Shown here: positions 1 to 64,000 of the stretch, in pieces | Numbering within the stretch: position 1 is the first letter of the stretch | Layout of the letters: every line of letters starts with the position of its first letter | From: Petrimonas mucosa | GTDB taxonomy: Bacteria; Bacteroidota; Bacteroidia; Bacteroidales; Dysgonomonadaceae | Reading direction: 5' to 3' | NCBI RefSeq assembly: GCF_900095795.1 | Contig: NZ_LT608328.1 | Location: 496,001-560,000 of the forward strand | Length of the DNA stretch: 64,000 bases | Position numbers and translations under genes: made by a program | Notes under the pieces: generated by a model | What the model saw: the letters and a program-made list of their open reading frames with translations, nothing else | What the model was told of the DNA's origin: nothing | The model's database searches: none

Positions 1-52
1 TGCATATCCGGCATCAAAAGCTGTTTTATTTGGTTTTAATGCAACGTTTTAA
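1..52 (+). CDS. C-terminal end of a SusC/RagA-type TonB-dependent receptor (partial)
   Basis: Frame 2 from the left edge reads 16 codons ending in LFGFNATF and a TAA at 50-52. SusC-type outer membrane barrels typically end in a short strand of this kind with a terminal Phe. A SusD gene follows 17 nt later, which is the usual susC-susD order. Only this tail is visible, so the substrate cannot be inferred. Confidence 0.7.
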   Translation, partial: AYPASKAVLFGFNATF

Positions 53-69
53 TATGAACCCCTAAAAAT

Positions 70-1557
70 ATGATAGCTATGAAATATATATATAAAGTTC
101 TTCTCTTCTTTGTGGCAATTACGCTGCTAAATGGGTGTCACGACAGTTTCCTGGAAGAAAAAGTATTCAGCAATATCACCCCCCTCAATTTCTATAAAAC
201 CGAACAGGATGCAAAAGCTGCCTTGACGTCGGTCTATAATACAATGCGGAGTGCTAATGCCTGGCAACGGCAGATCGTTCTTGCCGGAGAGTATCCGAGC
301 GAAGCTTCATGGCCAAATTTCTCCGGCGAGGCATGGCGTACCGAGATGGATCAGTTCACCTGGTCGGCCAGTTCCGGTCCGTTCTATCAGATATGGTCTC
401 AGCTCTATGTAATGGTGAACCGGGCCAATACCGTATTGATGTACGTGGACAACATCAACTTCACCACGCCGGGCATGAAGGAGCAGATTATAGGTGAGAC
501 CCGTTTTTTAAGGGGGCTTGCCTATCTCTATCTGGTGAGATTCTTTGAGAATGTTCCTCTCAAGACTGAAGAGAACATGAATGAACTGGAGCCAACCAAT
601 GAAGGCACTGCCGATGCCGTATGGGAGCTGATCTTCTCCGATTTCGAGTATGCAAAGAATAATCTTAAACCCAAATATACCGGAGCGGATGTGGGTAGAG
701 CCACCTCTGGAGCGGCGCAGACCATGCTGACCAAGGCATATTTATCCTACGCCGGCAGACCCTGGTTCAAGAGTGAGTATTGGAGCAAGGCAGCCCAGGA
801 GGCTAAATCTGTAATAGACAATACCTCCTACGGATACGATCTGGAACAGGATTATTCAAGCGTGTTCGCATTGAGCAATGAACATGGACCGGAATATATC
901 TTCAGTGTGGAATATCTGAGCAATAAAGCTGTGGGATGGGATTTCCAAACCTTTACCGGGATCAGAAACGGAGATCAGCAACGGCTGGGAGGATGGTCCT
1001 CCTTGTGTGTCGAGGAGGAGTTTTTTGAAACAATGGATGTGAGTGACAAGAGACGGGAAAAGACCTTTGTTCTCTCTTACCAGGGTTACAGCAATCCGGA
1101 AATTACCTACACCTATCCGGGCAACATCTCCCTGCCACACTACAACAAATACCAGGACAGGGATGATGTAGGATCGGGCACAGGCGACTATGGCCAGAAC
1201 TTCTACATCACCAGGTTCTCTGATCTGCTGCTGATGCATTCCGAAGCGGAAAATGAGGTCAATGGTCCTACCGCAACAGCCGTATCGGGAATCAATAGAG
1301 TGAGGGAGAGGGCCGGTCTGGCTCCCCTGGTCCCTTCGAACTTCACCAAGGAGTCGCTCAGAGAGGCAATTTATCAGGAGAGACTTTGGGAGTTGTGTGC
1401 AGAGGGACACGCCTGGTTTGATATGAAACGGATGAACCTGATGAAGCAGAGAATAACGAAATATAGTGTGGAAGATAAACATTATGTATTCCCGATTCCT
1501 CAGAATGAATTGGATGCAAATCCGAATCTCAAACAGAATAGTGAGTACGGCAATTAA
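70..1557 (+). CDS. RagB/SusD family nutrient-binding outer membrane lipoprotein
   Basis: This is the surface glycan-binding partner of the SusC porin whose end lies just upstream. A lipoprotein signal is visible: a hydrophobic stretch ending in the lipobox LLNGC, with the Cys at about residue 23. The family then shows an N-terminal segment with TPR-like helices (the region around RFLRGLAYLYLVRFF) and a C-terminal domain ending in a helix with YQERLWELCAEGHAWFDMKR, a signature of SusD proteins. The length of 495 aa is normal. An in-frame ATG at 79 (MKYIYKV) would also give a good signal peptide and may be the true start. A strong hairpin follows the stop, so the SusC/SusD pair probably ends its own transcript here. 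Confidence 0.93.
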   Translation: MIAMKYIYKVLLFFVAITLLNGCHDSFLEEKVFSNITPLNFYKTEQDAKAALTSVYNTMRSANAWQRQIVLAGEYPSEASWPNFSGEAWRTEMDQFTWSASSGPFYQIWSQLYVMVNRANTVLMYVDNINFTTPGMKEQIIGETRFLRGLAYLYLVRFFENVPLKTEENMNELEPTNEGTADAVWELIFSDFEYAKNNLKPKYTGADVGRATSGAAQTMLTKAYLSYAGRPWFKSEYWSKAAQEAKSVIDNTSYGYDLEQDYSSVFALSNEHGPEYIFSVEYLSNKAVGWDFQTFTGIRNGDQQRLGGWSSLCVEEEFFETMDVSDKRREKTFVLSYQGYSNPEITYTYPGNISLPHYNKYQDRDDVGSGTGDYGQNFYITRFSDLLLMHSEAENEVNGPTATAVSGINRVRERAGLAPLVPSNFTKESLREAIYQERLWELCAEGHAWFDMKRMNLMKQRITKYSVEDKHYVFPIPQNELDANPNLKQNSEYGN

Positions 1558-1573
1558 TAGTAGATAATCATGC

Positions 1574-1614
1574 AGCATCATATCCGGCAGCAAATTCAAA
1601 CCGGATATGATGCT
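1574..1614 (+). terminator. Hairpin terminator after susD
   Basis: Two 14-nt arms at 1574-1587 and 1601-1614 are perfect reverse complements around a 13-nt loop, followed by a pyrimidine-rich stretch. It lies 17 nt after the SusD stop and before the GH2 gene, so it likely ends or attenuates the susCD message. Confidence 0.75.
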
Positions 1615-1672
1615 CTTCTATTTCTGCTCCGGTTGAGATGGGGCCCTGACTCTTTAACACAAACATCAATAA

Positions 1673-4459
1673 ATGGTTGCTTTTATGAAGAAAATGAGTC
1701 TCTCCCTTCTGCTGCTCTGCCATATGGCATTGATGACCTTTGCACAAAAAACGGAATCGCTCTACCTGTCAGGTACCGGAAACGACGATACCGTTCTTTG
1801 GGATTTCTTTTGCAGTGCTGGACGTAACAGTGGAGTATGGACAAAGATTGCCGTACCGTCCAATTGGGAGTTCGAGGGTTTCGGGCAGTTTAATTATGGG
1901 CACGATAAGGAGCGGTTGAATGAGTATGGCATCTACCGCTACGAGTTTGACATACCCCGCCATTGGATCGACAAAAAGATCAACATCGTGTTTGAAGGTT
2001 CGATGACCGACACGCAGGTCAGAATTAACGGGAAGGAGGCGGGTGAAATTCATCAGGGCGGCTTTTATGAGTTCAGGTACGATATCACCCGGTTGTTGAA
2101 ATTCGGGAAAAAGAATCTTCTGGAGGTGACAGTCCATAAGTCCTCGGCAAACGAATCGATTGAAAATGGAGAGCGCAACTCCGATTTTTGGGTCTTTGGC
2201 GGTATCTATCGTCCGGTATGGCTCGAAGCTCTCCCAAAAACACATATTGAGCGGATTGCCATTGATGCGAAGGGCGATGGGTCTTTCCATGCAGATATTT
2301 TCCTCGGAGGGGACTTCTCTGAAACCCAGTTGAAAGCGCAAGTCAAGACACTGGACGGAAAACCGGCAGGCAATCCAGTTACCGGAACGGCAGGAAAAGT
2401 GAGCCGGGTACGTTTGTCCGGCGTCATGGAGAATCCCGCTTTGTGGTCGTCCGAGTCGCCCAACCTGTATCAGTTGGAGCTCTCCCTGTATCAAAAAGGG
2501 CAGCTGCTGCATGTCGTCACTTCAAAATTTGGCTTCAGAACGGTGGAGATGCGCCCCGGCGACGGGTTTTATGTGAACGGGACCAAAATCAAGTTCAAGG
2601 GGGTAAACCGGCATTCCCACTGGCCCACATCAGGGAGAGCCACAAATCGTAACATCAGTATAGCGGATGTCGAGTTGATCAAGGAGATGAACATGAATGC
2701 GGTACGGATGTCACATTATCCGCCCGACAAGCACTTTCTCGATGTGTGTGACTCGTTGGGCCTGTATGTGATTGACGAACTGACCGGTTGGCAGTCGAAA
2801 TATGATACCGAAGCAGGCAGGCGACTGGTGAAAGAGCTGGTGGTACGTGACCTGAATCACCCCAGTGTTGTGATGTGGGCAAATGGAAACGAGGGAGGCT
2901 TTAATTTTGAATTGGTGCCGGAGTATGCCCGGTATGATATCCAAAACCGGTATGTTTTTCATCCCTGGCTGGATGAGGAGAATTCCAATACCCATCACTA
3001 TCCGGACTGGAAAGTAGCATTTCAGTTGTTCGCTTCGGGCAAGAAGGTTTTCTTCCCGACGGAATTCATGCATGGCCTGTATGATGGTGGTCATGGCGCC
3101 GGGCTCGACGATTTCTGGAATCTGATGCAGGAGCATCCCCTCTCTGCCGGAGGTTTTTTATGGGATCTTGCCGACCAGGGGGTTGTGCGTGACGATCGAA
3201 ACGGAGAGATCGACACCGACGGCAATCATGCTGCCGATGGGATAGTAGGCCCATTCAGGGAGAAGGAGGGGAGCTTCTACACGATAAAGGAGATCTTCTC
3301 TCCGGTATATCTGGAAGGCCCTGACTTTCTTCCGCCAAGCTTTGACGGGAAGATCAGGGTGCATAACCGATATCATTTTACCAATCTCAAGGCCTGTAAG
3401 TTTTTGGCCAGGTGGGTCAGGTTTGATTTTATCACCGGGAAGTCGCATGAGCTTGTAAGTCAGATCGATGCTCCCGATGTCATGCCCGGTTACTCCGGAG
3501 AGCTCAGTGTAGAGTTACCCGAAAGGGTTTCGGATTACGATCTGCTGTTGATTACAGCAGTCGACCATTACGGAAAGGAGATATATACCTGGTCGAGAAA
3601 TATCACCCGTGCAGAGGATTTTGCACCGAGGCTCGTAGAACCTGGTGATGGTGAGACTACCGTTGATGAGCTGCAAGAGACATTCATTCTCACTTCTGGA
3701 GATACGAAAGTCCGGATTGAGAAGGCAACAGGGACGATCAGCGAAATAACGGTAAACGGTAAAACGGTTGCACTCGACAACGGTCCCAGGTTTACAGGCG
3801 GGGAACTGATACCCGGCGGTATTGAACAGATAGTTGAGGGTGCAACTTCAAGGGTGAAGATCTCATTCAACGATAAAAACGGCCGGAAGATGAACCGGAG
3901 CCAAATTACCATCGGGCTGTTGCCATCGGGCTGGATCGAGGTTGATTATCAATTTGATGTTGGCGGTTATCACGACCATATTGGCGTCACTTTCAACTAT
4001 CCCGAAGAGAAGGTAAAGGGTGTCAGATGGCTGGGCAACGGACCTTACCGTGTCTGGAAGAACCGTCTGAAAGGGGTGCGTTTCAACATCTGGGAGAAGG
4101 AGTACAACAATACCGTTACCGGCGAATCATGGATCTATCCCGAATTCAAGGGTTTCCACTCCAATGTCTATGCGGCAGACCTTTTTACCCATGAAGGAGT
4201 AGTAAAATTTGTCATCGCTTCGGATCATCTTTTTCTCCACCTGTTTACTCCCGATAACCCGCAAAGGAGAAACAACGATAACACGCTGGGGATCTTTCCC
4301 GATGGTCAGTTGTCGGTATTGAATGCCATCAGTCCCGTTGGAACCAAATTTCAGCAAGCAAGGGAGCTGGGTCCGCAAAGTCAGCAGAGCTATCTGTTGA
4401 GCAGGGGGCATCTCCAACCTCCGGGGGGAAAGTTCTACATCAGATATAATCCCTACTGA
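1673..4459 (+). CDS. Glycoside hydrolase family 2 (beta-galactosidase/beta-glucuronidase type), exported
   Basis: A retaining exo-glycosidase, probably periplasmic. It has a signal peptide (hydrophobic stretch ending TFAQ; the in-frame ATG at 1685, MKKMSL, is an equally good start). The GH2 order is visible: sugar-binding jelly roll at about 60-200, an Ig-like domain, then the TIM barrel starting at GVNRHSHWP. The acid/base is E407 in WANGNEGG, and the likely nucleophile is E464 in FFPTEFMHG, followed by GGFLWDLADQG as in LacZ-type enzymes. The C-terminal part (about 650-928) resembles the LacZ small-domain region. At 928 aa it fits the family. The specificity (galactoside, glucuronide or other) cannot be read from sequence. 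The neighbouring hexuronate genes make a glucuronide or galacturonide possible. Confidence 0.9.
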   Translation: MVAFMKKMSLSLLLLCHMALMTFAQKTESLYLSGTGNDDTVLWDFFCSAGRNSGVWTKIAVPSNWEFEGFGQFNYGHDKERLNEYGIYRYEFDIPRHWIDKKINIVFEGSMTDTQVRINGKEAGEIHQGGFYEFRYDITRLLKFGKKNLLEVTVHKSSANESIENGERNSDFWVFGGIYRPVWLEALPKTHIERIAIDAKGDGSFHADIFLGGDFSETQLKAQVKTLDGKPAGNPVTGTAGKVSRVRLSGVMENPALWSSESPNLYQLELSLYQKGQLLHVVTSKFGFRTVEMRPGDGFYVNGTKIKFKGVNRHSHWPTSGRATNRNISIADVELIKEMNMNAVRMSHYPPDKHFLDVCDSLGLYVIDELTGWQSKYDTEAGRRLVKELVVRDLNHPSVVMWANGNEGGFNFELVPEYARYDIQNRYVFHPWLDEENSNTHHYPDWKVAFQLFASGKKVFFPTEFMHGLYDGGHGAGLDDFWNLMQEHPLSAGGFLWDLADQGVVRDDRNGEIDTDGNHAADGIVGPFREKEGSFYTIKEIFSPVYLEGPDFLPPSFDGKIRVHNRYHFTNLKACKFLARWVRFDFITGKSHELVSQIDAPDVMPGYSGELSVELPERVSDYDLLLITAVDHYGKEIYTWSRNITRAEDFAPRLVEPGDGETTVDELQETFILTSGDTKVRIEKATGTISEITVNGKTVALDNGPRFTGGELIPGGIEQIVEGATSRVKISFNDKNGRKMNRSQITIGLLPSGWIEVDYQFDVGGYHDHIGVTFNYPEEKVKGVRWLGNGPYRVWKNRLKGVRFNIWEKEYNNTVTGESWIYPEFKGFHSNVYAADLFTHEGVVKFVIASDHLFLHLFTPDNPQRRNNDNTLGIFPDGQLSVLNAISPVGTKFQQARELGPQSQQSYLLSRGHLQPPGGKFYIRYNPY

Positions 4460-4528
4460 CCAAATTTCTAAGGGGATGAGAACGATGCCGGGATCTGATC
4501 TCTCTGCAGCCCGGTCCAGCAGCAAACC

Positions 4529-4563
4529 GCCCACCAACAACTTTGCAGAAGTTGGCGGTGGGC
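4529..4563 (+). terminator. Hairpin terminator after GH2 gene
   Basis: Arms of 15 nt at 4529-4543 and 4549-4563 pair with one or two mismatches around a 5-nt loop; T-rich sequence follows at about 4584-4600. It separates the GH2 gene from the next promoter. Confidence 0.7.
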
Positions 4564-4620
4564 AACGTTCTATTCAACGGCCTATTTTGACTTTTTTTAA
4601 ACATTAAATAGCAGATATTG

Positions 4621-4652
4621 TTTGTAGGTCTCCAAAGATAGTTTTAACTTTG
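4621..4652 (+). promoter_or_regulatory. Bacteroidota-type promoter of the SDR-kinase-gnd-larA operon
   Basis: TTTG at 4621-4624, a 20-nt spacer, then TAACTTTG at 4645-4652, which fits the Bacteroidota consensus TTTG-N(17-23)-TAnnTTTG. The -7 element overlaps the first bases of an 18-bp palindrome, so a bound repressor would block initiation. Confidence 0.75.
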
Positions 4653-4666
4653 TGCACGTGCACAAA
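4649..4666. promoter_or_regulatory. 18-bp perfect palindromic operator (site 1)
   Basis: The sequence TTTGTGCACGTGCACAAA is its own reverse complement. It overlaps the -7 box of the promoter and lies 33 nt upstream of the ATG at 4700. A closely related copy is at 22891-22908, in the same position relative to another promoter. LacI- or GntR-type repressors use sites of this form; no such regulator is encoded in the window, so the cognate protein is unknown. Confidence 0.7.
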
Positions 4667-4699
4667 TTGACCTCAATTCAATCATTAAACAAAATAATC

Positions 4700-5512
4700 A
4701 TGTACGAACTATTCAACATTCAAGGCAAAGTAATTGTCATCACCGGAGGTACTGGTGTTTTAGGCGCCTCCATGGTGGAGTATCTTGCTTCTCATGGGGC
4801 AAAAGTGGCTGTATTGGCAAGGAATAAGGAGAAGGGGAATGTGTTGATTGAACGCGTCAAATCAAAAGGAGGGGAGGCCCTGTTCCTTCAGACCGATGTG
4901 ACCGACGAGACGGTTTTGAAACAAAACGCGGAGGAGATCATAAGCAGGTACGGAAAAATTGATGTGCTGATCAATGGGGCAGGGGGAAACATGCCCGGGG
5001 CAACCATCGGGCCACAAAACACGATCTTCGACCTGAAGATGGACGATTTTCGTCAGGTGGTGGATCTCAACCTGATGGGTACTGTTATTCCTACAATTGT
5101 TTTTGCAGGGTACATGGTGAGAGAGAAGAGAGGTAATATTGTCAATATATCTTCGGCTTCGGCGTTGCGTCCGCTCACGCGTGTTGCCGGATATGGTGCG
5201 GCAAAAGCGGCTGTCACAAATTTCACTAAATATATGGCAGGGGAGCTGGCGTTGAAGTTTGGCGAGGATTTTCGTGTAAACGCGCTTTGCCCCGGTTTCT
5301 TTATCACCGAACAAAACAGGACCTTGCTGACCAATCCCGACGGAACATACTCCGACAGGGGGAACAGCATCATTGCCCACACTCCGTTCAAGCGTTTCGG
5401 AAATCCGGAAGACCTGCTGGGCACGTTACACTACCTGGTGAGTGATGCTTCCAGGTTCGTGACCGGTACTGTGGCTATCGTGGATGGCGGTTTTGATGCC
5501 TTCAGCATTTAA
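4700..5512 (+). CDS. SDR oxidoreductase, probable D-mannonate (fructuronate) oxidoreductase
   Basis: A classical short-chain dehydrogenase of 270 aa. It has the Rossmann motif TGGTGVLG at 15-22, NGAGGN near 92-97, and the catalytic triad S152, Y165, K169. The AGGN..GAT region resembles Bacteroidota SDRs annotated as D-mannonate oxidoreductase, which reduce D-fructuronate to D-mannonate with NAD(P)H; gluconate 5-dehydrogenase is an alternative. It is clearly paralogous to the SDR at 11661. The ATG at 4700 is chosen because the longer frame begins at a GTG inside the operator palindrome. It is the first gene of an operon with a PfkB kinase, Gnd and a LarA-like epimerase. Confidence 0.85.
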   Translation: MYELFNIQGKVIVITGGTGVLGASMVEYLASHGAKVAVLARNKEKGNVLIERVKSKGGEALFLQTDVTDETVLKQNAEEIISRYGKIDVLINGAGGNMPGATIGPQNTIFDLKMDDFRQVVDLNLMGTVIPTIVFAGYMVREKRGNIVNISSASALRPLTRVAGYGAAKAAVTNFTKYMAGELALKFGEDFRVNALCPGFFITEQNRTLLTNPDGTYSDRGNSIIAHTPFKRFGNPEDLLGTLHYLVSDASRFVTGTVAIVDGGFDAFSI

Positions 5513-5560
5513 GAGATTCAAATACCCGAACAGCAATCATTATTTTAATTTTTTTTCATC

Positions 5561-6637
5561 ATGCTTCAACTCAGAAAGGATTGTAAATACTCATTGATCG
5601 TCGCTTCCAGCATGGGAGTCAGAATTACGCCGGTAAATTCCCAGCCGGTGCACAGCAGCAAACTTTTCGAAATGCACGCAACAAGTGCCGAAACAAATGT
5701 GGCAACCATTTCATCGTCATTGGGCCTTCCGGTAAAGGTGTTGACAACCTTTGTGAAAGATAGTCCGATTGCAGCTTTTATCAAATCCGACCTGAGAGCA
5801 AGAAATATCGATTACGAAGGAGTGGAGGTTCCGCAGGGAGATCCCTGGGGATACCGTCATCAGTTCAATATTGCAGATAGCGGTTTTGGATTGAGAGGAC
5901 CACGCGTACAGAATGACAGAGCCGGTGAGGTGGGGAAAACGTTAAATGTGAAAGATTTTGACCTGGAGAGGATCTTCGTGAAGGAGGGCGTTCAGATTCT
6001 CCATCTGTCGGGCTTGATTGCCGCCCTGTCGCCCGAGACCAGCAACTTCTGTCTTGAACTTGCACGGTACGCCAAAAAGCAGGGTACGCTCATCTCTTTC
6101 GATCTGAATTACAGGGCAACTTTCTGGAAAGGCAGGGAAAAGGAGCTGAGGGAGGCATTTGCCGAGATAGCTTCACTTTCAGATATCCTGATCGGTAACG
6201 AGGAAGATTTCCAGCTCTGTCTTGACGTGCAGGGACCGAAAGCGGGAGGTGAGAACATTGAAGATGCCATCGACGCTTTCAAGGGGATGATTCTCAACGC
6301 CAGAAAAGCATTTCCGCAGGTATCGGTGTTTGCAAATACGCTCCGTGAAGTGGTAAGTGCCAATGAACATCTTTGGGGGGCAATTGTTTATGAGAATGAG
6401 AACTGGCATGTTGCTCCGTTACGCAAGATCAACGTTATCGACCGGATTGGAGGTGGCGACGGTTTTGTGGGAGGTTTGCTCTATAGCATACTAAAGGGGA
6501 TGCCTTCCGAAAAATGGATCCAGTTCGCCTGGGCCAGTGGCGCGTTGGCCACTACCTTCCTTACCGATTATGCACAGCCAGCTGATGAAGAGATGATCTG
6601 GAGCATCTGGAAAGGAAATGCGAGGGTAAAACGATAA
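5561..6637 (+). CDS. PfkB/ribokinase-family sugar or sugar-acid kinase (KDG kinase-like)
   Basis: An ATP-dependent kinase of the PfkB fold, 358 aa, a little longer than the usual 300-340. The C-terminal anion-hole/catalytic motif reads IDRIGGGDGFVGG instead of the common DTVGAGDSF, with the catalytic Asp kept. The N-terminal substrate lid region has SAETNVA in place of GGAPANVA. Family and operon context point to a sugar-acid substrate: 2-keto-3-deoxygluconate is the default guess, but D-gluconate would fit the downstream 6-phosphogluconate dehydrogenase better. It sits 48 nt after the SDR and 22 nt before gnd, in one operon. Confidence 0.8.
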   Translation: MLQLRKDCKYSLIVASSMGVRITPVNSQPVHSSKLFEMHATSAETNVATISSSLGLPVKVLTTFVKDSPIAAFIKSDLRARNIDYEGVEVPQGDPWGYRHQFNIADSGFGLRGPRVQNDRAGEVGKTLNVKDFDLERIFVKEGVQILHLSGLIAALSPETSNFCLELARYAKKQGTLISFDLNYRATFWKGREKELREAFAEIASLSDILIGNEEDFQLCLDVQGPKAGGENIEDAIDAFKGMILNARKAFPQVSVFANTLREVVSANEHLWGAIVYENENWHVAPLRKINVIDRIGGGDGFVGGLLYSILKGMPSEKWIQFAWASGALATTFLTDYAQPADEEMIWSIWKGNARVKR

Positions 6638-6659
6638 TAGAACCAATCAAGAACATTAT

Positions 6660-8114
6660 ATGAAAAGTAAAGCAGATATCGGACTGATCGGTCTTGCCGT
6701 AATGGGCGAAAACCTCGTCCTGAACATGGAGAGCAAGGGTTATACGGTAGCCGTGTATAACCGGACGGTTGAAAAGGTTGATAATTTTGTCAATGGGAGA
6801 GGCAAAGGGAAAAACTTCATTGGAGCACACTCACTGGAAGAGTTGGTAACCTCGCTGGAACGCCCGCGTAAGGTAATGATGCTTGTAAAAGCAGGACAGC
6901 CGGTGGATGATTTCATCGAACAGCTCATACCGCTGCTTGAGCCAGGAGACATAATTATCGATGGTGGGAACAGCCATTTCCCCGATACGATCCGCCGTAC
7001 AAAGCTGGTGGAAGAGAAGGGACTACTCTATATCGGTACCGGCGTCTCCGGTGGTGAAGAGGGAGCACTGCTCGGGCCTTCGATGATGCCTGGCGGATCG
7101 CCTGAAGCATGGCCTTACGTGAAAGAGATCTTTCAGGCTGTTGCCGCAAAGGTTGAGGATGGATCTCCGTGTTGTGACTGGGTAGGCGAGAACGGTGCCG
7201 GACATTTTGTAAAGATGGTGCACAACGGTATCGAATACGGTGACATGCAGATCATCAACGAGGCATATCACTTGATGAAAGAGTTGTTAGGAATGGATGC
7301 CTTTGAACAGCACGAGGTGTTTAAAAAGTGGAAATCTGGAAGGCTCGACTCCTATCTGATCGAGATTACGGCAGATATTCTGGCATATAAAGACGAGGAT
7401 GGAAGCCCCTTGGTTGAAAAGATTCTCGATACAGCGGGACAGAAAGGTACCGGAAAATGGACGGCCGTATCGGCACTCGACTTGGGTATTCCGCTTACAC
7501 TTATCGGCGAATCTGTCTTCTCGCGCTGTCTTTCGGCCCAGAAAGAGCTTCGGGTAAAGGCTTCGGGAGTAATCGCAGGCAAGAAGCCGGCATTCAAGGG
7601 AGATAAGCAGCAGTTCATCGGTGACCTGGAACAGGCTCTCTACGGAGCGAAGATCATTTCGTACGCTCAGGGATATGACCTGATGATGGAGGCTGCCAAG
7701 GAGTACAAATGGAATCTCAACTATGGAGGAATTGCGCTGATGTGGCGTGGCGGATGCATTATCCGTTCGGTATTTCTGGGTGATATCAAGAAAGCATTCG
7801 ACAAGAATCCCGGACTGGAAAATCTGCTGCTCGACCCCTTCTTTAAAGAGAGCATCGAATCGGTTCAGGAGAGTTGGCGAAGAGTCTGTGCTACAGCTAT
7901 CGAAAACGGGATTCCTGTTCCGGCGCTCACTTCGGCGTTGAGCTATTTCGACGGGTTCCGTAACGACAGATTGCCGGCCAACCTGTTGCAGGCACAGCGC
8001 GACTACTTTGGCGCACATCAGTATGAACGGGTAGACAAACCACGGGGACAATTTTTCCATACCGACTGGACCGGACGTGGAGGAAGCACCGCCTCAACTA
8101 CTTACCAGGTGTAG
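6660..8114 (+). CDS. gnd: 6-phosphogluconate dehydrogenase, decarboxylating
   Basis: Converts 6-phosphogluconate to ribulose 5-phosphate and CO2 with NAD(P)+. The N-terminal Rossmann motif GLIGLAVMGENLVLNME is at about 8-24. The all-alpha C-terminal domain has GENGAGHFVKMVHNGIEYGD and ILDTAGQKGTGKWT, both diagnostic of the family. At 484 aa it is full length and resembles the long, dimeric form. Its place between a sugar-acid kinase and a LarA-like epimerase in a hexuronate operon is unusual and suggests that 6-phosphogluconate is an intermediate of the pathway encoded here rather than only of central metabolism. Confidence 0.95.
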   Translation: MKSKADIGLIGLAVMGENLVLNMESKGYTVAVYNRTVEKVDNFVNGRGKGKNFIGAHSLEELVTSLERPRKVMMLVKAGQPVDDFIEQLIPLLEPGDIIIDGGNSHFPDTIRRTKLVEEKGLLYIGTGVSGGEEGALLGPSMMPGGSPEAWPYVKEIFQAVAAKVEDGSPCCDWVGENGAGHFVKMVHNGIEYGDMQIINEAYHLMKELLGMDAFEQHEVFKKWKSGRLDSYLIEITADILAYKDEDGSPLVEKILDTAGQKGTGKWTAVSALDLGIPLTLIGESVFSRCLSAQKELRVKASGVIAGKKPAFKGDKQQFIGDLEQALYGAKIISYAQGYDLMMEAAKEYKWNLNYGGIALMWRGGCIIRSVFLGDIKKAFDKNPGLENLLLDPFFKESIESVQESWRRVCATAIENGIPVPALTSALSYFDGFRNDRLPANLLQAQRDYFGAHQYERVDKPRGQFFHTDWTGRGGSTASTTYQV

Positions 8115-8131
8115 TATATAAAACCGGAAAG

Positions 8132-9418
8132 ATGATCTATTTCCAAAGCGGATCCGCTCAACATAAACTGTCTCGAAAAGACCTGGAATCCGGTCTTTGC
8201 GAGGCTTTTGCCAAATTAGGCGAAAAGCATAAGGTATTGGTGATTCCGCCAGATTATACCCGGCTGCCTAGCCGTGCCGGGGAACTGACCGAGATAAGCT
8301 GGGAATATTACGGCGACAGGTTGACCGATATTCTTCCGGCGCTGGGGACACATACCCCAATGAGTGATGCCCAGATTGCACACATGTTCGGAAAGACTCC
8401 GGCCAGTCTTTTCCGTGATCACGATTGGCGAAACGATGTGGTAACACTTGGCCGGGTTTCTGCCGAAATCGTGGAGGAGGTTTCAGAGTATAAGGTGCAC
8501 TTCGATTGGCCTGTCCAGGTCAACAAACTGCTGGTTGAGGGAAATTTCGACCTGATCCTCTCCATCGGCCAGGTGGTCCCGCATGAGGTGGTGGGAATGG
8601 CCAACTACAACAAGAATATTTTTGTGGGAACGGGAGGAGCAGAAGCGATCAATAAAAGCCACTACATTGGTGCCGTTTACGGCATGGAGCGGATGATGGG
8701 ACGGGCAGACACCCCAGTCCGGAAACTCTTCAACTACGCCTCGGAAAATTATGCCGCCCATCTGCCGATTGTCTATGTGCTCACCGTAGTCGGCGTGAAC
8801 GGAGAAGGAGAACAACAGACCTACGGATTGTTCGTGGGGGACGATTTCTCCGTTTTTGACCTGGCGGCCAAACTCTCACTCGAAGTGAATTTCCAGATGG
8901 TTGAGAAGCCGCTAAAGAAGGTGTTGGTCTGGCTGGATCCCACCGAGTTCAAGAGTACCTGGCTAGGGAACAAGTCGATCTACAGGACCCGCATGGCTAT
9001 TGCCGATGGTGGAGAGCTTATCGTGTTGGCTCCGGCATTGAAAGAGTTCGGCGAAGATAAGGAGATCGACAGGCTGATCCGCAAGTACGGCTATTTCGGA
9101 ACACCAAGAACGCTGAAGGCGGTGGAGGCAAACGTGGAGTTGCAGGAAAATCTTGGTGCAGCGGCTCACCTGATTCATGGTTCGTCCGAAGGTCGCTTTT
9201 CCATTACCTACTGTCCGGGTAAGGGGCCTGGAAACCTCACAAAGGAGGAGATCGAAAGTGTCGGCTTTCAATGGGGTGATATCGATGAGACGATGCAAAG
9301 GTACAATTTCCCGCAATTGAAAGAGGGATACAATATCTTGCCTGACGGCGAAGAGCTCTATTATATTTCGAGTCCCGCTTTGGGTTTGTGGGCACATCGG
9401 GACCGGTTTGAGTATTGA
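8132..9418 (+). CDS. LarA-family nickel-pincer racemase/epimerase (candidate D-gluconate/D-mannonate 2-epimerase)
   Basis: A 428-aa protein of the lactate racemase (LarA/DUF2088) family. By spacing, its residues match the Lactobacillus plantarum LarA set: GTH (H74) for H108, H151 for H174, K161 for K184 (the Lys bound to the nickel-pincer cofactor) and H177 for H200. The intervals H-10-K-16-H are identical to those in LarA. PDYTR at 41-44 replaces the usual DHTR motif. The superfamily racemizes or epimerizes alpha-hydroxy acids, and a D-gluconate 2-epimerase has been reported in it. In this operon the logical reaction is D-mannonate to D-gluconate. The cofactor genes larB, larC and larE are not in the window. 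It ends 4 nt before a convergent AraC gene. Confidence 0.82.
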   Translation: MIYFQSGSAQHKLSRKDLESGLCEAFAKLGEKHKVLVIPPDYTRLPSRAGELTEISWEYYGDRLTDILPALGTHTPMSDAQIAHMFGKTPASLFRDHDWRNDVVTLGRVSAEIVEEVSEYKVHFDWPVQVNKLLVEGNFDLILSIGQVVPHEVVGMANYNKNIFVGTGGAEAINKSHYIGAVYGMERMMGRADTPVRKLFNYASENYAAHLPIVYVLTVVGVNGEGEQQTYGLFVGDDFSVFDLAAKLSLEVNFQMVEKPLKKVLVWLDPTEFKSTWLGNKSIYRTRMAIADGGELIVLAPALKEFGEDKEIDRLIRKYGYFGTPRTLKAVEANVELQENLGAAAHLIHGSSEGRFSITYCPGKGPGNLTKEEIESVGFQWGDIDETMQRYNFPQLKEGYNILPDGEELYYISSPALGLWAHRDRFEY

Positions 9419-9422
9419 AGGC

Positions 9423-10304
9423 CTATCTCGCCTTTCTGAATTCCAATAGGTATTCCGATGGCGTGAAGGTTGTAATCTTCTTGAATTGCCTGTTAAAATT
9501 CGAGATATTGTTAAACCCTACCTCATAACTGATCTGGGAGATTGACAGTCTCCCTTCACGCAACAGTTTGCAGGCGTAGGCAACCTTCAACTCGTTGATA
9601 TATGCAATACACGATTTGCTTGTCTTTTCCTTGAAAAGCCGGCAAAATGCCGATTTGTTCATGCCGGCCTGATCAACAACAGCGTCCAGATCAATCGGTT
9701 GTGAATAGTGTTTGTTGATAAAGGTGAGCACCTTCATGATCCGTGGATCATTGAATTGATCGCTAAAGCTGTTTTCATAATAATCTTCATTGAGCAACTC
9801 CTTGTCACCTGTTTCGCCCATCAGTGATAATATCCTGATACACTCAATCAACAGGTCAATTTTCTTCAGATTGAGCGCTTTTTTTAAGCTCTTTTTGATC
9901 TGATCAGTCTCTTTGCTACTTTTAAAGCAGATACCATACTGCGACTCCTCGAGCAATGTTTTTATATTGTGAAACTCCGGATAGTTTTCAATGGCGGAAG
10001 AGAAAAAATTTTTAGCGAACTGAAGTACAATTGCCTTAACCCGTAATGAGGGATTGTTCCGATAATATTCGGGAGCACTCTTGTACATGTGAGGGAGGGA
10101 GCTGCCCAGTAATACCAGGTCGCCTTCCGAATAGGGTTCAATGCTGTTTCCAACGTACCGTTTGCCGCAACTCCTTATTATATATATTATTTCATATTCG
10201 GCATGGTAGTGCAACGGGTACTTGAAGTTGTCGTAATCGCACCATTTAATCTTGACCGGTGAGCCGGTGCTGAATGTGAGTTGTTCATGCATCAATTTGG
10301 TCAT
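9423..10304 (-). CDS. AraC-family transcriptional regulator with cupin sensor domain
   Basis: The N-terminal half carries a cupin-like arabinose-binding domain (HYHAEYEIIYI, then YSEGDLVLLGSSLPHMY). The C-terminal 100 residues hold two helix-turn-helix motifs ending in ISQISYEVGFNNISNFNRQFKKITTFTPSEY, the AraC signature. The start at 10304 (MTKLMHEQ) is preferred because the longer frame to 10358 runs through likely promoter sequence. It is divergent from uxuA and convergent with the larA-like gene, so it is a candidate activator of the neighbouring sugar-acid genes. Confidence 0.88.
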   Translation of the reverse strand: MTKLMHEQLTFSTGSPVKIKWCDYDNFKYPLHYHAEYEIIYIIRSCGKRYVGNSIEPYSEGDLVLLGSSLPHMYKSAPEYYRNNPSLRVKAIVLQFAKNFFSSAIENYPEFHNIKTLLEESQYGICFKSSKETDQIKKSLKKALNLKKIDLLIECIRILSLMGETGDKELLNEDYYENSFSDQFNDPRIMKVLTFINKHYSQPIDLDAVVDQAGMNKSAFCRLFKEKTSKSCIAYINELKVAYACKLLREGRLSISQISYEVGFNNISNFNRQFKKITTFTPSEYLLEFRKAR

Positions 10305-10434
10305 GGCACTGTTTTTTGATTTAGCTCGGAATTGCAAATATAGTATATTCTGTTGCAAATTTACTATTTGCCTTTAACTATTTTATTCTCTTTGTTTGTA
10401 ACATAATTTAATGTTTGGTAATCATTATTTCAAA

Positions 10435-11664
10435 ATGCCTATAGAGAAAACATGGAGATGGTTTGGCTTCAACGATACCGTTACTCTACGTGAGTTGAAG
10501 CAGATTGGTGTTGAAGGGATTGTTACTTCATTACATCACCTGAAGCCCGGTGAGATTTGGGAGGTTGCCGAGATAAAAAGGGTCCAGGATGAAATCGGAA
10601 AGGAGGGTTTGAGATGGAGTGTTGTGGAAAGCCTTCCTGTATCTGAAGAGATCAAACTCAATTCCGTAAAAAGCAGTGAGCACATCGAAAATTATAAGAG
10701 ATCCCTGATAAATCTCAGTAAATGCGGGATAGATACAGTCTGCTACAACTTCATGCCGGTACTCGACTGGGTAAGGACCGATCTGCAATATAGAGACCGG
10801 GATGGGAGTGAGACCATGCTGTTCGATCTGATAACGTTTGCACTTTTTGACATATATATCCTGAAGCGGGCCGGTGCGGAGAGGGATTACTCTTCGGAGA
10901 TCTTATCGAGGGCGAAAGAGAGGTACGGACAGATGAATGATGATGAAAAGGAGAAACTTGCCTACAATATCATCGTCTACACTCAAGGGTTCGTCAACAG
11001 TGCTGTTACCGACAGCGAGGATTACATCTCCCTTTTCACCCGGGCACTGAATAGATACAGTGCGATTGACAAAGCAGTGTTGAGGAACCATTTTTCGATC
11101 TTTATAAAAGAGGTGGTTCCTGTCGCCGAGCAATATGGGATAAGATTGTGCATTCATCCCGACGATCCGGCCTTCCCATTATTGGGTTTACCCCGGATGG
11201 CCGGTTCCATCGAGGATTTCGAATGGATCTTCTCGCAAGCCGCTTCAGTTGCGAACGGATTTACGCTCTGTACCGGATCACTTGCTTCCAGATTTGGCAA
11301 CGATCCTGTTGAATTTGTGAAACGATTTTCGGAGAGGATCCATTTTGTACACCTGAGAAATATTCAGTTCCTGAATGAGGGATCTTTCTTTGAATCGGGT
11401 CATATCGATGGTTCAGTCGATATGTACGAAGTGGTAAGATTGCTTTTGAATGAATTGCATACCAGACAGAAAGCGGACAGGAGCGATCTCCGCCTGCCAA
11501 TGCGGGTGGATCATGGCAAGAAGATCCTGAGCGATTTTTCAAGGGAGTCCAATCCCGGCTATCCGTTGATCGGGCGACTGAAAGGATTGGCAGAGATCTC
11601 CGGCCTGATAGCAGGCGTGGAAAGGGGAATGAGAGAGTATACAAATAGTAATAGAAGTAAATGA
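10435..11664 (+). CDS. uxuA: Mannonate dehydratase
   Basis: Dehydrates D-mannonate to 2-keto-3-deoxy-D-gluconate. The start MPIEKTWRWFGFNDTVTL matches the N-terminus of UxuA proteins, as do GVVTSLHH-like GIVTSLHHLKPGEIW, VVESLPVSEEIK and the signature TVCYNFMPVLDWVRTDL. Metal ligands are expected in LCIHPDDP and FVHLRNIQF and in MRVDHGKKI. At 409 aa it is full length. A longer frame begins at ATG 10411, but the 10435 start agrees with family N-termini. It overlaps the next SDR gene by 4 nt (ATGA), a sign of translational coupling. Confidence 0.95.
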   Translation: MPIEKTWRWFGFNDTVTLRELKQIGVEGIVTSLHHLKPGEIWEVAEIKRVQDEIGKEGLRWSVVESLPVSEEIKLNSVKSSEHIENYKRSLINLSKCGIDTVCYNFMPVLDWVRTDLQYRDRDGSETMLFDLITFALFDIYILKRAGAERDYSSEILSRAKERYGQMNDDEKEKLAYNIIVYTQGFVNSAVTDSEDYISLFTRALNRYSAIDKAVLRNHFSIFIKEVVPVAEQYGIRLCIHPDDPAFPLLGLPRMAGSIEDFEWIFSQAASVANGFTLCTGSLASRFGNDPVEFVKRFSERIHFVHLRNIQFLNEGSFFESGHIDGSVDMYEVVRLLLNELHTRQKADRSDLRLPMRVDHGKKILSDFSRESNPGYPLIGRLKGLAEISGLIAGVERGMREYTNSNRSK

Positions 11665-12485
11665 GAAGCACAATTTTTGATTTATCGGGAAAAGTGGCTA
11701 TTGTAACCGGGGGAACTGGAGTGCTGGGTGGCTCCATCGCCGAATCACTCCTTGCAGCTGGAGTCAAGGTGGCGATCATTGCCCGGAATGAGTCGAATGT
11801 AGAGGAGAAGAGCGGAGTTTTCCAGGAAACCTTCGGGAAAGAGAGTGTATCGGGATATGCCTGTGATGTTCTAGATATTGGACGGCTTGAGACGGTCAGG
11901 CAGGATATCCTTGAGAAGTGGGGCGGAATAGATATTCTGGTCAACTGCGCAGGAGGAAATGTGAAAGGAGCCACGCTGACCGACCAGCAGTCGTTTTTCG
12001 ACATGGATCTCAACTTGTGGGATGAAGTATTGGATTTGAACCTGAGCGGCACGATCTATCCTTCATTTGTTTTCGGGGAGATCATGGGGCGCCGGAAGAG
12101 CGGTTGCATCATCAATATTTCGTCGATGGCGGCCCTTACGGCCATCACCCGTGTTCCCGGCTACTCGGCAGCAAAAGCGGCTGTTGACAATTTTACGCGA
12201 TGGCTTGCCATGGAGATGGCGTTGAAATTCAGCGACAAGATCAGGGTCAATGCGATTGCGCCAGGTTTCTTTATCGGGAAACAGAACAGAAATGTGTTGT
12301 TGAATGATGACGGATCTCTTACCGAGCGGAGCAAGAAAGTGTTGGCAAGAACGCCCATGAAACGGTTCGGAAAGATTACCGAGTTGAATGGAGCCGTACA
12401 GTTCCTCTGCTCGGATGCGGCAAGTTTTATTACCGGTGTCGTTCTGCCTGTAGATGGTGGGTTTAGTATTTATAGCGGGGTATAA
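11661..12485 (+). CDS. SDR oxidoreductase, probable D-mannonate oxidoreductase (UxuB-type function)
   Basis: A 274-aa classical SDR with TGGTGVLG at 16-23, NCAGGN near 95-100 and the triad S155, Y168, K172. It is translationally coupled to uxuA through a 4-nt overlap, which strongly suggests it supplies or consumes mannonate (fructuronate to mannonate with NAD(P)H). It is a divergent paralogue of the SDR at 4700; the two share most motifs, including NRxxLLxxDGS/T near the C-terminus. Having two such enzymes in neighbouring operons suggests different substrates or cofactor preference. Confidence 0.87.
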   Translation: MRSTIFDLSGKVAIVTGGTGVLGGSIAESLLAAGVKVAIIARNESNVEEKSGVFQETFGKESVSGYACDVLDIGRLETVRQDILEKWGGIDILVNCAGGNVKGATLTDQQSFFDMDLNLWDEVLDLNLSGTIYPSFVFGEIMGRRKSGCIINISSMAALTAITRVPGYSAAKAAVDNFTRWLAMEMALKFSDKIRVNAIAPGFFIGKQNRNVLLNDDGSLTERSKKVLARTPMKRFGKITELNGAVQFLCSDAASFITGVVLPVDGGFSIYSGV

Positions 12486-12509
12486 ACAGGTATTTACTAA
12501 ATATAAGAG

Positions 12510-13775
12510 ATGATGAAAAGAGTATTTGGAATAGTTGCTTTACTGATCTCCTTCCCGTTGTTCGCCCAGGAGTTGATCACTTTCTCCTTGAAGGCGAACA
12601 GGGATTATCTGGATGTTCCAGTCTCATTTCCCCTGCAACAAGTCAACTATAATATGGACAGTGTGCAGTTGGAGCTGTTTGAGATTGTCAATTCTGCAGA
12701 AAAACCTGTAGCATGCCAGGTGGAAGCGGGGCATACAGCACATCTCTGGTTTATCCTGGAGGGTTTCACTCAAAAAAATAGAACACGGAGATTTGTCATT
12801 AAGAGAAGAAGTGGAGGTTTGGCAAAGAAGAGATCCGCAAGTATGAGCACGAAGTCGTCGGATGGAAACCTGACACTCTATACCGATGACAAACCAGTAT
12901 TGAGTTATAGATTCCGCACGATGTATCCGCCGGAAGGGGTGAACCCCCTATTCGAACGTTCGGGATTCATACACCCTGTATGGTCGCCACAGGGAGAGAT
13001 GCTGTCTCGCGTGCAACCTCCCGATCATTATCATCATTACGGTATATGGGGGCCCTGGACCCTGACCCATATCGGCGAGAGGAAGGTCGATTTCTGGAAC
13101 CTGGCCGATGGAGAGGGAACCGTCAGGTTTGCCGGATTCCTGTCGGAAGTTTCCGGCGATGTCTTTGCAGGATTCAAGGCATTGCAGCAACATATAGATT
13201 TTGGAGGGAAGGGTTGCGACCAGATCGCGATCAACGAGATATTGGATGTCAGGGTTTGGAACAACAGCAGGGGGGTGTGGGTAATCGATTATACCACCTC
13301 GCTGAATACTCCGCTGGAAAATGGTATCCTGTTCGATGCCTACCGTTACGGTGGGGGGATTGGCTTCAGGGCAACCGAGAGGTGGAATAGAGAGAACTGC
13401 ACGGTCCTGACTTCGGAAGGAAGAAGCCGTGCTGATGCCGACGGCAGCAGTGCCCGATGGTGTATTGTGGAGGGTGAATCGGAGAGCCGGGAGGGCAGAT
13501 CGGGCATCCTGTTCCTGAGTCATCCTGCAAACCGTGCACATCCGGAGCCGATGCGCGTCTGGCCGCTGGATGGCAATGGGGGACGTGGTGATCTCTTTTT
13601 CGAATTCACGCCAATCCGGCACAAATCTTGGGAGTTGAAGAGAGGCTCCGATTATGCTTTAAAGTACCGGATGATCGTATTCGACGGAAAAATTGATCCC
13701 CGTACGGCAGAAATGTACTGGAACAGTTTTTCGGAAATGCCGCAAATTAAAGTCGAATCAATTAAATATCAATGA
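12510..13775 (+). CDS. DUF6807 (PmoA-like) secreted protein, long form
   Basis: Signal peptide at about 1-20 (ends LFAQ). The region FIHPVWSPQGEMLSRVQPPDHYHHYGIWG is the hallmark of the family named PmoA or DUF6807, which is common in Bacteroidota glycan loci and Planctomycetes. The several His residues (DHYHHYG) look like a ligand or metal site. At 421 aa it has an extra N-terminal beta-rich domain (about 25-130) compared with the next gene. The enzymatic role is not established to my knowledge; the 'methane oxygenase' name is not meaningful here. It lies 24 nt after the SDR and overlaps the next gene by 4 nt. Confidence 0.8.
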   Translation: MMKRVFGIVALLISFPLFAQELITFSLKANRDYLDVPVSFPLQQVNYNMDSVQLELFEIVNSAEKPVACQVEAGHTAHLWFILEGFTQKNRTRRFVIKRRSGGLAKKRSASMSTKSSDGNLTLYTDDKPVLSYRFRTMYPPEGVNPLFERSGFIHPVWSPQGEMLSRVQPPDHYHHYGIWGPWTLTHIGERKVDFWNLADGEGTVRFAGFLSEVSGDVFAGFKALQQHIDFGGKGCDQIAINEILDVRVWNNSRGVWVIDYTTSLNTPLENGILFDAYRYGGGIGFRATERWNRENCTVLTSEGRSRADADGSSARWCIVEGESESREGRSGILFLSHPANRAHPEPMRVWPLDGNGGRGDLFFEFTPIRHKSWELKRGSDYALKYRMIVFDGKIDPRTAEMYWNSFSEMPQIKVESIKYQ

Positions 13776-14668
13776 AAATGAAAAAAAATCTCATTGTCAT
13801 TCTAGCGCTCCTTTTTCATCCCGTGGTTTTTTCACAAACCAAGGTGACAGCAGAAAAAAGGGGAGACAGGATTGAAATCAGTATCAACGGAAACCTTTTT
13901 ACCACCTATATTTTGTCGGAGTCTGAGAAATATCCATTCTTTTTTCCGGTAAACGGTCCATCGAATGGATCGGTCACGTCCATGCGCAATGCCAATTATC
14001 CCCATCACAGTTCACTTTTCTTTGGTTGCGACCGGGTAAATGGAGGAAACTATTGGCAAGAGGGTCTGGAAAGGGGGCAGATCATTTCACTAAGGGCTGA
14101 TATACTTGAATCTGGAGGAGAGAGAGTGGTTATCGAGAATGAATGCATCTGGAGACGTCCGGGTGCAGATGCCCCCATCAGGGATAAGCGGCTCATTACC
14201 GTTTCAGCCCCGTCTGCCGACAAATTCCGGATAGATTTCGATGTGACCATGGAGATGCTTATGGATGTGGTGATCGAGAAGACGAACCATTCGCTCTTTA
14301 GTGGAAGAGTCGATCCCGATCTGGCAGTAATCAACGGAGGAGTGATGGTGAATGCCGAGGGAGATAGAGGCGAGAAGGATACCTTTGGAAAGAGATCACC
14401 CTGGATGGATTGTCATGGTAAAAGACAAGGCAAGACAGAGGGGATTGCTATTATGCAGCATCCATCGAATGATTGGTATCCATCACCGTGGTTCACCCGC
14501 GATTACGGATTCTTCTCACCCACGCCCATGTACTGGCCGGAAAACGATAAGCATATGTCGTTTAAAAAGGGAGATCAGATCAGGCTCAGATACCGGGTAT
14601 TGGTTCACTCGGGGAATCACCTGGAGGCCAATATCGCACAAGAATTTGAAAAGTATAAATCAGAATAA
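13772..14668 (+). CDS. DUF6807 (PmoA-like) secreted protein, short form
   Basis: 298 aa with a signal peptide (ends VVFSQ; the ATG at 13778 is an alternative start). It shares the DUF6807 plan with the preceding gene: an upstream NYPHHSSLFFGCDRVNG segment takes the place of DHYHHYG, and the C-terminus has FFSPTPMYWP followed by a strand LRYRVLVHSG, parallel to LKYRMIVFDG in the longer protein. The pair therefore looks like tandem diverged copies. The 4-nt overlap with the previous gene argues for coupled translation and joint function, probably on a periplasmic sugar derivative. Confidence 0.75.
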   Translation: MKMKKNLIVILALLFHPVVFSQTKVTAEKRGDRIEISINGNLFTTYILSESEKYPFFFPVNGPSNGSVTSMRNANYPHHSSLFFGCDRVNGGNYWQEGLERGQIISLRADILESGGERVVIENECIWRRPGADAPIRDKRLITVSAPSADKFRIDFDVTMEMLMDVVIEKTNHSLFSGRVDPDLAVINGGVMVNAEGDRGEKDTFGKRSPWMDCHGKRQGKTEGIAIMQHPSNDWYPSPWFTRDYGFFSPTPMYWPENDKHMSFKKGDQIRLRYRVLVHSGNHLEANIAQEFEKYKSE

Positions 14669-14679
14669 CCAGAAATCAG

Positions 14680-16056
14680 ATGAAAAGAAGGATGTTTATC
14701 AAGAAAGCAGCTGCCTCAGCAGTCGGAACAGTGGTTATACCTACTATTGTTCCAGCTTCGGTGTTTGGCAAAAATGCACCGAGCAACAGGATCCATATCG
14801 GGCAGATCGGGTTCGGTAGAATTGCACGCGATCATGATATGGCCGAGACCATAGTGTATGACCAGGCGCAGTTTATTGCAGTGTGTGATGTAGATAAAAA
14901 ACGGCTCTATGACGGGAAGAACTACATCGATAATTACTATGCGAAGAAGACGGGCAACAGCAACTATTCCAATGCCATCATGTATGATGATTACCGGGAG
15001 ATGCTTCTGAACAAAGATATCGATGCGGTAATCATCAGCACTCCGGACCATTGGCATGCAGAACCGGCAGCCAGGGCCGCCCTGGCAAAAAAAGACATCT
15101 ATCTGCAGAAACCCACTTCGCTTACAGTGGCTGAAGGAAGGTTCTTAAGTGATCTTGTCAGAAAACAGGGAGTGATCCTGCAGGTAGGTACGCAGCAACG
15201 CTCTTCCCCTCAATTCAGGATTGCCGCAGAATTGGTCAGGAATGGCAGAATTGGCAAGCTGCACACCGTGAAGATCGGTCTGCCGGGAGATCCCTCTGGC
15301 CCCGAAGCCGCAGAGATGCCGATTCCCAAGAATCTCAACTACGATATGTGGCTGGGCTCTACACCGGAGGTATATTATACGGAAATGCGCGTCCATCCGC
15401 AGGAGGGTTACGGTCGCCCCGGGTGGTTGAGATGTGAGCAGTTCGGTTCGGGAATGATCACCGGATGGGGACAACATCACTTTGAATCGGCAGCATGGGG
15501 CATGGATACGGAATATACCGGACCCATATCGGTTGAAGCGGTGGCGGAATTTCCAAAATCAGGCCTGTGGGATGTCCATGGCGATTTTATGGTGAAAGCG
15601 GAGTATGAAAACGGAATTACCATGTATACCAGTGGCGGATATCCGAACGGTATACGGTATGAAGGTAGTGAAGGCTGGATATTCGTCTCGCGCGGTAACT
15701 ACGTGGCATCCTCAAGCGATCCGGTAGCGCAGAGCAACAACGCCAAAGCATTGGATGCAAGCGATCCGAAGATCCTTACCTCGGAGATCAAGGAGGATGA
15801 GATCCATCTCTATGTAAGCGATAATCATCACGGCAACTGGCTCGATTGCATCAAGTCCAGAAAGGAACCGATCTCCCCGATCGAGATAGGGCACCGGGCC
15901 TGCACCATCTGTCTGATCAGCCATATTGCGATGAAAATACCCGGCAGACTGGAGTGGGATCCCAAAAAGGAGAGGTTCAGGAATAGTGAAGTGGCCAACT
16001 CCATGTTGAAACGGCCGCAACGTTCTCCCTACGGTACCGATTATATAAAAGTTTAG
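14680..16056 (+). CDS. Gfo/Idh/MocA-family oxidoreductase, exported (Tat-like signal)
   Basis: 458 aa. The N-terminus KRRMFIKKAAASAVG fits a twin-arginine signal, used in this family to export the enzyme with NAD(P) bound. The Rossmann motif IGQIGFGRIARDHD is at about 43-56, and STPDHWH marks the end of the cofactor domain. The catalytic motif usually written EKP is QKP here (YLQKPTS), and the downstream His region reads GWGQHHFESA instead of DWGxHxxD. The substitutions may mean altered chemistry. Related proteins oxidize the 3-OH of glycosides to keto sugars. It lies 11 nt after DUF6807 and 20 nt before the next family member. Confidence 0.88.
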   Translation: MKRRMFIKKAAASAVGTVVIPTIVPASVFGKNAPSNRIHIGQIGFGRIARDHDMAETIVYDQAQFIAVCDVDKKRLYDGKNYIDNYYAKKTGNSNYSNAIMYDDYREMLLNKDIDAVIISTPDHWHAEPAARAALAKKDIYLQKPTSLTVAEGRFLSDLVRKQGVILQVGTQQRSSPQFRIAAELVRNGRIGKLHTVKIGLPGDPSGPEAAEMPIPKNLNYDMWLGSTPEVYYTEMRVHPQEGYGRPGWLRCEQFGSGMITGWGQHHFESAAWGMDTEYTGPISVEAVAEFPKSGLWDVHGDFMVKAEYENGITMYTSGGYPNGIRYEGSEGWIFVSRGNYVASSSDPVAQSNNAKALDASDPKILTSEIKEDEIHLYVSDNHHGNWLDCIKSRKEPISPIEIGHRACTICLISHIAMKIPGRLEWDPKKERFRNSEVANSMLKRPQRSPYGTDYIKV

Positions 16057-16076
16057 CCAATAAGAGATGAGAGAGA

Positions 16077-17486
16077 ATGAAAAGGATAATTTATTGTTTA
16101 TTGTTACTGGCTGGTTCTCTTTTCTTTTTTTCTTGCAAAATGCAACAAGATAGAAAGGAGCCGGCTCCCGGGATATTTACAGGAAAAGAGGGTGAAATCA
16201 AGCTGGTAGTACTCGATCCCGGACATTTTCACGCCAGCCTGTTGCAGAAATTTCCCCAGAAACAGGTGAACGACACGGTATTTGTCTATGCTCCAGGAGG
16301 GAGTGAACTCGATCAGTACCTGGCCAGTATCGAGGGGTATAACAGTCGATCGGAAAATCCTACAGCCTGGATCGGAATTGTCTATTCAGGCAAGGATTAT
16401 CTCGAAAAGATGATAAAGGAGAGGAGAGGCAATGTTGTCATCCTTGCCGGAAATAATCTGAAAAAGACCGATTATATCTATCAATCCATCAACGCAGGCT
16501 ACGATGTGCTTTCAGACAAGCCTATGGCCATTAATAGCGAAAACTTCCGGTTGCTTGAATCTGCCTATGACAGTGCACGTACACGGAACGTTTATCTGTA
16601 CGACGTGATGACCGAACGGTACGATATCCTGAACACGCTTACCCGCGAGCTGGTGAACAACGTTGAACTGTTCGGTGAACTGCAGGAGGGTACACCGGAA
16701 TCTCCCTCCGTGAAGATGGAGAGCGTTCACCACTATTACAAGGAGGTTTCGGGGAGTGTATTGGTGCGTCCCGCCTGGTTTTACGATGTAGAGCAGCAGG
16801 GTGAGGCAATTGTGGACGTTGCCACCCATATGGTCGATCTAATCAATTGGCAATGTTTTCCCGATGAGGTGATCGATTATCGGCAAGATGTGAAACTTCT
16901 CTCTGCAAGCCACTGGCCAACAACGTTGACATTGGATCAGTTCTGCAGGTCAACTGGACTGGATGCTTTTCCCAATTTTCTTGGCAAATATCTCAACCGC
17001 TCTCTTCTGGAGGTTTACGGGAATGGCAAGTTCAATTACCAGGTAAAAGGGAAGAATATTGAGGTTTGTGCGCTCTGGAACTACGAAGCCCCCAAGGGGG
17101 GAGGCGACACCTATAGCGCTGTCATTAAAGGAACAAAAGCCACCATTGAGATTGTACAGAACCAGGAAGAGAAGTATGTCAAACAGTTGTATGTCGAGAA
17201 GGAGCCGTCGGTCACAAGTGAGGAGTTTGACCGGTCAATAGCCGGAACCGTTAAGCAATTGCAAAGGAGCTATCCGTACATATCTGCAAAGCGTGTTTCG
17301 GACAGCAGGTATAGAATTGAAGTGCCCGTCGAATCAAGGAAAGGCCACGAGGATTACTTCGGTTACGTAGCACAGAAATTTTTTGGATATCTGGTCAACC
17401 GCGATATGCCCGAATGGGAAATATCCAATACCATTGCCAAGTATTACATTACCACCCAATCGCTTGAAATGGCCAGAAATAGATAA
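16077..17486 (+). CDS. Gfo/Idh/MocA-like lipoprotein with oxidoreductase C-terminal domain
   Basis: 469 aa. The signal ends in the lipobox FFFSC (Cys20), so it is membrane-anchored and periplasmic or surface-exposed. The fold is that of Gfo/Idh/MocA enzymes, but the nucleotide loop is atypical (VVLDPGHFHASLLQ), the EKP motif is DKP (VLSDKPMA), and the His motif is VDVATHMVDLINW. Such lipoproteins are seen in Bacteroidota next to Tat-exported family members and often carry a 'putative oxidoreductase C-terminal' domain. I infer a partner or substrate-relay role with the preceding enzyme. Whether it still binds NAD is uncertain. Confidence 0.8.
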   Translation: MKRIIYCLLLLAGSLFFFSCKMQQDRKEPAPGIFTGKEGEIKLVVLDPGHFHASLLQKFPQKQVNDTVFVYAPGGSELDQYLASIEGYNSRSENPTAWIGIVYSGKDYLEKMIKERRGNVVILAGNNLKKTDYIYQSINAGYDVLSDKPMAINSENFRLLESAYDSARTRNVYLYDVMTERYDILNTLTRELVNNVELFGELQEGTPESPSVKMESVHHYYKEVSGSVLVRPAWFYDVEQQGEAIVDVATHMVDLINWQCFPDEVIDYRQDVKLLSASHWPTTLTLDQFCRSTGLDAFPNFLGKYLNRSLLEVYGNGKFNYQVKGKNIEVCALWNYEAPKGGGDTYSAVIKGTKATIEIVQNQEEKYVKQLYVEKEPSVTSEEFDRSIAGTVKQLQRSYPYISAKRVSDSRYRIEVPVESRKGHEDYFGYVAQKFFGYLVNRDMPEWEISNTIAKYYITTQSLEMARNR

Positions 17487-17542
17487 TTGTCAATTAATCT
17501 AATGCGAATGAATTGCATATAATCATTTTTAATTTTACTGAT

Positions 17543-20500
17543 ATGAATGTGAGAAATGAATGGTTTTCTTCAGTTACCCAGGTCGGTACGAAAAACAACA
17601 AATTGAGAATTGCGACTCTTGTTTTGATATTGCTTTTCAGCTATCCCCTCTTTTCCTTCTCTATGGAAATTCAGGGAGATGCGGTGAGCCATATCCAACA
17701 GGCCGGTAAAACGGTGAGTGGACGAATATCGGATGGTAACGGTGAATCACTCATTGGAGTGAACGTGGTTGAGGGAGGAACAACAAACGGAACTGTTACC
17801 GATTCGGATGGAAATTACATGTTGAGGTTAACCACTTCTAATCCGGTATTAAATGTCTCCTACATTGGTTTCAAAACTCAGACCGTTGAGGTGAGAAACA
17901 GGAGCGTCATCAATATCGTATTGGAAGAGGAGACTAGTTTTCTCGATGAAATAGTGGTTGTTGGATACGGAACCATGAGACAGAAAGACCTTACAGGTGC
18001 TATTTCAACCATCAAGGCGGAAAATCTCAAAGCAGAGGTGCCCCGTTCCATTCAGGACCTGCTAAGAGGAAATTCGGCAGGGCTGAATATTGGCTTCGCC
18101 AATAATGCAAAGGGTGATGCCGGATTGCAAATTCGTGGGAGAAACACGCTGAAAGCCGGAGCCGAACCCCTGATTGTTCTTGATGGGGTGATTTATGAGG
18201 GAGCCTTAACAGATATCAACCCGATGGACGTTGCATCGATAGATATATTGAAAGATGCGAGCTCTGCCGCCGTATACGGTGCGAAAGCTGCAAGCGGGGT
18301 AGTGGTTATTCTCACCCAGAAAGGTGGTCGCGCGGGCAAGCCGATCGTCTCTTTCAACACCTCTGTCGGGGTAGTCCAGTCGGCGAATCAGCCAAAGCTG
18401 CTGGATGCCGATGGTTTCATGCAATACAGAAGAGCGTACGAGATTGGCAAGAACTCCGATGCCTATCTGGAACAGTACCCCGAGATCTTTGAGGATCCCC
18501 GTAATCTACAAAATGTGAGTCAGCTGGATTGGTATAACTACGACAAGCAAACTCCGGTTGAAACATTTACGGAAGAGGATCTGTTGAGAACCTGGGCGTC
18601 GCGCCTCGAACTGAAAACGCCTGAAATAGAAAATTTTATTCTTAACAGGACAACAGATTGGGCCAAGAAGGTATTTCATTTGGGTTTGCAGCAGGATTAT
18701 CAGGCATCGATCTCCAACAAGACTGATGATGGATCTTATTACTGGTCCATCGGTTATTCGGATCGTGAGGGTATCATTGTTGGAAACCGGTTCTCTACTT
18801 TCAGAACGAGACTCAATCTGGAGTCGAAGATAACTTCTTTCCTCAAGATAGGTTTAAATTCAGGATTTTCGTCCAGGAACGAAGGTTATCTGCAAGCCGA
18901 CTGGGAGCAGATGGTACGCATATCGCCCTACGGAGCGGACGAAATTGGAAACACGGATGTGGATGAGTTTCTCTGGAGGTATCCAACAACGGATGCGACT
19001 CCTGTTAACCCCTTCTTCGATAATCTATACCGGGACAGGAAAGATTGGTACAATACGCTCAATGCGAACATGTATGCCATTCTGAATTTACCTTTCGACA
19101 TTGAATACCAGTTCAACTTCATTCCATATTATGAGTGGAGAGAGTACTATAACCACGAGTCGTCCAAGAATTTTATCTGGGCTGCAAATGGCGGGAAAGC
19201 GGAACGGCTCACACATAAGATCTACTCCTGGCAGGTGGATAACGTGTTGAGATGGAAAAAGAGGATCAACACGATTCATAACATCGAGGCCACTTTTCTT
19301 GCTAATGCCGAGCAAAGACAATATTGGAGCCAGAAGATGACAACATCTCAATTCTCTCCAAACGATATTCTGGGTTATCACCGGATGCAGGCCGGAACGG
19401 TTCCGCTGAATGAAAGTGATGATACCTACCGCACGGGAGATGCGCTGATGGGCAGATTGTTCTATTCACTCCACGACAGGTATATGGTAACTGCTTCTGT
19501 TCGGCGCGACGGTTTCTCGGCGTTTGGTCAGAAAAATCCGCGAGCTGTTTTCCCGGCATTAGCATTGGCATGGACATTCACTTCGGAGGAGTTTGCCCAG
19601 CCGATAACAAGCTGGTTCGATTATGGAAAACTACGTTTCTCGTGGGGAGAAAATGGTAACCGGGATATTGGTCAATACGAGGCCTTGTCGGATATGGTTT
19701 CCGGTCCACACCCCTATATCGACCAAAACGGAAATATCTATATCACTTCGCAGATTTACGTAAACAGAATGTCGAATGCCAACCTGAAGTGGGAACGGAC
19801 TGCTTCCACGAATGTCGGGCTCGATTTCTCTTTCCTGAACAATCGAATCAGCGGAGCCCTTGAAGGTTATGTAGCTACAACAAATGATCTGCTGGTTGAC
19901 AGGGCACTGCCCGAAATCATCGGATACAACAGTGTTGCTGCCAATTTGGGGAAACTGCAGAACAGAGGGTTTGAGGCTACTGTAAATGCAAATATTATCG
20001 AATCTCCAAAGTTTGCATGGAACGCCTCTGCAAACTTCTCCTTGAACAGGAGAAAGATCGTGAGCCTATACGGTGACATGATCGATGTAAAAGATGAGGA
20101 TGGAAACGTTATCGGGCAAAAGGAGGCTGACGATATCAAGAACAGATGGTTTATCGGACAGGATCCCGATCGTATCTGGAGCTATGAGCATATTGGGGTA
20201 TGGCAGAAAGAGGAGGCCGAAGAAGCAGCCAAGTATGGATTGCAGCCAGGAGATTTTAAATATAAGGACCAGAATGGTGATGGTGTGATGACAGACGCCG
20301 ACAGGATATTCCAGGGTTATACCACTCCCAGGTTCAGGTGGACTTTGAGGAACGAGTTTATTTTTAACAGGAACATCTCGTTGTCGACCATGTTCTATTC
20401 ATATTGGGGACAATACGGCTCGTTCAACCGTGCGGCAAATGTATCGAACTTCCCCGACCGTTGCTCGGAATATGTACAACCATACTGGACAGCCGAGAAC

Positions 20501-20761
20501 AGGATAAATGATTACGCCCGTATTGGCTCCAAGAATATCGGGACAATTTACAAGGAGAAGTCGTTTATCCGGTTTGAAAACATCACATTGTCGTACAACG
20601 TTCCGAAGAACCTGTCGCAAAAAGTCTTTATTCAGGACATGCGCTTATCTCTTTCAGTGAGAAACGTTGCTGTTTTCTCTCCCGATTGGAATTTCTGGGA
20701 TCCTGAAGATAGTAGCCCGGCTCCACGGACTTACAATGTTAGTTTAAATTTCACCCTTTAA
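17543..20761 (+). CDS. SusC/RagA-family TonB-dependent outer membrane transporter
   Basis: Imports oligosaccharides across the outer membrane with TonB energy. From ATG 17543 the protein has a long signal region, then a carboxypeptidase-D-like domain (KTVSGRISDGNGESLIGVNV), a TonB-box-like segment DEIVVVGYGTMRQKDLTGAI, the plug, and a C-terminal barrel ending in NVSLNFTL. The length of about 1072 aa is normal. ATG 17543 is preferred to 17513 because the extra residues are not signal-like. It is followed 12 nt later by its SusD. It appears to be in one transcription unit with uxuA, the SDR, DUF6807 and Gfo genes, since no terminator lies between. Confidence 0.95.
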   Translation: MNVRNEWFSSVTQVGTKNNKLRIATLVLILLFSYPLFSFSMEIQGDAVSHIQQAGKTVSGRISDGNGESLIGVNVVEGGTTNGTVTDSDGNYMLRLTTSNPVLNVSYIGFKTQTVEVRNRSVINIVLEEETSFLDEIVVVGYGTMRQKDLTGAISTIKAENLKAEVPRSIQDLLRGNSAGLNIGFANNAKGDAGLQIRGRNTLKAGAEPLIVLDGVIYEGALTDINPMDVASIDILKDASSAAVYGAKAASGVVVILTQKGGRAGKPIVSFNTSVGVVQSANQPKLLDADGFMQYRRAYEIGKNSDAYLEQYPEIFEDPRNLQNVSQLDWYNYDKQTPVETFTEEDLLRTWASRLELKTPEIENFILNRTTDWAKKVFHLGLQQDYQASISNKTDDGSYYWSIGYSDREGIIVGNRFSTFRTRLNLESKITSFLKIGLNSGFSSRNEGYLQADWEQMVRISPYGADEIGNTDVDEFLWRYPTTDATPVNPFFDNLYRDRKDWYNTLNANMYAILNLPFDIEYQFNFIPYYEWREYYNHESSKNFIWAANGGKAERLTHKIYSWQVDNVLRWKKRINTIHNIEATFLANAEQRQYWSQKMTTSQFSPNDILGYHRMQAGTVPLNESDDTYRTGDALMGRLFYSLHDRYMVTASVRRDGFSAFGQKNPRAVFPALALAWTFTSEEFAQPITSWFDYGKLRFSWGENGNRDIGQYEALSDMVSGPHPYIDQNGNIYITSQIYVNRMSNANLKWERTASTNVGLDFSFLNNRISGALEGYVATTNDLLVDRALPEIIGYNSVAANLGKLQNRGFEATVNANIIESPKFAWNASANFSLNRRKIVSLYGDMIDVKDEDGNVIGQKEADDIKNRWFIGQDPDRIWSYEHIGVWQKEEAEEAAKYGLQPGDFKYKDQNGDGVMTDADRIFQGYTTPRFRWTLRNEFIFNRNISLSTMFYSYWGQYGSFNRAANVSNFPDRCSEYVQPYWTAENRINDYARIGSKNIGTIYKEKSFIRFENITLSYNVPKNLSQKVFIQDMRLSLSVRNVAVFSPDWNFWDPEDSSPAPRTYNVSLNFTL

Positions 20762-20773
20762 ATTTTCTGAATC

Positions 20774-22678
20774 ATGAGAAAGATATTTGAAAAAACGCAA
20801 TATGTCATTATTCTGATCGGATTTGTTTTAATGATATCCGGATGTGACGAGAGCTGGCTAACTCCTAAGCCGCTATCGTTCTACACCCCTGAAAACACCT
20901 ATGTGGATGCTGATGGTTTCTACGCGGCATTGACCACGTGCGAGCGTAATATGCGACACGAATTTTTTGGAGATGGCTCCCCGATTCTGACAGAATTCAT
21001 TCTCTCGGATATGGCCGTGGAGGGGACAACCGACAAGGCGGGACCACAGATGGACCTGGATGTCTCGTTGCTACCGGATGCAGAGCTGAACAGTACTGAC
21101 AGAACACGTGTAGGGTGGTACTGGTATGAAGGTTATAAAGGCATCAAATACTCCAACGTCGTCATCGCCAGAATCGATCAGGCAGAATATAAGGACGAGG
21201 CTGAAAGAAACGCGGTATTGGGATCGGCCTATTTTCACAGGGCTTACAGGTATTATAAGCTGACCCATCAGTTTGGGAATATACCATATCTGGATTGGGA
21301 GATTACCGGCCCCAAATATGATTTTTACACATACGACCGCTGGTCTATTCTTGAAAAGATATTGCCGGATCTCGAATTTGCTTATCAATGGGTTCCCGAG
21401 AAAGTCGACCGTGGAAGAACTTCCAAGGCGGCATGCGGTGTTTTGTTGATGAAAGTTTGTATGGCTTTGGGCCATTTTGACAGGGCTATTGAAGTGGGAA
21501 ATGAGATTGTTGCCAAGCACCCCTTGATGACGCAACGCTTTACGTCCAACAGGACAAAGCCGAGGACAAACCTGATGCACGACCTGCACAGCATTGAAGC
21601 GAAGTTTGATATGAGCAATACTGAAGGGTTGATGTATGTGGTTGCTTACCCTGAAGTAGATGGATCGGACAGGATTCAGACCATGCGCAACGGCGTGCCT
21701 TTCTGGAACAGCGGTAATGTGAAGACTCCCGATGGAATGACCGGGACGAGCGTGAGTATCCATCCAGATGAGACCGATCCCTGGATGGATCTGAACAAGA
21801 GCTATGGAAGAGGGATCGGGCGGCTACGGCCAACCTGGTACTATACCAACAAGATCTGGACAGAGAAGGAGAGGAACGATCTGCGGGGGATATATAATCG
21901 CGACAGCTGGAGAAGTCCTGAAGATCTGCAATACAACAATCCCGCGCTTAAGAACTCCAACAATCCGTGGTATGGGCAAAATTTGGTCAAACCGGTGGCC
22001 ATGTCGGTCGAAGACACTATCCGGTGCTGGTTCTCCTGGCCCCATTATAAGCTGTTTGTGCCTGACCCGTTGCAGACACAATGGGCAGGAGGAGAGACCC
22101 CCTGGTATGTTTACAGGTCGGCTGAGGTCTATCTGCTTATGGCAGAGTGTTATTACTGGAAGGATCAACCGATGCAGGCGGCCGAGGCATTGAACGTGGT
22201 CAGGTTACGTGCCGGGGCAGATGCCCTGACCGCGGGTGATATCAATATCGGTGCGATCCTGGATGAGAGGGCCAGGGAATTGTATTATGAAGAGAACCGT
22301 AAGTCGGAATTGACACGAATTGCCTACACCTATGCAAAAACAGGAAAACCTTGCGAAGTATTTGGAGGAAGGGTTTACAAGCTGGATAACTTCTCCGGTC
22401 CAGGTGGTACCAACTCGAATGTGAAGCAGGAAGGTATAAATTTCTACTATGATTGGGTAGTAAAGCAGAGCAATTTCTACAATAAAGGTGTGAAACACAA
22501 ATGGGCAGAGTATAAAATCAGCGTCCATCACGTGTTGTGGCCTATTCCGGCAAATGCTATCAATACCAACATTAAGGGAATCATCAATCAGAACATCGGT
22601 TATCCTGGAGCCGAAAATAACGTTGAGCCGTTGATTGTTCCCAAAGAGGGTACCGTACTAGGTCCGGACGCAAATTGA
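20774..22678 (+). CDS. RagB/SusD-family nutrient-binding lipoprotein
   Basis: 634 aa, larger than most SusD proteins. The lipobox is LMISGC with Cys24. SusD hallmarks are present: AYFHRAYRYYKLTHQFGNIPYLD, and a C-terminal ERARELYYEENRKSELTRIAYTYAKTGKP region. It forms the surface lid for the SusC transporter immediately upstream. The size suggests additional loops or a larger ligand. It is the last gene of the long operon; a hairpin follows within 25 nt. Confidence 0.94.
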   Translation: MRKIFEKTQYVIILIGFVLMISGCDESWLTPKPLSFYTPENTYVDADGFYAALTTCERNMRHEFFGDGSPILTEFILSDMAVEGTTDKAGPQMDLDVSLLPDAELNSTDRTRVGWYWYEGYKGIKYSNVVIARIDQAEYKDEAERNAVLGSAYFHRAYRYYKLTHQFGNIPYLDWEITGPKYDFYTYDRWSILEKILPDLEFAYQWVPEKVDRGRTSKAACGVLLMKVCMALGHFDRAIEVGNEIVAKHPLMTQRFTSNRTKPRTNLMHDLHSIEAKFDMSNTEGLMYVVAYPEVDGSDRIQTMRNGVPFWNSGNVKTPDGMTGTSVSIHPDETDPWMDLNKSYGRGIGRLRPTWYYTNKIWTEKERNDLRGIYNRDSWRSPEDLQYNNPALKNSNNPWYGQNLVKPVAMSVEDTIRCWFSWPHYKLFVPDPLQTQWAGGETPWYVYRSAEVYLLMAECYYWKDQPMQAAEALNVVRLRAGADALTAGDINIGAILDERARELYYEENRKSELTRIAYTYAKTGKPCEVFGGRVYKLDNFSGPGGTNSNVKQEGINFYYDWVVKQSNFYNKGVKHKWAEYKISVHHVLWPIPANAINTNIKGIINQNIGYPGAENNVEPLIVPKEGTVLGPDAN

Positions 22679-22699
22679 AAAAACATCCTTTGACAGGTG

Positions 22700-22752
22700 T
22701 GAGTAATGAGAGGGGTTCAACGCAGGTGTTGGACCTCTCTCTTGCTTACTCA
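22700..22752 (+). terminator. Hairpin after the long SusCD operon
   Basis: Arms at 22700-22721 and 22728-22752 pair over most of their length (TGAGTAA with TTACTCA, then a GAGAGG/CCTCTC segment and a GTTCAAC/GTTGGAC closing pair). No clean T-run follows, so it may stabilize the 3' end rather than act as a classical intrinsic terminator. Confidence 0.55.
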
Positions 22753-22862
22753 TCAACTCCTCATGTGGAATATTGCATCCTTACAGGAAAATCGCAAAAT
22801 TGAGAGCAAAATGTAACTGTCGAAGCCAAATTGTATTTGTTAACAATGTTTAAGGTCTATTT

Positions 22863-22894
22863 TTTGTGTTTTTGTGATCATACCGTTACTTTTG
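22863..22894 (+). promoter_or_regulatory. Distal Bacteroidota-type promoter of the Gfo-DUF1080-Gfo operon
   Basis: TTTG at 22863-22866, a 20-nt spacer, and TACTTTTG at 22887-22894. The layout is the same as at 4621-4652, including overlap of the -7 element with the operator. It implies a 5' leader of about 240 nt before the ATG at 23142. Apart from the operator at 22891 and the second promoter at 23058-23088, I see no gene in 22753-23141. Confidence 0.65.
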
Positions 22895-22908
22895 TGGACG
22901 TACACAGG
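22891..22908. promoter_or_regulatory. Imperfect palindromic operator (site 2)
   Basis: TTTGTGGACGTACACAGG matches site 1 (4649-4666) at 14 of 18 positions and keeps the TGTG..ACGT..CACA frame. It has the same position relative to the -7 box. This supports a shared repressor for the two operons. Confidence 0.6.
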
Positions 22909-23057
22909 TTTTTTCATCTTTTTGATTCTTGAAAATCGGATGTCTTGCTGTTAATAAACAGGACTGACGGTTCCATGTAGCACGGAAGCTAAAACAGGGG
23001 AGCAGGATCGTATCTCCGAAAATTAGTTGATACCTGCCTGAAAATATGGCAAACAAG

Positions 23058-23088
23058 TTGAAAAAACAGATTTAAAAAGCTACTTTTG
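23058..23088 (+). promoter_or_regulatory. Proximal promoter of the Gfo-DUF1080-Gfo operon
   Basis: TTG at 23058-23060, a spacer of exactly 20 nt and TACTTTTG at 23081-23088 give a second good Bacteroidota promoter 54 nt upstream of the ATG. No operator-like palindrome overlaps it, so it may give basal expression. Confidence 0.65.
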
Positions 23089-23141
23089 TTTGTATAAACT
23101 ATGGTGTTGCTAATGAGAAACCGTTTTATAATTATAAATCT

Positions 23142-24563
23142 ATGACAACAAGAAGAGATTTTTTGAAGAGCACTGCCTTAGCCTCTGCCGGGATAGCACT
23201 AAGCGGTATCTACACAAAAACAAACGCGGCCAGCTACAGCCGTATCGTAGGTGCAAACCGGAAAGTAAATCTGGCACACATCGGGATCGGAAACAGAGGT
23301 TGGGAGATCATCAACGATTTTGACAAGACAGGATTGGCAAACGTTGTAGCCCTCTGTGATGTAGATATGGGAGCCGAACACACCCAGAAGGCGATGGCCA
23401 AGTTTCCGAACGCAAAGCGTTTCAAGGATTTCAGGGAGATGTTCGACAAGATTGGAAATGAGTTTGAAGCTGTTGCCATTGCGACGCCTGACTTCGCCCA
23501 TTTTCCTGCCGTTATGCTATCCATCAAGGAGGGAAAGCATGTTTATGTGGAGAAACCTATGGGCCGTACATTCCATGAGGTTGAGTTGATGATAAAGGCT
23601 GCCCGCAAATATCCGAAAGTGGTCACCCAGATGGGCAACCAGGGACACTCCGAGGCCAACTACTTCCAGTTCAAGGCCTGGAAGGAGGCCGGAATCATCA
23701 AAGATGTCACAGCTATTACGGCACACATGAACAGTACTCGCCGCTGGCACGGATGGGATTCTAACATCAAGAAATTTCCTGCTGCCGAGCCGCTCCCCGA
23801 AACGCTGGATTGGGATACCTGGTTGTCGGCACAGTCCTATCACGATTACAACAAGGATTTCCACAAAGGACAGTGGCGTTGCTGGTACGATTTCGGAATG
23901 GGAGCGTTGGGCGACTGGGGCGCGCATATCATCGATACCGCACACGAGTTTCTCGATCTGGGCCTGCCGGAAGAGGTCAATCCGGTCAGACTCTCCCAAC
24001 ACAATGATTTCTTCTACCCCATGTCAAGCACCATCGAGTTCAAATTCCCCAAAAGAGGGAAAATGCCTCCTGTTGTCATAACATGGTACGACGGTCTCGA
24101 CAATATTCCGGCTGTTCCTGAAGGATATGGTGTTTCCGAGATTGATCCCAATATTCCCAGTGTCGGAGGAGGAAAGATTCAGCCGGCCAAGTTGAATCCC
24201 GGAAAAGAGATTTACAGCAAGGAGCTGATATTTAAGGGTGGATCGCATGGGAGCACACTCAGTATCATCCCCGATGAGAAAGCCAAGGAGATGGAGAAAA
24301 AACTTCCCGAAGTCCCGAAAAGCCCGTCGAACCATTTTGCCAACTTCCTGCTGGCCTGCCAGGGATTGGAGAAGACCCGTTCGCCTTTCGAGATAGCCGG
24401 TCCGCTTAGCCAGGTCTTCTGCCTGGGTGTGGCTGCACAACGGTTGAACCGGAAGATCGTTTTTGACCGGGAGACAAAACGGGTGATAAATGATCCGTTT
24501 GCCGACGCATACCTGGTAGGGACTCCCCCCCGAAAAGGGTGGGAACATTTTTATGAGATCTAA
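23142..24563 (+). CDS. Gfo/Idh/MocA-family oxidoreductase, Tat-exported
   Basis: 473 aa with a twin-arginine signal (TTRRDFLKSTALASAG). The Rossmann motif is AHIGIGNRGWE, the cofactor domain ends in ATPDFAHF, the catalytic motif is intact (VYVEKPMGR), and the C-terminal active-site motif GDWGAHIIDTAHEF is canonical. Proteins of this type act in the periplasm on glycosides, for example as C3 dehydrogenases or carbonyl reductases in the 3-keto-glycoside route of Bacteroidota. It is followed by a DUF1080 protein and a second Tat-exported relative, the grouping expected for that route. The start is supported by the promoter spacing and the signal peptide. Confidence 0.92.
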   Translation: MTTRRDFLKSTALASAGIALSGIYTKTNAASYSRIVGANRKVNLAHIGIGNRGWEIINDFDKTGLANVVALCDVDMGAEHTQKAMAKFPNAKRFKDFREMFDKIGNEFEAVAIATPDFAHFPAVMLSIKEGKHVYVEKPMGRTFHEVELMIKAARKYPKVVTQMGNQGHSEANYFQFKAWKEAGIIKDVTAITAHMNSTRRWHGWDSNIKKFPAAEPLPETLDWDTWLSAQSYHDYNKDFHKGQWRCWYDFGMGALGDWGAHIIDTAHEFLDLGLPEEVNPVRLSQHNDFFYPMSSTIEFKFPKRGKMPPVVITWYDGLDNIPAVPEGYGVSEIDPNIPSVGGGKIQPAKLNPGKEIYSKELIFKGGSHGSTLSIIPDEKAKEMEKKLPEVPKSPSNHFANFLLACQGLEKTRSPFEIAGPLSQVFCLGVAAQRLNRKIVFDRETKRVINDPFADAYLVGTPPRKGWEHFYEI

Positions 24564-24623
24564 GTCAGTCATAAAATTTTCTGTTAATCATCAAGGAGAT
24601 AAGTACCTCGAAAAAATAATCGT

Positions 24624-25982
24624 ATGAAAAGAAATATTCTTGTTTTGATCGCAACACTTTTTGTTGTGGCTGCCTCGGCTCAGGAAGCCAAATGGCAGGA
24701 CCTTTTCAATGGGAAAAACCTGAGGGGCTGGACCAAACTCAACGGAACGGCCGAATATAAGGTGCAGGATAAGACCATTATCGGTATCTCAAAAGTTGGA
24801 ACGCCGAATACTTTCTTGGCAACCAACAAGATGTATGATGATTTTATCCTGGAGTTCGACTTTAAAGTGGATGATGGCTTGAATTCTGGTGTTCAGTTCA
24901 GAAGCAACAGCCTGAAGGAGTACAACAATGGACGTGTTCATGGCTACCAGTTCGAGATTGATCCGTCGAGCAGGGCATGGACGGGCGGTATTTATGACGA
25001 AGCTCGTCGCGGATGGCTCTATCCGTTAACCTATAATCCGGCCGGACAAAATGCATTTAAGCCAAACCAATGGAACAAGGCCCGAATTGAAGCGATTGGA
25101 AACTCCATCCGTACTTGGGTGAACGGTGTTCCCTGTGCCGACCTGTTGGATGACGTTACCAAATCGGGCTTTATAGCTCTGCAGGTACATTCGATTAATA
25201 ATAAGGAGCTAGAGGGCAAGACGGTTTCCTGGAGAAACATCCGGATATTGACCCAGGATCTCGATAAGTTCCGTATGCCTGAAAACAGCGATGAAATAGA
25301 ACAGGTTAATGCCATTGCCAACACCATTTCCGAAAGGGAGGCACGTGAAGGATGGAAACTGTTATGGGATGGAAAGACAACCAACGGATGGCGTGGAGCC
25401 AAACTCGATGCTTTCCCCTCTAAGGGCTGGTCAATCAAAGACGGAATCCTTAAGGTACACAAAAGCGGAGGCGGCGAGTCTACCAACGGCGGTGACATCG
25501 TCACTACCCGTCCATACAAAAACTTTATCCTGAAAGTTGATTTCAGGATTACAGAGGGTGCCAACAGCGGTATCAAGTATTTTGTTGATACCAACCTGAA
25601 TAAAGGCGCTGGCTCAGCTATCGGATGCGAATTTCAGATCTTGGACGACAAAAGACATCCAGATGCCAAATTGGGTGTTGCCGGGAACCGCACTCTCGGC
25701 TCGCTTTACGATCTGATTCCGGCACCGGCAAACAAGCCTTTCCGTTCTGGCTTTTTCAATACGGCAATGGTGGTGGTGAAAGGAAACCATGTTGAGCATT
25801 GGCTGAACGGAGTAAAAATCATTGAATACGAACGTAACAACCAGATGTGGAATGCATTGGTTGCATACAGCAAGTACAAAGACTGGCCCAACTTCGGAAA
25901 TGCGGAAGAGGGACTGATCTTGCTTCAGGATCACGGCGATGAGGTGTGGTTCCAGAACATTAAGATTAAAGAACTTGAATAA
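24624..25982 (+). CDS. Tandem DUF1080 (3-keto-disaccharide hydrolase-type) protein, exported
   Basis: 452 aa with a Sec signal ending ASAQ. Two DUF1080 domains are in tandem. The first (about 22-215) contains [21 protein letters not shown] and a closing [15 protein letters not shown]. The second (about 240-452) contains [37 protein letters not shown] and [15 protein letters not shown]1080 proteins have the LamG-like jelly-roll fold, and members are known 3-keto-glycoside lyases/hydrolases. The flanking Gfo/Idh/MocA genes would make the 3-keto substrate. Most relatives have a single domain, so this fused pair may act on two linkages or place one domain as a binding module. Confidence 0.88.
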
Positions 25983-25989
25983 CAATATC

Positions 25990-27360
25990 ATGGATCGACG
26001 AAATTTTCTGAAGAGTTCGGCCATTACGGCTGCCGGCTTAGGTCTGACGCCAATGATGGGGAGATCTTTCTCTTCCGTTTATGGAGAGTCGGCTCCCGGA
26101 AATAAGATCAAGATCGGGCTCATCGGTTGCAGGAATCAGGGATGGTCAAACCTGAAAACTTTCTTGCAATATCCCGGTACGGAATGTATAGCTTTATGCG
26201 ATATTGACGATCAATGGCTCTATCAGCGTGCTGCCGATCTAGAGCAGATGACCGGGAAGAAGCCGCCTCAGCTGGTAAAGGATTGGCGGCGGGTAATCGA
26301 CAACAAGGATGTCGATATGGTAATTATCGGCACGCCGGATCACTGGCACTGCCTTCAGTTGGTGGCTGCCTGTGAGGCCGGGAAAGATGTTTATGTGGAA
26401 AAACCGCTTGCCAATACTATTGAAGAGTGCGACCTGATGGTGCGTGCTGCCCGGAAATATAACCGGATTGTGCAGGTGGGACAGTGGCAGCGGAGCGACC
26501 CCCACTGGGACGAGGCAGCAGCATATGTCCAGAGCGGAAATCTGGGGCGTGTGAGAACAGTCAAGGTGTGGGCATACCAGACCAGCAAATGGACATTGCC
26601 GGTTGTGGCCGACTCGACTCCTCCTGCGGGAGTGGATTACGACATGTGGCTGGGTCCTGCACCGAAGAGAACTTTCAATCAAAACAGGTTCCACTATAAT
26701 TTCCGTTTTTTCTGGGATTATGCGGGGGGATTGATGGCCGACTGGGGCGTACACCTTCTGGACTATGCAATGAAAGGGATGAATGCTGGTTTACCGGCAT
26801 CTCTCTTTGGCGCTGGAGGAAAATTTGGCTATCCCGACGATGCAATGGAGACTCCCGACACCCTTATGGTAACCTACAGGTACCCCGACTTCAACATCAT
26901 CTGGGATCACGCCTGTGGTATTGGAAACGGCTTGTTTGGACTGCGTGAAGGGGTTGCATTCTTCGGTGAGAACGGCACGCTTATCCTGACCCGGCAAGGG
27001 TGGGAGGTGATACCCGAACAGGCAGTTAACAGCCGAAATTTCCCCTATTGCTATCCATGCGATGATGAACGGAAACCCAATACCCCTAGAATGGAGGCCG
27101 TAGCGAAGAAGCCTGGTGGAGGAAAAGGATTGTATCTCCATGCCGGCAACATGCTGGAGTGCATGCGCTCACGCCAGTTGCCCAATGCCGACATTGCAAT
27201 CGGTGCGGAAGTGGCCAAACTGAGCCATATGGGAAATATCTCCTGTCGGGTAGGTACAGCGTTGAACTGGGATAATGAAACAGCTACATTCGATCACTTG
27301 GAAGCCAACCGGTTGGCGAAGGCCCATTACCGCGAACCGTGGAAGTTGCCCAAACTCTAA
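25990..27360 (+). CDS. Gfo/Idh/MocA-family oxidoreductase, Tat-exported
   Basis: 456 aa from ATG 25990, which begins MDRRNFLKSSAITAAGLG, a clear twin-arginine signal; the longer upstream frame lies inside the DUF1080 gene and is rejected. It has the nucleotide loop IGLIGCRNQGW, IGTPDHWH, an intact EKP motif (VYVEKPLAN) and the His motif ADWGVHLLDYA. The gene is 7 nt after DUF1080 and is followed by a strong terminator, so the three genes form one operon. Its sequence resembles the 23142 protein only at the family level, suggesting that the two catalyse different steps, for instance oxidation and final reduction. Confidence 0.92.
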   Translation: MDRRNFLKSSAITAAGLGLTPMMGRSFSSVYGESAPGNKIKIGLIGCRNQGWSNLKTFLQYPGTECIALCDIDDQWLYQRAADLEQMTGKKPPQLVKDWRRVIDNKDVDMVIIGTPDHWHCLQLVAACEAGKDVYVEKPLANTIEECDLMVRAARKYNRIVQVGQWQRSDPHWDEAAAYVQSGNLGRVRTVKVWAYQTSKWTLPVVADSTPPAGVDYDMWLGPAPKRTFNQNRFHYNFRFFWDYAGGLMADWGVHLLDYAMKGMNAGLPASLFGAGGKFGYPDDAMETPDTLMVTYRYPDFNIIWDHACGIGNGLFGLREGVAFFGENGTLILTRQGWEVIPEQAVNSRNFPYCYPCDDERKPNTPRMEAVAKKPGGGKGLYLHAGNMLECMRSRQLPNADIAIGAEVAKLSHMGNISCRVGTALNWDNETATFDHLEANRLAKAHYREPWKLPKL

Positions 27361-27416
27361 GAATAAAGAGTATAGAATCTGGAGGGGTGTCTGCCCCGAT
27401 AGAGTGTAAATAGAAG

Positions 27417-27449
27417 TTTAGGAGGGTTTGCAAGCCCTCCTAAATTTTT
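27417..27449. terminator. Strong intrinsic terminator, probably bidirectional
   Basis: Arms 27417-27426 and 27435-27444 are perfect complements (TTTAGGAGGG with CCCTCCTAAA) with an 8-nt loop and a T-run. It lies between the convergent Gfo gene and VWA gene, with A-rich sequence on the other side allowing use from both strands. Confidence 0.85.
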
Positions 27450-27486
27450 GGGATGCCTCCTTTTATCCATTTATGCCTCTGGATAT

Positions 27487-28131
27487 TCACTCCTTCTCTT
27501 TGGAGAGATCCTTCATGAAGTCACTCCACAATTTCTCCTGCTCCCTGCCCAGGTCTGCAACCTTGAATCGCATGGTGTGTTCCGATATCACATCAAACTT
27601 GCTTTTCATCTTGGTCTTGTCCATGGCAATCTTGTTATAGACCCCCATCGAGTCGGCATCGGAAAAATTGCTCACCTCAGCACCCAGATAGATGAATTGC
27701 CAGTTCCCATTTTGTTCCAGTTCATGGATCATCTGCCTGATCTTTACGGCATCATACTCTCTCGATGCGTTCTCCTGACCGTCGGTGATGATGGCCATCA
27801 TCACCATCGACGGACGATCTTCCTCTTTGCTGTACCTGATCTGGTTGCCGATATCGGTGATGGCGTGCCCGATGGTGTCATAGAGGGCGGTGAGGCCACC
27901 GGGAGTGTAATCTGCGCTTGTCAATGGGCGTATCTCTTCAATGGGTAGATCATTCAGAACCCTGCTCCAGCTGTTGTTGAACTTGTAGAGTGAGACGGTT
28001 ACTCTTCCCTGTTGCTGTGCCCGCTGCTGTTCGATGAAGTTGTTGAATCCTCCTGTCACGTCAGACTCAGTGCCTGACATGGAGCCGCTTTCGTCGATAA
28101 CGAAGATGATTTTCAGATAATTCTCGTTCAT
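27487..28131 (-). CDS. VWA-domain protein (MIDAS)
   Basis: 214 aa, entirely one von Willebrand A domain with no signal peptide, so cytoplasmic. The metal-ion site is visible: DESGSMSG (D13, S15, S17), a Thr in GGLTALYD, and ITDGQEN. Cytoplasmic VWA proteins commonly act with a AAA ATPase or a partner gene, but neither a MoxR ATPase nor a toxic partner is present here. It lies downstream of the unknown 28218-29261 gene on the same strand. A TATCTTTG element just upstream (about 28161-28168, minus strand) could give it its own promoter. The role is unknown. Confidence 0.85.
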   Translation of the reverse strand: MNENYLKIIFVIDESGSMSGTESDVTGGFNNFIEQQRAQQQGRVTVSLYKFNNSWSRVLNDLPIEEIRPLTSADYTPGGLTALYDTIGHAITDIGNQIRYSKEEDRPSMVMMAIITDGQENASREYDAVKIRQMIHELEQNGNWQFIYLGAEVSNFSDADSMGVYNKIAMDKTKMKSKFDVISEHTMRFKVADLGREQEKLWSDFMKDLSKEKE

Positions 28132-28217
28132 ATCTTTGCTGTTTTAATGGTTACGTTGCAAAGATAGCTTCATGAGCCGGCGGGCTGGGAGATCCACAAG
28201 CCTTGCGATTCGAAAGG

Positions 28218-29261
28218 TTATTCGTAGATGACCAACTCCCTGCTGAGCGCAATCTTCTTGGGTTCACCCCGCAACCCGGTGATGTAGTAGTTTTCGGCAA
28301 TCTCTTCCGACACCACCTTCAGAAATGCGATGCTGATCAGGGAGCACTTCTCGTTGATCGAGTTGTCGTACGGGTCGGTCACCCGGATGATGCTCTCCTT
28401 GGCTTTGTCTGGATTCTCCCGAAACGTGATCCTCTTGTAGATTTCCATCAGCTCTGTACGATAGTCGGGCAACTCTTTGAAAAGGATCCCTTCCGGATGT
28501 CTCAGAAACAGGAGGTAGACAGCCTTTGGCAATGGGCTCATCTTCACCTCCATCATGTCGTAGTCCATCAGGTAGATCCTGAAATCTGACGCGATTCTCA
28601 GACGGCTCAGCTTGCGGGTCGACCTCTGCAGCTCCTCGAGGAATTCGATCAGTCTGGAGAGGTAACCGGCCGTTTGCAGCTTCATGATACCCTCCATGAG
28701 ATCCTCCGGAACCTGGAAGGCCATCTTTTCGAAATTCTCGTCTGCCGTGATTTTGTCATCCCTTTTCCCCTTGGCATACTCTTTAGACTCAGATTTGAAT
28801 AAAGGGGAATAGGCTATGTGCTTGATAAACGGCTCCTCCTCCGCCAGAAGCCAGTTTCTGGATTTATGCTGTGCAATTTCTTCGATAATGGCATCGATCG
28901 ACTGGTCGAGATTTTCGCGGGTAATCTTTTCCAGGGGAAACCTCACTTCGTAACCCTCATCTCCCAGCTCCCTTTCGGCGATATAGGCCAGCGTAGGGTG
29001 GTCACTCTTGATGCAGTAGTTCTGTTTAATCCGGAGTGTAAGCGCAGCCAGATCAATCTGTGAATGCCCGATGTAGGGGAGGTGGTAGGCAATCATCCTC
29101 TGAAAATCCCCATCCTGGAAGAGTCGTGGCGGATAGATGAATGTAATCCCCGCCCTATCCAAGAATTGGCTGACAATGGCGGAGTAATTATATGGTAATT
29201 TCTCATGTCGGTATCTTGTTCTCTTTTGTGATACTGTATAGGGGATTCCGGTTGCTTGCAA
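28218..29261 (-). CDS. Conserved-looking hypothetical protein with uncertain start
   Basis: I do not recognise this family. The open frame begins at a TTG (29261) and gives 347 aa, soluble, rich in charged residues, with a helical stretch near IIKLQTAGYLSRLIEFLEELQRSTRKLSRLRI-like sequence at about 205-235. The first convincing protein sequence begins at KLPYNYSAIVSQFLDRAG (about residue 22). An ATG at 29206-29204 precedes it but is out of frame by 2 nt. Another start is M56 at 29096. The gene sits between lpxH and a VWA gene on the same strand, so a joint function with the VWA protein is possible. Confidence 0.7.
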   Translation of the reverse strand: MQATGIPYTVSQKRTRYRHEKLPYNYSAIVSQFLDRAGITFIYPPRLFQDGDFQRMIAYHLPYIGHSQIDLAALTLRIKQNYCIKSDHPTLAYIAERELGDEGYEVRFPLEKITRENLDQSIDAIIEEIAQHKSRNWLLAEEEPFIKHIAYSPLFKSESKEYAKGKRDDKITADENFEKMAFQVPEDLMEGIMKLQTAGYLSRLIEFLEELQRSTRKLSRLRIASDFRIYLMDYDMMEVKMSPLPKAVYLLFLRHPEGILFKELPDYRTELMEIYKRITFRENPDKAKESIIRVTDPYDNSINEKCSLISIAFLKVVSEEIAENYYITGLRGEPKKIALSRELVIYE

Positions 29262-29316
29262 GTCGAGAGTTCAGGATCTCTTTCGAGCAAAGCAGCCAAT
29301 TGGATCGGGACTGTTA

Positions 29317-30069
29317 TTAATCTTGCTGATATTTTTCCAGCCTCATCTCTTTTCCGTCAAAGAGGCCGTATGAGAAGTGCTGGATCCAGTCGCCGATATT
29401 GATAACGTGTGTTTTTTCGTTCAATTGGAAGTCCAGAACCAGATGGCGGTGCCCGAAGACAAAATAGTCGATGTCGGGTGTCCGTACAATTTCCTGTTTG
29501 GCAAACTGAATGAGGTATTCCTTATCTTCTCCCAGAAAATCCTGCACACCTCCCGCCTCGCGGCTTTTATTCGACCAGGCATGTGCAAGACTTACCGTCC
29601 ATCGGGGATGGATCGTCGCAAAACAGCTCCGCAAGAATTTACTGTGAAAAAGTTTACGAAGCAGTCTGAATGCGATCGACTTGTCGGCCAGTCCATCACC
29701 GTGGGCGATAAAGAATTTTTTGCCGGAAATTTCCGTGAGCAGCGGTTTGCGGTGAACGATCAATCCGCATTCGTTCTGAAGGTAATCGGTAAGCCAGATG
29801 TCGTGATTGCCGATGAAAAAATAGATCGGAATACCCGAATCGCTGATCTCGGACAGTTTTCCCAACAGTCGCGTGAACCCTCGGGGAACCACCGTCTTGT
29901 ACTCGAACCAGTAATCGAAGATATCTCCCAGCAGGTAGATGGCCTGCGCATCTTTTCTGGCGAAATCCAACCATCTGCACAGCTTCCGTTCCGTATTAAC
30001 GGAATCGGTATGCATCTTTGAGCCTAAATGAACATCGGAGACAAAATAGACCTTGCTGCCCATCATCAC
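29317..30069 (-). CDS. lpxH: UDP-2,3-diacylglucosamine diphosphatase
   Basis: Removes UMP from UDP-2,3-diacylglucosamine to make lipid X, an inner-membrane-associated step of lipid A synthesis. The dinuclear metallophosphoesterase motifs are complete: SDVHLGS (D12, H14), GDIFDYW (D49), GNHD (87-90), HGDG (123-126) and GHRH (206-209). At 250 aa the length matches LpxH. It overlaps the DUF59 gene upstream by 4 nt, so the two are probably co-translated. Confidence 0.93.
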   Translation of the reverse strand: MMMGSKVYFVSDVHLGSKMHTDSVNTERKLCRWLDFARKDAQAIYLLGDIFDYWFEYKTVVPRGFTRLLGKLSEISDSGIPIYFFIGNHDIWLTDYLQNECGLIVHRKPLLTEISGKKFFIAHGDGLADKSIAFRLLRKLFHSKFLRSCFATIHPRWTVSLAHAWSNKSREAGGVQDFLGEDKEYLIQFAKQEIVRTPDIDYFVFGHRHLVLDFQLNEKTHVINIGDWIQHFSYGLFDGKEMRLEKYQQD

Positions 30070-30383
30070 ATAAACCCAAGTTCCAACAATGCCTCCTCGC
30101 TCATCATCGATTTATCCCAGGGTGGATCAAACGTCAGGTTGATATCCACTCGGTTTACTTCCGGGATGGACTCGATCTTCATCTGGATGTCCATCAGGAT
30201 AAAGTCGGCAGCGGGACAGCTGGGGGAGGTGAATGTCATCTCGATGGTTACATTGTTGGCGTCATCGATATCCACGTCATATATCAATCCCAGGTCGTAG
30301 ATATTCACTGGAATTTCAGGGTCATACACGGTGCGGAGCAGGACCACTATCTTATCTTGCAGTTTTTGAAGTTCTTCGTTCAT
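30066..30383 (-). CDS. DUF59/MIP18-family iron-sulfur cluster assembly factor
   Basis: 105 aa, one DUF59 domain. Family features are visible: DPEIPVNIYDLGLIYDV near 21-37 and TSPSCPAADFI around 52-62 with the conserved Cys, then NLTFDPPWDKSMMSEEA. Such proteins help in Fe-S cluster maturation (SufT-like). Here the gene is between radC and lpxH rather than in a suf operon. Spacing to radC is 12 nt. Confidence 0.9.
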   Translation of the reverse strand: MNEELQKLQDKIVVLLRTVYDPEIPVNIYDLGLIYDVDIDDANNVTIEMTFTSPSCPAADFILMDIQMKIESIPEVNRVDINLTFDPPWDKSMMSEEALLELGFM

Positions 30384-30395
30384 ATTTTTTATTTG

Positions 30396-31094
30396 TTAAA
30401 TGATTCCGTTGTCGGCAAAACTGTAATAGGTCTCGCCACAAACGATGATATGGTCAAGTAACGTAATATCCATCCATTTGGCGGCCTCTTTCAGTTTCTT
30501 CGAGATCGTGGTATCCTGCGTGCTCGGCATGCAGTACCCTGACGGGTGATTATGCCCAAGCACGATGCTGCTGGCATAAAGGTTGATTGCCTCACGTAGG
30601 ATTAACCGTATGTCTACTACTGTTCCAGATATTCCACCGCGGCTTACCTGCATGGTGGAGATTACCTTGTTGGAGCGGTCGAGCAGCAATGCCCACGTCT
30701 CTTCGTGGTTTAAATCTGCCAGAAGTGGGTAGAGAACGATAAAGGCATCGTTCGAAGAGGTGATCTTATCCCTCTTCACCGGCTCTTCCGATCTTCTTCT
30801 TCTGCCCAACTCCAGAGCGGCGACAATAGTGATTGCTTTTGCCGGACCGATACCCCGGAAATTACGTACCAGGTCGTTAACGCTGAAACGGCTCAATTTG
30901 TTGAGGTTGTTATCGGCTTTATGCAAAATTCTTTTACTGAGCTCAACTGCGCTCTCTTTATCATTCCCTGAACCGATGAGAATGGCCAGCAACTCGGAGT
31001 CGGACAATGCTGAAACACCTTTCAGCATCAGTTTTTCACGCGGACGATCCTCTTCCGCCCACTTTTTAATGCTGATTTTTTTCATTCTATTCAA
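30396..31094 (-). CDS. radC: RadC-like JAB-domain protein
   Basis: 232 aa. N-terminal helix-hairpin-helix region (SELLAILIGSG, FRGIGPAKAITIVAALELGRR) and a C-terminal JAB/MPN domain with the zinc motif HNHPSGYCMPSTQD. The start is probably ATG 31085 (MKKISIKKWAEEDRPREKL), typical for the family. Despite the name, a role in DNA repair is not proven; many homologues travel on mobile DNA, but this chromosomal form in a housekeeping operon is common in Bacteroidota. It heads the radC-DUF59-lpxH unit. Confidence 0.93.
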   Translation of the reverse strand: MNRMKKISIKKWAEEDRPREKLMLKGVSALSDSELLAILIGSGNDKESAVELSKRILHKADNNLNKLSRFSVNDLVRNFRGIGPAKAITIVAALELGRRRRSEEPVKRDKITSSNDAFIVLYPLLADLNHEETWALLLDRSNKVISTMQVSRGGISGTVVDIRLILREAINLYASSIVLGHNHPSGYCMPSTQDTTISKKLKEAAKWMDITLLDHIIVCGETYYSFADNGII

Positions 31095-31108
31095 TTCATG
31101 GTCTGCTA

Positions 31109-31116
31109 CAAAGGTA
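31109..31116 (-). promoter_or_regulatory. -7 element of the radC promoter
   Basis: On the minus strand TACCTTTG matches TAnnTTTG, 24 nt upstream of ATG 31085. A clear TTG at the -33 position is missing. It starts just after the EF-P terminator. Confidence 0.5.
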
Positions 31117-31119
31117 ATA

Positions 31120-31149
31120 TAAAAAAAGACACCGTAAAATACGGTGCCT
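31120..31149 (-). terminator. Intrinsic terminator of efp
   Basis: On the minus strand GGCACCGTA and TACGGTGTC form a tight stem followed by seven Ts. It lies about 45 nt beyond the efp stop codon. Confidence 0.85.
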
Positions 31150-31192
31150 CTCTTCTCTATGTGTGAGATCCTTCTATGTTGACGTAACGGGA

Positions 31193-31759
31193 TTACTCTT
31201 TCACACGTTCAACATATGTGCCTGTGCGTGTGTCTACCTTTATCTTTTCACCTTCGTTGATAAAGAGTGGAACACGTACTTCGGCTCCGGTTTCGAGAGT
31301 AGCCGGTTTCAGCGTGTTGGTAGCCGTATCGCCCTTGATGCCCGGTTCGGTATAGGTAACCTGCAGCACGACATGTGTTGGCATTTCCGCTGTCAAGATG
31401 GTTCCACTCTCGGCATGGATCTGAACCTCTACCAGATCGCCTTCCTTCAGGAACTCCACTCCTTCTATCTGTTCTGCAGGAATGGGTACCTGTTCGAACG
31501 TCTCGGTATTCATGAAGTTATATCCCATATCGTCCTGATAAAGGTATTGGAACGGACGGCGTTCGATGCGAACCTCATCCACCTTGACTCCCGAGTTGAA
31601 AGTTTTTTCGAGAATTCGTCCCGTAGTCACGTTCTTAAGTTTTGTGCGAACGAAGGCAGCGCCTTTCCCGGGTTTCACGTGAAGAAATTCAACAATGAAA
31701 TAGTATTGTCCGTCGAGGTCGATGCACATTCCGTTTCTGAAATCAGCTGTTGTTGCCAT
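31193..31759 (-). CDS. efp: Elongation factor P
   Basis: 188 aa, the standard length, with three beta-barrel domains. EF-P rescues ribosomes stalled at polyproline. The loop that is post-translationally modified in other bacteria reads KPGKGAAF with K32 at its tip. The C-terminal signature includes [28 protein letters not shown]. It has its own promoter and terminator, so it is monocistronic. No EpmA/EpmB modification genes are near. Confidence 0.96.
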
Positions 31760-31796
31760 AAATTATTGTTGTCTGAATTATGTTTGGATTAGGCCG

Positions 31797-31828
31797 CAAA
31801 AGTAATGGTTTTATTCCAGAACAGCAAA
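31797..31828 (-). promoter_or_regulatory. Promoter of efp
   Basis: On the minus strand TTTG (31828-31825), a 20-nt spacer and TACTTTTG (31804-31797) form a textbook Bacteroidota promoter 38 nt upstream of the efp ATG. Confidence 0.8.
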
Positions 31829-31875
31829 TAAATTAACGTGTTGAGCATCTGGCAGAGTCAAGCAGCAAGTGCAAT

Positions 31876-32316
31876 TTACATTAATTGTTTGTAAAACTCA
31901 ACTTTGGGTGTGTTAAAGTCCAATTTTTTCCTCGGTCTTTCATTCAGCCTGTGCTGTATCCGCTTCAATCTGTCGGGTGGATAGTCCTTGAAGGACGCCC
32001 CCTTGGGGATGTATTGCCGGATGAGCTTGTTCGCGTTTTCGATCGATCCTTTTTGCCATGCCGAATAGGGGTCGGTGAAGTACACCGGGGCTTCCAGCAT
32101 CTCCGTGATCCGTTCGTGCGCCGCGAACTCCAAGCCGTTGTCCGTGGTGATCGTCCTTATCACGTCCTTGTTGCGCTGCAACTCCCTGGACACCGCTGAA
32201 GGACTGACACCTATCAAGCTCGCGATCGTCCGCTGGGTGTCACCGTTTTCTAAACCTAAATAAATCGCGTACCTTTGTTCTGAAGTTAACTGTTTGTATT
32301 TTTTCATAAGCAACAT
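31876..32316 (-). pseudogene. IS30-family transposase with large in-frame internal deletion
   Basis: 146 codons (start more likely ATG 32307, MKKYKQLTSEQRY). The N-terminal HTH is intact (TSEQRYAIYLGLENGDTQ, then VSPSAVSRELQRNK to about residue 50). The frame then jumps to TITTDNGLEFAAH, which holds the second Asp (D59), and to YSAWQKGSIENANKLIRQY with the Glu (E93). The first catalytic Asp and about 180-200 residues between are missing compared with the usual 320-380 aa. The frame stays open across the junction. The protein could still bind its ends but cannot catalyse transposition by itself. Confidence 0.85.
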
Positions 32317-32331
32317 AATAGTTAATTTTAG

Positions 32332-32357
32332 GGAGACTTCGGTCTCCTTTTTCTTTT
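32332..32357 (+). terminator. UUCG-capped terminator on the + strand inside the IS remnant
   Basis: GGAGAC-TTCG-GTCTCC followed by a T-rich run is a compact intrinsic terminator reading rightward. It would stop transcripts that run antisense through the transposase; on the opposite strand it would sit in the transposase leader and could shield the gene from read-through. Confidence 0.7.
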
Positions 32358-32528
32358 ATGTTGCTGTCCGACTCTCTTCGGGGGCTTGCGCGCCCCCGGC
32401 CGTTAGGCAACCCCCCCCGGTGTTTTTCATGATTGTTGTGAAGAATCATTTCAAAAAACAACACGTGGATGTTGCACTTCTAAGTTGAACTTAGGTCTTT
32501 TTCCATGCTGGTAGTTGAGAGTGGACCA

Positions 32529-33845
32529 TCAGTGCACAAAAGCATTTGATGCATCGAGAATGATCTTGATCAGGAAGAACAACGTCAATATGTACATGGT
32601 GATGCTTACATCCTTGACTTTACCCGACAAGAGCTTGACAATGGTGAAACTCAACATTCCGAAAATGATTCCGTTGGCAATGCTGTATGTGAACGGCATA
32701 AAGATGATGGTGATGAATGCCGGAAATCCTTCGCTTATTTCGTTGAAATTGATTTCAGCGACCGAGCTCATCATGAATAGACCGATGATGATCAAGGCAG
32801 GAGCAGTTGCAGCTGCAGGCACCATCAAAAATATCGGAGCCAGAAAAAGTGCAAGGACAAACATCAAGGTCGTGCTCACACTGGTAAGTCCGGTTCTACC
32901 ACCGGCAGCCACACCCGAAGCACTCTCCACATAGGAGGTGTTGGGGCTGGTACCCAGGAGTGCACCCACAAATGTCCCCAGTGCGTCGGCAAAAAGGGCC
33001 TTTTGCAATTGAGGGAAGCTGCCGTCTTTTTCCGATTTTCCAATTTTTGAGATAACACCGATCAACGTGCCCATTGCATCGAATATGTTTACCATCAAGA
33101 AGGTAAATACCACGATCAGCATGTCGAAAGATAGAATACTGCTCCACTCGAACTTGAAGAAGATGGGCTCAATACTGGGAGGCAAGGTAATCCAGCTGCC
33201 CTGGGGCAACTGTATCAGGCCCAAGAATGCTGCAAAAATTGTGGAAACGATGATACCGATCAGGATGGCGCCATGAACCTTCATTACCAGAAGTACGGCA
33301 ATTACGATCAGGCCGAGCACGGCAATCCATACATTTGGATCGGCCATGTTGCCAAGCTGGACGAGCGTGAAAGGGTTACCCGTAACAATTCCAGCACTTT
33401 TCAATCCGATTATGGTGATAAATAGCCCGATACCGATAGGAATCGCATTTTTTAGTGCCACCGGGATATTGTCTACAATAATTTTCCGGATGTTGAAGAT
33501 GGTCAGCAACATAAAGCAGAAACCGGAAATCAGAACGCCGGTCAAGGCAAATTGCCAGGTGTGCCCCATGGCAATCACCACACTGAAGGCAAAAAAGTTG
33601 TTCAGCCCCATCCCCGGTGCCTGCGCAATGGGAACATTGGCTATAAGTGCCATGAAGAGAGTTCCGGCAATAGCCGCAACTGCAGTCGTCGTAAACAGGG
33701 CGCCTTTGTCCATGCCTGTCTCACCCAATATTTGAGGATTGACGGCCAGGATATATGACATGGTCAAAAAGGTGATGACACCGGCCAGAATCTCCGTGCG
33801 AACATTGGTGCCGTTTTGCTTGAGTTTGAAAATTTTTTCTAACAT
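32529..33845 (-). CDS. NCS2-family purine (hypoxanthine/guanine/adenine) permease, AzgA type
   Basis: 438 aa, 12 or more hydrophobic segments. Family motifs are clear: N-terminal NGTNVRTEILAGVITFLTMSYILAVNPQ, QAPGMGLNNFFAF, and FFxFMVN-like FTFLMVNIFDAMGTLIGV, ALFADALGTFVGALLGTSPNTSYVESASGVAAGGRTGLTS (the AzgA signature region). It is an inner-membrane proton symporter for purine bases. The DUF5020 outer membrane protein 48 nt upstream on the same strand may provide the matching outer membrane channel. Confidence 0.92.
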   Translation of the reverse strand: MLEKIFKLKQNGTNVRTEILAGVITFLTMSYILAVNPQILGETGMDKGALFTTTAVAAIAGTLFMALIANVPIAQAPGMGLNNFFAFSVVIAMGHTWQFALTGVLISGFCFMLLTIFNIRKIIVDNIPVALKNAIPIGIGLFITIIGLKSAGIVTGNPFTLVQLGNMADPNVWIAVLGLIVIAVLLVMKVHGAILIGIIVSTIFAAFLGLIQLPQGSWITLPPSIEPIFFKFEWSSILSFDMLIVVFTFLMVNIFDAMGTLIGVISKIGKSEKDGSFPQLQKALFADALGTFVGALLGTSPNTSYVESASGVAAGGRTGLTSVSTTLMFVLALFLAPIFLMVPAAATAPALIIIGLFMMSSVAEINFNEISEGFPAFITIIFMPFTYSIANGIIFGMLSFTIVKLLSGKVKDVSITMYILTLFFLIKIILDASNAFVH

Positions 33846-33893
33846 GATCGTTCAATGTTTATCGGTGGATTGTTAATGACAATAATGTGTCGA

Positions 33894-34586
33894 TCAGAAG
33901 TTCCATTTTGTGGCCAGTGTGGGGATAGCGTAGAACTTGTCGGCACCGGCGAAGTTATAGCTCAACTCGACCTCTGTACCCAAAGCGAAGTTGGAGGTGA
34001 AGTTATACCACAGTTGCGGTTCGCTCAACATGATCAGTTTCTTGCCGCCTTCTCCGTTAACCCGGTCCTTGTTTTCACTCCACAAATCGAGGAAACCGCC
34101 CAATGACACTTTACTGTTGGGGAATGCAGAATTCCAGGTCAGAGTCCACTGAACGTCGTGGCTCAGTTTGGTAAAAGCATTCAACTTGTAGGCAACATAG
34201 GTTCCCATGAAGAAATTTCCAAGCTGGAAAGGATACTCTGCACCGGCAAGATAGGAGCTGGGAATCGAGAAACCTGTTCCAAGGCCACCGTTGTATTCGA
34301 GATGGGGCATCAATGCAAAATCCTTGATCTTGAATGCCCGCGCAATCTCGGCGTAAACCAGACCGATGTTCCGCTTGTCACCATTAAGATCGAAATCGAC
34401 GAACATGAATGTCGAGCCCCATGCATCGGGTTTAAACATCTCGAAAGTAGCCGTAAGGTAGTTCTTTGCAGCTACGTCATTGCCGTAGAGAGCATTGCGT
34501 GGATCGAAGTGCAATTGTAAGTTTTGCGCATTCAACGAGGTAAGTGCCACTAATGACAAAGAAAGCAGGAGTAATTTTCGCAACAT
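33894..34586 (-). CDS. DUF5020 outer membrane protein (Tsx-like channel candidate)
   Basis: 230 aa with a signal peptide ending LNAQ and a beta-rich mature part that ends in a terminal Phe (IPTLATKWNF), as outer membrane barrels do. The sequence FDPRNALYGNDVAAKNYLTATFEMFKPD and FVDFDLNG is typical of DUF5020, a family related to the Tsx nucleoside channels. It is first in an apparent operon with the purine permease, which supports a role in nucleoside or base uptake across the outer membrane. Confidence 0.85.
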   Translation of the reverse strand: MLRKLLLLSLSLVALTSLNAQNLQLHFDPRNALYGNDVAAKNYLTATFEMFKPDAWGSTFMFVDFDLNGDKRNIGLVYAEIARAFKIKDFALMPHLEYNGGLGTGFSIPSSYLAGAEYPFQLGNFFMGTYVAYKLNAFTKLSHDVQWTLTWNSAFPNSKVSLGGFLDLWSENKDRVNGEGGKKLIMLSEPQLWYNFTSNFALGTEVELSYNFAGADKFYAIPTLATKWNF

Positions 34587-34706
34587 AAATATTAAAATTT
34601 AGAGATTATTGAAAAGAAACGGCGAAAATAATAAAAAAATGTAAACTAATCGGGCTTTTAATGGATCTTTTTTATCTTTTATTTAATACCATCTCCAGTT
34701 ATTGGA

Positions 34707-34722
34707 TAAATTTGTATTTTTG
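34707..34722 (+). promoter_or_regulatory. Overlapping -7 elements upstream of cysS
   Basis: TAAATTTG (34707-34714) and TATTTTTG (34715-34722) both match TAnnTTTG, 31-46 nt upstream of ATG 34753. A -33 TTTG at the usual spacing is not obvious, so which one is used is unclear. The 34587-34750 gap holds no gene. Confidence 0.5.
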
Positions 34723-34752
34723 CTTTTATTTATAAATTCAAGCTTAGTTATC

Positions 34753-36231
34753 ATGCAGGGAAATATTTTGCAACCTCTGGTCATTTACAACACGCTAACT
34801 CGTGCCAAAGAACTTTTCGAACCAATCAACCCCCCTTTTGTAGGGATGTATGTTTGCGGACCAACGGTCTACAGTGATGTGCATTTGGGAAATTGCCGGA
34901 CCTTTATCTCTTTCGACCTGATTTACAGGTATCTGCTTCATATTGGATATAAGGTGAGGTATGTGAGGAATATTACCGATGCGGGACATCTGGAGGGTGA
35001 TAACGATGAGGGCGATGATAAATTTGCCAAAAAAGCAAAACTTGAACAGTTGGAACCGATGGAGATCGTACAGAAATATACCCTCGGTTTTCATGAGATA
35101 TTGAGGATCTTCAATACGCTACCTCCCAGTATTGAGCCTACAGCAACCGGACATATCGTGGAGCAGATAGAGATGGTGAAAAAGATTCTGGATGCCGGAT
35201 ATGCTTACGAAATAGACGGGACGGTATACTTTGATGTAGAGAAGTACAACCGGGAGTATCCTTATGGAGTTCTTACGAACCGTAAACTGGAAGAACTCCT
35301 CGAGGGAACACGCGAGCTGGGCGGACAGGATGAAAAGAGAGGGAGGCTCGATTTTGCCCTTTGGATCAAGGCCAAACCCGAAACGCTCATGAAGTGGCCG
35401 TCGCCCTGGGGTTGGGGATTCCCCGGATGGCACATAGAGTGCTCCGCCATGAGCACCAAATACCTGGGTACAACCTTCGACATTCACGGCGGGGGGATGG
35501 ATCTGCAGGCTACACACCATACCAACGAGATTGCGCAGTCGCAGGCATGCCACCATACAGCGCCGGTAAAATATTGGGTCCACACCAACATGCTTACGGT
35601 TAACGGTGCCCGGATGTCGAAAACAGCCGGTAACGGATTCTTGCCCCGTGAGTTGTTTACAGGCGACCATCCTTTGCTGGAGCGGGGTTATTCTCCAATG
35701 ACCGTCCGCTTCTTTATGGCTCAATCGCATTACCGCAGTACGCTCGATTTCTCGAACGAAGCGTTGCAGGCTGCAGAAAAGGGGTACAAGAGGCTGATGG
35801 AAAGCATCAGGCGTATCCGGAAGATTGAACCTTCTGCCCACTCATCGGTTAACATCGATGAACTTCGCGCAGCCTGCTACTCAGCGATGAACGACGATTT
35901 CAACAGTCCTGTGCTTATCGCACACCTGTTTGAAGCTGTGAGAATCATCAATTCGGCAATCGATAAAAAAGAGACCCTTACGGCAATCGATATTGATAAT
36001 CTGGAGAGCCTGATGAAAACCTTTGTTTTCGATATCCTGGGATTGAAGGACGAGAGTGAGGAGCATGCAGGCAGTGATGTGATCAACGGCCTGATGGAGC
36101 TGATTCTCGACATTCGGAAATCGGCCCGCGACAATAAGGATTGGGCTACATCCGATAAGATCCGCGACCGGTTGAAGGCTGCAGGAGTGGTGATTAAAGA
36201 TACCAAGGAGGGTGTGGAGTGGCAGATTTGA
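34753..36231 (+). CDS. cysS: Cysteinyl-tRNA synthetase
   Basis: Charges tRNA-Cys. From ATG 34753 (MQGNILQPLVIYNTLTRAKE) the protein is 492 aa. The class I HIGH motif is HLGN at 44-47, with the zinc Cys in YVCGPTVY (C35) and WHIECSAMS, GGGMDLQATHHTNEIAQS further on. The KMSKS loop reads ARMSKTAGN. A longer frame from 34702 would add an AT-rich N-terminus overlapping the promoter, so it is rejected. YaaA follows after 11 nt. Confidence 0.96.
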   Translation: MQGNILQPLVIYNTLTRAKELFEPINPPFVGMYVCGPTVYSDVHLGNCRTFISFDLIYRYLLHIGYKVRYVRNITDAGHLEGDNDEGDDKFAKKAKLEQLEPMEIVQKYTLGFHEILRIFNTLPPSIEPTATGHIVEQIEMVKKILDAGYAYEIDGTVYFDVEKYNREYPYGVLTNRKLEELLEGTRELGGQDEKRGRLDFALWIKAKPETLMKWPSPWGWGFPGWHIECSAMSTKYLGTTFDIHGGGMDLQATHHTNEIAQSQACHHTAPVKYWVHTNMLTVNGARMSKTAGNGFLPRELFTGDHPLLERGYSPMTVRFFMAQSHYRSTLDFSNEALQAAEKGYKRLMESIRRIRKIEPSAHSSVNIDELRAACYSAMNDDFNSPVLIAHLFEAVRIINSAIDKKETLTAIDIDNLESLMKTFVFDILGLKDESEEHAGSDVINGLMELILDIRKSARDNKDWATSDKIRDRLKAAGVVIKDTKEGVEWQI

Positions 36232-36242
36232 AGTAAATCGTC

Positions 36243-37007
36243 ATGCAGATCATTCTCTCTCCCGCCAAGCGGATGAACTTTGATCTCCAGGAAGGAGATT
36301 CAATAGAGACAACCGTGCCGTTGTTTCAGGCAAAGAGCATTGAAGTGCTGGATGCCTGCAGGACTCTCTCTGAGGCAGATGTTGCTGAAAAGATGAAAGT
36401 ACACCGCAATATTGCCCGGCAGGTATACGGATACTTTCAGTCGTTCAACTCCAGGACGGTTCCTCAGCGAGCTGCTGCACTGGCTTATGACGGTATTGCC
36501 TATAAAGGGTTGAATGCACACGATTTCAATGACGATGAAGTAGCGTTTGCCCAAAGACACCTCAACATCATTTCGGGACTCTATGGAGTGTTAAGACCTT
36601 TCGACCGGATAAAACCGTATCGTTTGGAGTTTTCCAGAAAAATCCAGCCCGACGGATATAAAGACCTGTACGATTTCTGGAAGGAGGATGTAAACCGGTA
36701 TCTATCCAAGAAACTGGCAGGAGAGGAGAGGGTTGTCATCAATGTGGCCTCCAAGGAGTATTCCGGCATGTTATACCGGAAACTGTTGCCTGAAAATACC
36801 CGTATCGTTGAGGTGGTTTTTCTGCAACAGGAGAATGGTGAACTCCGGCAGGTCGTGGTCCACAGCAAGAAAGCGCGTGGACTGATGGCACGATTCATCA
36901 TCAAGAACCGGCTGAAACTTGTTGAAGAGGTGAAAGCCTTCGATTATGAGAACTATTTTTTCTATCCACAACTTTCAACTGAAGATAAATGGGTATTTAT
37001 CCGATAA
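36243..37007 (+). CDS. yaaA: YaaA-family peroxide stress protein
   Basis: 254 aa, the normal length for the DUF328/YaaA family. Signature regions: MQIILSPAKRMNFD at the start, ALAYDGIAYKGLNAHDF, HLNIISGLYGVLRPFDRIKPYRLE and INVASKEYSGML, all diagnostic. In E. coli YaaA lowers free iron during peroxide stress and binds DNA. The gene is in a tight run cysS-yaaA-symporter with gaps of 11-12 nt. Confidence 0.95.
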   Translation: MQIILSPAKRMNFDLQEGDSIETTVPLFQAKSIEVLDACRTLSEADVAEKMKVHRNIARQVYGYFQSFNSRTVPQRAAALAYDGIAYKGLNAHDFNDDEVAFAQRHLNIISGLYGVLRPFDRIKPYRLEFSRKIQPDGYKDLYDFWKEDVNRYLSKKLAGEERVVINVASKEYSGMLYRKLLPENTRIVEVVFLQQENGELRQVVVHSKKARGLMARFIIKNRLKLVEEVKAFDYENYFFYPQLSTEDKWVFIR

Positions 37008-37019
37008 CTAAATAACTGC

Positions 37020-38357
37020 ATGAAAGAGAAGCGATCTACATTCAGATCTAAGCTGGGAATGGTGGCAGCGGCCGCAGGTTCAGCCGTAGGGCTGGGAAAC
37101 ATCTGGCGTTTCCCGAGTGAAACGGCCGACGGCGGAGGTGCGATTTTTATCATTATCTATTTAGCTTGTATCTTGTTCTTTGGAATTCCGTTGATGATGG
37201 CCGAATTTTTAATCGGACGTTCATCCAAGGCAAATGCCGCAGGGGCCTTTAAAAAACTGGCACCTGGTACCCCCTGGAAATGGGTGGGCAGACTGGGTGT
37301 CCTCACCGGATTCATTATTCTGGGATTCTATATGGTGGTCTGTGGCTGGACAGTTGATTATTTTATTCAATCCGTTACCGGAAGCCTGAAGGGGGTGAAC
37401 GATTTTTCTGCCAATTTCAGTTCTCTGCTTGCAAACCGTCCGAAGCAGGTAGGCTGGATGTTTTTTTTTGTAATACTTACAGCATACTTTATTTTTGCCG
37501 GTGTACAGAAGGGAATTGAGCGGTCGGCAAAGATACTTATGCCGCTCTTGTTTCTATTGCTCGTCATTCTGGTTGTCAGATCGATATCGCTAAGTGGGGC
37601 AGGTGCAGGTATCGACTTTCTCTTTAAACCCGATTTCCAGGAGGTAAAATCCACCGTTTTTCTTGATGCCATGGGACAAAGTTTTTTCTCCCTGTCGTTA
37701 GGAATGGGATGCATGTTGACTTATGCCTCATATTTCACCGAAAATTCTAACCTGACAGCGACCGCTGTCAAGGTATCTCTTCTCGACACAGCAGTGGCCC
37801 TGCTTGCGGGACTGGTAATCTTCCCCTCCGCATTCGCTCTTACCGCTAATCCAGACACCATTGTTTCGGATCTGGTGAAAGGAGGTCCCGGATTGCTCTA
37901 TATTACCGTTCCGGAGTTATTCAATCAAATGCCCGGTTCGATGATCTGGTCGGCCATGTTCTTTCTCCTTCTGACCATTGCGGCGCTGACCTCTACCATT
38001 TCACTGATGGAGGTCGTAACGATCTATATTCAGGAAGAACATCGAGTAAGCCGGAAAGAGGGATTGCTGTTGGTGGTACTGGGGGTGTTGATCCTGGGTA
38101 CTGTCTCTGCCCTTTCCCCCTCCTTTTTCAACGGACTTGACATGATATCGGCAAAGATAATGCTCCCAGTAGGCGGGTTGTTTATTTCACTCTTTGCGGG
38201 ATGGTATCTCGATAAGCGGATTATTCAGCTGCAGTTGACCAACAACGGGAAGATCAGGTTCGGGGTTAACTTTCTGAAAGTGTACAGTTTCATACTGAGG
38301 TATCTTGCTCCGGTGGCCATTCTGTTGATCTTCTTGTATGGATTGATCGGGCAGTAA
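37020..38357 (+). CDS. Sodium-dependent transporter, NSS/SNF family
   Basis: 445 aa, about 11-12 transmembrane segments. The family signature is present near the N-terminus: RSKLGMVAAAAGSAVGLGNIWRFP with TADGGGAIFIIIYL, the Na+/substrate site region of LeuT-like proteins, then a long hydrophobic core (SFFSLSLGMGCMLTYASYF). It imports an amino acid or related molecule with Na+. The substrate cannot be read from sequence. It appears to be co-transcribed with cysS and yaaA. Confidence 0.92.
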   Translation: MKEKRSTFRSKLGMVAAAAGSAVGLGNIWRFPSETADGGGAIFIIIYLACILFFGIPLMMAEFLIGRSSKANAAGAFKKLAPGTPWKWVGRLGVLTGFIILGFYMVVCGWTVDYFIQSVTGSLKGVNDFSANFSSLLANRPKQVGWMFFFVILTAYFIFAGVQKGIERSAKILMPLLFLLLVILVVRSISLSGAGAGIDFLFKPDFQEVKSTVFLDAMGQSFFSLSLGMGCMLTYASYFTENSNLTATAVKVSLLDTAVALLAGLVIFPSAFALTANPDTIVSDLVKGGPGLLYITVPELFNQMPGSMIWSAMFFLLLTIAALTSTISLMEVVTIYIQEEHRVSRKEGLLLVVLGVLILGTVSALSPSFFNGLDMISAKIMLPVGGLFISLFAGWYLDKRIIQLQLTNNGKIRFGVNFLKVYSFILRYLAPVAILLIFLYGLIGQ

Positions 38358-38465
38358 TGATTTTTCCCTCAGACGCCTGGTATTTCCCCGCACCAGGTGC
38401 TGGGGAGGATCTTTTTCATGAATAACAAGGAAACGTTTTAAATAATACTAAAGAGCATCCATTGC

Positions 38466-38496
38466 TTTGGGACTCCGTAATTTATTACTATTTTTG
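38466..38496 (+). promoter_or_regulatory. Promoter of aroA
   Basis: TTTG at 38466-38469, a 19-nt spacer and TATTTTTG at 38489-38496, 20 nt upstream of the aroA ATG. Fits the Bacteroidota consensus. Confidence 0.7.
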
Positions 38497-38516
38497 TGCA
38501 AAAATAGCAGCACGGC

Positions 38517-39743
38517 ATGCAATATAGAATTCATCCTCCCGAAACGTTAAAAGCTACCGTCAATCTTCCGGCATCCAAGAGTATCAGTAACCGGGTACTT
38601 ATCCTGAATGCGTTAAGCTTGAATACCGAACCGGTGGAGAATCTTTCCGACTGTGAAGATACCCAGGTTATTATTGATGCTTTCAACTCCAAATCCAATC
38701 TGTTTGACGTAAAAGGGGCCGGTACGGCCATGCGGTTCCTGACCGCTTTTCTGGCCGGAATGGACGGGGAATGGATCGTTCAGGGATCAAAACGGATGCA
38801 CGAACGCCCCATCTATCCGTTGGTGGATACGCTAAAATCAATTGGGGCAGATATTGAATACCTGAAGAATGAAGGGTATCCGCCGTTGAAAATCAAGGGA
38901 AAACGATTGTCGGGAGGTGAGGTGCAAGTGCCCGGTAATATCAGTTCCCAGTTTATCTCGGCTTTGATGATGGTGGCCCCAACCATGGAGAAGGGTCTGA
39001 TAATCAATATTCAGGACGAAATCATTTCAAAACCGTATATCGTGTTGACCGCCAAACTGATGGAGGAGTATGGCGTTCATCTCAAATGGGAAGGAAACAG
39101 GATAAGGATAAAACCACAATCATATAAACCGGTAAGTTTCAAGGTTGAGTCGGACTGGTCGGCAGCCTCCTACTGGTATGCGATGGCATCCCTATCTGCC
39201 CAGGCGGAGGTTACCCTGCTCGGATTGTATCCAAACAGTTGTCAAGGCGATGCAAACCTGGTAAACCTCTTTAAGGATCTGGGTGTCTCAACCGAATTTG
39301 TTTCGAATGGCGTAGTCATCCGGAAAAAGGGGAGACCGATCAAGAAGTTTTTCCATAATTTCATCTACGAACCCGATCTGGCGCAAACTTTTGTCGCCGC
39401 TTGTTGTTTTCAACATGTACCGTTTATTTTCTCTGGTTTACAAAGCTTACGCATCAAGGAGACCGATCGGATTGCGGCGTTGAGGAGGGAAATGAAGAAA
39501 CTGGGATTTGTTCTGCGTGAAACCGACAGCGAGATGTTGGAATGGGACGGTGAATGCTGTTTTGTTGAAGAGAATGCAGTGATGGATACCTACGACGACC
39601 ATCGGATGGCGATGTCGCTGGCACTGGCTGCCATCCCCTTCAAATCGGTTACAATGAACGACCCGCAGGTAGTGAGCAAATCATATCCCAATTTCTGGGA
39701 AGATTTGAGAAAAGCCGGTTTCCGGATTGAAGAGATCGGATAA
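38517..39743 (+). CDS. aroA: 3-phosphoshikimate 1-carboxyvinyltransferase (EPSP synthase)
   Basis: Shikimate pathway enzyme that adds enolpyruvate to shikimate 3-phosphate. 408 aa, slightly shorter than the usual 425-450. Visible motifs: LPASKSISNRVLILNAL, GAGTAMRFLTAFLA (the LxGTAxRF substrate loop), GNISSQFISALM, FKVESDWSAASYWYAM, SLRIKETDRIAALRREMKKLG and TYDDHRMAMSLALA. The loops fit the shorter Bacteroidota form. It stands alone behind its own promoter. Confidence 0.95.
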   Translation: MQYRIHPPETLKATVNLPASKSISNRVLILNALSLNTEPVENLSDCEDTQVIIDAFNSKSNLFDVKGAGTAMRFLTAFLAGMDGEWIVQGSKRMHERPIYPLVDTLKSIGADIEYLKNEGYPPLKIKGKRLSGGEVQVPGNISSQFISALMMVAPTMEKGLIINIQDEIISKPYIVLTAKLMEEYGVHLKWEGNRIRIKPQSYKPVSFKVESDWSAASYWYAMASLSAQAEVTLLGLYPNSCQGDANLVNLFKDLGVSTEFVSNGVVIRKKGRPIKKFFHNFIYEPDLAQTFVAACCFQHVPFIFSGLQSLRIKETDRIAALRREMKKLGFVLRETDSEMLEWDGECCFVEENAVMDTYDDHRMAMSLALAAIPFKSVTMNDPQVVSKSYPNFWEDLRKAGFRIEEIG

Positions 39744-39750
39744 TCTTTTG

Positions 39751-39795
39751 CTGCAGTTACTGCAGCCTTATAAATTTCGCAGCTGAGTCTGCGAA
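39751..39795 (+). terminator. Two small hairpins after aroA
   Basis: CTGCAG-TTA-CTGCAG at 39751-39765 and TTCGCAG/CTGCGAA at 39776-39795 can each fold. Only weak T-rich sequence follows, so termination is likely but not certain. Confidence 0.4.
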
Positions 39796-39811
39796 TTAAC
39801 TTCATAAAATT

Positions 39812-40258
39812 ATGACAAGTTTATATATTTTGCTCGGAATCATCCTCTTCTTCGTTATTGCGTTGTACCTCTCAAACCGGATACAACGCAGAAAGGGAAA
39901 TGTCCAGGAGCGTGAGACCCTGCCACCGTCGATTGACGCAAGAACGAAAGAGGAGAAGGAGAGTGGGTGTTGCGGTATGCACGAGGTTTGCGAGAAAGAC
40001 AGCCTGATCGCTGCTTTTCGTGAGGAGCCTGAATATTTCGACGACGAAGAACTCGACAGGTTCCGATTACGGGATTCGGGCAGCTATTCAGACAGTGAGG
40101 TGGAGGAGTTCCGTGAGGTATTCTACACCATCGTGGATGAAGAGAAACCGCGTTGGGTGCGTAGCCTGCAACTTAGGGGCATCGCAGTTCCCGATCAGAT
40201 TAAAGATGAGATTGTTCTCGTTGTCAACGACTTGCGTGAGGCTAAAATGCATGCTTGA
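39812..40258 (+). CDS. Small membrane-anchored protein with CCGMHEVC motif
   Basis: 148 aa. A single N-terminal membrane segment (3-21), a basic stop-transfer RIQRRKG, then a soluble acidic domain. The motif SGCCGMHEVCEKD (C53, C54, H57, C60) looks like a small metal-binding site just after the membrane. The C-terminal half has many Asp/Glu. I do not know a named function. It is followed by a metal ABC permease whose ATG is only 8 nt after its stop, so a role in metal delivery is plausible. 39744-39811 upstream holds only the hairpins noted. Confidence 0.78.
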   Translation: MTSLYILLGIILFFVIALYLSNRIQRRKGNVQERETLPPSIDARTKEEKESGCCGMHEVCEKDSLIAAFREEPEYFDDEELDRFRLRDSGSYSDSEVEEFREVFYTIVDEEKPRWVRSLQLRGIAVPDQIKDEIVLVVNDLREAKMHA

Positions 40259-40266
40259 TTCCACCC

Positions 40267-41091
40267 ATGGAGATTTTTGAACTTCTGAATTATGCCTTTT
40301 TCAGGAACGCACTGCTGGGAAGCCTTTTTGCCAGCATAGCCTGCGGCATTATTGGCACCTATGTGGTGACCCGCCGACTCGTTTTTATCAGCGGCGGAAT
40401 CACCCATGCCTCGTTTGGTGGATTGGGCATCGGGTTCTATTTTGGACTCAATCCCATCTTTTCGGCGATGCTGTTTTCGGTACTCTCGGCATTCGGCATT
40501 CAGTGGTTGTCTCAAAAACAGGGTGTCAGGGAAGACTCGGCCATTGCCGCTTTCTGGTCGCTAGGCATGGCGGTGGGCATCATGCTTACTTTTCTTACTC
40601 CGGGGTATGCCCCAAATCTTTCGGAATACCTCTTCGGAAATATCCTCACCATTACGCGGACCGACATCTTTTCGCTTGCAACGCTTACGATATTGCTCTT
40701 CTCGTTTTTTGCCATCAATTACCATGCCATCGTATCGGTATCATTCGATACGGAGTTTGCCCGGACCCGAAGGGTCAATACCCGCTTCATTGAGTATGCG
40801 ATGATGCTCTTTGTGGCTGTCACCATAGTACTCAGCATCCGGCTGGTGGGGATTGTGTTGCTGATGTCGCTCATTACCGTTCCCCAGATGACGGCCAACC
40901 TGTTTACCGTAAGCTATTCGCGGATCATCTCCCTTTCCATCGCCATCAGCTTTCTTGCCTGCGTTGTCGGTTTGTTGTTGTCATACTATCTGAATGTGCC
41001 ATCCGGCGCATTCATCATCTTCGTGTTGATTGTGATCTTTTTCGCCGGAAAGCTTCTGGTGGGTTTTCGCCAGGGCCGGTCCAGACGATAA
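40267..41091 (+). CDS. Metal ABC transporter permease, ABC-3 (ZnuB/TroC) family
   Basis: 274 aa from ATG 40267 (MEIFELLNYAFFRNALLGS); a TTG start 12 nt earlier is possible. About 8 hydrophobic segments, with the family's NALLGSLFASIACGIIGTYVV, FISGGITHASFGGLGIGF, EYLFGNIL and VGIVLLMSLITVPQMTANL. It forms the membrane channel for Zn2+, Mn2+ or Fe2+. An ATPase and a substrate-binding protein are normally adjacent; neither is here, so it is an orphan permease that must work with subunits encoded elsewhere. Confidence 0.9.
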   Translation: MEIFELLNYAFFRNALLGSLFASIACGIIGTYVVTRRLVFISGGITHASFGGLGIGFYFGLNPIFSAMLFSVLSAFGIQWLSQKQGVREDSAIAAFWSLGMAVGIMLTFLTPGYAPNLSEYLFGNILTITRTDIFSLATLTILLFSFFAINYHAIVSVSFDTEFARTRRVNTRFIEYAMMLFVAVTIVLSIRLVGIVLLMSLITVPQMTANLFTVSYSRIISLSIAISFLACVVGLLLSYYLNVPSGAFIIFVLIVIFFAGKLLVGFRQGRSRR

Positions 41092-41145
41092 GATCCAAAT
41101 GGAGCAGTTAACCTGCAGTAAAATAATGACTATTCGATAGGAACT

Positions 41146-41997
41146 ATGAAGAGGCAACCTGTTGTCATCGGTATCGGAGAACTTTTGTGGGACATGCTTC
41201 CAACGGGAAAGAAAGTTGGAGGCGCACCCGTTAATTTTGCTTATCATGCCTCCCGGATGGGGGCGGCAGGTTATGCAATCAGCGCGGTGGGATTTGATCA
41301 GCTTGGGGATGAACTTCTCCGTGAGATTGATAAGGCCGGGATCAACGCAATTATCGAGAGGGTTGACTATCCTACCGGGACTGTACAGGTAGAGCTCAAT
41401 GATGGCATGCCTGATTATACGATCAACGAGGGGGTAGCATGGGACCATATCCCCCTTACCTGGGCAATGGAGCAACTGGTTGCAAAGGCCGATGCGGTTT
41501 GTTTCGGAACATTGGCCCAACGATCGGAAATCTCTCGCAAGACCATAATGAGACTCCTCTCATCTGCCCCAGCAGATGCTTATAGGATCCTCGACATCAA
41601 TATCCGCCGTGACTATTATTCGAAAGAGCTTGTAACCGATTCGTTGAGGAGTTGCAATGTGTTGAAGATAAATGATGAGGAGCTGATGTTGCTGAAAAGG
41701 TTGTATGGAAAAGAGCAAGATACCGACGAGGCTCTATCTCGCTGGTTGCTGGATCAATATAAACTCATTTTTTTGATCCTTACCGCCGGGGCCGATTACA
41801 GCACTATCTACACACCCCGGGATATCTCCTGTATAAAAACTCCGGAAGTGGACGTAGTGGATACGGTGGGGGCTGGCGACTCCTTTACCGGTGCGTTCAT
41901 TTCTGCTCTGCTTCAAGGGAAACCGCTTCCTGTTGCACATCAGGTGGCGGTAGAGAGGGCTGCCTATGTCTGCACGCAGTCGGGGGCATGGGTGTAA
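41146..41997 (+). CDS. PfkB-family carbohydrate kinase, probable fructokinase
   Basis: 283 aa. The start IGIGELLWDMLPTGKKVGGAPVNFAYHASRMG is typical of fructokinases, with the GGAPVNFAYH lid region, and the C-terminus has the DTVGAGDSFTGAF catalytic signature. It would phosphorylate fructose or a similar sugar with ATP. It lies alone between the permease and the PorW-like gene with gaps of 54 and 21 nt. Distinct from the PfkB kinase at 5561, whose motifs are divergent. Confidence 0.9.
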   Translation: MKRQPVVIGIGELLWDMLPTGKKVGGAPVNFAYHASRMGAAGYAISAVGFDQLGDELLREIDKAGINAIIERVDYPTGTVQVELNDGMPDYTINEGVAWDHIPLTWAMEQLVAKADAVCFGTLAQRSEISRKTIMRLLSSAPADAYRILDINIRRDYYSKELVTDSLRSCNVLKINDEELMLLKRLYGKEQDTDEALSRWLLDQYKLIFLILTAGADYSTIYTPRDISCIKTPEVDVVDTVGAGDSFTGAFISALLQGKPLPVAHQVAVERAAYVCTQSGAWV

Positions 41998-42018
41998 AAT
42001 GGTGTTTCCGATCATAAC

Positions 42019-44733
42019 ATGGGCAAATATGATGTAAAATATATCGTTGTCGGATTAATCCTTTCCCTCCTTGCTTCAGGATGCTCCACAAGGAGGAATA
42101 CCCCTGGCACACGTGCCTGGCATGAACTTAACACGCGCTATAACATCTACTTCAATGCGGAAACCGACTATAATGAGACCCTTGAGTCGGTTTTTGAGAA
42201 TTATCGTGACAACTATCAGGCATGGCTACCCATGTACCCCAACAGTGCTGTTTCCAACGATACGGTGATCAAGATGCCGGGCGGACCTTTCGACCAGGTT
42301 GTCGAGAAGATGACAAAAGCGATCCGGGAGCACTCCATCACGGTAAAACCACGCCGCGACCCTTCCCGTCCCAATACGCAGGAATATCGCGACTGGCTCC
42401 GGCAGGAGGAGTACAATCCCTTTATCGACCGCGCATGGCTTTTGATGGGAAAGGCGCACCTGCAGAACAGGGATTATACCGAAGCGGTTTCAGTATTAGC
42501 CCATACCGTCCAACGCTTTGCTCACGATATTGATGTGGTCTCCGAAGCAGAGATCTGGATGATGAGGGCTTATGCAGAGATGGGTTGGTTTGCAGAAGCA
42601 GAGAGCCTTGCAACGGCATTGAAGCTGCGTAAGTTGCCCGTGGAGCTCGGCGAAAGATTCACCGAGTTTTATGCTTTTCTACTTCTTAAGCAGAAGAGTT
42701 ACCGCGAAGCTCTTCCATTTCTCGAACAGGCGATCAGAAACGAGAAGAACCGGAAACAACGTCGCAGGCTTACTTTCCTGGTCGGACAGATATATGCTTA
42801 CCTGGGGGACAGTGAGCATGCATATAACGCATTTGAGCAGCTAGCAGGCTGGGACACCCCCTATGAAGAGCTGATTAATGCCCGGATAGCACAGGCCCGG
42901 CTCGCCACAGGCGGCAGGGCCGTTGATGCGTTGCTAAAGATGGCCGAAAAGAAGAGGAACAGTGCCTTTCTCGGGCAGATTCATGCTGCGATCGGTGCGG
43001 TCCATTTGTCGCAAAACAACCTGGATAAAGCCATTGAGAGTTTCCTGATTGCAGAAAAGGAAAGCATGGGTGATGCTGCTGAAAAGGCGCAGATAGAGGT
43101 GGCACTGGGCGATATCTACTTCAGCCGAAATGCATTTGTTCAGGCGGAGTCAAGATATTCGCAGGCATTGGGGAAATTGCCTGAGCAGCATGAAAGCTAT
43201 TTGCGGGTGAAGTTTCGTGCCGATTTGTTGGGCGAGCTGGTTCCCCATCTTGCTGCGGTTGCGGTGTGGGACAGTATACAGCAACAGCCCGTTACGCAGG
43301 AGATTCGGGAAATGGCAGCCGACAAGGCGGAAGCGGCATTGTTCCGGATCGGAGATATTGCAGCTGGACGGCTAGGTAATATTGATTATGCCGTTGAAGC
43401 TTATAGCCGACTTTTAAGCGAGTTTCCGGAATCGACCAGACGGAGAGAGATCTATTCCCGGCTTCTGTTGATCTTTCTAATGAGAGGAGATCAGGAAATG
43501 GCCCGGAACTTCAAGGAGAAGATCGTTTCGGAGTTCCCCGAAAGCGAGTATGCCCTGGCCATGGAGGATCCCGATTACGATTATGTTATACGCAACTATG
43601 CCAAGGTACAGGATTCCCTTTATCAGGATACTTATCTGGCATACAGGGAGGGTCGGACCGAAACGGTTCAGCGAAACTTCGAGCGTGCAAAGAGGCTCTT
43701 CTTCAACGGCCACCTGATGCCTAAATTCACGTTGCTGAGTGCCCTTTCGCGGGGACAATCGGGAGACCTTGAAGAGTCGACGGCGCTGTTGCAAGAACTT
43801 GCCCAAAAACAGCCCGAGAGCGGGGAGGGTGCATATGCACGGCAAATAGTGACAGGTCTGTCAGAGGGGAGAGCGATGGTTGCAACCGCATTGCCATTTA
43901 CGGAAATTGAACAGAGACCATCTCCTGTCATGATCAACAGCCAGGCAGATTCGGTTTATTTCGACAGCAATAAGGATCTGACACACAGTTTGTTGTTGCT
44001 TTCTCCCTCAATCCCCTCCAGAAGAGACGAACTGCTATTTGCGGTTTCCGATTTTAATTTCTCCAACTTCCAGGTCAGAACTTTTCGGTCGGACTTTACC
44101 TCACTTCCCCCCTACGATGCGCTTCAGGTGAAGCCATTCCAATCGTTTGCGGAGGCTGGCAGGTATCTTGCCATGCTTGCCGCCGATACTGTTTTTAGGC
44201 AGAACATCACTGCCGGTATTGTTCCCCTGATCATCTCCGATCAGAATTTGGCCGCTCTCCAGTCAGGCAAACCTCTTGCTGCCTATCTGGATTTCTTCCG
44301 CGATCAGCTGGATGATCTTCCAGGCGACTCCCTCGGCTCCATTGAACCGATTAGCGTGGAGTGGAAGAGTGTGGAAACTGAAAAAAATGTACCTTTGAAT
44401 CCTGTAACAACCGATTTGCGGGATAGCGACGAGCGGCTTTCCGCTGAACAGCTTCGGGCAGTATTGGAAGCAAAGGAGAAGGAGGCTCTCGGCCAGGTCG
44501 ACAAGAGAGTCTCTAAAGGCGAAAGGGAGCGGCTGTTGAAAGAGCGTGAGCGGTTACGTAAAAAAGAGATAAAGGAGCGGGAGAAGGAGTTGAAGCTGCG
44601 GTTAAAGGCTCGTGAAGAGGCGTTGAAACAGCTGGAGCGCGAGCGCAGACAAAAACTGAAAATGGAGGAGCGTTTACGCAAGGAGAAGCAGCTGGAGCGT
44701 GAACGTATTCTGAAACAACAAAAGCGGAAATGA
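42019..44733 (+). CDS. PorW/SprE-like TPR lipoprotein (type IX secretion system)
   Basis: 904 aa with a lipobox LLASGC (Cys22). The N-terminal region after the Cys ([31 protein letters not shown]) matches the start of PorW/SprE lipoproteins, which link the T9SS outer-membrane ring to the inner-membrane motor. Many TPR-like helix pairs follow between about 130 and 640. The last 90 residues are a highly charged Lys/Glu/Arg coil ([19 protein letters not shown]-type repeats), a tail that PorW/SprE members vary in. It overlaps rdgB by 4 nt. Confidence 0.8.
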
Positions 44734-45305
44734 AAATAGTATTTGCTACCAACAACCCACATAAGCTGGAGGAGATCAGGAAGATCACTGACGGTACCAT
44801 TGAGATACTTAGCTTGTCGGATATCGGCTGTCACGAAGAGATTCCCGAAACCGGAGCAACCCTCGAAGCGAATGCACTGATAAAGGCGCAGTTTGTGAAA
44901 GAGCGGTATGGTTACGACTGTTTTGCCGACGATACCGGCCTCGAAGTAGATGCACTTGGTGGAGCTCCAGGAGTATATTCGTCCCGGTATGCCGGTGAGG
45001 CGTGTAACCCTCAGGAGAATATGGATAAGCTCTTACGGGAGTTGAATGGCAAAAGCGACAGGAGTGCCCGCTTCAGAACGGTTATCGCCCTATTGCTTGA
45101 TGGAGAAACACTCTTCTTCGAGGGAGAGGTAGCCGGCAGGATAATTGAAGAGAGGCGAGGCGAGGCCGGCTTCGGCTACGATCCGGTTTTTGTACCTGAT
45201 GGCTACAACCAGACTTTTGCCGAACTGGGTAACGACGAAAAAAACAGGATCAGCCACCGTGCGATAGCTACCCGGAAAGTGGTTGAGTTTCTTTTGTCGG
45301 TTTAA
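44730..45305 (+). CDS. rdgB: Non-canonical purine NTP pyrophosphatase (HAM1/RdgB)
   Basis: Hydrolyses ITP, dITP and XTP to monophosphates. 191 aa, normal length. Motifs: [14 protein letters not shown] at the start, [41 protein letters not shown], and ISHRAIA near the end. Its ATG overlaps the stop of the PorW-like gene, an ATGA coupling. Confidence 0.96.
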
Positions 45306-45310
45306 ATGAT

Positions 45311-45318
45311 TATCTTTG
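45311..45318 (+). promoter_or_regulatory. -7 element before the Gfo/Idh/MocA gene at 45346
   Basis: TATCTTTG fits TAnnTTTG, 28 nt upstream of the ATG. No TTG at the ideal -33 distance, so the call is moderate. Confidence 0.45.
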
Positions 45319-45345
45319 AACTATTAACGTTTTAAATCCAGATAC

Positions 45346-46413
45346 ATGACAACTTCTATTCGCACTGGCATCATCGGATACGGATTATCCGGAAGAGTAT
45401 TCCACGCGCCGTTCATCGATGTGGTGGATGGCTATGAACTAACCAAAATCAGCACGCGCAAACCGGAAAGCGTAAGCTTGATCAACCGGAGGTACCCGTC
45501 CACGGTTGTTGTCCCTGACGGACAGGATATCATTGACGACCCTGCCATCGATCTGGTTATCGTCACTTCGCCCAATACCGACCATTTCCGGTGGGCTAAG
45601 GCAGCCCTTCTTGCAGGGAAGCATGCCGTGGTGGAGAAGCCCTTTACCGTGAGCGTTGCCGAGGCAGACGAACTGATAGAGCTGGCGAAAGAGAAGGGAA
45701 AGGTGCTTTCCGTTTATCACAACCGTCGATTCACCAGCGATACCAAAACGGTACGGAAACTGCTCGACAGCGGATTGCTGGGAGAGGTGCGCGATTATGA
45801 GTCGCACTTCGACCGTTACCGTCCGGAGCCTCGCCCTTTCGGGGCCTGGAGGGAGAAACCGCTTCCCGGGTCGGGCATTTTTTACGATCTGGGGTCGCAC
45901 CTTATCGATCAGGCACTCTGGTTTTTTGGAATGCCCGAGGCGGTCACGGCAGAAATCAATGCTCAACGCCCCTGGGCAAAAGCGGATGATCATTTCGACG
46001 TAAGGCTCCATTATCCTGCCTTTACTGCCACACTGAAATCGGGAATGCTTTGCAAGATTCCGGGAGCCACCTACATGATACATGGCACCAACGGTTCCTA
46101 TGTGAAATATGGACTGGATGTGCAGGAGGCGACCCTCGACGGTGGGGCGATTCCCGAAGGAAAGGATTGGGGGCGTGAACCGGAAGCGATATGGGGGAGA
46201 ATTAATGTCGATTACAAAGGTGTCAAAATCCAGGGAAAGCTTGAAAGCGAGCATGGCGATTACCGGGAGTATTTTATTAACCTCCGCGATGCCATCTGGG
46301 GAAAAGCCGAAATAGCCGTCAAACCGGAAGAGGCCCGTAATGTCATGCTGATCATCGAACTGGCTTTTCGCAGTAGCGAGGAGAGGCGAACCATAGAGGT
46401 CGAGGGCCAATAG
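45346..46413 (+). CDS. Gfo/Idh/MocA-family oxidoreductase, cytoplasmic (YdgJ/IolW-like)
   Basis: 355 aa, no signal peptide, so cytoplasmic, unlike the four family members in the left part of the window. Rossmann loop TGIIGYGLSGRVFHAPFI, intact EKP motif (AVVEKPFTVS) and C-terminal YDLGSHLIDQALWFFG. These are typical of scyllo-inositol-type and related NADP oxidoreductases. The substrate is not determined. The decayed group II intron begins about 40 nt after its stop. Confidence 0.92.
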   Translation: MTTSIRTGIIGYGLSGRVFHAPFIDVVDGYELTKISTRKPESVSLINRRYPSTVVVPDGQDIIDDPAIDLVIVTSPNTDHFRWAKAALLAGKHAVVEKPFTVSVAEADELIELAKEKGKVLSVYHNRRFTSDTKTVRKLLDSGLLGEVRDYESHFDRYRPEPRPFGAWREKPLPGSGIFYDLGSHLIDQALWFFGMPEAVTAEINAQRPWAKADDHFDVRLHYPAFTATLKSGMLCKIPGATYMIHGTNGSYVKYGLDVQEATLDGGAIPEGKDWGREPEAIWGRINVDYKGVKIQGKLESEHGDYREYFINLRDAIWGKAEIAVKPEEARNVMLIIELAFRSSEERRTIEVEGQ

Positions 46414-46421
46414 CATTACGC

Positions 46422-46450
46422 TCCGGTTGCCGGGACAATCTCTTTTTTAT
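46422..46450 (+). terminator. Possible terminator ahead of the group II intron
   Basis: A short CCGG-TTG-CCGG stem followed by TCTCTTTTTTAT, directly before the predicted 5' end of the intron. Weak stem; some group II introns insert just after such terminators. Confidence 0.35.
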
Positions 46451-46451
46451 T

Positions 46452-47712
46452 GTGCGCCGTGCATGATTAATAATTAGGTGGTGAGAGTCCACTACGGGGG
46501 TAGGTAGCGACCAACCGTTAGCCAGAAGCAAGGGTGTCCACTGCGAGGTGGAATCTGAAGGGAGCTCGCGGCAAAGTCCCGGTACGGCGGGTAGCCATAC
46601 CCAAAGGGGAGAGAAAGACACGCCATTTAGGTATTCCCACGGTAGTAGACCTTACGCCCATATATGATCGGGAGTTCAGTGATACGAGCTACGGTTTCCG
46701 CCCGGGGCAAAGCAGCCATGATGCGTTACGCCAGGCCCAATGCTATATCACATCGGGCTACAAGTATGCCGTAGAACTGGACTTGGAGAAGTTCTTCGAC
46801 ACGGTGCACCATAGCCGGCTGATAGAAATCCTGTCCAGGCGGGTCAAGGATGGGCGGGACATCTCGCTTATCCACAAATACCTGATGCGGGAGTAGAAAT
46901 AGGCGGGGAGTTTGAAAAAAGCGATCGTGAAGTACCCCAGGGCGGCCCCTTAAGTCCGTTGTTGGACAACATCATGCTCAATGAACTGGATCGACGGGGT
47001 CACCGGTACGCTATGCGGACGACAGTCTTTATTTTTTGTAAGAGTAAGCGTGCCGCTGAACGAACACGGGATAGTATCATCAGGTTCATAGAATCAGTAC
47101 TTTATCTTCGAGTGAACAGGGAAAAGACGCATGAGAGGTATGTGGGGGAAATGAAATTCCTCGGATACAGCTTCTACATTAAATCGGTCGAATGCCGTTT
47201 AAGTGTCCATAGTACGAGCTATGAGAAACTCAAAAGCCGGTTAAGGGAATTAACCGGGCGTAGCAACGGTATGGGATATGAAAGACGGAAAACCGCCTTG
47301 CGTCTCTTTCTTATGGGCTGGCTTGAATACTTCAAGTTAGCCGACATGAAGAGTAAATTACAGGTATTGGACGAATGGTACCGTCGCCGCCTGCGGATGT
47401 GTATCTGGAAGAATTGGAAAAAGGTGAAAACCCGCTTCAAGAATCTTATGCGATGTGGAATTGACAAGTCAAAAGCGTGGGAATGGGCTAACACCCGGAA
47501 GGGATACTGGTGCATCTCTAATAGCTGGATACTAGGTCGGGCATTGAATACTGATATCCTGAGGCAAGCCAATTATCCTTTTCTAATGGACTGTTATCGT
47601 AAAGTAGTATCGTAAGTAAGGAACCGCCCTGTTACCGAACGGTATGCCGGGTGGTGTGAGAGGTCGGAAAATAAAGTAGGAAGAAAACTACTTTATTTTC
47701 CTCCTACTCAAT
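46452..47712 (+). mobile_element. Degenerate group II intron
   Basis: The 5' end GTGCG (46452-46456) fits the group II consensus GUGYG. Domain I sequence with GGTAGGTAGCGACCAACC and AGGTGGAATCTGAAGG follows and stops abruptly near 46565, where RT coding sequence begins. At the 3' end domain V is recognisable at 47620-47660 (ACCGCC ... GGTGGTGTGAGAGG), and domain VI is a perfect 12-bp stem (47668-47679 with 47688-47699). The likely end is CTCAAT at 47712. Total length about 1.26 kb against roughly 2 kb or more for a complete intron. It sits in the gap between two converging genes, so no host gene is broken. Confidence 0.82.
46565..47615 (+). pseudogene. Group II intron reverse transcriptase/maturase, disrupted
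   Basis: The N-terminus is missing: the frame starts at GKVPVRRVAIPKGERKTRHLGIPTVVD. About 10 residues (RVIQQA-type segment) are absent after VVD, before LTPIYDREFSDTSYGFRPG. The frame stops after YLMRE (46896); the next frame continues as GVEIGGEFEKSDREVPQGG and NIMLNELD. The YADD catalytic box survives only out of frame near 47010. From FCKSKRAAERTR (47034) to 47615 the maturase part is open. Several deletions thus inactivate the gene. The C-terminal maturase half could in principle still be expressed but would lack the RT. Confidence 0.88.
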
Positions 47713-47730
47713 TTCAGTCGACAGGAAGGA

Positions 47731-48054
47731 TCACTTTTTCCCTTCCGGCTGCTTAACCTCTTCCACCTTCATATTGAGCTTTTCGATAGCGGCCTTCAGC
47801 TTCTCGGGCGAGGTGCGGTCTTTGCGGTAGGTGATCCTGATCGTATTCTTCTCCTGGCTCACATCCAGTCCCGTAACACCCTTCTCAAACGGAAGGTTGT
47901 TGTTCACCTTGCGGACGCAGTTGTGGCACATCTCTTCGCTGGTTACGAAAAACTCAACGGTCTCTTTCTTATCGTCCTTCTTTTGCTGCTTCTGAGCAAA
48001 TGTTACGCCCGTCGAGAGGGCTACGATTGTGAACAGTAAAACTAATCTTTTCAT
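47731..48054 (-). CDS. Exported HMA-domain (heavy metal-associated) protein
   Basis: 107 aa with a signal peptide ending TFAQ, then a Lys-rich linker and an HMA-like fold with the metal-binding CxxC in MCHNCVRKV (C43, C46) followed by a beta-alpha-beta pattern. Probably a periplasmic copper or similar metal chaperone. It is the last gene of the metal operon behind a TonB-dependent receptor (gap 42 nt). The 15-nt remainder to the intron end gives no room for a separate terminator. Confidence 0.85.
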   Translation of the reverse strand: MKRLVLLFTIVALSTGVTFAQKQQKKDDKKETVEFFVTSEEMCHNCVRKVNNNLPFEKGVTGLDVSQEKNTIRITYRKDRTSPEKLKAAIEKLNMKVEEVKQPEGKK

Positions 48055-48096
48055 TGCAAATTCAACATTTAAATTACTGACTACAGATTTGACATA

Positions 48097-50307
48097 TTAA
48101 TACCTTGGAATTGTAAAACGTAGGCCTGCATAGATTTTGCGCCCGTGTACCGGTCCCCACACCATGGTGGCGTCGAAATTGTCACCACGAGGATTTGCTG
48201 CATCGATGATCGGGTTCTCCTGACGGAAATCGAACAGGTTCTCCACACCCAGATAGATGTCCAGGTTCCGGAAATACTTTGTAATCTGCCCGTTTACTAT
48301 GGTGAACGGATCGAACCGGTCGTTCCATAACCGATTTGTTACATCGGGACTAGGCATGCGGCCGCCACCATTAAACTGTCCGGTCAGGTCGAACTGCCAT
48401 TTGCGCAACGGGGTTTGATAGGATGCGGTAACCAGTCCTTTATAATCGTTCATCAGCGGTTTGGCAAGGAACTGCACCTCTCCGGTCTGGGAATTGATAA
48501 AATCTGATTTTGCACGCGTATACCGGTAGGCCGCCGTAAAGGTGAAGCCGTCGAAAAATGGGTAGCTCATTTCAACCTGGGCACTGTTGGAGTAGGATTT
48601 TCCACCATTGAGGTTGTAAAAGCTGATGGCATGCGGATCGCTGTCCACATCCACAACCACCTGCTTGATAAAACGGGTGTGATACCACTCACCGGTCAGT
48701 GTCATCTGGCGGTCGCCGATCGGGATATATACCGTGGTGTTGAGTCCGGCATTCCAAGCCTCTTCCTGGTCGAGGTCCCCGGCGATCTCAATCCGGCGTG
48801 AACTGGCCAGCAGGTAATTATTCTCCGCCAGTACGTTTGCCGTACGGAACCCTTTCCCGACAGAGCCCCGCAGGTGAATCCACTCGGCGGGATTGTATTT
48901 CAGATGGAGACGGGGTGTCACAAAAAATCCGTACATTGAACTGTGATCGGCACGAATTCCCCCCAATGCGATAAATTTGTCGTTGAGATTGAAAGTGTAT
49001 TGCAAATAGGCACCGGGGACCACCTCTTTACGGTCGTAGGGGCTGTTTTGCAACGTCTCGTCGAACGCGTCATAGTTGAGACTCAATCCGGTACTGATGT
49101 TGTGCCTTTTTGAAAAGTCATTTTCATACATCAGGCTTACGTACAGGTTTTTCTGGGTAACATCGTAAGGGGTGCGGTCATATATTGCTTTCTGGTCGTG
49201 GAAAGAGCCAGACGCAATCATCGCCACGCTTTCGGCCAGTTCGTCATTGCGGAACACATAGGCCTGCTTGGTGTAGAACTCGCCACGATTGGTCTTCAGT
49301 GAAATCCTATAGGGGTCGACGATATCGTGGTGTGCATCATCCTGTCCACCTGTCCGCTCCTCGTGGATATACTTCATCCCATACTGTGCTACGTACTTGC
49401 CTGCCTCGTGGTTCCAACGGTTCATGAAATTAAACTGCTCAGTTTTGGGATAATCCAGAAACCCGTCGTTGTTTACATCGTGCGCGTGCGTGTCGTTGGA
49501 GTAGTGTGCAAATAGTCCGGTGGTAAGCTTTTCGTTGATATGAATCCCCGCATCCACATTGGCTTCCATACGGAGGGCATCGCTGCCGAAAAGGTTTACG
49601 AAGAGCTTATCCATGGTCTGCGGCTTTTTGTATTCTACGTTGATCTGTCCGGCAAGTGCCTCGTAACCATTTTTCACCGATGAGGTACCTTTCGAGATGT
49701 AAATACCCTCCATCCACGATCCGGGCACATAATCCATCCCGAAGGGTGATGATACGCCACGGAAGTTGGGATAGTTTTCGGTAAGCATCTGCACATAGGT
49801 GCCTGAAAGACCGAGCAGCTTGATCTGCTTCGCCCCGGTGGCGGCATCGCTGTACGCAACGTCCACGGAGGGATTGGTTTCGAAACTTTCACCCAGGTTG
49901 CAGCATGCGGCGCGATGGATCTCGCCCAACGTTACCTTTTGCGTCTGCAGAACAGCGCCACGTTGTGTGACAGTGCCCGGAGAACGGCGGCTAACCACCA
50001 CCTCGTCGAGTAGCTTGGTATCCTCGATCAGGATCACTTTCAGTTCCCCATTCTGATCGTCAATATGGAGTGATTGTGTTATGTAGCCTGTATATGCAAT
50101 AATGAGGTGCTCGTGATGAGTGGCGGCATCGATCTCAAAATAGCCGTTGACATCGGATGTCACCCCTTTTTTCGATTTTTCCCAATAGATATTGGCGCCG
50201 ATAATCGGCTCATTGCGTTCATCCACGATGTAGCCCCTGATCTTTTCGGCAGCAAGGGATGGGAGGGCAATGATGACTATAAGAAGTAATAAAATGATTT
50301 TTTTCAT
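48097..50307 (-). CDS. TonB-dependent receptor with carboxypeptidase-like N-terminal domain, metal-associated
   Basis: 736 aa. Signal peptide ending SLAA, then a CarboxypepD_reg-like domain (KIRGYIVDERNEPIIGANIY), a TonB-box segment (KLLDEVVVSRRSPGTV), a plug with GLSGTYVQMLTENYPNFRG, and a barrel ending TIPRY. It is much smaller than SusC proteins and belongs to the ferrichrome/copper-type receptors. With an HMA protein and a Cys/His-rich protein in one operon, copper or another transition metal is the likely cargo. A His/Asp-rich stretch HYSNDTHAHDVNNDG lies in a barrel loop and might contact metal. Confidence 0.9.
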   Translation of the reverse strand: MKKIILLLLIVIIALPSLAAEKIRGYIVDERNEPIIGANIYWEKSKKGVTSDVNGYFEIDAATHHEHLIIAYTGYITQSLHIDDQNGELKVILIEDTKLLDEVVVSRRSPGTVTQRGAVLQTQKVTLGEIHRAACCNLGESFETNPSVDVAYSDAATGAKQIKLLGLSGTYVQMLTENYPNFRGVSSPFGMDYVPGSWMEGIYISKGTSSVKNGYEALAGQINVEYKKPQTMDKLFVNLFGSDALRMEANVDAGIHINEKLTTGLFAHYSNDTHAHDVNNDGFLDYPKTEQFNFMNRWNHEAGKYVAQYGMKYIHEERTGGQDDAHHDIVDPYRISLKTNRGEFYTKQAYVFRNDELAESVAMIASGSFHDQKAIYDRTPYDVTQKNLYVSLMYENDFSKRHNISTGLSLNYDAFDETLQNSPYDRKEVVPGAYLQYTFNLNDKFIALGGIRADHSSMYGFFVTPRLHLKYNPAEWIHLRGSVGKGFRTANVLAENNYLLASSRRIEIAGDLDQEEAWNAGLNTTVYIPIGDRQMTLTGEWYHTRFIKQVVVDVDSDPHAISFYNLNGGKSYSNSAQVEMSYPFFDGFTFTAAYRYTRAKSDFINSQTGEVQFLAKPLMNDYKGLVTASYQTPLRKWQFDLTGQFNGGGRMPSPDVTNRLWNDRFDPFTIVNGQITKYFRNLDIYLGVENLFDFRQENPIIDAANPRGDNFDATMVWGPVHGRKIYAGLRFTIPRY

Positions 50308-50311
50308 TGAT

Positions 50312-50411
50312 TTATAATTTAGTGAATAGGATAGATGGTGTTGCCTTGCGTATCAACAGATGGTACTCTCCCGGCAGGCCGAGAGATACGTAATCATCCA
50401 CTAAATTATAA
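50312..50411 (-). promoter_or_regulatory. Structured intergenic segment closed by a 13-bp inverted repeat
   Basis: The arms 50312-50324 and 50399-50411 are perfect 13-nt complements and enclose about 75 nt. Inside, on the minus strand, CTCTCGG-CCTG-CCGGGAG forms a 7-bp stem with a tetraloop, and GTATC/GATAC can pair around it. The left arm on the minus strand contains the stop codon of the upstream Cys/His-rich gene; the right arm ends a few nt before the receptor gene. It could control or process the message between the two genes. It does not match a riboswitch class I recognise. Confidence 0.55.
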
Positions 50412-50859
50412 GCACAGTGAGCAGTGAGCTGTAATCCTTCCTGCTCAGGTTAGGCGGTTTTTGGGAATGTCGGTTGACATACTCCGGTTGGATAGGCAAC
50501 ACCGGTTGATATTGCGCCTGTCGGGCTGCTAGCGTGGAGCAGAAATCCAGTTCAGTTACGACCGGTTGCAGGTTAATCTCTTCGCTCGTTGATTGTGTCC
50601 ACTTCACCTGAATGCGCTCTACACCGCAAACATCGGCAAGATCGAACTCTTCTCCGCAAGCGTGACCGCCGTAGTAGGTGATCACCTCCCCGGAATGGTG
50701 CTCGTGATGGATTTCGCAGCATTTTTGCTCGATAACGGCTGTGAGACCGGCTTTGCGACAATCGTCACAACAGAAGAAATAGGCATTCACTCCCGAGCCG
50801 CCATACATGATGACGACGGAAAGCAATAGCACCAGGAGTGTGAACAACTTTCTCTTCAT
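50401..50859 (-). CDS. Exported Cys/His-rich protein (HYC_CC_PP-like)
   Basis: 152 aa from ATG 50859 (MKRKLFTLLVLL); the longer frame to 50952 runs through the promoter and is rejected. After a signal peptide come FFCCDDCRKAG (C30, C31, C34), KCCEIHHEHH (C47, C48, H51, H52, H54, H55), HACGEE (C68) and VCGV. The C-terminus has QKPPNLSRK. The pattern resembles small Bacteroidota proteins called HYC_CC_PP that accompany TonB receptors for metals. It is the first gene of the operon and probably binds metal in the periplasm. Confidence 0.75.
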   Translation of the reverse strand: MKRKLFTLLVLLLSVVIMYGGSGVNAYFFCCDDCRKAGLTAVIEQKCCEIHHEHHSGEVITYYGGHACGEEFDLADVCGVERIQVKWTQSTSEEINLQPVVTELDFCSTLAARQAQYQPVLPIQPEYVNRHSQKPPNLSRKDYSSLLTVLII

Positions 50860-50867
50860 AACCGCAC

Positions 50868-50900
50868 AAAGATAAGATTCAAGATTGAAAATATGCCAAT
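50868..50900 (-). promoter_or_regulatory. Promoter of the metal operon
   Basis: On the minus strand TTG (50900-50898), a 22-nt spacer and TATCTTTG (50875-50868), ending 9 nt before ATG 50859. The very short leader also supports the chosen start. Confidence 0.6.
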
Positions 50901-51149
50901 AGGATTTGTTAAAGAAGCATAAAGATCCGGTTATGCATCGATAAATCAGCACCTTCTAAAACTCTGTACAGTCACCAGTGGCCAGTTTTCAGCATATTGA
51001 GTGTTGACCTGCTTACTGCTTGCGAAGGGTGCTACTCAATCGCTTAACTCCTTTCCGGGAAAGAGCATGGTGCCAGACTTCCGCGATCCTGCAAGCCTCC
51101 TCTCTGTAAAATTCTTGAGAATCCTACCCTTTATAATTCACAAAATCAT

Positions 51150-51157
51150 TACATTTG
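51150..51157 (+). promoter_or_regulatory. -7 element of the thrS promoter
   Basis: TACATTTG matches TAnnTTTG, 38 nt upstream of the thrS ATG. No clear -33 TTG. The rest of 50953-51149 shows no gene. Confidence 0.5.
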
Positions 51158-51194
51158 CAGTTCAAAAAAATCGGAAGAAAACGATATAGAGGTT

Positions 51195-53147
51195 ATGATA
51201 AAAATTACATTCCCCGATAATTCGGTTCGGGAGTACGAAAAAGGAATCACAGGATTACAGATTGCCGAAAGCATCAGTCCGAGATTGGCCCAGGAAGTAT
51301 TGGCAGCCAGTGTTAACGGCGAAACTTGGGATTTAACCCGTCCAATTTGTGAAGATGCAACACTTCAATTGCTCAAATGGGATGATGCAGAGGGCAAACA
51401 TGCATATTGGCACTCTTCGGCGCACCTGATGGCGGAAGCGCTGCAGGAGCTCTATCCGGGAATAAAGTTCGGTATAGGTCCGGCCATCGAGAACGGTTTC
51501 TATTACGATGTTGATCCCGGAGAAGGCGTCTCCATCAAGGAGTCGGATTTTCCCGCCATCGAGAAGAAGATGATGGAGCTGATCGCAGCCAAGGAGGAGA
51601 TCAAACGCGAAACCATTTCAAAGGCTGATGCCATCAAGATGTTCTCCGACCGTAACGAGCAGTACAAAGTGGAACTGATCAACGAACTGGAGGATGGCAC
51701 CATCACCACCTATACCCAGGGGAAATTTACCGATCTTTGTCGCGGTCCCCATTTGCCCAATACCTCATACATCAAGGCGGTAAAGGTGTTGAGCGCTGCT
51801 GGAGCATACTGGCGTGGCGATGAAAAGCGTCCGCAGCTGACCCGTCTGTATGGCATTACCTTCCCGAAAAAGAAGATGCTTGATGAGTATCTAGAAATGA
51901 TCGAGGAGGCCAAGAAACGCGATCACCGGAAAATCGGAAAGGAGCTCGAACTCTTCACCTTCTCTCAGACTGTCGGGGCGGGTCTGCCTCTATGGCTCCC
52001 CAAGGGCACGCAACTCCGTCTGAAACTGGAGGAGTTTTTGAAGAAAATTCAGCAGCAGTTCGAATATGAGCAGGTAATCACACCCCATATCGGGGGGAAA
52101 CAGCTCTATGTCACATCGGGACACTACGCTAAATACGGAAAGGATTCGTTTCAGCCGATACATACACCGGAGGAGGGTGAAGAGTTCTTGCTGAAACCGA
52201 TGAATTGTCCACACCACTGTGAGATTTACAAGGCATTTCCGCGTTCTTACAAAGACCTGCCGCTTCGCCTGGCCGAATTTGGAACCGTATACCGTTACGA
52301 ACAGAGCGGTGAACTGCACGGGCTTACACGGGTGCGTGGCTTTACGCAGGATGATGCGCATATCTTCTGCATGCCAGAACAGGTAAAAGATGAGTTCCTG
52401 AAGGTGATGGATATTATCTTTATTATCTTTAAGGCTTTGAATTTTAAAGATTTTGAAGCACAGATCTCGTTACGTGATCCTGCCAATAAGGAGAAGTATA
52501 TCGGGTCGGACGAGAACTGGGAAAAAGCTGAACGTGCCATCGTGGAGGCTTGTGAAGAGAAGGGGATGAAGGCGCGTGTAGAGCTGGGAGAGGCTGCCTT
52601 CTACGGACCTAAGCTCGACTTCATGGTAAAAGATGCGCTCGGCAGACGCTGGCAGCTGGGAACCATTCAGGTGGATTACAATCTTCCCGAACGGTTCGAG
52701 CTGGAATATACCGGGGCTGATAACCAGAAGCATCGTCCGGTGATGATTCACCGTGCTCCTTTTGGCTCGATGGAGCGTTTTGTGGCGGTACTTATTGAAC
52801 ATACAGCCGGCAAGTTTCCGCTGTGGTTAACACCAACCCAGGTGATGATTCTTCCTGTAAGCGAGAAGTTCAACGATTACGCCTACAAGGTGGCCCGTAC
52901 TTTAAAATCTCATGATATCCGCGCTGAGGTAGACGACCGGAATGAGAAGGTGGGCCGGAAGATCCGCGACAATGAACTTAAGCGTATCCCCTATCTGTTG
53001 ATTGTGGGAGAGAAAGAAACAGAAAATGAAGAGGTTTCGGTAAGAAAACAGGGCGGAATTGATCAAGGTTCAGAAAAATTAACTACTTTTGCAAACAGAG
53101 TGAAACAGGAGGTGGATGAAATGATGAATCCACAGGTAAACATTTAA
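51195..53147 (+). CDS. thrS: Threonyl-tRNA synthetase
   Basis: 650 aa, the normal length. Domains in order: TGS (1-60, [17 protein letters not shown]), the editing domain with [12 protein letters not shown] (HxxxH), and the class II core with [10 protein letters not shown] (zinc Cys), [35 protein letters not shown], and [12 protein letters not shown] (motif 3). The anticodon-binding domain is at the C-terminus ([22 protein letters not shown]). It is followed by infC, rpmI and rplT, a common order. Confidence 0.97.
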
Positions 53148-53211
53148 TTAAATTCGTTTTCGACAATCCAACAGTATAAACATTTTAAAAGAAAGGAATA
53201 ATACTATCCGA

Positions 53212-53811
53212 ATGAGGAATAACGTAAGAGACACAAAAGAACAACATCGGATCAACGAACGGATCCGTGTGCCCGAAGTCCGCCTTGTAGGCGATAATGT
53301 AGAACAGGGGATTTATCCTACCCGTGAGGCGTTGAGGATTGCCGAAGAAAAAGAGCTGGATCTTGTGGAGATTTCTCCCACAGCTGTTCCACCCGTATGC
53401 AGAATAATTGATTATCAAAAATTCCTGTACCAGCAAAAGAAAAAACAGAAGGAGCAGAAAGCAAAAGCGGTCAGGATTGTTGTCAAGGAGATCCGTTTCG
53501 GTCCTCAGACCGACGATCACGATTACAATTTCAAGTTGAAACATGCCAAGAGTTTCCTCGAAGAAGGGGCTAAGGTAAAGGCGTATGTCTTTTTTAAAGG
53601 GCGTTCCATCCTGTTTAAGGAACAGGGCGAGGTATTGCTGCTACGATTTGCCAACGATCTGGAAGATTATGCCAAGGTGGAGCAATTGCCCGTATTGGAA
53701 GGCAAGCGGATGATAATCATGTTAACGCCGAAAAAACAAGGGACCCCAAAGAAAGAGAAAGAACAACCCCAAGGGGCATCAAAGAAAGAGAAAGAACAAC
53801 CCGCTGAATAA
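53212..53811 (+). CDS. infC: Translation initiation factor IF-3
   Basis: 199 aa. N-domain with [16 protein letters not shown] and [30 protein letters not shown], linker [14 protein letters not shown], and C-domain with [41 protein letters not shown]. The start at ATG 53212 agrees with Bacteroidota homologues. A low-complexity tail with two KKEKEQP repeats extends the C-terminus by about 25 residues past the usual end. IF-3 controls start-codon choice and often its own operon. Confidence 0.96.
53747..53802 (+). repeat. 23-bp direct repeat coding the IF-3 tail
   Basis: Two identical 23-nt copies (53747-53769 and 53780-53802) give the KKEKEQP pair at the end of infC. The purine-rich repeat is prone to copy-number change. 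Confidence 0.8.
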
Positions 53812-53854
53812 ATATAAAAAAGGAAAAGTTACACTCTTTTTCAAAAACTTGTTG

Positions 53855-53862
53855 TATCTTTG
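53855..53862 (+). promoter_or_regulatory. -7 element for rpmI-rplT
   Basis: TATCTTTG lies 44 nt after the infC stop and 134 nt before rpmI. The T-rich -33 region lacks a clean TTG. It suggests that rpmI-rplT can be made separately with a long leader. Confidence 0.5.
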
Positions 53863-53905
53863 CACACTTTTTGATAAAAAGGGCTGATGAGGCCTCAACA
53901 TAAAC

Positions 53906-53958
53906 ATCAACCGCCGATATTGCAAATCCTGTTCAGGGAAGAGCAATATCGGGTTGAT
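53906..53958 (+). promoter_or_regulatory. Long hairpin in the rpmI leader (ribosomal protein autoregulation candidate)
   Basis: Arms 53906-53923 and 53943-53958 pair as ATCAACC / GGTTGAT and CGATATTGC / GCAATATCG with a 2-nt bulge (GC) and a 19-nt loop. A 10-bp palindrome TGAGGCCTCA lies just upstream (53887-53896). No T-run follows, so it is not a terminator. In many bacteria L20 binds the leader of infC-rpmI-rplT mRNA; this structure is in the right place for such control, but I cannot show that L20 binds it. Confidence 0.6.
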
Positions 53959-53995
53959 TATCTAGATTGAATAATTTACAAAAAAAAAGAGCAAA

Positions 53996-54193
53996 ATGCC
54001 AAAAATGAAGACTAATTCCGGTGCCAAAAAGAGGTTCGCCCTTACCGGAACAGGAAAAATCAAGAGAAAGCATGCATACAAAAGTCACATTCTGACGAAG
54101 AAGACTAAAAAGCAAAAGCGAAATCTTACGCACACAGGTCTGGTTCACAAAGCAGACGAAAACAGCGTGAAACACTTGCTTGGGATGAAATAA
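53996..54193 (+). CDS. rpmI: 50S ribosomal protein L35
   Basis: 65 aa, basic, start [36 protein letters not shown]-type sequence is unmistakable L35. It is in the usual place between infC and rplT. Confidence 0.97.
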
Positions 54194-54287
54194 TCCATGA
54201 TGCTTTCCAATTAACGATTTATTAACCGGATGTATGCACCAAAGATCTCCCTTGAGGAGACGCTGACATTCAAAAACAAGTAACATT

Positions 54288-54632
54288 ATGCCAAGATCAG
54301 TCAATCATGTTGCATCGCGCAACCGCAGAAAAAAAGTTCTGAAATTAACAAGAGGCTATATCGGCGCACGCAAAAATGTGTGGACCGTGGCCAAGAACAC
54401 GTGGGAAAAGGGGTTGACCTATGCCTATCGTGACCGCAAAAACAAAAAACGCAATTTCCGCGCACTTTGGATTCAACGTATCAATGCTGCCGCACGCCAG
54501 TATGGCATGTCCTACTCGCGTCTGATGGGAGCGTTGCACAAAAATGAGATCGACATCAATCGCAAGGTGCTCGCCGACCTGGCAATGAACCATCCCGAAG
54601 CATTCAAGGCTATTGTGGATAAGGTGAAATAG
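54288..54632 (+). CDS. rplT: 50S ribosomal protein L20
   Basis: 114 aa with the family's [20 protein letters not shown] start, [43 protein letters not shown] core and [23 protein letters not shown] end. Required for early 50S assembly and, in several phyla, a translational repressor of its own operon. A strong hairpin follows 25 nt after the stop. Confidence 0.97.
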
Positions 54633-54657
54633 AATCCTACTGCGAGCACAACATAAC

Positions 54658-54690
54658 AAAAGGGAAAAGCTATGCCGGCTTTTCCCTTTC
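54658..54690 (+). terminator. Terminator of the rplT operon
   Basis: Arms AAAGGGAAAAGC and GCTTTTCCCTTT (54659-54670 with 54678-54689) form a perfect stem of 12 bp with a 7-nt loop. It marks the end of thrS-infC-rpmI-rplT. The following 54691-54800 shows no gene. Confidence 0.8.
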
Positions 54691-54800
54691 ACTATTACCG
54701 TAATGATAAACACAGTATCCCTCTGATGCACAGTTAATTTCGACAAAGAGAGGTGGCGCGAAACTTTTATTATATTCAAATTTGATTTTCATCTTTCTAA

Positions 54801-55679
54801 ATGAATCCTATCATTTCCCTGCTTAACCGTCCGCATCCAGGTTATGAGGCGTTCAATGCTTATATTGTCTCAATCACAGCGATGTCTGTGGGGATCTTTT
54901 TGGCATTGACCTATATGCATCCTTTCGATTCGGATGGTACCTATATCCTGGGAAGCCCGATTCTCACAGCATCGTTGTATGCAGCAGCCTCTTTAGTGAT
55001 GATGCTGATGAACGCATGCTGGATCAAACTCTTTCCAAGTTTCTTCTCAGACGAAAGATGGACGATTGGCAAGGAGATAATTCACTGTATTTTTCAGATG
55101 GTTACTGTTGCGGTAATCATCTGTATGATCAACTATATTCGCGGGATGTTGCCGACAGGCTTTTCCGGCTTTTTGCTTGTGCTGTGGGTAGTGATGTTGT
55201 CGGTTCTGCTCCCTTACCTGACTGCCCAGATCATTCTTCATATCTATTATGTGAAACGTCGCTTGAATAAGGCGGCAACAGTAAATATCCGGCTGATGTT
55301 CGATAAAAAAGAGGTGTTCCATCCTGTCGATCCTCAATTTATCCATCTGAAGAGATATATCAAACCGGTCGATGTCAATTCATTTATCATGGCAGAATCG
55401 AAAGAGGATCTCCTAATGATTACCCTTTCCAGTGAGGGAGGCATGGAGGAGCTGATAATACGCGGAACATTGGATGAGTTTGAGGCTGAGAATGCCCACT
55501 TTGAGCAACTTTTCCGCTGTCACAACAACTATGTCATCAATAGCGACAAAATTACCTGGGTGGAGGGTAACGCCGCTGGCTACCGGATCATGATGCACCC
55601 CAAACTTCCCTCAATTTTCCTGACGGGAGAGAGGGGAAAAGAGTTTATTAAACGGATGGGGGTAGAGAGGTACGCATAG
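54801..55679 (+). CDS. Membrane-bound LytTR-family transcriptional regulator
   Basis: 292 aa. Four hydrophobic segments occupy about residues 18-150 (VSITAMSVGIFLALTYM, SLYAAASLVMMLMNACW, FQMVTVAVIICMINYI, LLVLWVVMLSVLLPYL), followed by a cytoplasmic LytTR DNA-binding domain at about 190-290 (FIMAESKEDLLMITL ... HFEQLFRCHNNYVINSDKI). There is no phosphoreceiver domain, so it would act as a one-component membrane regulator, a type common in Bacteroidota. No histidine kinase is adjacent. The signal and target are unknown. Confidence 0.88.
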   Translation: MNPIISLLNRPHPGYEAFNAYIVSITAMSVGIFLALTYMHPFDSDGTYILGSPILTASLYAAASLVMMLMNACWIKLFPSFFSDERWTIGKEIIHCIFQMVTVAVIICMINYIRGMLPTGFSGFLLVLWVVMLSVLLPYLTAQIILHIYYVKRRLNKAATVNIRLMFDKKEVFHPVDPQFIHLKRYIKPVDVNSFIMAESKEDLLMITLSSEGGMEELIIRGTLDEFEAENAHFEQLFRCHNNYVINSDKITWVEGNAAGYRIMMHPKLPSIFLTGERGKEFIKRMGVERYA

Positions 55680-55717
55680 GCCTCCTGCTACCTTGGAAAT
55701 GGAGATGTGGAACGAGT

Positions 55718-56221
55718 ATGAAAACATTTTCAATTGAGGAACGGGATCGGATAGAGAGAGTAATCCGTTCATGCCAGATCTGTTTCGTAGGTATGGCAGA
55801 TGAAATGGGGACGCCCTATGTGTTGCCGATGAACTTCGGTTATGAAGATGGTGTTATCTACCTGCATTCTGCGCAGGATGGCCGTTCGATACGGATGTTG
55901 GAGAAAAACCCCCGGATCTGTGTCACCTTTTGCTCCGATCCGGAACTTATCAGGCAACACCCAGATGTGGCGTGCAGCTACAGGATGAGGGCCGGCAGTG
56001 TCATCTGTGAAGGGGTAGTTCATTTCGAAGAGAACTTTGATGAAAAGGTGAAAGCGCTCAATATCATCATGCGGCAGTATGTCGACAAGGATTTCACCTA
56101 CTCGGTCCCTGCGGTAAACAATGTGAAGATCTGGAGGGTGACCATTGAGAGTGTGGGTGCCAAGGAGTTCGGTATCATGCGCCCGGGAAGCATATCATAT
56201 AAAGATCGGGTAGAAGCTTGA
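55718..56221 (+). CDS. Pyridoxamine 5'-phosphate oxidase-like FMN-binding protein (NimA/PNPOx family)
   Basis: 167 aa. The split-barrel flavin family is recognised by CQICFVGMADEMGTPYVLPMNFGYEDGVIYLHSAQDGRSIRMLEKNPRICVTF-type sequence. Such proteins include nitroimidazole reductases (Nim) and uncharacterised flavin or heme proteins. It stands alone between the LytTR gene and a thioredoxin. Confidence 0.88.
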   Translation: MKTFSIEERDRIERVIRSCQICFVGMADEMGTPYVLPMNFGYEDGVIYLHSAQDGRSIRMLEKNPRICVTFCSDPELIRQHPDVACSYRMRAGSVICEGVVHFEENFDEKVKALNIIMRQYVDKDFTYSVPAVNNVKIWRVTIESVGAKEFGIMRPGSISYKDRVEA

Positions 56222-56290
56222 TACCCTGCAAAACAATTATCCGGTAGAGAATGTTTAGAGAGTATATTTTTCACAACAGATAAAATTAAG

Positions 56291-56743
56291 ATGAAAAAAA
56301 TAACATTAACGTTTGCCATTTTGGGGATCATCTTCACCGCATGGGCTTCGGAACCGAATAACGCGAAAAATAGCAAGACCATCGTCCTCAACACCAAGAG
56401 CTTCTCCGAAAAAGTGTTCGACTTCAATAACGAAACCGAGTGGAAATATAAAGGGGATAAACCGGCCATTATCGACTTCTGGGCTGCATGGTGCGGACCT
56501 TGCAGGAGGGTTGCTCCGCTCCTCGAGGAGATTGCTGCCGAGTACGGTGGCGAGATCTATGTTTACAAGGTGAATGTGGATGAAGAGGTGGAACTTGCCC
56601 GTGCCTTCGGTATCAGAAGTATTCCCACCATACTTTTTGTTCCCATGGAGGGAACGCCTCAGGCTTCGTTGGGGGCTGTACCCAAAAACCAACTCAAGAA
56701 ATCTGTCGAAACCCTTCTTCTGAACAAGGAAGAGACGAAGTAA
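56291..56743 (+). CDS. Exported thioredoxin
   Basis: 150 aa with a signal peptide (1-20, ends AWAS), then a thioredoxin fold with WAAWCGPCRRVAP (C68, C71) and the cis-Pro loop RSIPTILFV. The signal puts it in the periplasm, where it would reduce disulfides or act in peroxide defence; the WCGPC motif is that of cytoplasmic-type thioredoxins. Not in an operon with a disulfide donor. Confidence 0.9.
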   Translation: MKKITLTFAILGIIFTAWASEPNNAKNSKTIVLNTKSFSEKVFDFNNETEWKYKGDKPAIIDFWAAWCGPCRRVAPLLEEIAAEYGGEIYVYKVNVDEEVELARAFGIRSIPTILFVPMEGTPQASLGAVPKNQLKKSVETLLLNKEETK

Positions 56744-56769
56744 ATATTTCCCATCAGCCGGTTTAATGT

Positions 56770-57558
56770 ATGCTTATAACAAGCCTTCAGAATCCGTCGA
56801 TAAAAAATATCGTCAAACTGGCAAAGAGCCGTGAGCGGAGAGAGCAACAACTTTTTGTAATAGAGGGTGCACGAGAATTGTCGCTGGCATTAGAGGGGGG
56901 ATATCTTGTTGAATCGGTCTATGTCTGCCGGGAGATGTTTGAAAAAACCAAATATCCGGCTGTGCTTGACCCTATCGAGCATCGACATCTCTTCGAGATA
57001 ACACCTGAGGTCTTCAGCAAGATTGCCTACCGGGAGAACTCAGACGGCATTGTGGCCATTGCCAAACCGCGTTCACACACCCTGGCTGACATACAACTGT
57101 CGAAAATCCCGTTTGTGATCGTGCTGGAAGCGGTGGAGAAACCGGGAAACCTGGGAGCAGTTCTCCGTACTGCCGATGCCGCAGCCGTGGATGCTGTTGT
57201 TGTTTGTGATCAGTTGACCGACCTCTATAATCCCAATGTGATCCGCTCCAGCGTAGGTGGAATCTTTACGGTGCAGACTGCAATCTGCTCTTCCGATGAA
57301 GCGATAACCTGGCTCAATGAGAACAATATCACCTCCTATGCTGCCGAACTTCAGGCTGCCGAGTATTATCAGGAGATCGACTTCAGGACGCCTTCTGCCA
57401 TTGTGATGGGAACGGAAGCCGACGGGCTGACCGGCTTCTGGCTGAAGCATGCCTCAAGGCGAATCAAAATCCCGATGCGGGGAAAGATCGATTCGCTGAA
57501 CGTTTCGGTCTCAACGGCCATACTTACGTTTGAAGCCATGAGGCAACGGGGCTTTTAA
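56770..57558 (+). CDS. TrmH/SpoU-family RNA 2'-O-methyltransferase
   Basis: 262 aa. N-terminal substrate-binding domain beginning ITSLQNPSIKNIVKLAKSRERREQQLFVIEGARE, then the SPOUT knot with LEAVEKPGNLGAVLRTADAA (motif 1), NPNVIRSSVGGIF (motif 2) and MGTEADGLTGFWL ... IPMRGKIDSLNVSVSTAILTFE (motif 3). It methylates a ribose in rRNA or tRNA. The last 35 nt overlap the antisense end of the phosphate permease remnant. Confidence 0.93.
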   Translation: MLITSLQNPSIKNIVKLAKSRERREQQLFVIEGARELSLALEGGYLVESVYVCREMFEKTKYPAVLDPIEHRHLFEITPEVFSKIAYRENSDGIVAIAKPRSHTLADIQLSKIPFVIVLEAVEKPGNLGAVLRTADAAAVDAVVVCDQLTDLYNPNVIRSSVGGIFTVQTAICSSDEAITWLNENNITSYAAELQAAEYYQEIDFRTPSAIVMGTEADGLTGFWLKHASRRIKIPMRGKIDSLNVSVSTAILTFEAMRQRGF

Positions 57559-57886
57559 TCCTCTCGTCGGATAGTCTCATTACGGTCTGGATCATGTTCC
57601 GCTGCGACTTCATCAGGTTGGCAGATTGAAGAAGAATGGTCTTGGTCTCGTCTTCAATCACTGTTGCATTTGCCTTCTCGGTCAACCTTCGCTTTTCGTG
57701 GAGCCTGAGTGAGCTCCCCATCGCCACCATAAAGGTTACATAGGTGGTAGAAAGGTGGAGGTGGGCAGCCTTTGAGCCGATACTGGAGTTGAGGAAATTT
57801 ACTGCGTCGTTGGCTACACCCACACTTAGATCAAGTACAACCAATCTCAGTAGAATAGTTACGATAAACAGGTAAATTGGATCCAT
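57524..57886 (-). pseudogene. Collapsed PiT-family inorganic phosphate permease gene
   Basis: 120 codons from ATG 57886. Residues 1-41 are the N-terminus of Bacteroidota PiT permeases (VANDAVNFLNSSIGSKAA). Residues 42-60 (LHLSTTYVTFMVAMGSSL) are normally several hundred residues further along, in the C-terminal repeat (LPLSTTYVTFMVAMGTSL type). Residues 61-110 (LHEKRRLTEKANATV...) correspond to the cytoplasmic tail. The final 10 residues read through the antisense of trmH. About 600 of some 740 residues are missing, yet the frame stays open across both joins. Transport is not possible with so little of the membrane core. Confidence 0.75.
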
Positions 57887-57900
57887 AAAAAGTCTGTTTT

Positions 57901-57936
57901 GGCCGGTCGATGCAGAGGACACCGCACCGGCCTTTT
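57901..57936 (+). terminator. Rightward hairpin terminator after trmH region
   Basis: GGCCGGT and ACCGGCC arms (57901-57907 with 57926-57932) enclose an 18-nt loop and are followed by TTTTAT. It could end trmH transcripts, but it also lies in the leader of the minus-strand PiT remnant. The rest of 57933-58043 shows no gene. Confidence 0.5.
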
Positions 57937-58043
57937 ATCAATTCGCGCACAAAATTGCAAAAGATTTTACAGACTTTTTAATGAATTGCGAATAAATTTC
58001 CTTATAATCAGAAACTTGACAAAAACGTAACAAGTCAGCCTCC

Positions 58044-60821
58044 CTATTCATACTCATATCCCCACGACTTCCCTTTTTCCACGGCAGGTAATCCGCGTGT
58101 CATCCAGACTGGTGCGGGAGCACCTTTCAGGTAGTGGTCGAAGAACTGTTGTAACCGGATGGAGAGATCCTTTGCGTTGCGTCGCTGAGTCAGGTTGTGG
58201 GCCTCCTTGTTGTATTGAAGCATCCATACCGGTTTTCCCATGCGGCGCAACGTCATGAAATACTCAATTCCCTGATACCAGGGCACTGCTCCGTCATTAT
58301 CGTTATGCATGATAAGCAGGGGGGTGTTTACCTTGTCGGCAAAGAAAACCGGGGAATTTTCGATATAGAGCTGCAGTGAATCGCTCATGGGCACGCCAAT
58401 TCTCGATTGCGTCCTTTCATACTGGAACTGGCGGCTGCGTCCAGACTCCCAGCGGATTCCGCCGTAAGCACTTGTCATGTTAGATACCGGCGCACCAGCT
58501 CCTGCCGCTTTGAACATGTCTGTCCGCGTAACGAGGTAGGCCACCTGGTAACCTCCCCAGCTTTGCCCTTGTATGGCCATGTTCTCGGAATCGACCCAAC
58601 TGTTTTTGGCCAATGCTTCTGCTCCCGAGACAACGTAATTGTATGCGTCGGATCCTGGATGTCCCACTCCGTAATAGATATCGGGGGTAAATACGATATA
58701 GCCGCGGCTGACAAAGAAAGGTATGTTGATGACCGATCGGCTAGGTGCGGGAGCAAAGTAGCGATAAAGCTCGTCGGAATGTTTCTCGTAGAAGTAGATC
58801 AATACCGGATACTTTTTGCCGGGATCGAAATCCTCGGGTTTGTAAAGGATGCCTTGCGACTGCTTTCCGTCGAAAGCGGTCCATTTGAACAGTTCAGAAC
58901 TGCCCCAGTTATATTCCTTCATCTGGGGGTTGATATCGGTAAGTCTCTTTGTAGATTTCCAGTAATCTGCAGTGATGTAGAGATCGGGCGAGGTTTGGAA
59001 GTTGCTTTTCTGAAATACAAAGATGTCTGCTCTCTTAGCCTTTTTCAGGGAGCTGAAACTGAATTTGTCCAACTCCTTCTTTTGCAACGGATTCCTGCCC
59101 TGCAGTTTCAATGTGTAGTAGCCGGCCTCTTTACTGTTGTTGTCGAAGGCCGACAAAAGGAGCTGATCTTTCAGTTCAACGAACCGTTTGTCGGGATCGG
59201 TATTGATGTAACGGAAAGTTATCGAGTCGGTTCTTCCGGCACTGAGGGTGATGTTCACCGGTTTCACCTTGCCGGCCGGGTCAACCTTCCAGATATCGTA
59301 AGCGTCATACATCAGCAGGAAGCTATCATCCTTGCCCCATGCCGCAATCCCGTATGCCCCGGGTTCGCTCGGCGTATCATGTTTTTCGTTCCAGAGATTG
59401 ACCGGAATATCTTTCGACAGATGGTTGGTCACACCGGTACTATTGTCGAAGATAAACCACTGCCTCTCCTTGCTGTTCCACCAAGTGGTATATTTCCCCG
59501 AAGGCGAGAGCTGGGGTCTGCCTGCTACGGGCAAACCGATTGCGGTCAGATTTCCCGACTCGATATCGTAGATCCATGCATCGGTCTTGGCTGATGTCTC
59601 CCATTGTGTTTCGAGTTCGTATGGCCGGGTGGATGTAAGCAGTACAAAACGGCCGTTGCCTTCATCCGAAAACGATGCGTTGGGCATATTTTCATTGGCG
59701 ATGGCGATAAACTCATCGGGGCGCCCGGGCAAAATGATTCCGGAGTATGTCTTGCGTAGATCGTTCTTTAACCGCACGAGCTGCTCCGGCTGTATAAACG
59801 GATCCTGCCAGTGCCAGATATCGAGTGATGCCTGTTCGAACTCCACTATCGTGGTATCTTTGGGTCGCTGTTTCGGAGCAGCACCGATAATGATCCGTTC
59901 GCCGTTCTTGCTGAAATAGGGGCGAGAATTTTCGTTGAAGATCCAGTTTTCGGGCAATCCTTTCGAAGATTTCGACCCTACCACGATAGCCGAATCCATG
60001 CTGATGCTGAAATACCGCACATCATAGAGATGCTCTTCAGTCTTTGAGGTGTCGCTGGTAGCGATATACACCAACTGTGTTCCCGGTTCGTCGAATGAAA
60101 AGGACTTATACTCCTTTTTCTCGCCGGAGATCTGTTTTCTGGTACCGTTCTTCAAGTCGAAAAAGAGTACCTTATGCGTATCGGTGGTGTCTTTCTTTTC
60201 AGGTTCGACAGATACTGCCAGTGAATTGCCGAATTTATTGAAAGCGAATGCCTTGGGGTTTCTTACTGTATCCTCCGTTGCGGTGTTCAGGTTGTGAATG
60301 ATCAGCAGATCGGCCGATGCCTTGCTGTTCTTCTTTGTAGTATCTTTCGGTGCAGCTTTCTTGTAGACGACATGTGAGGCAAGTTCCGTTGGGGCGGAGT
60401 AGGATTTTACGTCTGCAATCTTGCTGAATGTAAGTGTTTCATTATTGACGATGATCAGCGAATCTTTTGGGAAATCATCGGCCTTCTTTTTCTTGATCTT
60501 TGCCTGACGGGTTTCCGAGAAGGGTGCTTTCAACAGGGCAACCGTATATCGTCCGTCGGGCGACAAGGTATATTTGGAAGCCCGGGGAATGGTTAACTCT
60601 TTTCCACTCTTTGTATCGTAGATGTAGAGCGAGCTGTCCCCTTCCTGGGGAGCGATGATGGCACAGATAATTCTGCCGTTATTACTGATGGATACCTCTG
60701 GAAGGCTTTTCCAATCGTCATAAACGGAATGATCGAGCTGTTTTTTTTGGGAAAAGCCAGGTAGAGACAAGAGAAGTGAGATGTTCAATAGAAATGACTT
60801 GAAGATAAGGGAGTGTTGCAT
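58044..60821 (-). CDS. S9-family (prolyl oligopeptidase-like) serine peptidase, exported
   Basis: 925 aa with a signal peptide (ends PGFSQ), probably periplasmic. An N-terminal beta-propeller (about 40-640, WD-like repeats around PDGRYTVALL and LSPSGKYTTWW) precedes the alpha/beta-hydrolase domain with GQSWGGYQ (Ser nucleophile), MHNDNDGAVPW (Asp) and EAHNLTQ (His). Related Bacteroidota enzymes are dipeptidyl- or acylaminoacyl-peptidases. No partner genes are near. Confidence 0.92.
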   Translation of the reverse strand: MQHSLIFKSFLLNISLLLSLPGFSQKKQLDHSVYDDWKSLPEVSISNNGRIICAIIAPQEGDSSLYIYDTKSGKELTIPRASKYTLSPDGRYTVALLKAPFSETRQAKIKKKKADDFPKDSLIIVNNETLTFSKIADVKSYSAPTELASHVVYKKAAPKDTTKKNSKASADLLIIHNLNTATEDTVRNPKAFAFNKFGNSLAVSVEPEKKDTTDTHKVLFFDLKNGTRKQISGEKKEYKSFSFDEPGTQLVYIATSDTSKTEEHLYDVRYFSISMDSAIVVGSKSSKGLPENWIFNENSRPYFSKNGERIIIGAAPKQRPKDTTIVEFEQASLDIWHWQDPFIQPEQLVRLKNDLRKTYSGIILPGRPDEFIAIANENMPNASFSDEGNGRFVLLTSTRPYELETQWETSAKTDAWIYDIESGNLTAIGLPVAGRPQLSPSGKYTTWWNSKERQWFIFDNSTGVTNHLSKDIPVNLWNEKHDTPSEPGAYGIAAWGKDDSFLLMYDAYDIWKVDPAGKVKPVNITLSAGRTDSITFRYINTDPDKRFVELKDQLLLSAFDNNSKEAGYYTLKLQGRNPLQKKELDKFSFSSLKKAKRADIFVFQKSNFQTSPDLYITADYWKSTKRLTDINPQMKEYNWGSSELFKWTAFDGKQSQGILYKPEDFDPGKKYPVLIYFYEKHSDELYRYFAPAPSRSVINIPFFVSRGYIVFTPDIYYGVGHPGSDAYNYVVSGAEALAKNSWVDSENMAIQGQSWGGYQVAYLVTRTDMFKAAGAGAPVSNMTSAYGGIRWESGRSRQFQYERTQSRIGVPMSDSLQLYIENSPVFFADKVNTPLLIMHNDNDGAVPWYQGIEYFMTLRRMGKPVWMLQYNKEAHNLTQRRNAKDLSIRLQQFFDHYLKGAPAPVWMTRGLPAVEKGKSWGYEYE

Positions 60822-60885
60822 AGAATTTTTTTTGACAGCGAAAATAGTATAAAACTACAATTTGAACAAGTAAAACAACTCAAAA

Positions 60886-60920
60886 GAGACGGGGCTGAGA
60901 CGATTCTACATCCCAGCCCC
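60886..60920 (-). terminator. Terminator of the flavodoxin gene
   Basis: On the minus strand GGGGCTG and CAGCCCC (60920-60914 with 60897-60891) form a 7-bp stem followed by GTCTCTTTTG, just past the flavodoxin stop at 60943. Confidence 0.75.
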
Positions 60921-60942
60921 TATTGAATTGTATCAATACGGA

Positions 60943-61443
60943 TTAAACAAACAGTTTCTTTAATTGATCTACCCAAGCCTTTAACCTTGCATCGGTCAGG
61001 TCATATTCATTGTCTTCGTCAATTGGAAGCCCCACCCAGCGCCCGTCAACAACGGCTGAGGAGTCGTCATAGGTATATCCTTCGTCGTCTACGAAACCCA
61101 CCACTGTTGTCTTCTCCTTTATGGCATCGTAAATCACCTTCATCGACTCGGCGAAGCTGCTCGAATAGGAGGCGCTGTCGCCCAATGCAAAGATGGCAAC
61201 CAGCTTGTCGGACAGGTCGGCTTTCGAGAAAGAGGGGAGAAAGCTGTCCCAATCGTCCTGCAGATCACCAATTCCTGTTGTTGAGGTACCCAAAATGAGA
61301 TATTTATAGGGTTTGATGTCGTCAATCTTGATCGAGTCGACGTTAAACAGATCAGCATCGTCGTCGAAAAGGTTCCGGATGCTTTTGGCCACCGACTCGG
61401 TATTGCCGCCTGAAGTGCCGTAAAGAATTGCTATATTGCTCAT
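60943..61443 (-). CDS. fldA: Flavodoxin
   Basis: 166 aa, long-chain type. FMN phosphate loop YGTSGGNTES at 8-17, then ILGTSTTGIGDLQDDWDSFL, IFALGDSASYSSSFAES and VGFVDDEGYTYDDSSAVVDGRWVGLPIDEDNE. It carries electrons at low potential, for example to pyruvate or isoprenoid enzymes. Monocistronic, with a terminator after it. Confidence 0.94.
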   Translation of the reverse strand: MSNIAILYGTSGGNTESVAKSIRNLFDDDADLFNVDSIKIDDIKPYKYLILGTSTTGIGDLQDDWDSFLPSFSKADLSDKLVAIFALGDSASYSSSFAESMKVIYDAIKEKTTVVGFVDDEGYTYDDSSAVVDGRWVGLPIDEDNEYDLTDARLKAWVDQLKKLFV

Positions 61444-61582
61444 GTACGAAATTTTTGTGAAAGATATTGTTTAATCACTAAACAGTTCAGAGCTAAAAAT
61501 GTTTGAGAGGGTAGGGAAATTGACCAAATCTGCCCTAATGTTTGAAATTATCAGAAAAAAGATTATTTTTGCACTATAATTT

Positions 61583-61654
61583 GGCGCGGTAGTTCAATGG
61601 ATAGAATAGAAGTTTCCTAAACTTTTGATCCGGGTTCGATTCCCGGCCGGGCTA
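61583..61654 (+). tRNA. tRNA-Arg (anticodon CCT)
   Basis: A complete cloverleaf of 72 nt: acceptor 61583-61589, D arm GTTC/GAAT, anticodon stem GAAGT/ACTTT with loop TTCCTAA (anticodon 61616-61618), variable TGAT, T arm CCGGG-TTCGATT-CCCGG, acceptor CCGGGCT and discriminator A. The CCA end is not encoded. The acceptor has a G-U pair at 1-72 and a G-G mismatch at 4-69. It reads AGG codons. Confidence 0.9.
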
Positions 61655-61660
61655 CAAGGA

Positions 61661-61700
61661 AGAACCGACTGGCAACATCAGATGCCGGCCGGTTCTTTTT
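61661..61700. terminator. Terminator after tRNA-Arg, shared with the converging gene
   Basis: AGAACCG and CGGTTCT arms (61661-61667 with 61689-61695), plus partial pairing inside, precede TTTTT. The minus-strand gene ends inside it, so both strands may use it. Confidence 0.75.
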
Positions 61701-63627
61701 CATCTATGGCAATCCACCCGACGTGCCATCCCTCCAGCAGGGGTATACGGAGAATCACATCGTTGCCTTCGTATTGAGGTTGAATGACCAGATCCGGCTC
61801 TCCCGCCTTCTTCCAGACGAAAACCTGTTTCCCTGCCGCATCGCATCCGCGCAGCCTGAGGCAGGTCTCCTCCTGTTCGGAGATGCTGCAGTTCAGCAGG
61901 GTGACCGAACGCAGTTTCCCGCTCTCCGCTATCCGGGGTACAACGACAGCCTGGGCCGGGGTTTCCATGATGACCGGCAGCCGGTTGAAGGAGACCCAGT
62001 CGGCAATGTGCAGCAGGTTCAGGCGCTTCGCATTGGGCAAGTCGGCATCGAACGAGGGGATCACCGCCGTGCGTCCACCCTGCGGGGAGTGAAAGCAGGT
62101 TGCCTGTGTCAACCCTTCAGGTAGAGGAATTTCAGCAAGCAGGGTGTCCACTCCCCGCTCCCTGGCCACTTCCCATGCAGGCGCATCAAGCAGTATCCCG
62201 CGGTGCCTGAAAAGATCTCCGATCTCCGAATCGGTGAGTCCCCTGACCGCCTCCGCATCCATGAGGAGGGCCGACGGACGGTTTCCGTCGGGAGAGAACG
62301 GGAGACCTAGAAAGGATAGCGGGAGAACCTGATCGTTGGCTCCGGTGGTGATCCATCCGAAGGGAGCCTCCCCAGGCAGTTTTTCCCTTAACACCTGTTT
62401 CGGGCCGATATGGGGATCGAGCCCTCCCGGCTCGGTTCCCCGGTTGAACCGGGCGTACTCCTCGTAGAAGGGACGCCACTGCTGCAGCTTCCTGAAGTAG
62501 TTGCCGGCATACCACTCCATGGGTTCAGATGCGGAACAGATGATGGCGTATGAGAGCTGGGTTACGCCCATCGACAGGTAGAACATCGACTCGACGCACA
62601 ATCCGTGTGGGGACTTCCCGCTGGCGTAGTGGCGGTATCCCTCAATCTCGGCGGCAATCTCGCTTATGTCGGGATCGAGCCGGCGGATCTGCCGCGCCAT
62701 GTCGTACCCCTTCACGACCATTCCCCGCGGGGCATGGTCGTTGTAAAAGCCGTTTCCAGGCCGTGAAGCCGGCGTCAACCCCGTCTCCTCCTCCATTGCC
62801 CGGAAGATGGGATTCCAGTCCCTGCCCTCGAGAAGTTCCCTGTGGAAGTTGGCATGCTGCAGCCCCATGCGCGTTCTGGGCGAAACGGCGTGCACGCTCC
62901 TGGAGATGGTGCGTGCTACACTTGCCAGGCTCTCCTGTGAGAAGGCGATCCACTGTTCGCGAACCGCTCCCCCTTCAGCGTTTGCCTCCAGTGCCTCTAC
63001 CAGGCTCGTCCTGCTCCAGTGCCCGCCATACTCCTCATTGAAGTGGCGGATGCAGGTGTCGCAGAAACAGAGCTGCCGGGCAGGCCAATGGTTGGTCACC
63101 CGAAGGTCGTCATCCAGCCAGACGACTGCCGGCTGGCACATTTGGGCATAGAGAGCGTATACCTCCTTCAGGTACTCGTGGAAGCCCGGCTGGCGTGGGC
63201 AGTGTCCACTACGTGTAACTGCACCGGATGCATCGATGATCGTGCCCCATGCGGTGGGTATCAGCTCTTCTGAACCGCTTTCGAAGTTGTCGCCATGCCC
63301 CAGCGTGATTCCCTGGATGGAGGGGGTTACCCCGATCTCCCGCATCTTTTCAGCGGCGACAGCCATCGCCTCCGCCGATTTGCGGTGGGCCTCCATGGAA
63401 AGGGTCTCGAACTCCGCACAGAACCATACCTCCTCGAAGGTGTTGGGATAGGCCTGCATCGCCTGCAGCAGCTCGTTTCTCAAAACAGTGTCGTTGTGAT
63501 GTTCGGGCCACAGCCGCAGGATCATCTTGAAATCTGATGATGCGGTTTCAGGAGATTTTACTGACTCGATACAGGATGTTGTCAAAAGCATTCCTAAAAT
63601 GAGAATGGCAATAAATCTGGTCTTCAT
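61678..63627 (-). CDS. Glycoside hydrolase-like lipoprotein (TIM-barrel, family not determined)
   Basis: 649 aa with a lipobox LLTTSC (Cys19). The N-terminal half (about 30-400) looks like a glycosidase TIM barrel of the beta-galactosidase-like group: WFCAEFETL, VVWLDDDLRVTNHW, a Cys-containing LCFCDTCIRHFNEEYG typical of GH42-like barrels, and EIAAEIEGYRHYASG. The second half is beta-rich. I cannot assign a family or substrate. The base composition is much richer in G+C (two sampled 60-nt lines give 60% and 63%) than the S9 gene or the following gene (42% in one sampled line), suggesting recent acquisition. It is next to another CAZyme end at 63689. Confidence 0.75.
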   Translation of the reverse strand: MKTRFIAILILGMLLTTSCIESVKSPETASSDFKMILRLWPEHHNDTVLRNELLQAMQAYPNTFEEVWFCAEFETLSMEAHRKSAEAMAVAAEKMREIGVTPSIQGITLGHGDNFESGSEELIPTAWGTIIDASGAVTRSGHCPRQPGFHEYLKEVYALYAQMCQPAVVWLDDDLRVTNHWPARQLCFCDTCIRHFNEEYGGHWSRTSLVEALEANAEGGAVREQWIAFSQESLASVARTISRSVHAVSPRTRMGLQHANFHRELLEGRDWNPIFRAMEEETGLTPASRPGNGFYNDHAPRGMVVKGYDMARQIRRLDPDISEIAAEIEGYRHYASGKSPHGLCVESMFYLSMGVTQLSYAIICSASEPMEWYAGNYFRKLQQWRPFYEEYARFNRGTEPGGLDPHIGPKQVLREKLPGEAPFGWITTGANDQVLPLSFLGLPFSPDGNRPSALLMDAEAVRGLTDSEIGDLFRHRGILLDAPAWEVARERGVDTLLAEIPLPEGLTQATCFHSPQGGRTAVIPSFDADLPNAKRLNLLHIADWVSFNRLPVIMETPAQAVVVPRIAESGKLRSVTLLNCSISEQEETCLRLRGCDAAGKQVFVWKKAGEPDLVIQPQYEGNDVILRIPLLEGWHVGWIAIDEKEPAGI

Positions 63628-63688
63628 ATAAAATCAAAAATCATTTTGACAGAGCTCTTGAGGCCTTGGGGCATCCATCAGTTATAAC

Positions 63689-64000
63689 TTAATTAAGCGG
63701 AAATACCTGTTTGTCGATATTCCAGCCTTTCACCACCAGTTTTCTATTTTCAGGCAGTTTCTCCTGATTGACCTCTATGGTGATGGTTTTCTTCTCACCG
63801 GGAAGCAACGAGAAGAAGTTGTCGGTATAAAAAGAGGGGCGAATTGGAGATCCGCTGCCATCCAGAAATTGCAGCTGGGTGAAAAAGGCAATAGAGCCGG
63901 ATCTGTTGTTGATATCTATCTCAACAAAATAGCTATTGTTCTGCTTGCGTGTTTTGTAACTTACCTTGAGTTTGGCTTTTTTCAGTTTGGAGAGCTCCTG
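63689..64000 (-). CDS. C-terminal Ig-like domain of a GH2-type exo-glycosidase (partial)
   Basis: The minus strand is open from the window edge to a TAA at 63691-63689, 103 codons. The protein reads SYFVEIDINNRSGSIAFF, TQLQFLDGSGSPIRPSFY, TDNFFSLLPGEKKTITIEV, which matches the last Ig-like domain of GH2 beta-mannosidase and exo-beta-glucosaminidase proteins. It would be upstream of the lipoprotein gene at 61678 in the same direction with 61 nt between them, probably one carbohydrate operon that continues beyond the window. Confidence 0.75.
   Translation of the reverse strand, partial: QELSKLKKAKLKVSYKTRKQNNSYFVEIDINNRSGSIAFFTQLQFLDGSGSPIRPSFYTDNFFSLLPGEKKTITIEVNQEKLPENRKLVVKGWNIDKQVFPLN

Follow-up and report, generated by a model that had tools for sequence, protein, structure and literature searches.

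A conserved operon of Petrimonas mucosa suggests a hexuronate branch through gluconate and a LarA-type enzyme in a host lacking the known cofactor biosynthesis genes

The operon at positions 4700–9418 of the window (the whole 64-kb stretch of Petrimonas mucosa DNA that was analyzed) consists of four genes in one direction, which encode an SDR, a PfkB kinase, a 6-phosphogluconate dehydrogenase (Gnd) and a LarA homolog, in the order given by the original prediction. LarA enzymes require the nickel-pincer nucleotide (NPN), which is made by LarB, LarE, and LarC. The data suggest that the operon would serve as a branch of hexuronate catabolism feeding the pentose phosphate pathway, in which the SDR would convert fructuronate to mannonate, the LarA protein, a member of group 18, would invert C2 of mannonate to give gluconate, the PfkB kinase would phosphorylate gluconate to 6-phosphogluconate, and Gnd would decarboxylate the latter to ribulose 5-phosphate. 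Judged by its active site, the LarA protein would be an ordinary NPN enzyme; since the known LarB-LarE-LarC route to NPN is missing from its host, the cofactor might be acquired from neighbors or built by unknown enzymes. The probability of this whole explanation, in which we infer all substrates, the order of the kinase and epimerase steps and the origin of the cofactor, is estimated at about 0.58.

Gene content of the operon and of related loci

The first gene (4700..5512, plus strand, with ATG at 4700) encodes a 270-aa SDR of the fructuronate reductase/D-mannonate oxidoreductase type, which matched the NF006132 profile "D-mannonate oxidoreductase" with 368.6 bits against a cut-off of 281, although NF006132 is a subfamily model, so that the substrate assignment is putative. 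It is followed on the same strand, after intergenic gaps of 48, 22, and 17 bases, by the genes of the 358-aa PfkB sugar-acid kinase (5561..6637; PF00294), the 484-aa decarboxylating Gnd (6660..8114), which exceeded the TIGR00873 equivalog cut-off with 756 versus 426.7 bits, and the 428-aa LarA homolog (8132..9418). Convergent to the operon is a gene for an AraC-family regulator (9423..10358, minus strand; PF12833, PF00165), whose start codon is a candidate. The adjacent UxuA operon of the original prediction was likewise confirmed. It encodes the mannonate dehydratase UxuA of the classical branch (10411..11664, plus strand; TIGR00695, 460 bits) and another SDR of D-mannonate oxidoreductase type (11661..12485, plus strand; NF006132, 357.5 bits). 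The two SDR proteins share 48% identity.

The co-occurrence of the four genes in other Bacteroidota, for which the original prediction had called, was borne out by tblastn searches and exceeds what chance would give. Among 80 named loci, which are the nearest relatives and hence an uneven sample, all 47 that extend at least 5 kb to each side of the LarA gene encode SDR, PfkB, and Gnd in the orientation of LarA and at most 6.5 kb away from it; overall, the three partners are placed in this way in 63 of the 80 loci, and the other 17 have less than 5 kb on one or both sides. In a phylum-even sample of 21 loci, from which the locus of the window itself was excluded, SDR was found in 19, PfkB in 16, Gnd in 19, and all three in 14. 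PfkB is absent near LarA in five of these 21 loci, and in two (L046 and L048) a PfkA-type phosphofructokinase gene occupies the kinase slot. These counts were made with tblastn, as the gene caller missed genes at L047, L057, L104, and L115, while Eda, UxuA, PdxB, and transketolase were counted from gene-caller output, in which the phylum sample comprises 20 loci (L057 missing). Clusters of relatives additionally contain genes for uronate isomerase (UxaC) and tagaturonate epimerase (UxaE), and transketolase was found in the cluster at 3/20 phylum-sample loci. The proposed bypass of the KDPG aldolase (Eda) holds for the route itself. However, Eda is encoded in the same cluster at seven of the 20 phylum-sample loci and at one of the 80 named loci, so at those loci the route would be a branch rather than a replacement.

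The LarA homolog and the order of epimerization and phosphorylation

The LarA homolog was assigned to group 18 by its match to the NF052594 profile "nickel-dependent putative hexonate epimerase" (647.1 bits against a cut-off of 500), by its residues and by its sequence signature. Its AlphaFold model (pLDDT 86.5, pTM 0.86) has the LarA fold, and all 19 Foldseek matches with E ≤ 0.001 were LarA-family proteins. The best of them was 4NAR, GntE2 of Thermotoga maritima, with a TM-score of 0.79 and 23% identity in the structural alignment; this protein was assayed and epimerizes D-mannonate (PMC7583248, Table 2). The counterparts of the NPN-binding residues R75, K184, and H200 of LarA and of its catalytic residues D72, H108, H174, and K298 (PMC7583248) are R44, K161, and H177, and D41, H74, H151, and K281, respectively. 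All seven are unchanged in 102/102 sequences, 55 of which come from genomes without LarC. They include Lys161 (codon at 8612..8614, plus strand), the counterpart of Lys184, to which the cofactor is covalently attached in LarA, and His177 (codon at 8660..8662, plus strand), the counterpart of the nickel ligand His200 (PMC9283937). The hexonate signature of groups 18–20, which consists of E-V/S after the second catalytic histidine and W in helix 11 (PMC7583248), is present as E152-V153 and W277 in 102/102 sequences; the comparison covered these two elements of a signature that also includes an A/V part in helix 14. A hexonate substrate was also expected for group 18 in the paper that defined it (PMC7583248), the accessible text of which describes assays of no group-18 member, nor is one named in the accessible parts of later papers. 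The product of 8132..9418 is probably a D-mannonate/D-gluconate 2-epimerase.

The gene content is also compatible with the reverse order of the two middle steps, in which PfkB would phosphorylate mannonate and the LarA protein would epimerize 6-phosphomannonate to 6-phosphogluconate. Such an order was demonstrated in extracts of Lactobacillus suebicus, whose galacturonate pathway resembles the one proposed here in that an upper isomerase pathway is joined to 6-phosphogluconate and ribulose 5-phosphate in a redox-neutral way, but differs from it in that mannonate is phosphorylated before epimerization; the accessible text of that study assigns no genes to either step (PMC6978723). The conserved basic residues K274 and R287 of group 18 could hold a phosphate group. 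At the position of K274, 8/9 LarA homologs of the sample outside group 18 have D, as does 4NAR; at that of R287, 9/9 have E and 4NAR has Q. On the other hand, mannonate without a phosphate is the substrate of those gluconate 2-epimerases of groups 19 and 20 that were assayed (PMC7583248), and we consider phosphorylation before epimerization unlikely. The fructuronate-to-ribulose 5-phosphate route with epimerization first is the best-supported reading, given the conserved gene unit, the position of the LarA group beside proven gluconate 2-epimerases, the placement of the kinase outside the KDG-kinase clade and the UxaC, UxaE, and transketolase genes of relatives; the interpretation in the original prediction is partly supported, and it did not consider the kinase-first variant, which has the same gene content.

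Cofactor genes in genomes with the group-18 protein

The original prediction had taken the supply of the nickel-pincer cofactor for granted, while the P. mucosa genome, which lacks LarB, LarC, and LarE, has no known source of it. The same was observed in most of the related genomes. Among 22 sampled Bacteroidota genomes with a group-18 LarA (G326, with a 45-aa LarA fragment below the cut-off, was left out), LarB, LarC, and LarE were all absent from 15 and all present in seven. LarC was also absent from 40 of 50 further genomes of near relatives, which were drawn from the 80 named ones, are isolates or contigs of at least 30 kb with unstated completeness, and were searched for LarC only. These 50 include closely related pairs of which one member has LarC and the other does not (Maribellus maritimus and sediminis; Mariniphaga sediminis and anaerophila). 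In an even sample of 395 genomes, 26 of the 40 with a LarA homolog over the cut-off have no LarC, and nine of the 23 with LarC have no LarA homolog over the cut-off. Group-18 LarA and LarC are associated, with an odds ratio of 10 (P = 8e-5), which fits the use of NPN and leaves the LarC-less majority unexplained. The frequent occurrence of group 18 without cofactor genes is not mentioned in the accessible parts of PMC7583248 or of later papers, and our search found no published report of LarA without larBCE, although Desguin 2014, the paper likeliest to treat it, lay outside the search.

These absences could mean that in genomes without LarB, LarC, and LarE the group-18 protein works without NPN, using another cofactor or catalyzing another reaction. 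Besides the 15/22 and 40/50 counts, this possibility is favored by the LarA tree, on which the cofactor-gene label (LarB, LarC, and LarE together for 22 rows, LarC alone for 50) changes 11 times, with five changes forced by well-supported branches, while the active-site columns stay constant. It is, however, opposed by the invariance of the catalytic residues, of the lysine that would bind the cofactor covalently and of the histidine that would ligate nickel, which also led us to reject the loss of the cofactor site in LarC-less genomes. Additionally, the group-18 protein is the sole LarA homolog in 21 of the 22 genomes, including six of the seven with larB, larC, and larE. NPN-free function is thus judged rather improbable, and the protein is best regarded as a candidate NPN enzyme. 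The dN/dS ratios were low, ranging from 0.03 to 0.07 in six of the seven pairs between LarC-less genomes among the eight pairs computed, although several dS values above 1 make the ratios rough; one very close pair gave 0.21.

The kinase and the adjacent UxuA operon

The PfkB protein could instead be a 2-keto-3-deoxygluconate (KDG) kinase serving the adjacent UxuA operon, with LarA and Gnd as mere operon-mates. The best solved match of the kinase is 2AFB of T. maritima, named 2-keto-3-deoxygluconate kinase. The UxuA gene lies between SDR and kinase in nine of the 80 named loci (gene caller), and tblastn across the 64-kb window with proteins of relatives as queries found neither a second PfkB nor any Eda, UxaC, or UxaE. 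However, in a tree of 52 of the 103 rows the window kinase falls outside the clade with 2AFB. The LarA-linked kinases form two supported groups separate from the KDG-type proteins, each of the three groups making up one side of a branch (SH-aLRT 96–100, with 98 for the KDG-type side that includes 2AFB), though the program warned that long branches meet and the deep joins are unsure. The group of the window kinase has NDR where the KDG-type rows have YDR. Moreover, a LarA-linked kinase accompanies the KDG-type gene at 13 of the 15 loci that have one, and the kinase still stands beside LarA and Gnd in loci without UxuA nearby. A KDG kinase dedicated to the UxuA operon is therefore quite doubtful, and the sequence comparisons suggest that the PfkB protein of the LarA-linked clade is probably a gluconate (or mannonate) 6-kinase. 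As a separate observation, a role as KDG kinase is possible at those particular loci where the cluster bears Eda or has UxuA between SDR and kinase.

Possible sources of the cofactor

Profile searches of the complete P. mucosa genome found no LarC, and its LarB and LarE matches were all below the cut-offs. The weak LarB- and LarE-like matches were PurE, GMP synthase, argininosuccinate synthase, QueC, and NAD synthase; as they score as these other enzymes, PurE as a LarB in disguise and a hidden LarE were both rejected. That LarB, LarC, and LarE are present and were missed through assembly gaps or divergence is very improbable, because, although their absence was established by profile searches, four genomes without the three proteins (G000, G124, G188, and G302) are single contigs, which excludes an assembly gap as the cause, the scores are two-peaked (at least 256 versus at most 53 bits for LarB, and at least 219 versus at most 46 bits for LarE), the three families occur all or none, and the weak matches in P. 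mucosa are other enzymes.

Scavenging of the cofactor, or a second synthesis route, is proposed as the best explanation of the missing genes. No NPN uptake system was identified in the gene neighborhoods, and no cofactor-supply gene was found adjoining LarA. Five loci (L046, L048, L050, L054, and L061), all of LarC-less genomes, have a HAD-type gene (cluster c27) next to LarA, which is too few to carry meaning. NPN-loaded LarA proteins are labile (PMC11796402).

If this explanation is true, a conserved NPN enzyme in organisms that do not make NPN would imply either NPN auxotrophy with uptake or a second biosynthetic pathway, both of which could be tested in the culturable Petrimonas and Proteiniphilum. 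More broadly, and more tentatively, NPN may be a traded cofactor, with users that lack its known synthesis and makers that lack a LarA homolog, exchanged in the way of vitamin B12, or there may be a second route of synthesis. Either exchange or a second route would explain NPN users without biosynthesis genes, and exchange could, in addition, account for genomes that have larBCE and no larA, a puzzle noted in the literature.

Relation to described pathways

The classical UxuA-KdgK-Eda route, of which UxuA is encoded in the next operon, likewise starts from mannonate; it yields pyruvate and glyceraldehyde 3-phosphate and requires neither an epimerase nor Gnd. The proposed chemistry of the P. 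mucosa operon is that of the gntE-gntK-gnd branch of T. maritima, with a fructuronate reductase, a LarA-superfamily mannonate/gluconate 2-epimerase, a gluconate kinase and a 6-phosphogluconate dehydrogenase. There are three differences. The kinase is a PfkB protein in Petrimonas, while the Thermotoga gluconate kinase is presumably of the FGGY family; the epimerase belongs to group 18 in Petrimonas and to group 20 in Thermotoga; and LarC is present in T. maritima, which served as a control in the profile search, in contrast to the absence of LarB, LarC, and LarE from the P. mucosa genome. The route as such is not new, a point that the original prediction missed: it was proposed for Thermotoga in 2012 (Rodionova 2012, as cited in PMC6978723), assays of the epimerase followed in 2020 (PMC7583248), and a hexonate was already the predicted substrate of group 18. 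For Bacteroidota, these data add a conserved route by which sugars of pectin and glucuronate might enter the pentose phosphate pathway, and flag the LarA-linked PfkB groups as probable gluconate or mannonate kinases.

Upstream sequences and a LacI-type regulator

A candidate Bacteroidota-type promoter, TTTG N20 TAACTTTG, lies at 4621..4652 on the plus strand, 48–79 bases upstream of the SDR start; the motif corresponds to the Bacteroidota consensus and occurs seven times across the window against 1.32 expected. It is overlapped by the 18-base perfect palindrome TTTGTGCACGTGCACAAA (4649..4666), a candidate LacI-type operator. Among the 87 loci examined upstream of SDR, the 16-base core of this palindrome recurs in L071 and the variant TGTACGTACA in L075, L090, and L093, while the other 83 have neither; because the palindrome is found in four of 87 loci only, its link to a regulator is weak. 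A LacI-type regulator gene (PF00356) was found in L059 at 10240–11310 on the minus strand and is, by eye, the counterpart of the cluster c5 regulator, which is present in 43 loci.

Conservation of the SDR-PfkB-Gnd-LarA gene unit

The four genes named in the original prediction, which encode an SDR, a PfkB kinase, 6-phosphogluconate dehydrogenase (Gnd) and a LarA homolog, are present as an operon at 4700-9418, with intergenic gaps of 48, 22 and 17 bases. The separate UxuA operon claimed to lie next to it was also found; it opens with UxuA and a further SDR belonging to the type seen in the first operon. Co-occurrence of the four genes in other Bacteroidota, proposed there as a check, showed that the unit is conserved. 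Among 80 named relatives, all 47 loci with at least 5 kb on each side contained all three LarA partners. In 395 Bacteroidota genomes sampled evenly across the phylum, LarA group 18, the subgroup which includes the window protein, was over the cut-off in 22; in the 21 phylum-sample loci (window left out) the SDR was found in 19, the PfkB kinase in 16, Gnd in 19, and all three in 14, when partners at most 6.5 kb from the LarA gene on the same strand were counted. The neighbors in these loci, among them uronate isomerase (UxaC), tagaturonate epimerase (UxaE), KduI, Eda and PdxB, with transketolase in 3 of 20 phylum-sample loci, place the unit in a hexuronate catabolic setting. A PdxB-type 4-phosphoerythronate dehydrogenase gene is located in the cluster of 40 of the 80 named relatives (L092-L149), mostly between LarA and Gnd. 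Because 4-phosphoerythronate inhibits 6-phosphogluconate dehydrogenase, this enzyme may serve to clear it.

The epimerase, the kinase and the proposed route

The window LarA protein scored 647 bits against NF052594, the profile of group 18. Its residues agree with the nickel-pincer nucleotide (NPN)-binding and catalytic set listed in PMC7583248, and it has the E-V loop and the helix-11 W expected for hexonate groups 18-20. The structure nearest to its predicted fold was that of T. maritima GntE2 (4NAR), with a TM-score of 0.79; lactate and malate racemases ranked behind. According to PMC7583248, T. maritima GntE2 and C. glutamicum GntE1 act on D-mannonate, and a hexonate substrate was predicted for group 18, no member of which is among the proteins assayed there.

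In the proposed route, which is the most likely one, fructuronate would be reduced to mannonate, which would be epimerized to gluconate, and gluconate would be phosphorylated and then decarboxylated to ribulose 5-phosphate, the whole conversion being redox-neutral overall. The L. suebicus version was stated to be redox-neutral in PMC6978723, which also quotes a 2012 proposal of the route for T. maritima; the epimerase activity was demonstrated in 2020 (PMC7583248). As far as literature searches show, the conserved Bacteroidota operon with a PfkB kinase is new. The order of kinase and epimerase may be either, because mannonate is phosphorylated first in L. suebicus extracts (PMC6978723), and because group 18 carries the basic residues K274 and R287, absent from other LarA homologs.

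The PfkB proteins of the loci formed three groups, each separated from the rest by a branch supported at SH-aLRT 96-100, in a tree built on 52 of 103 rows. One group includes the solved KDG kinase 2AFB, has a YDR segment, and is often encoded near Eda, UxaC or Kdu genes, while the two others accompany LarA and Gnd; the window protein, with NDR at the YDR position, belongs to one of the latter. Because the groups are separate and 13 of 15 loci bearing a KDG-type gene also hold a LarA-linked kinase, the latter is probably not the KDG kinase. Two observations speak against this reading: 7 of 20 phylum-sample loci and 1 of 80 named loci carry Eda within the cluster, and in 9 of the 80 named loci UxuA is placed between the SDR and the kinase. 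In loci L046 (10616-11896) and L048 (6138-7418, assigned by cluster only) a PfkA-type phosphofructokinase gene (diphosphate-fructose-6-phosphate 1-phosphotransferase family) occupies the PfkB slot; a HAD-type gene comes next, and LarA after it.

Retention of LarA without the known cofactor genes

LarA enzymes bear NPN, the product of LarB, LarE and LarC (PMC7583248 and PMC9283937). The window's genome is one contig of 3.72 Mb (completeness 99.88%), in which a profile search gave no match to LarC, a best LarB match of 53 bits (cut-off 175), and LarE matches of at most 38 bits (cut-off 150). The LarB-like protein proved to be PurE, and the LarE-like ones to be GMP synthase, argininosuccinate synthase, QueC and NAD synthase. 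Among the 22 group-18 genomes all three proteins were over the cut-off in 7 and none in 15, and the group-18 protein was the sole LarA homolog in 21. LarC was absent in 40 of 50 named relatives (a set without stated genome completeness), including Petrimonas sp. IBARAKI, whose genome is complete, and Proteiniphilum acetatigenes DSM 18083. When all LarA types in the even sample were considered, 26 of 40 LarA genomes had no LarC, and 9 of 23 LarC genomes had no LarA; LarC and group-18 LarA were nonetheless associated (7/22 vs. 16/373, P = 8e-5). Two LarA homologs each, with no LarC or LarB over the cut-off, were found in genomes G167, G207, G215, G246, G258, G270, G278 and G392 (family f39); group 18 is thus not the only kind of LarA found in genomes without cofactor genes.

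Seven cofactor and catalytic residues were identical in all 102 aligned group-18 sequences, 55 of which come from LarC-less genomes. On the LarA tree LarC presence switches 11 times, and well-supported branches force 5 of these changes. The window protein belongs to a starred set of 19 sequences, every one from a LarC-less genome. The dN/dS ratios of the seven computed pairs between LarC-less genomes, which are rough because several dS values exceed 1, were 0.03-0.07 for six pairs and 0.21 for one very close pair. The invariant residues, the tree and the low dN/dS suggest that the enzyme has long been retained without a known cofactor source. Most likely, NPN is scavenged or produced by as yet undiscovered enzymes. 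The converse situation, larBCE without larA, has already been published (PMC11796402); that a conserved NPN-type enzyme is commonly encoded in genomes without larB, larC and larE is new as far as literature searches show.

Surroundings of the operon

A perfect palindrome of 18 bases (4649-4666), overlapped by a promoter-like site, lies before the SDR gene. A LacI-type regulator is encoded on the minus strand upstream of the window (10240-11310 of the window's own fetched locus, L059), and its apparent counterparts (cluster c5) occur in 43 fetched loci. It is separated from the SDR operon by a TonB-dependent receptor (SusC-like), SusD and a GH2 enzyme (window 70-4459 with L059:10240-16558). In Petrimonas sp. 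IBARAKI (L070), the source of the nearest named relative of the window LarA protein (90% identity), the regulator stands immediately before the SDR. Since it adjoins the SDR only in L070 of these two, the polysaccharide-utilization block was seemingly inserted in the window genome or lost in L070. The region after the UxuA operon (12510-27360), with two DUF6807 proteins, Gfo/Idh/MocA oxidoreductases, a 3-keto-disaccharide hydrolase (PF06439) and SusD, looks like a 3-keto-glycoside degradation cluster.
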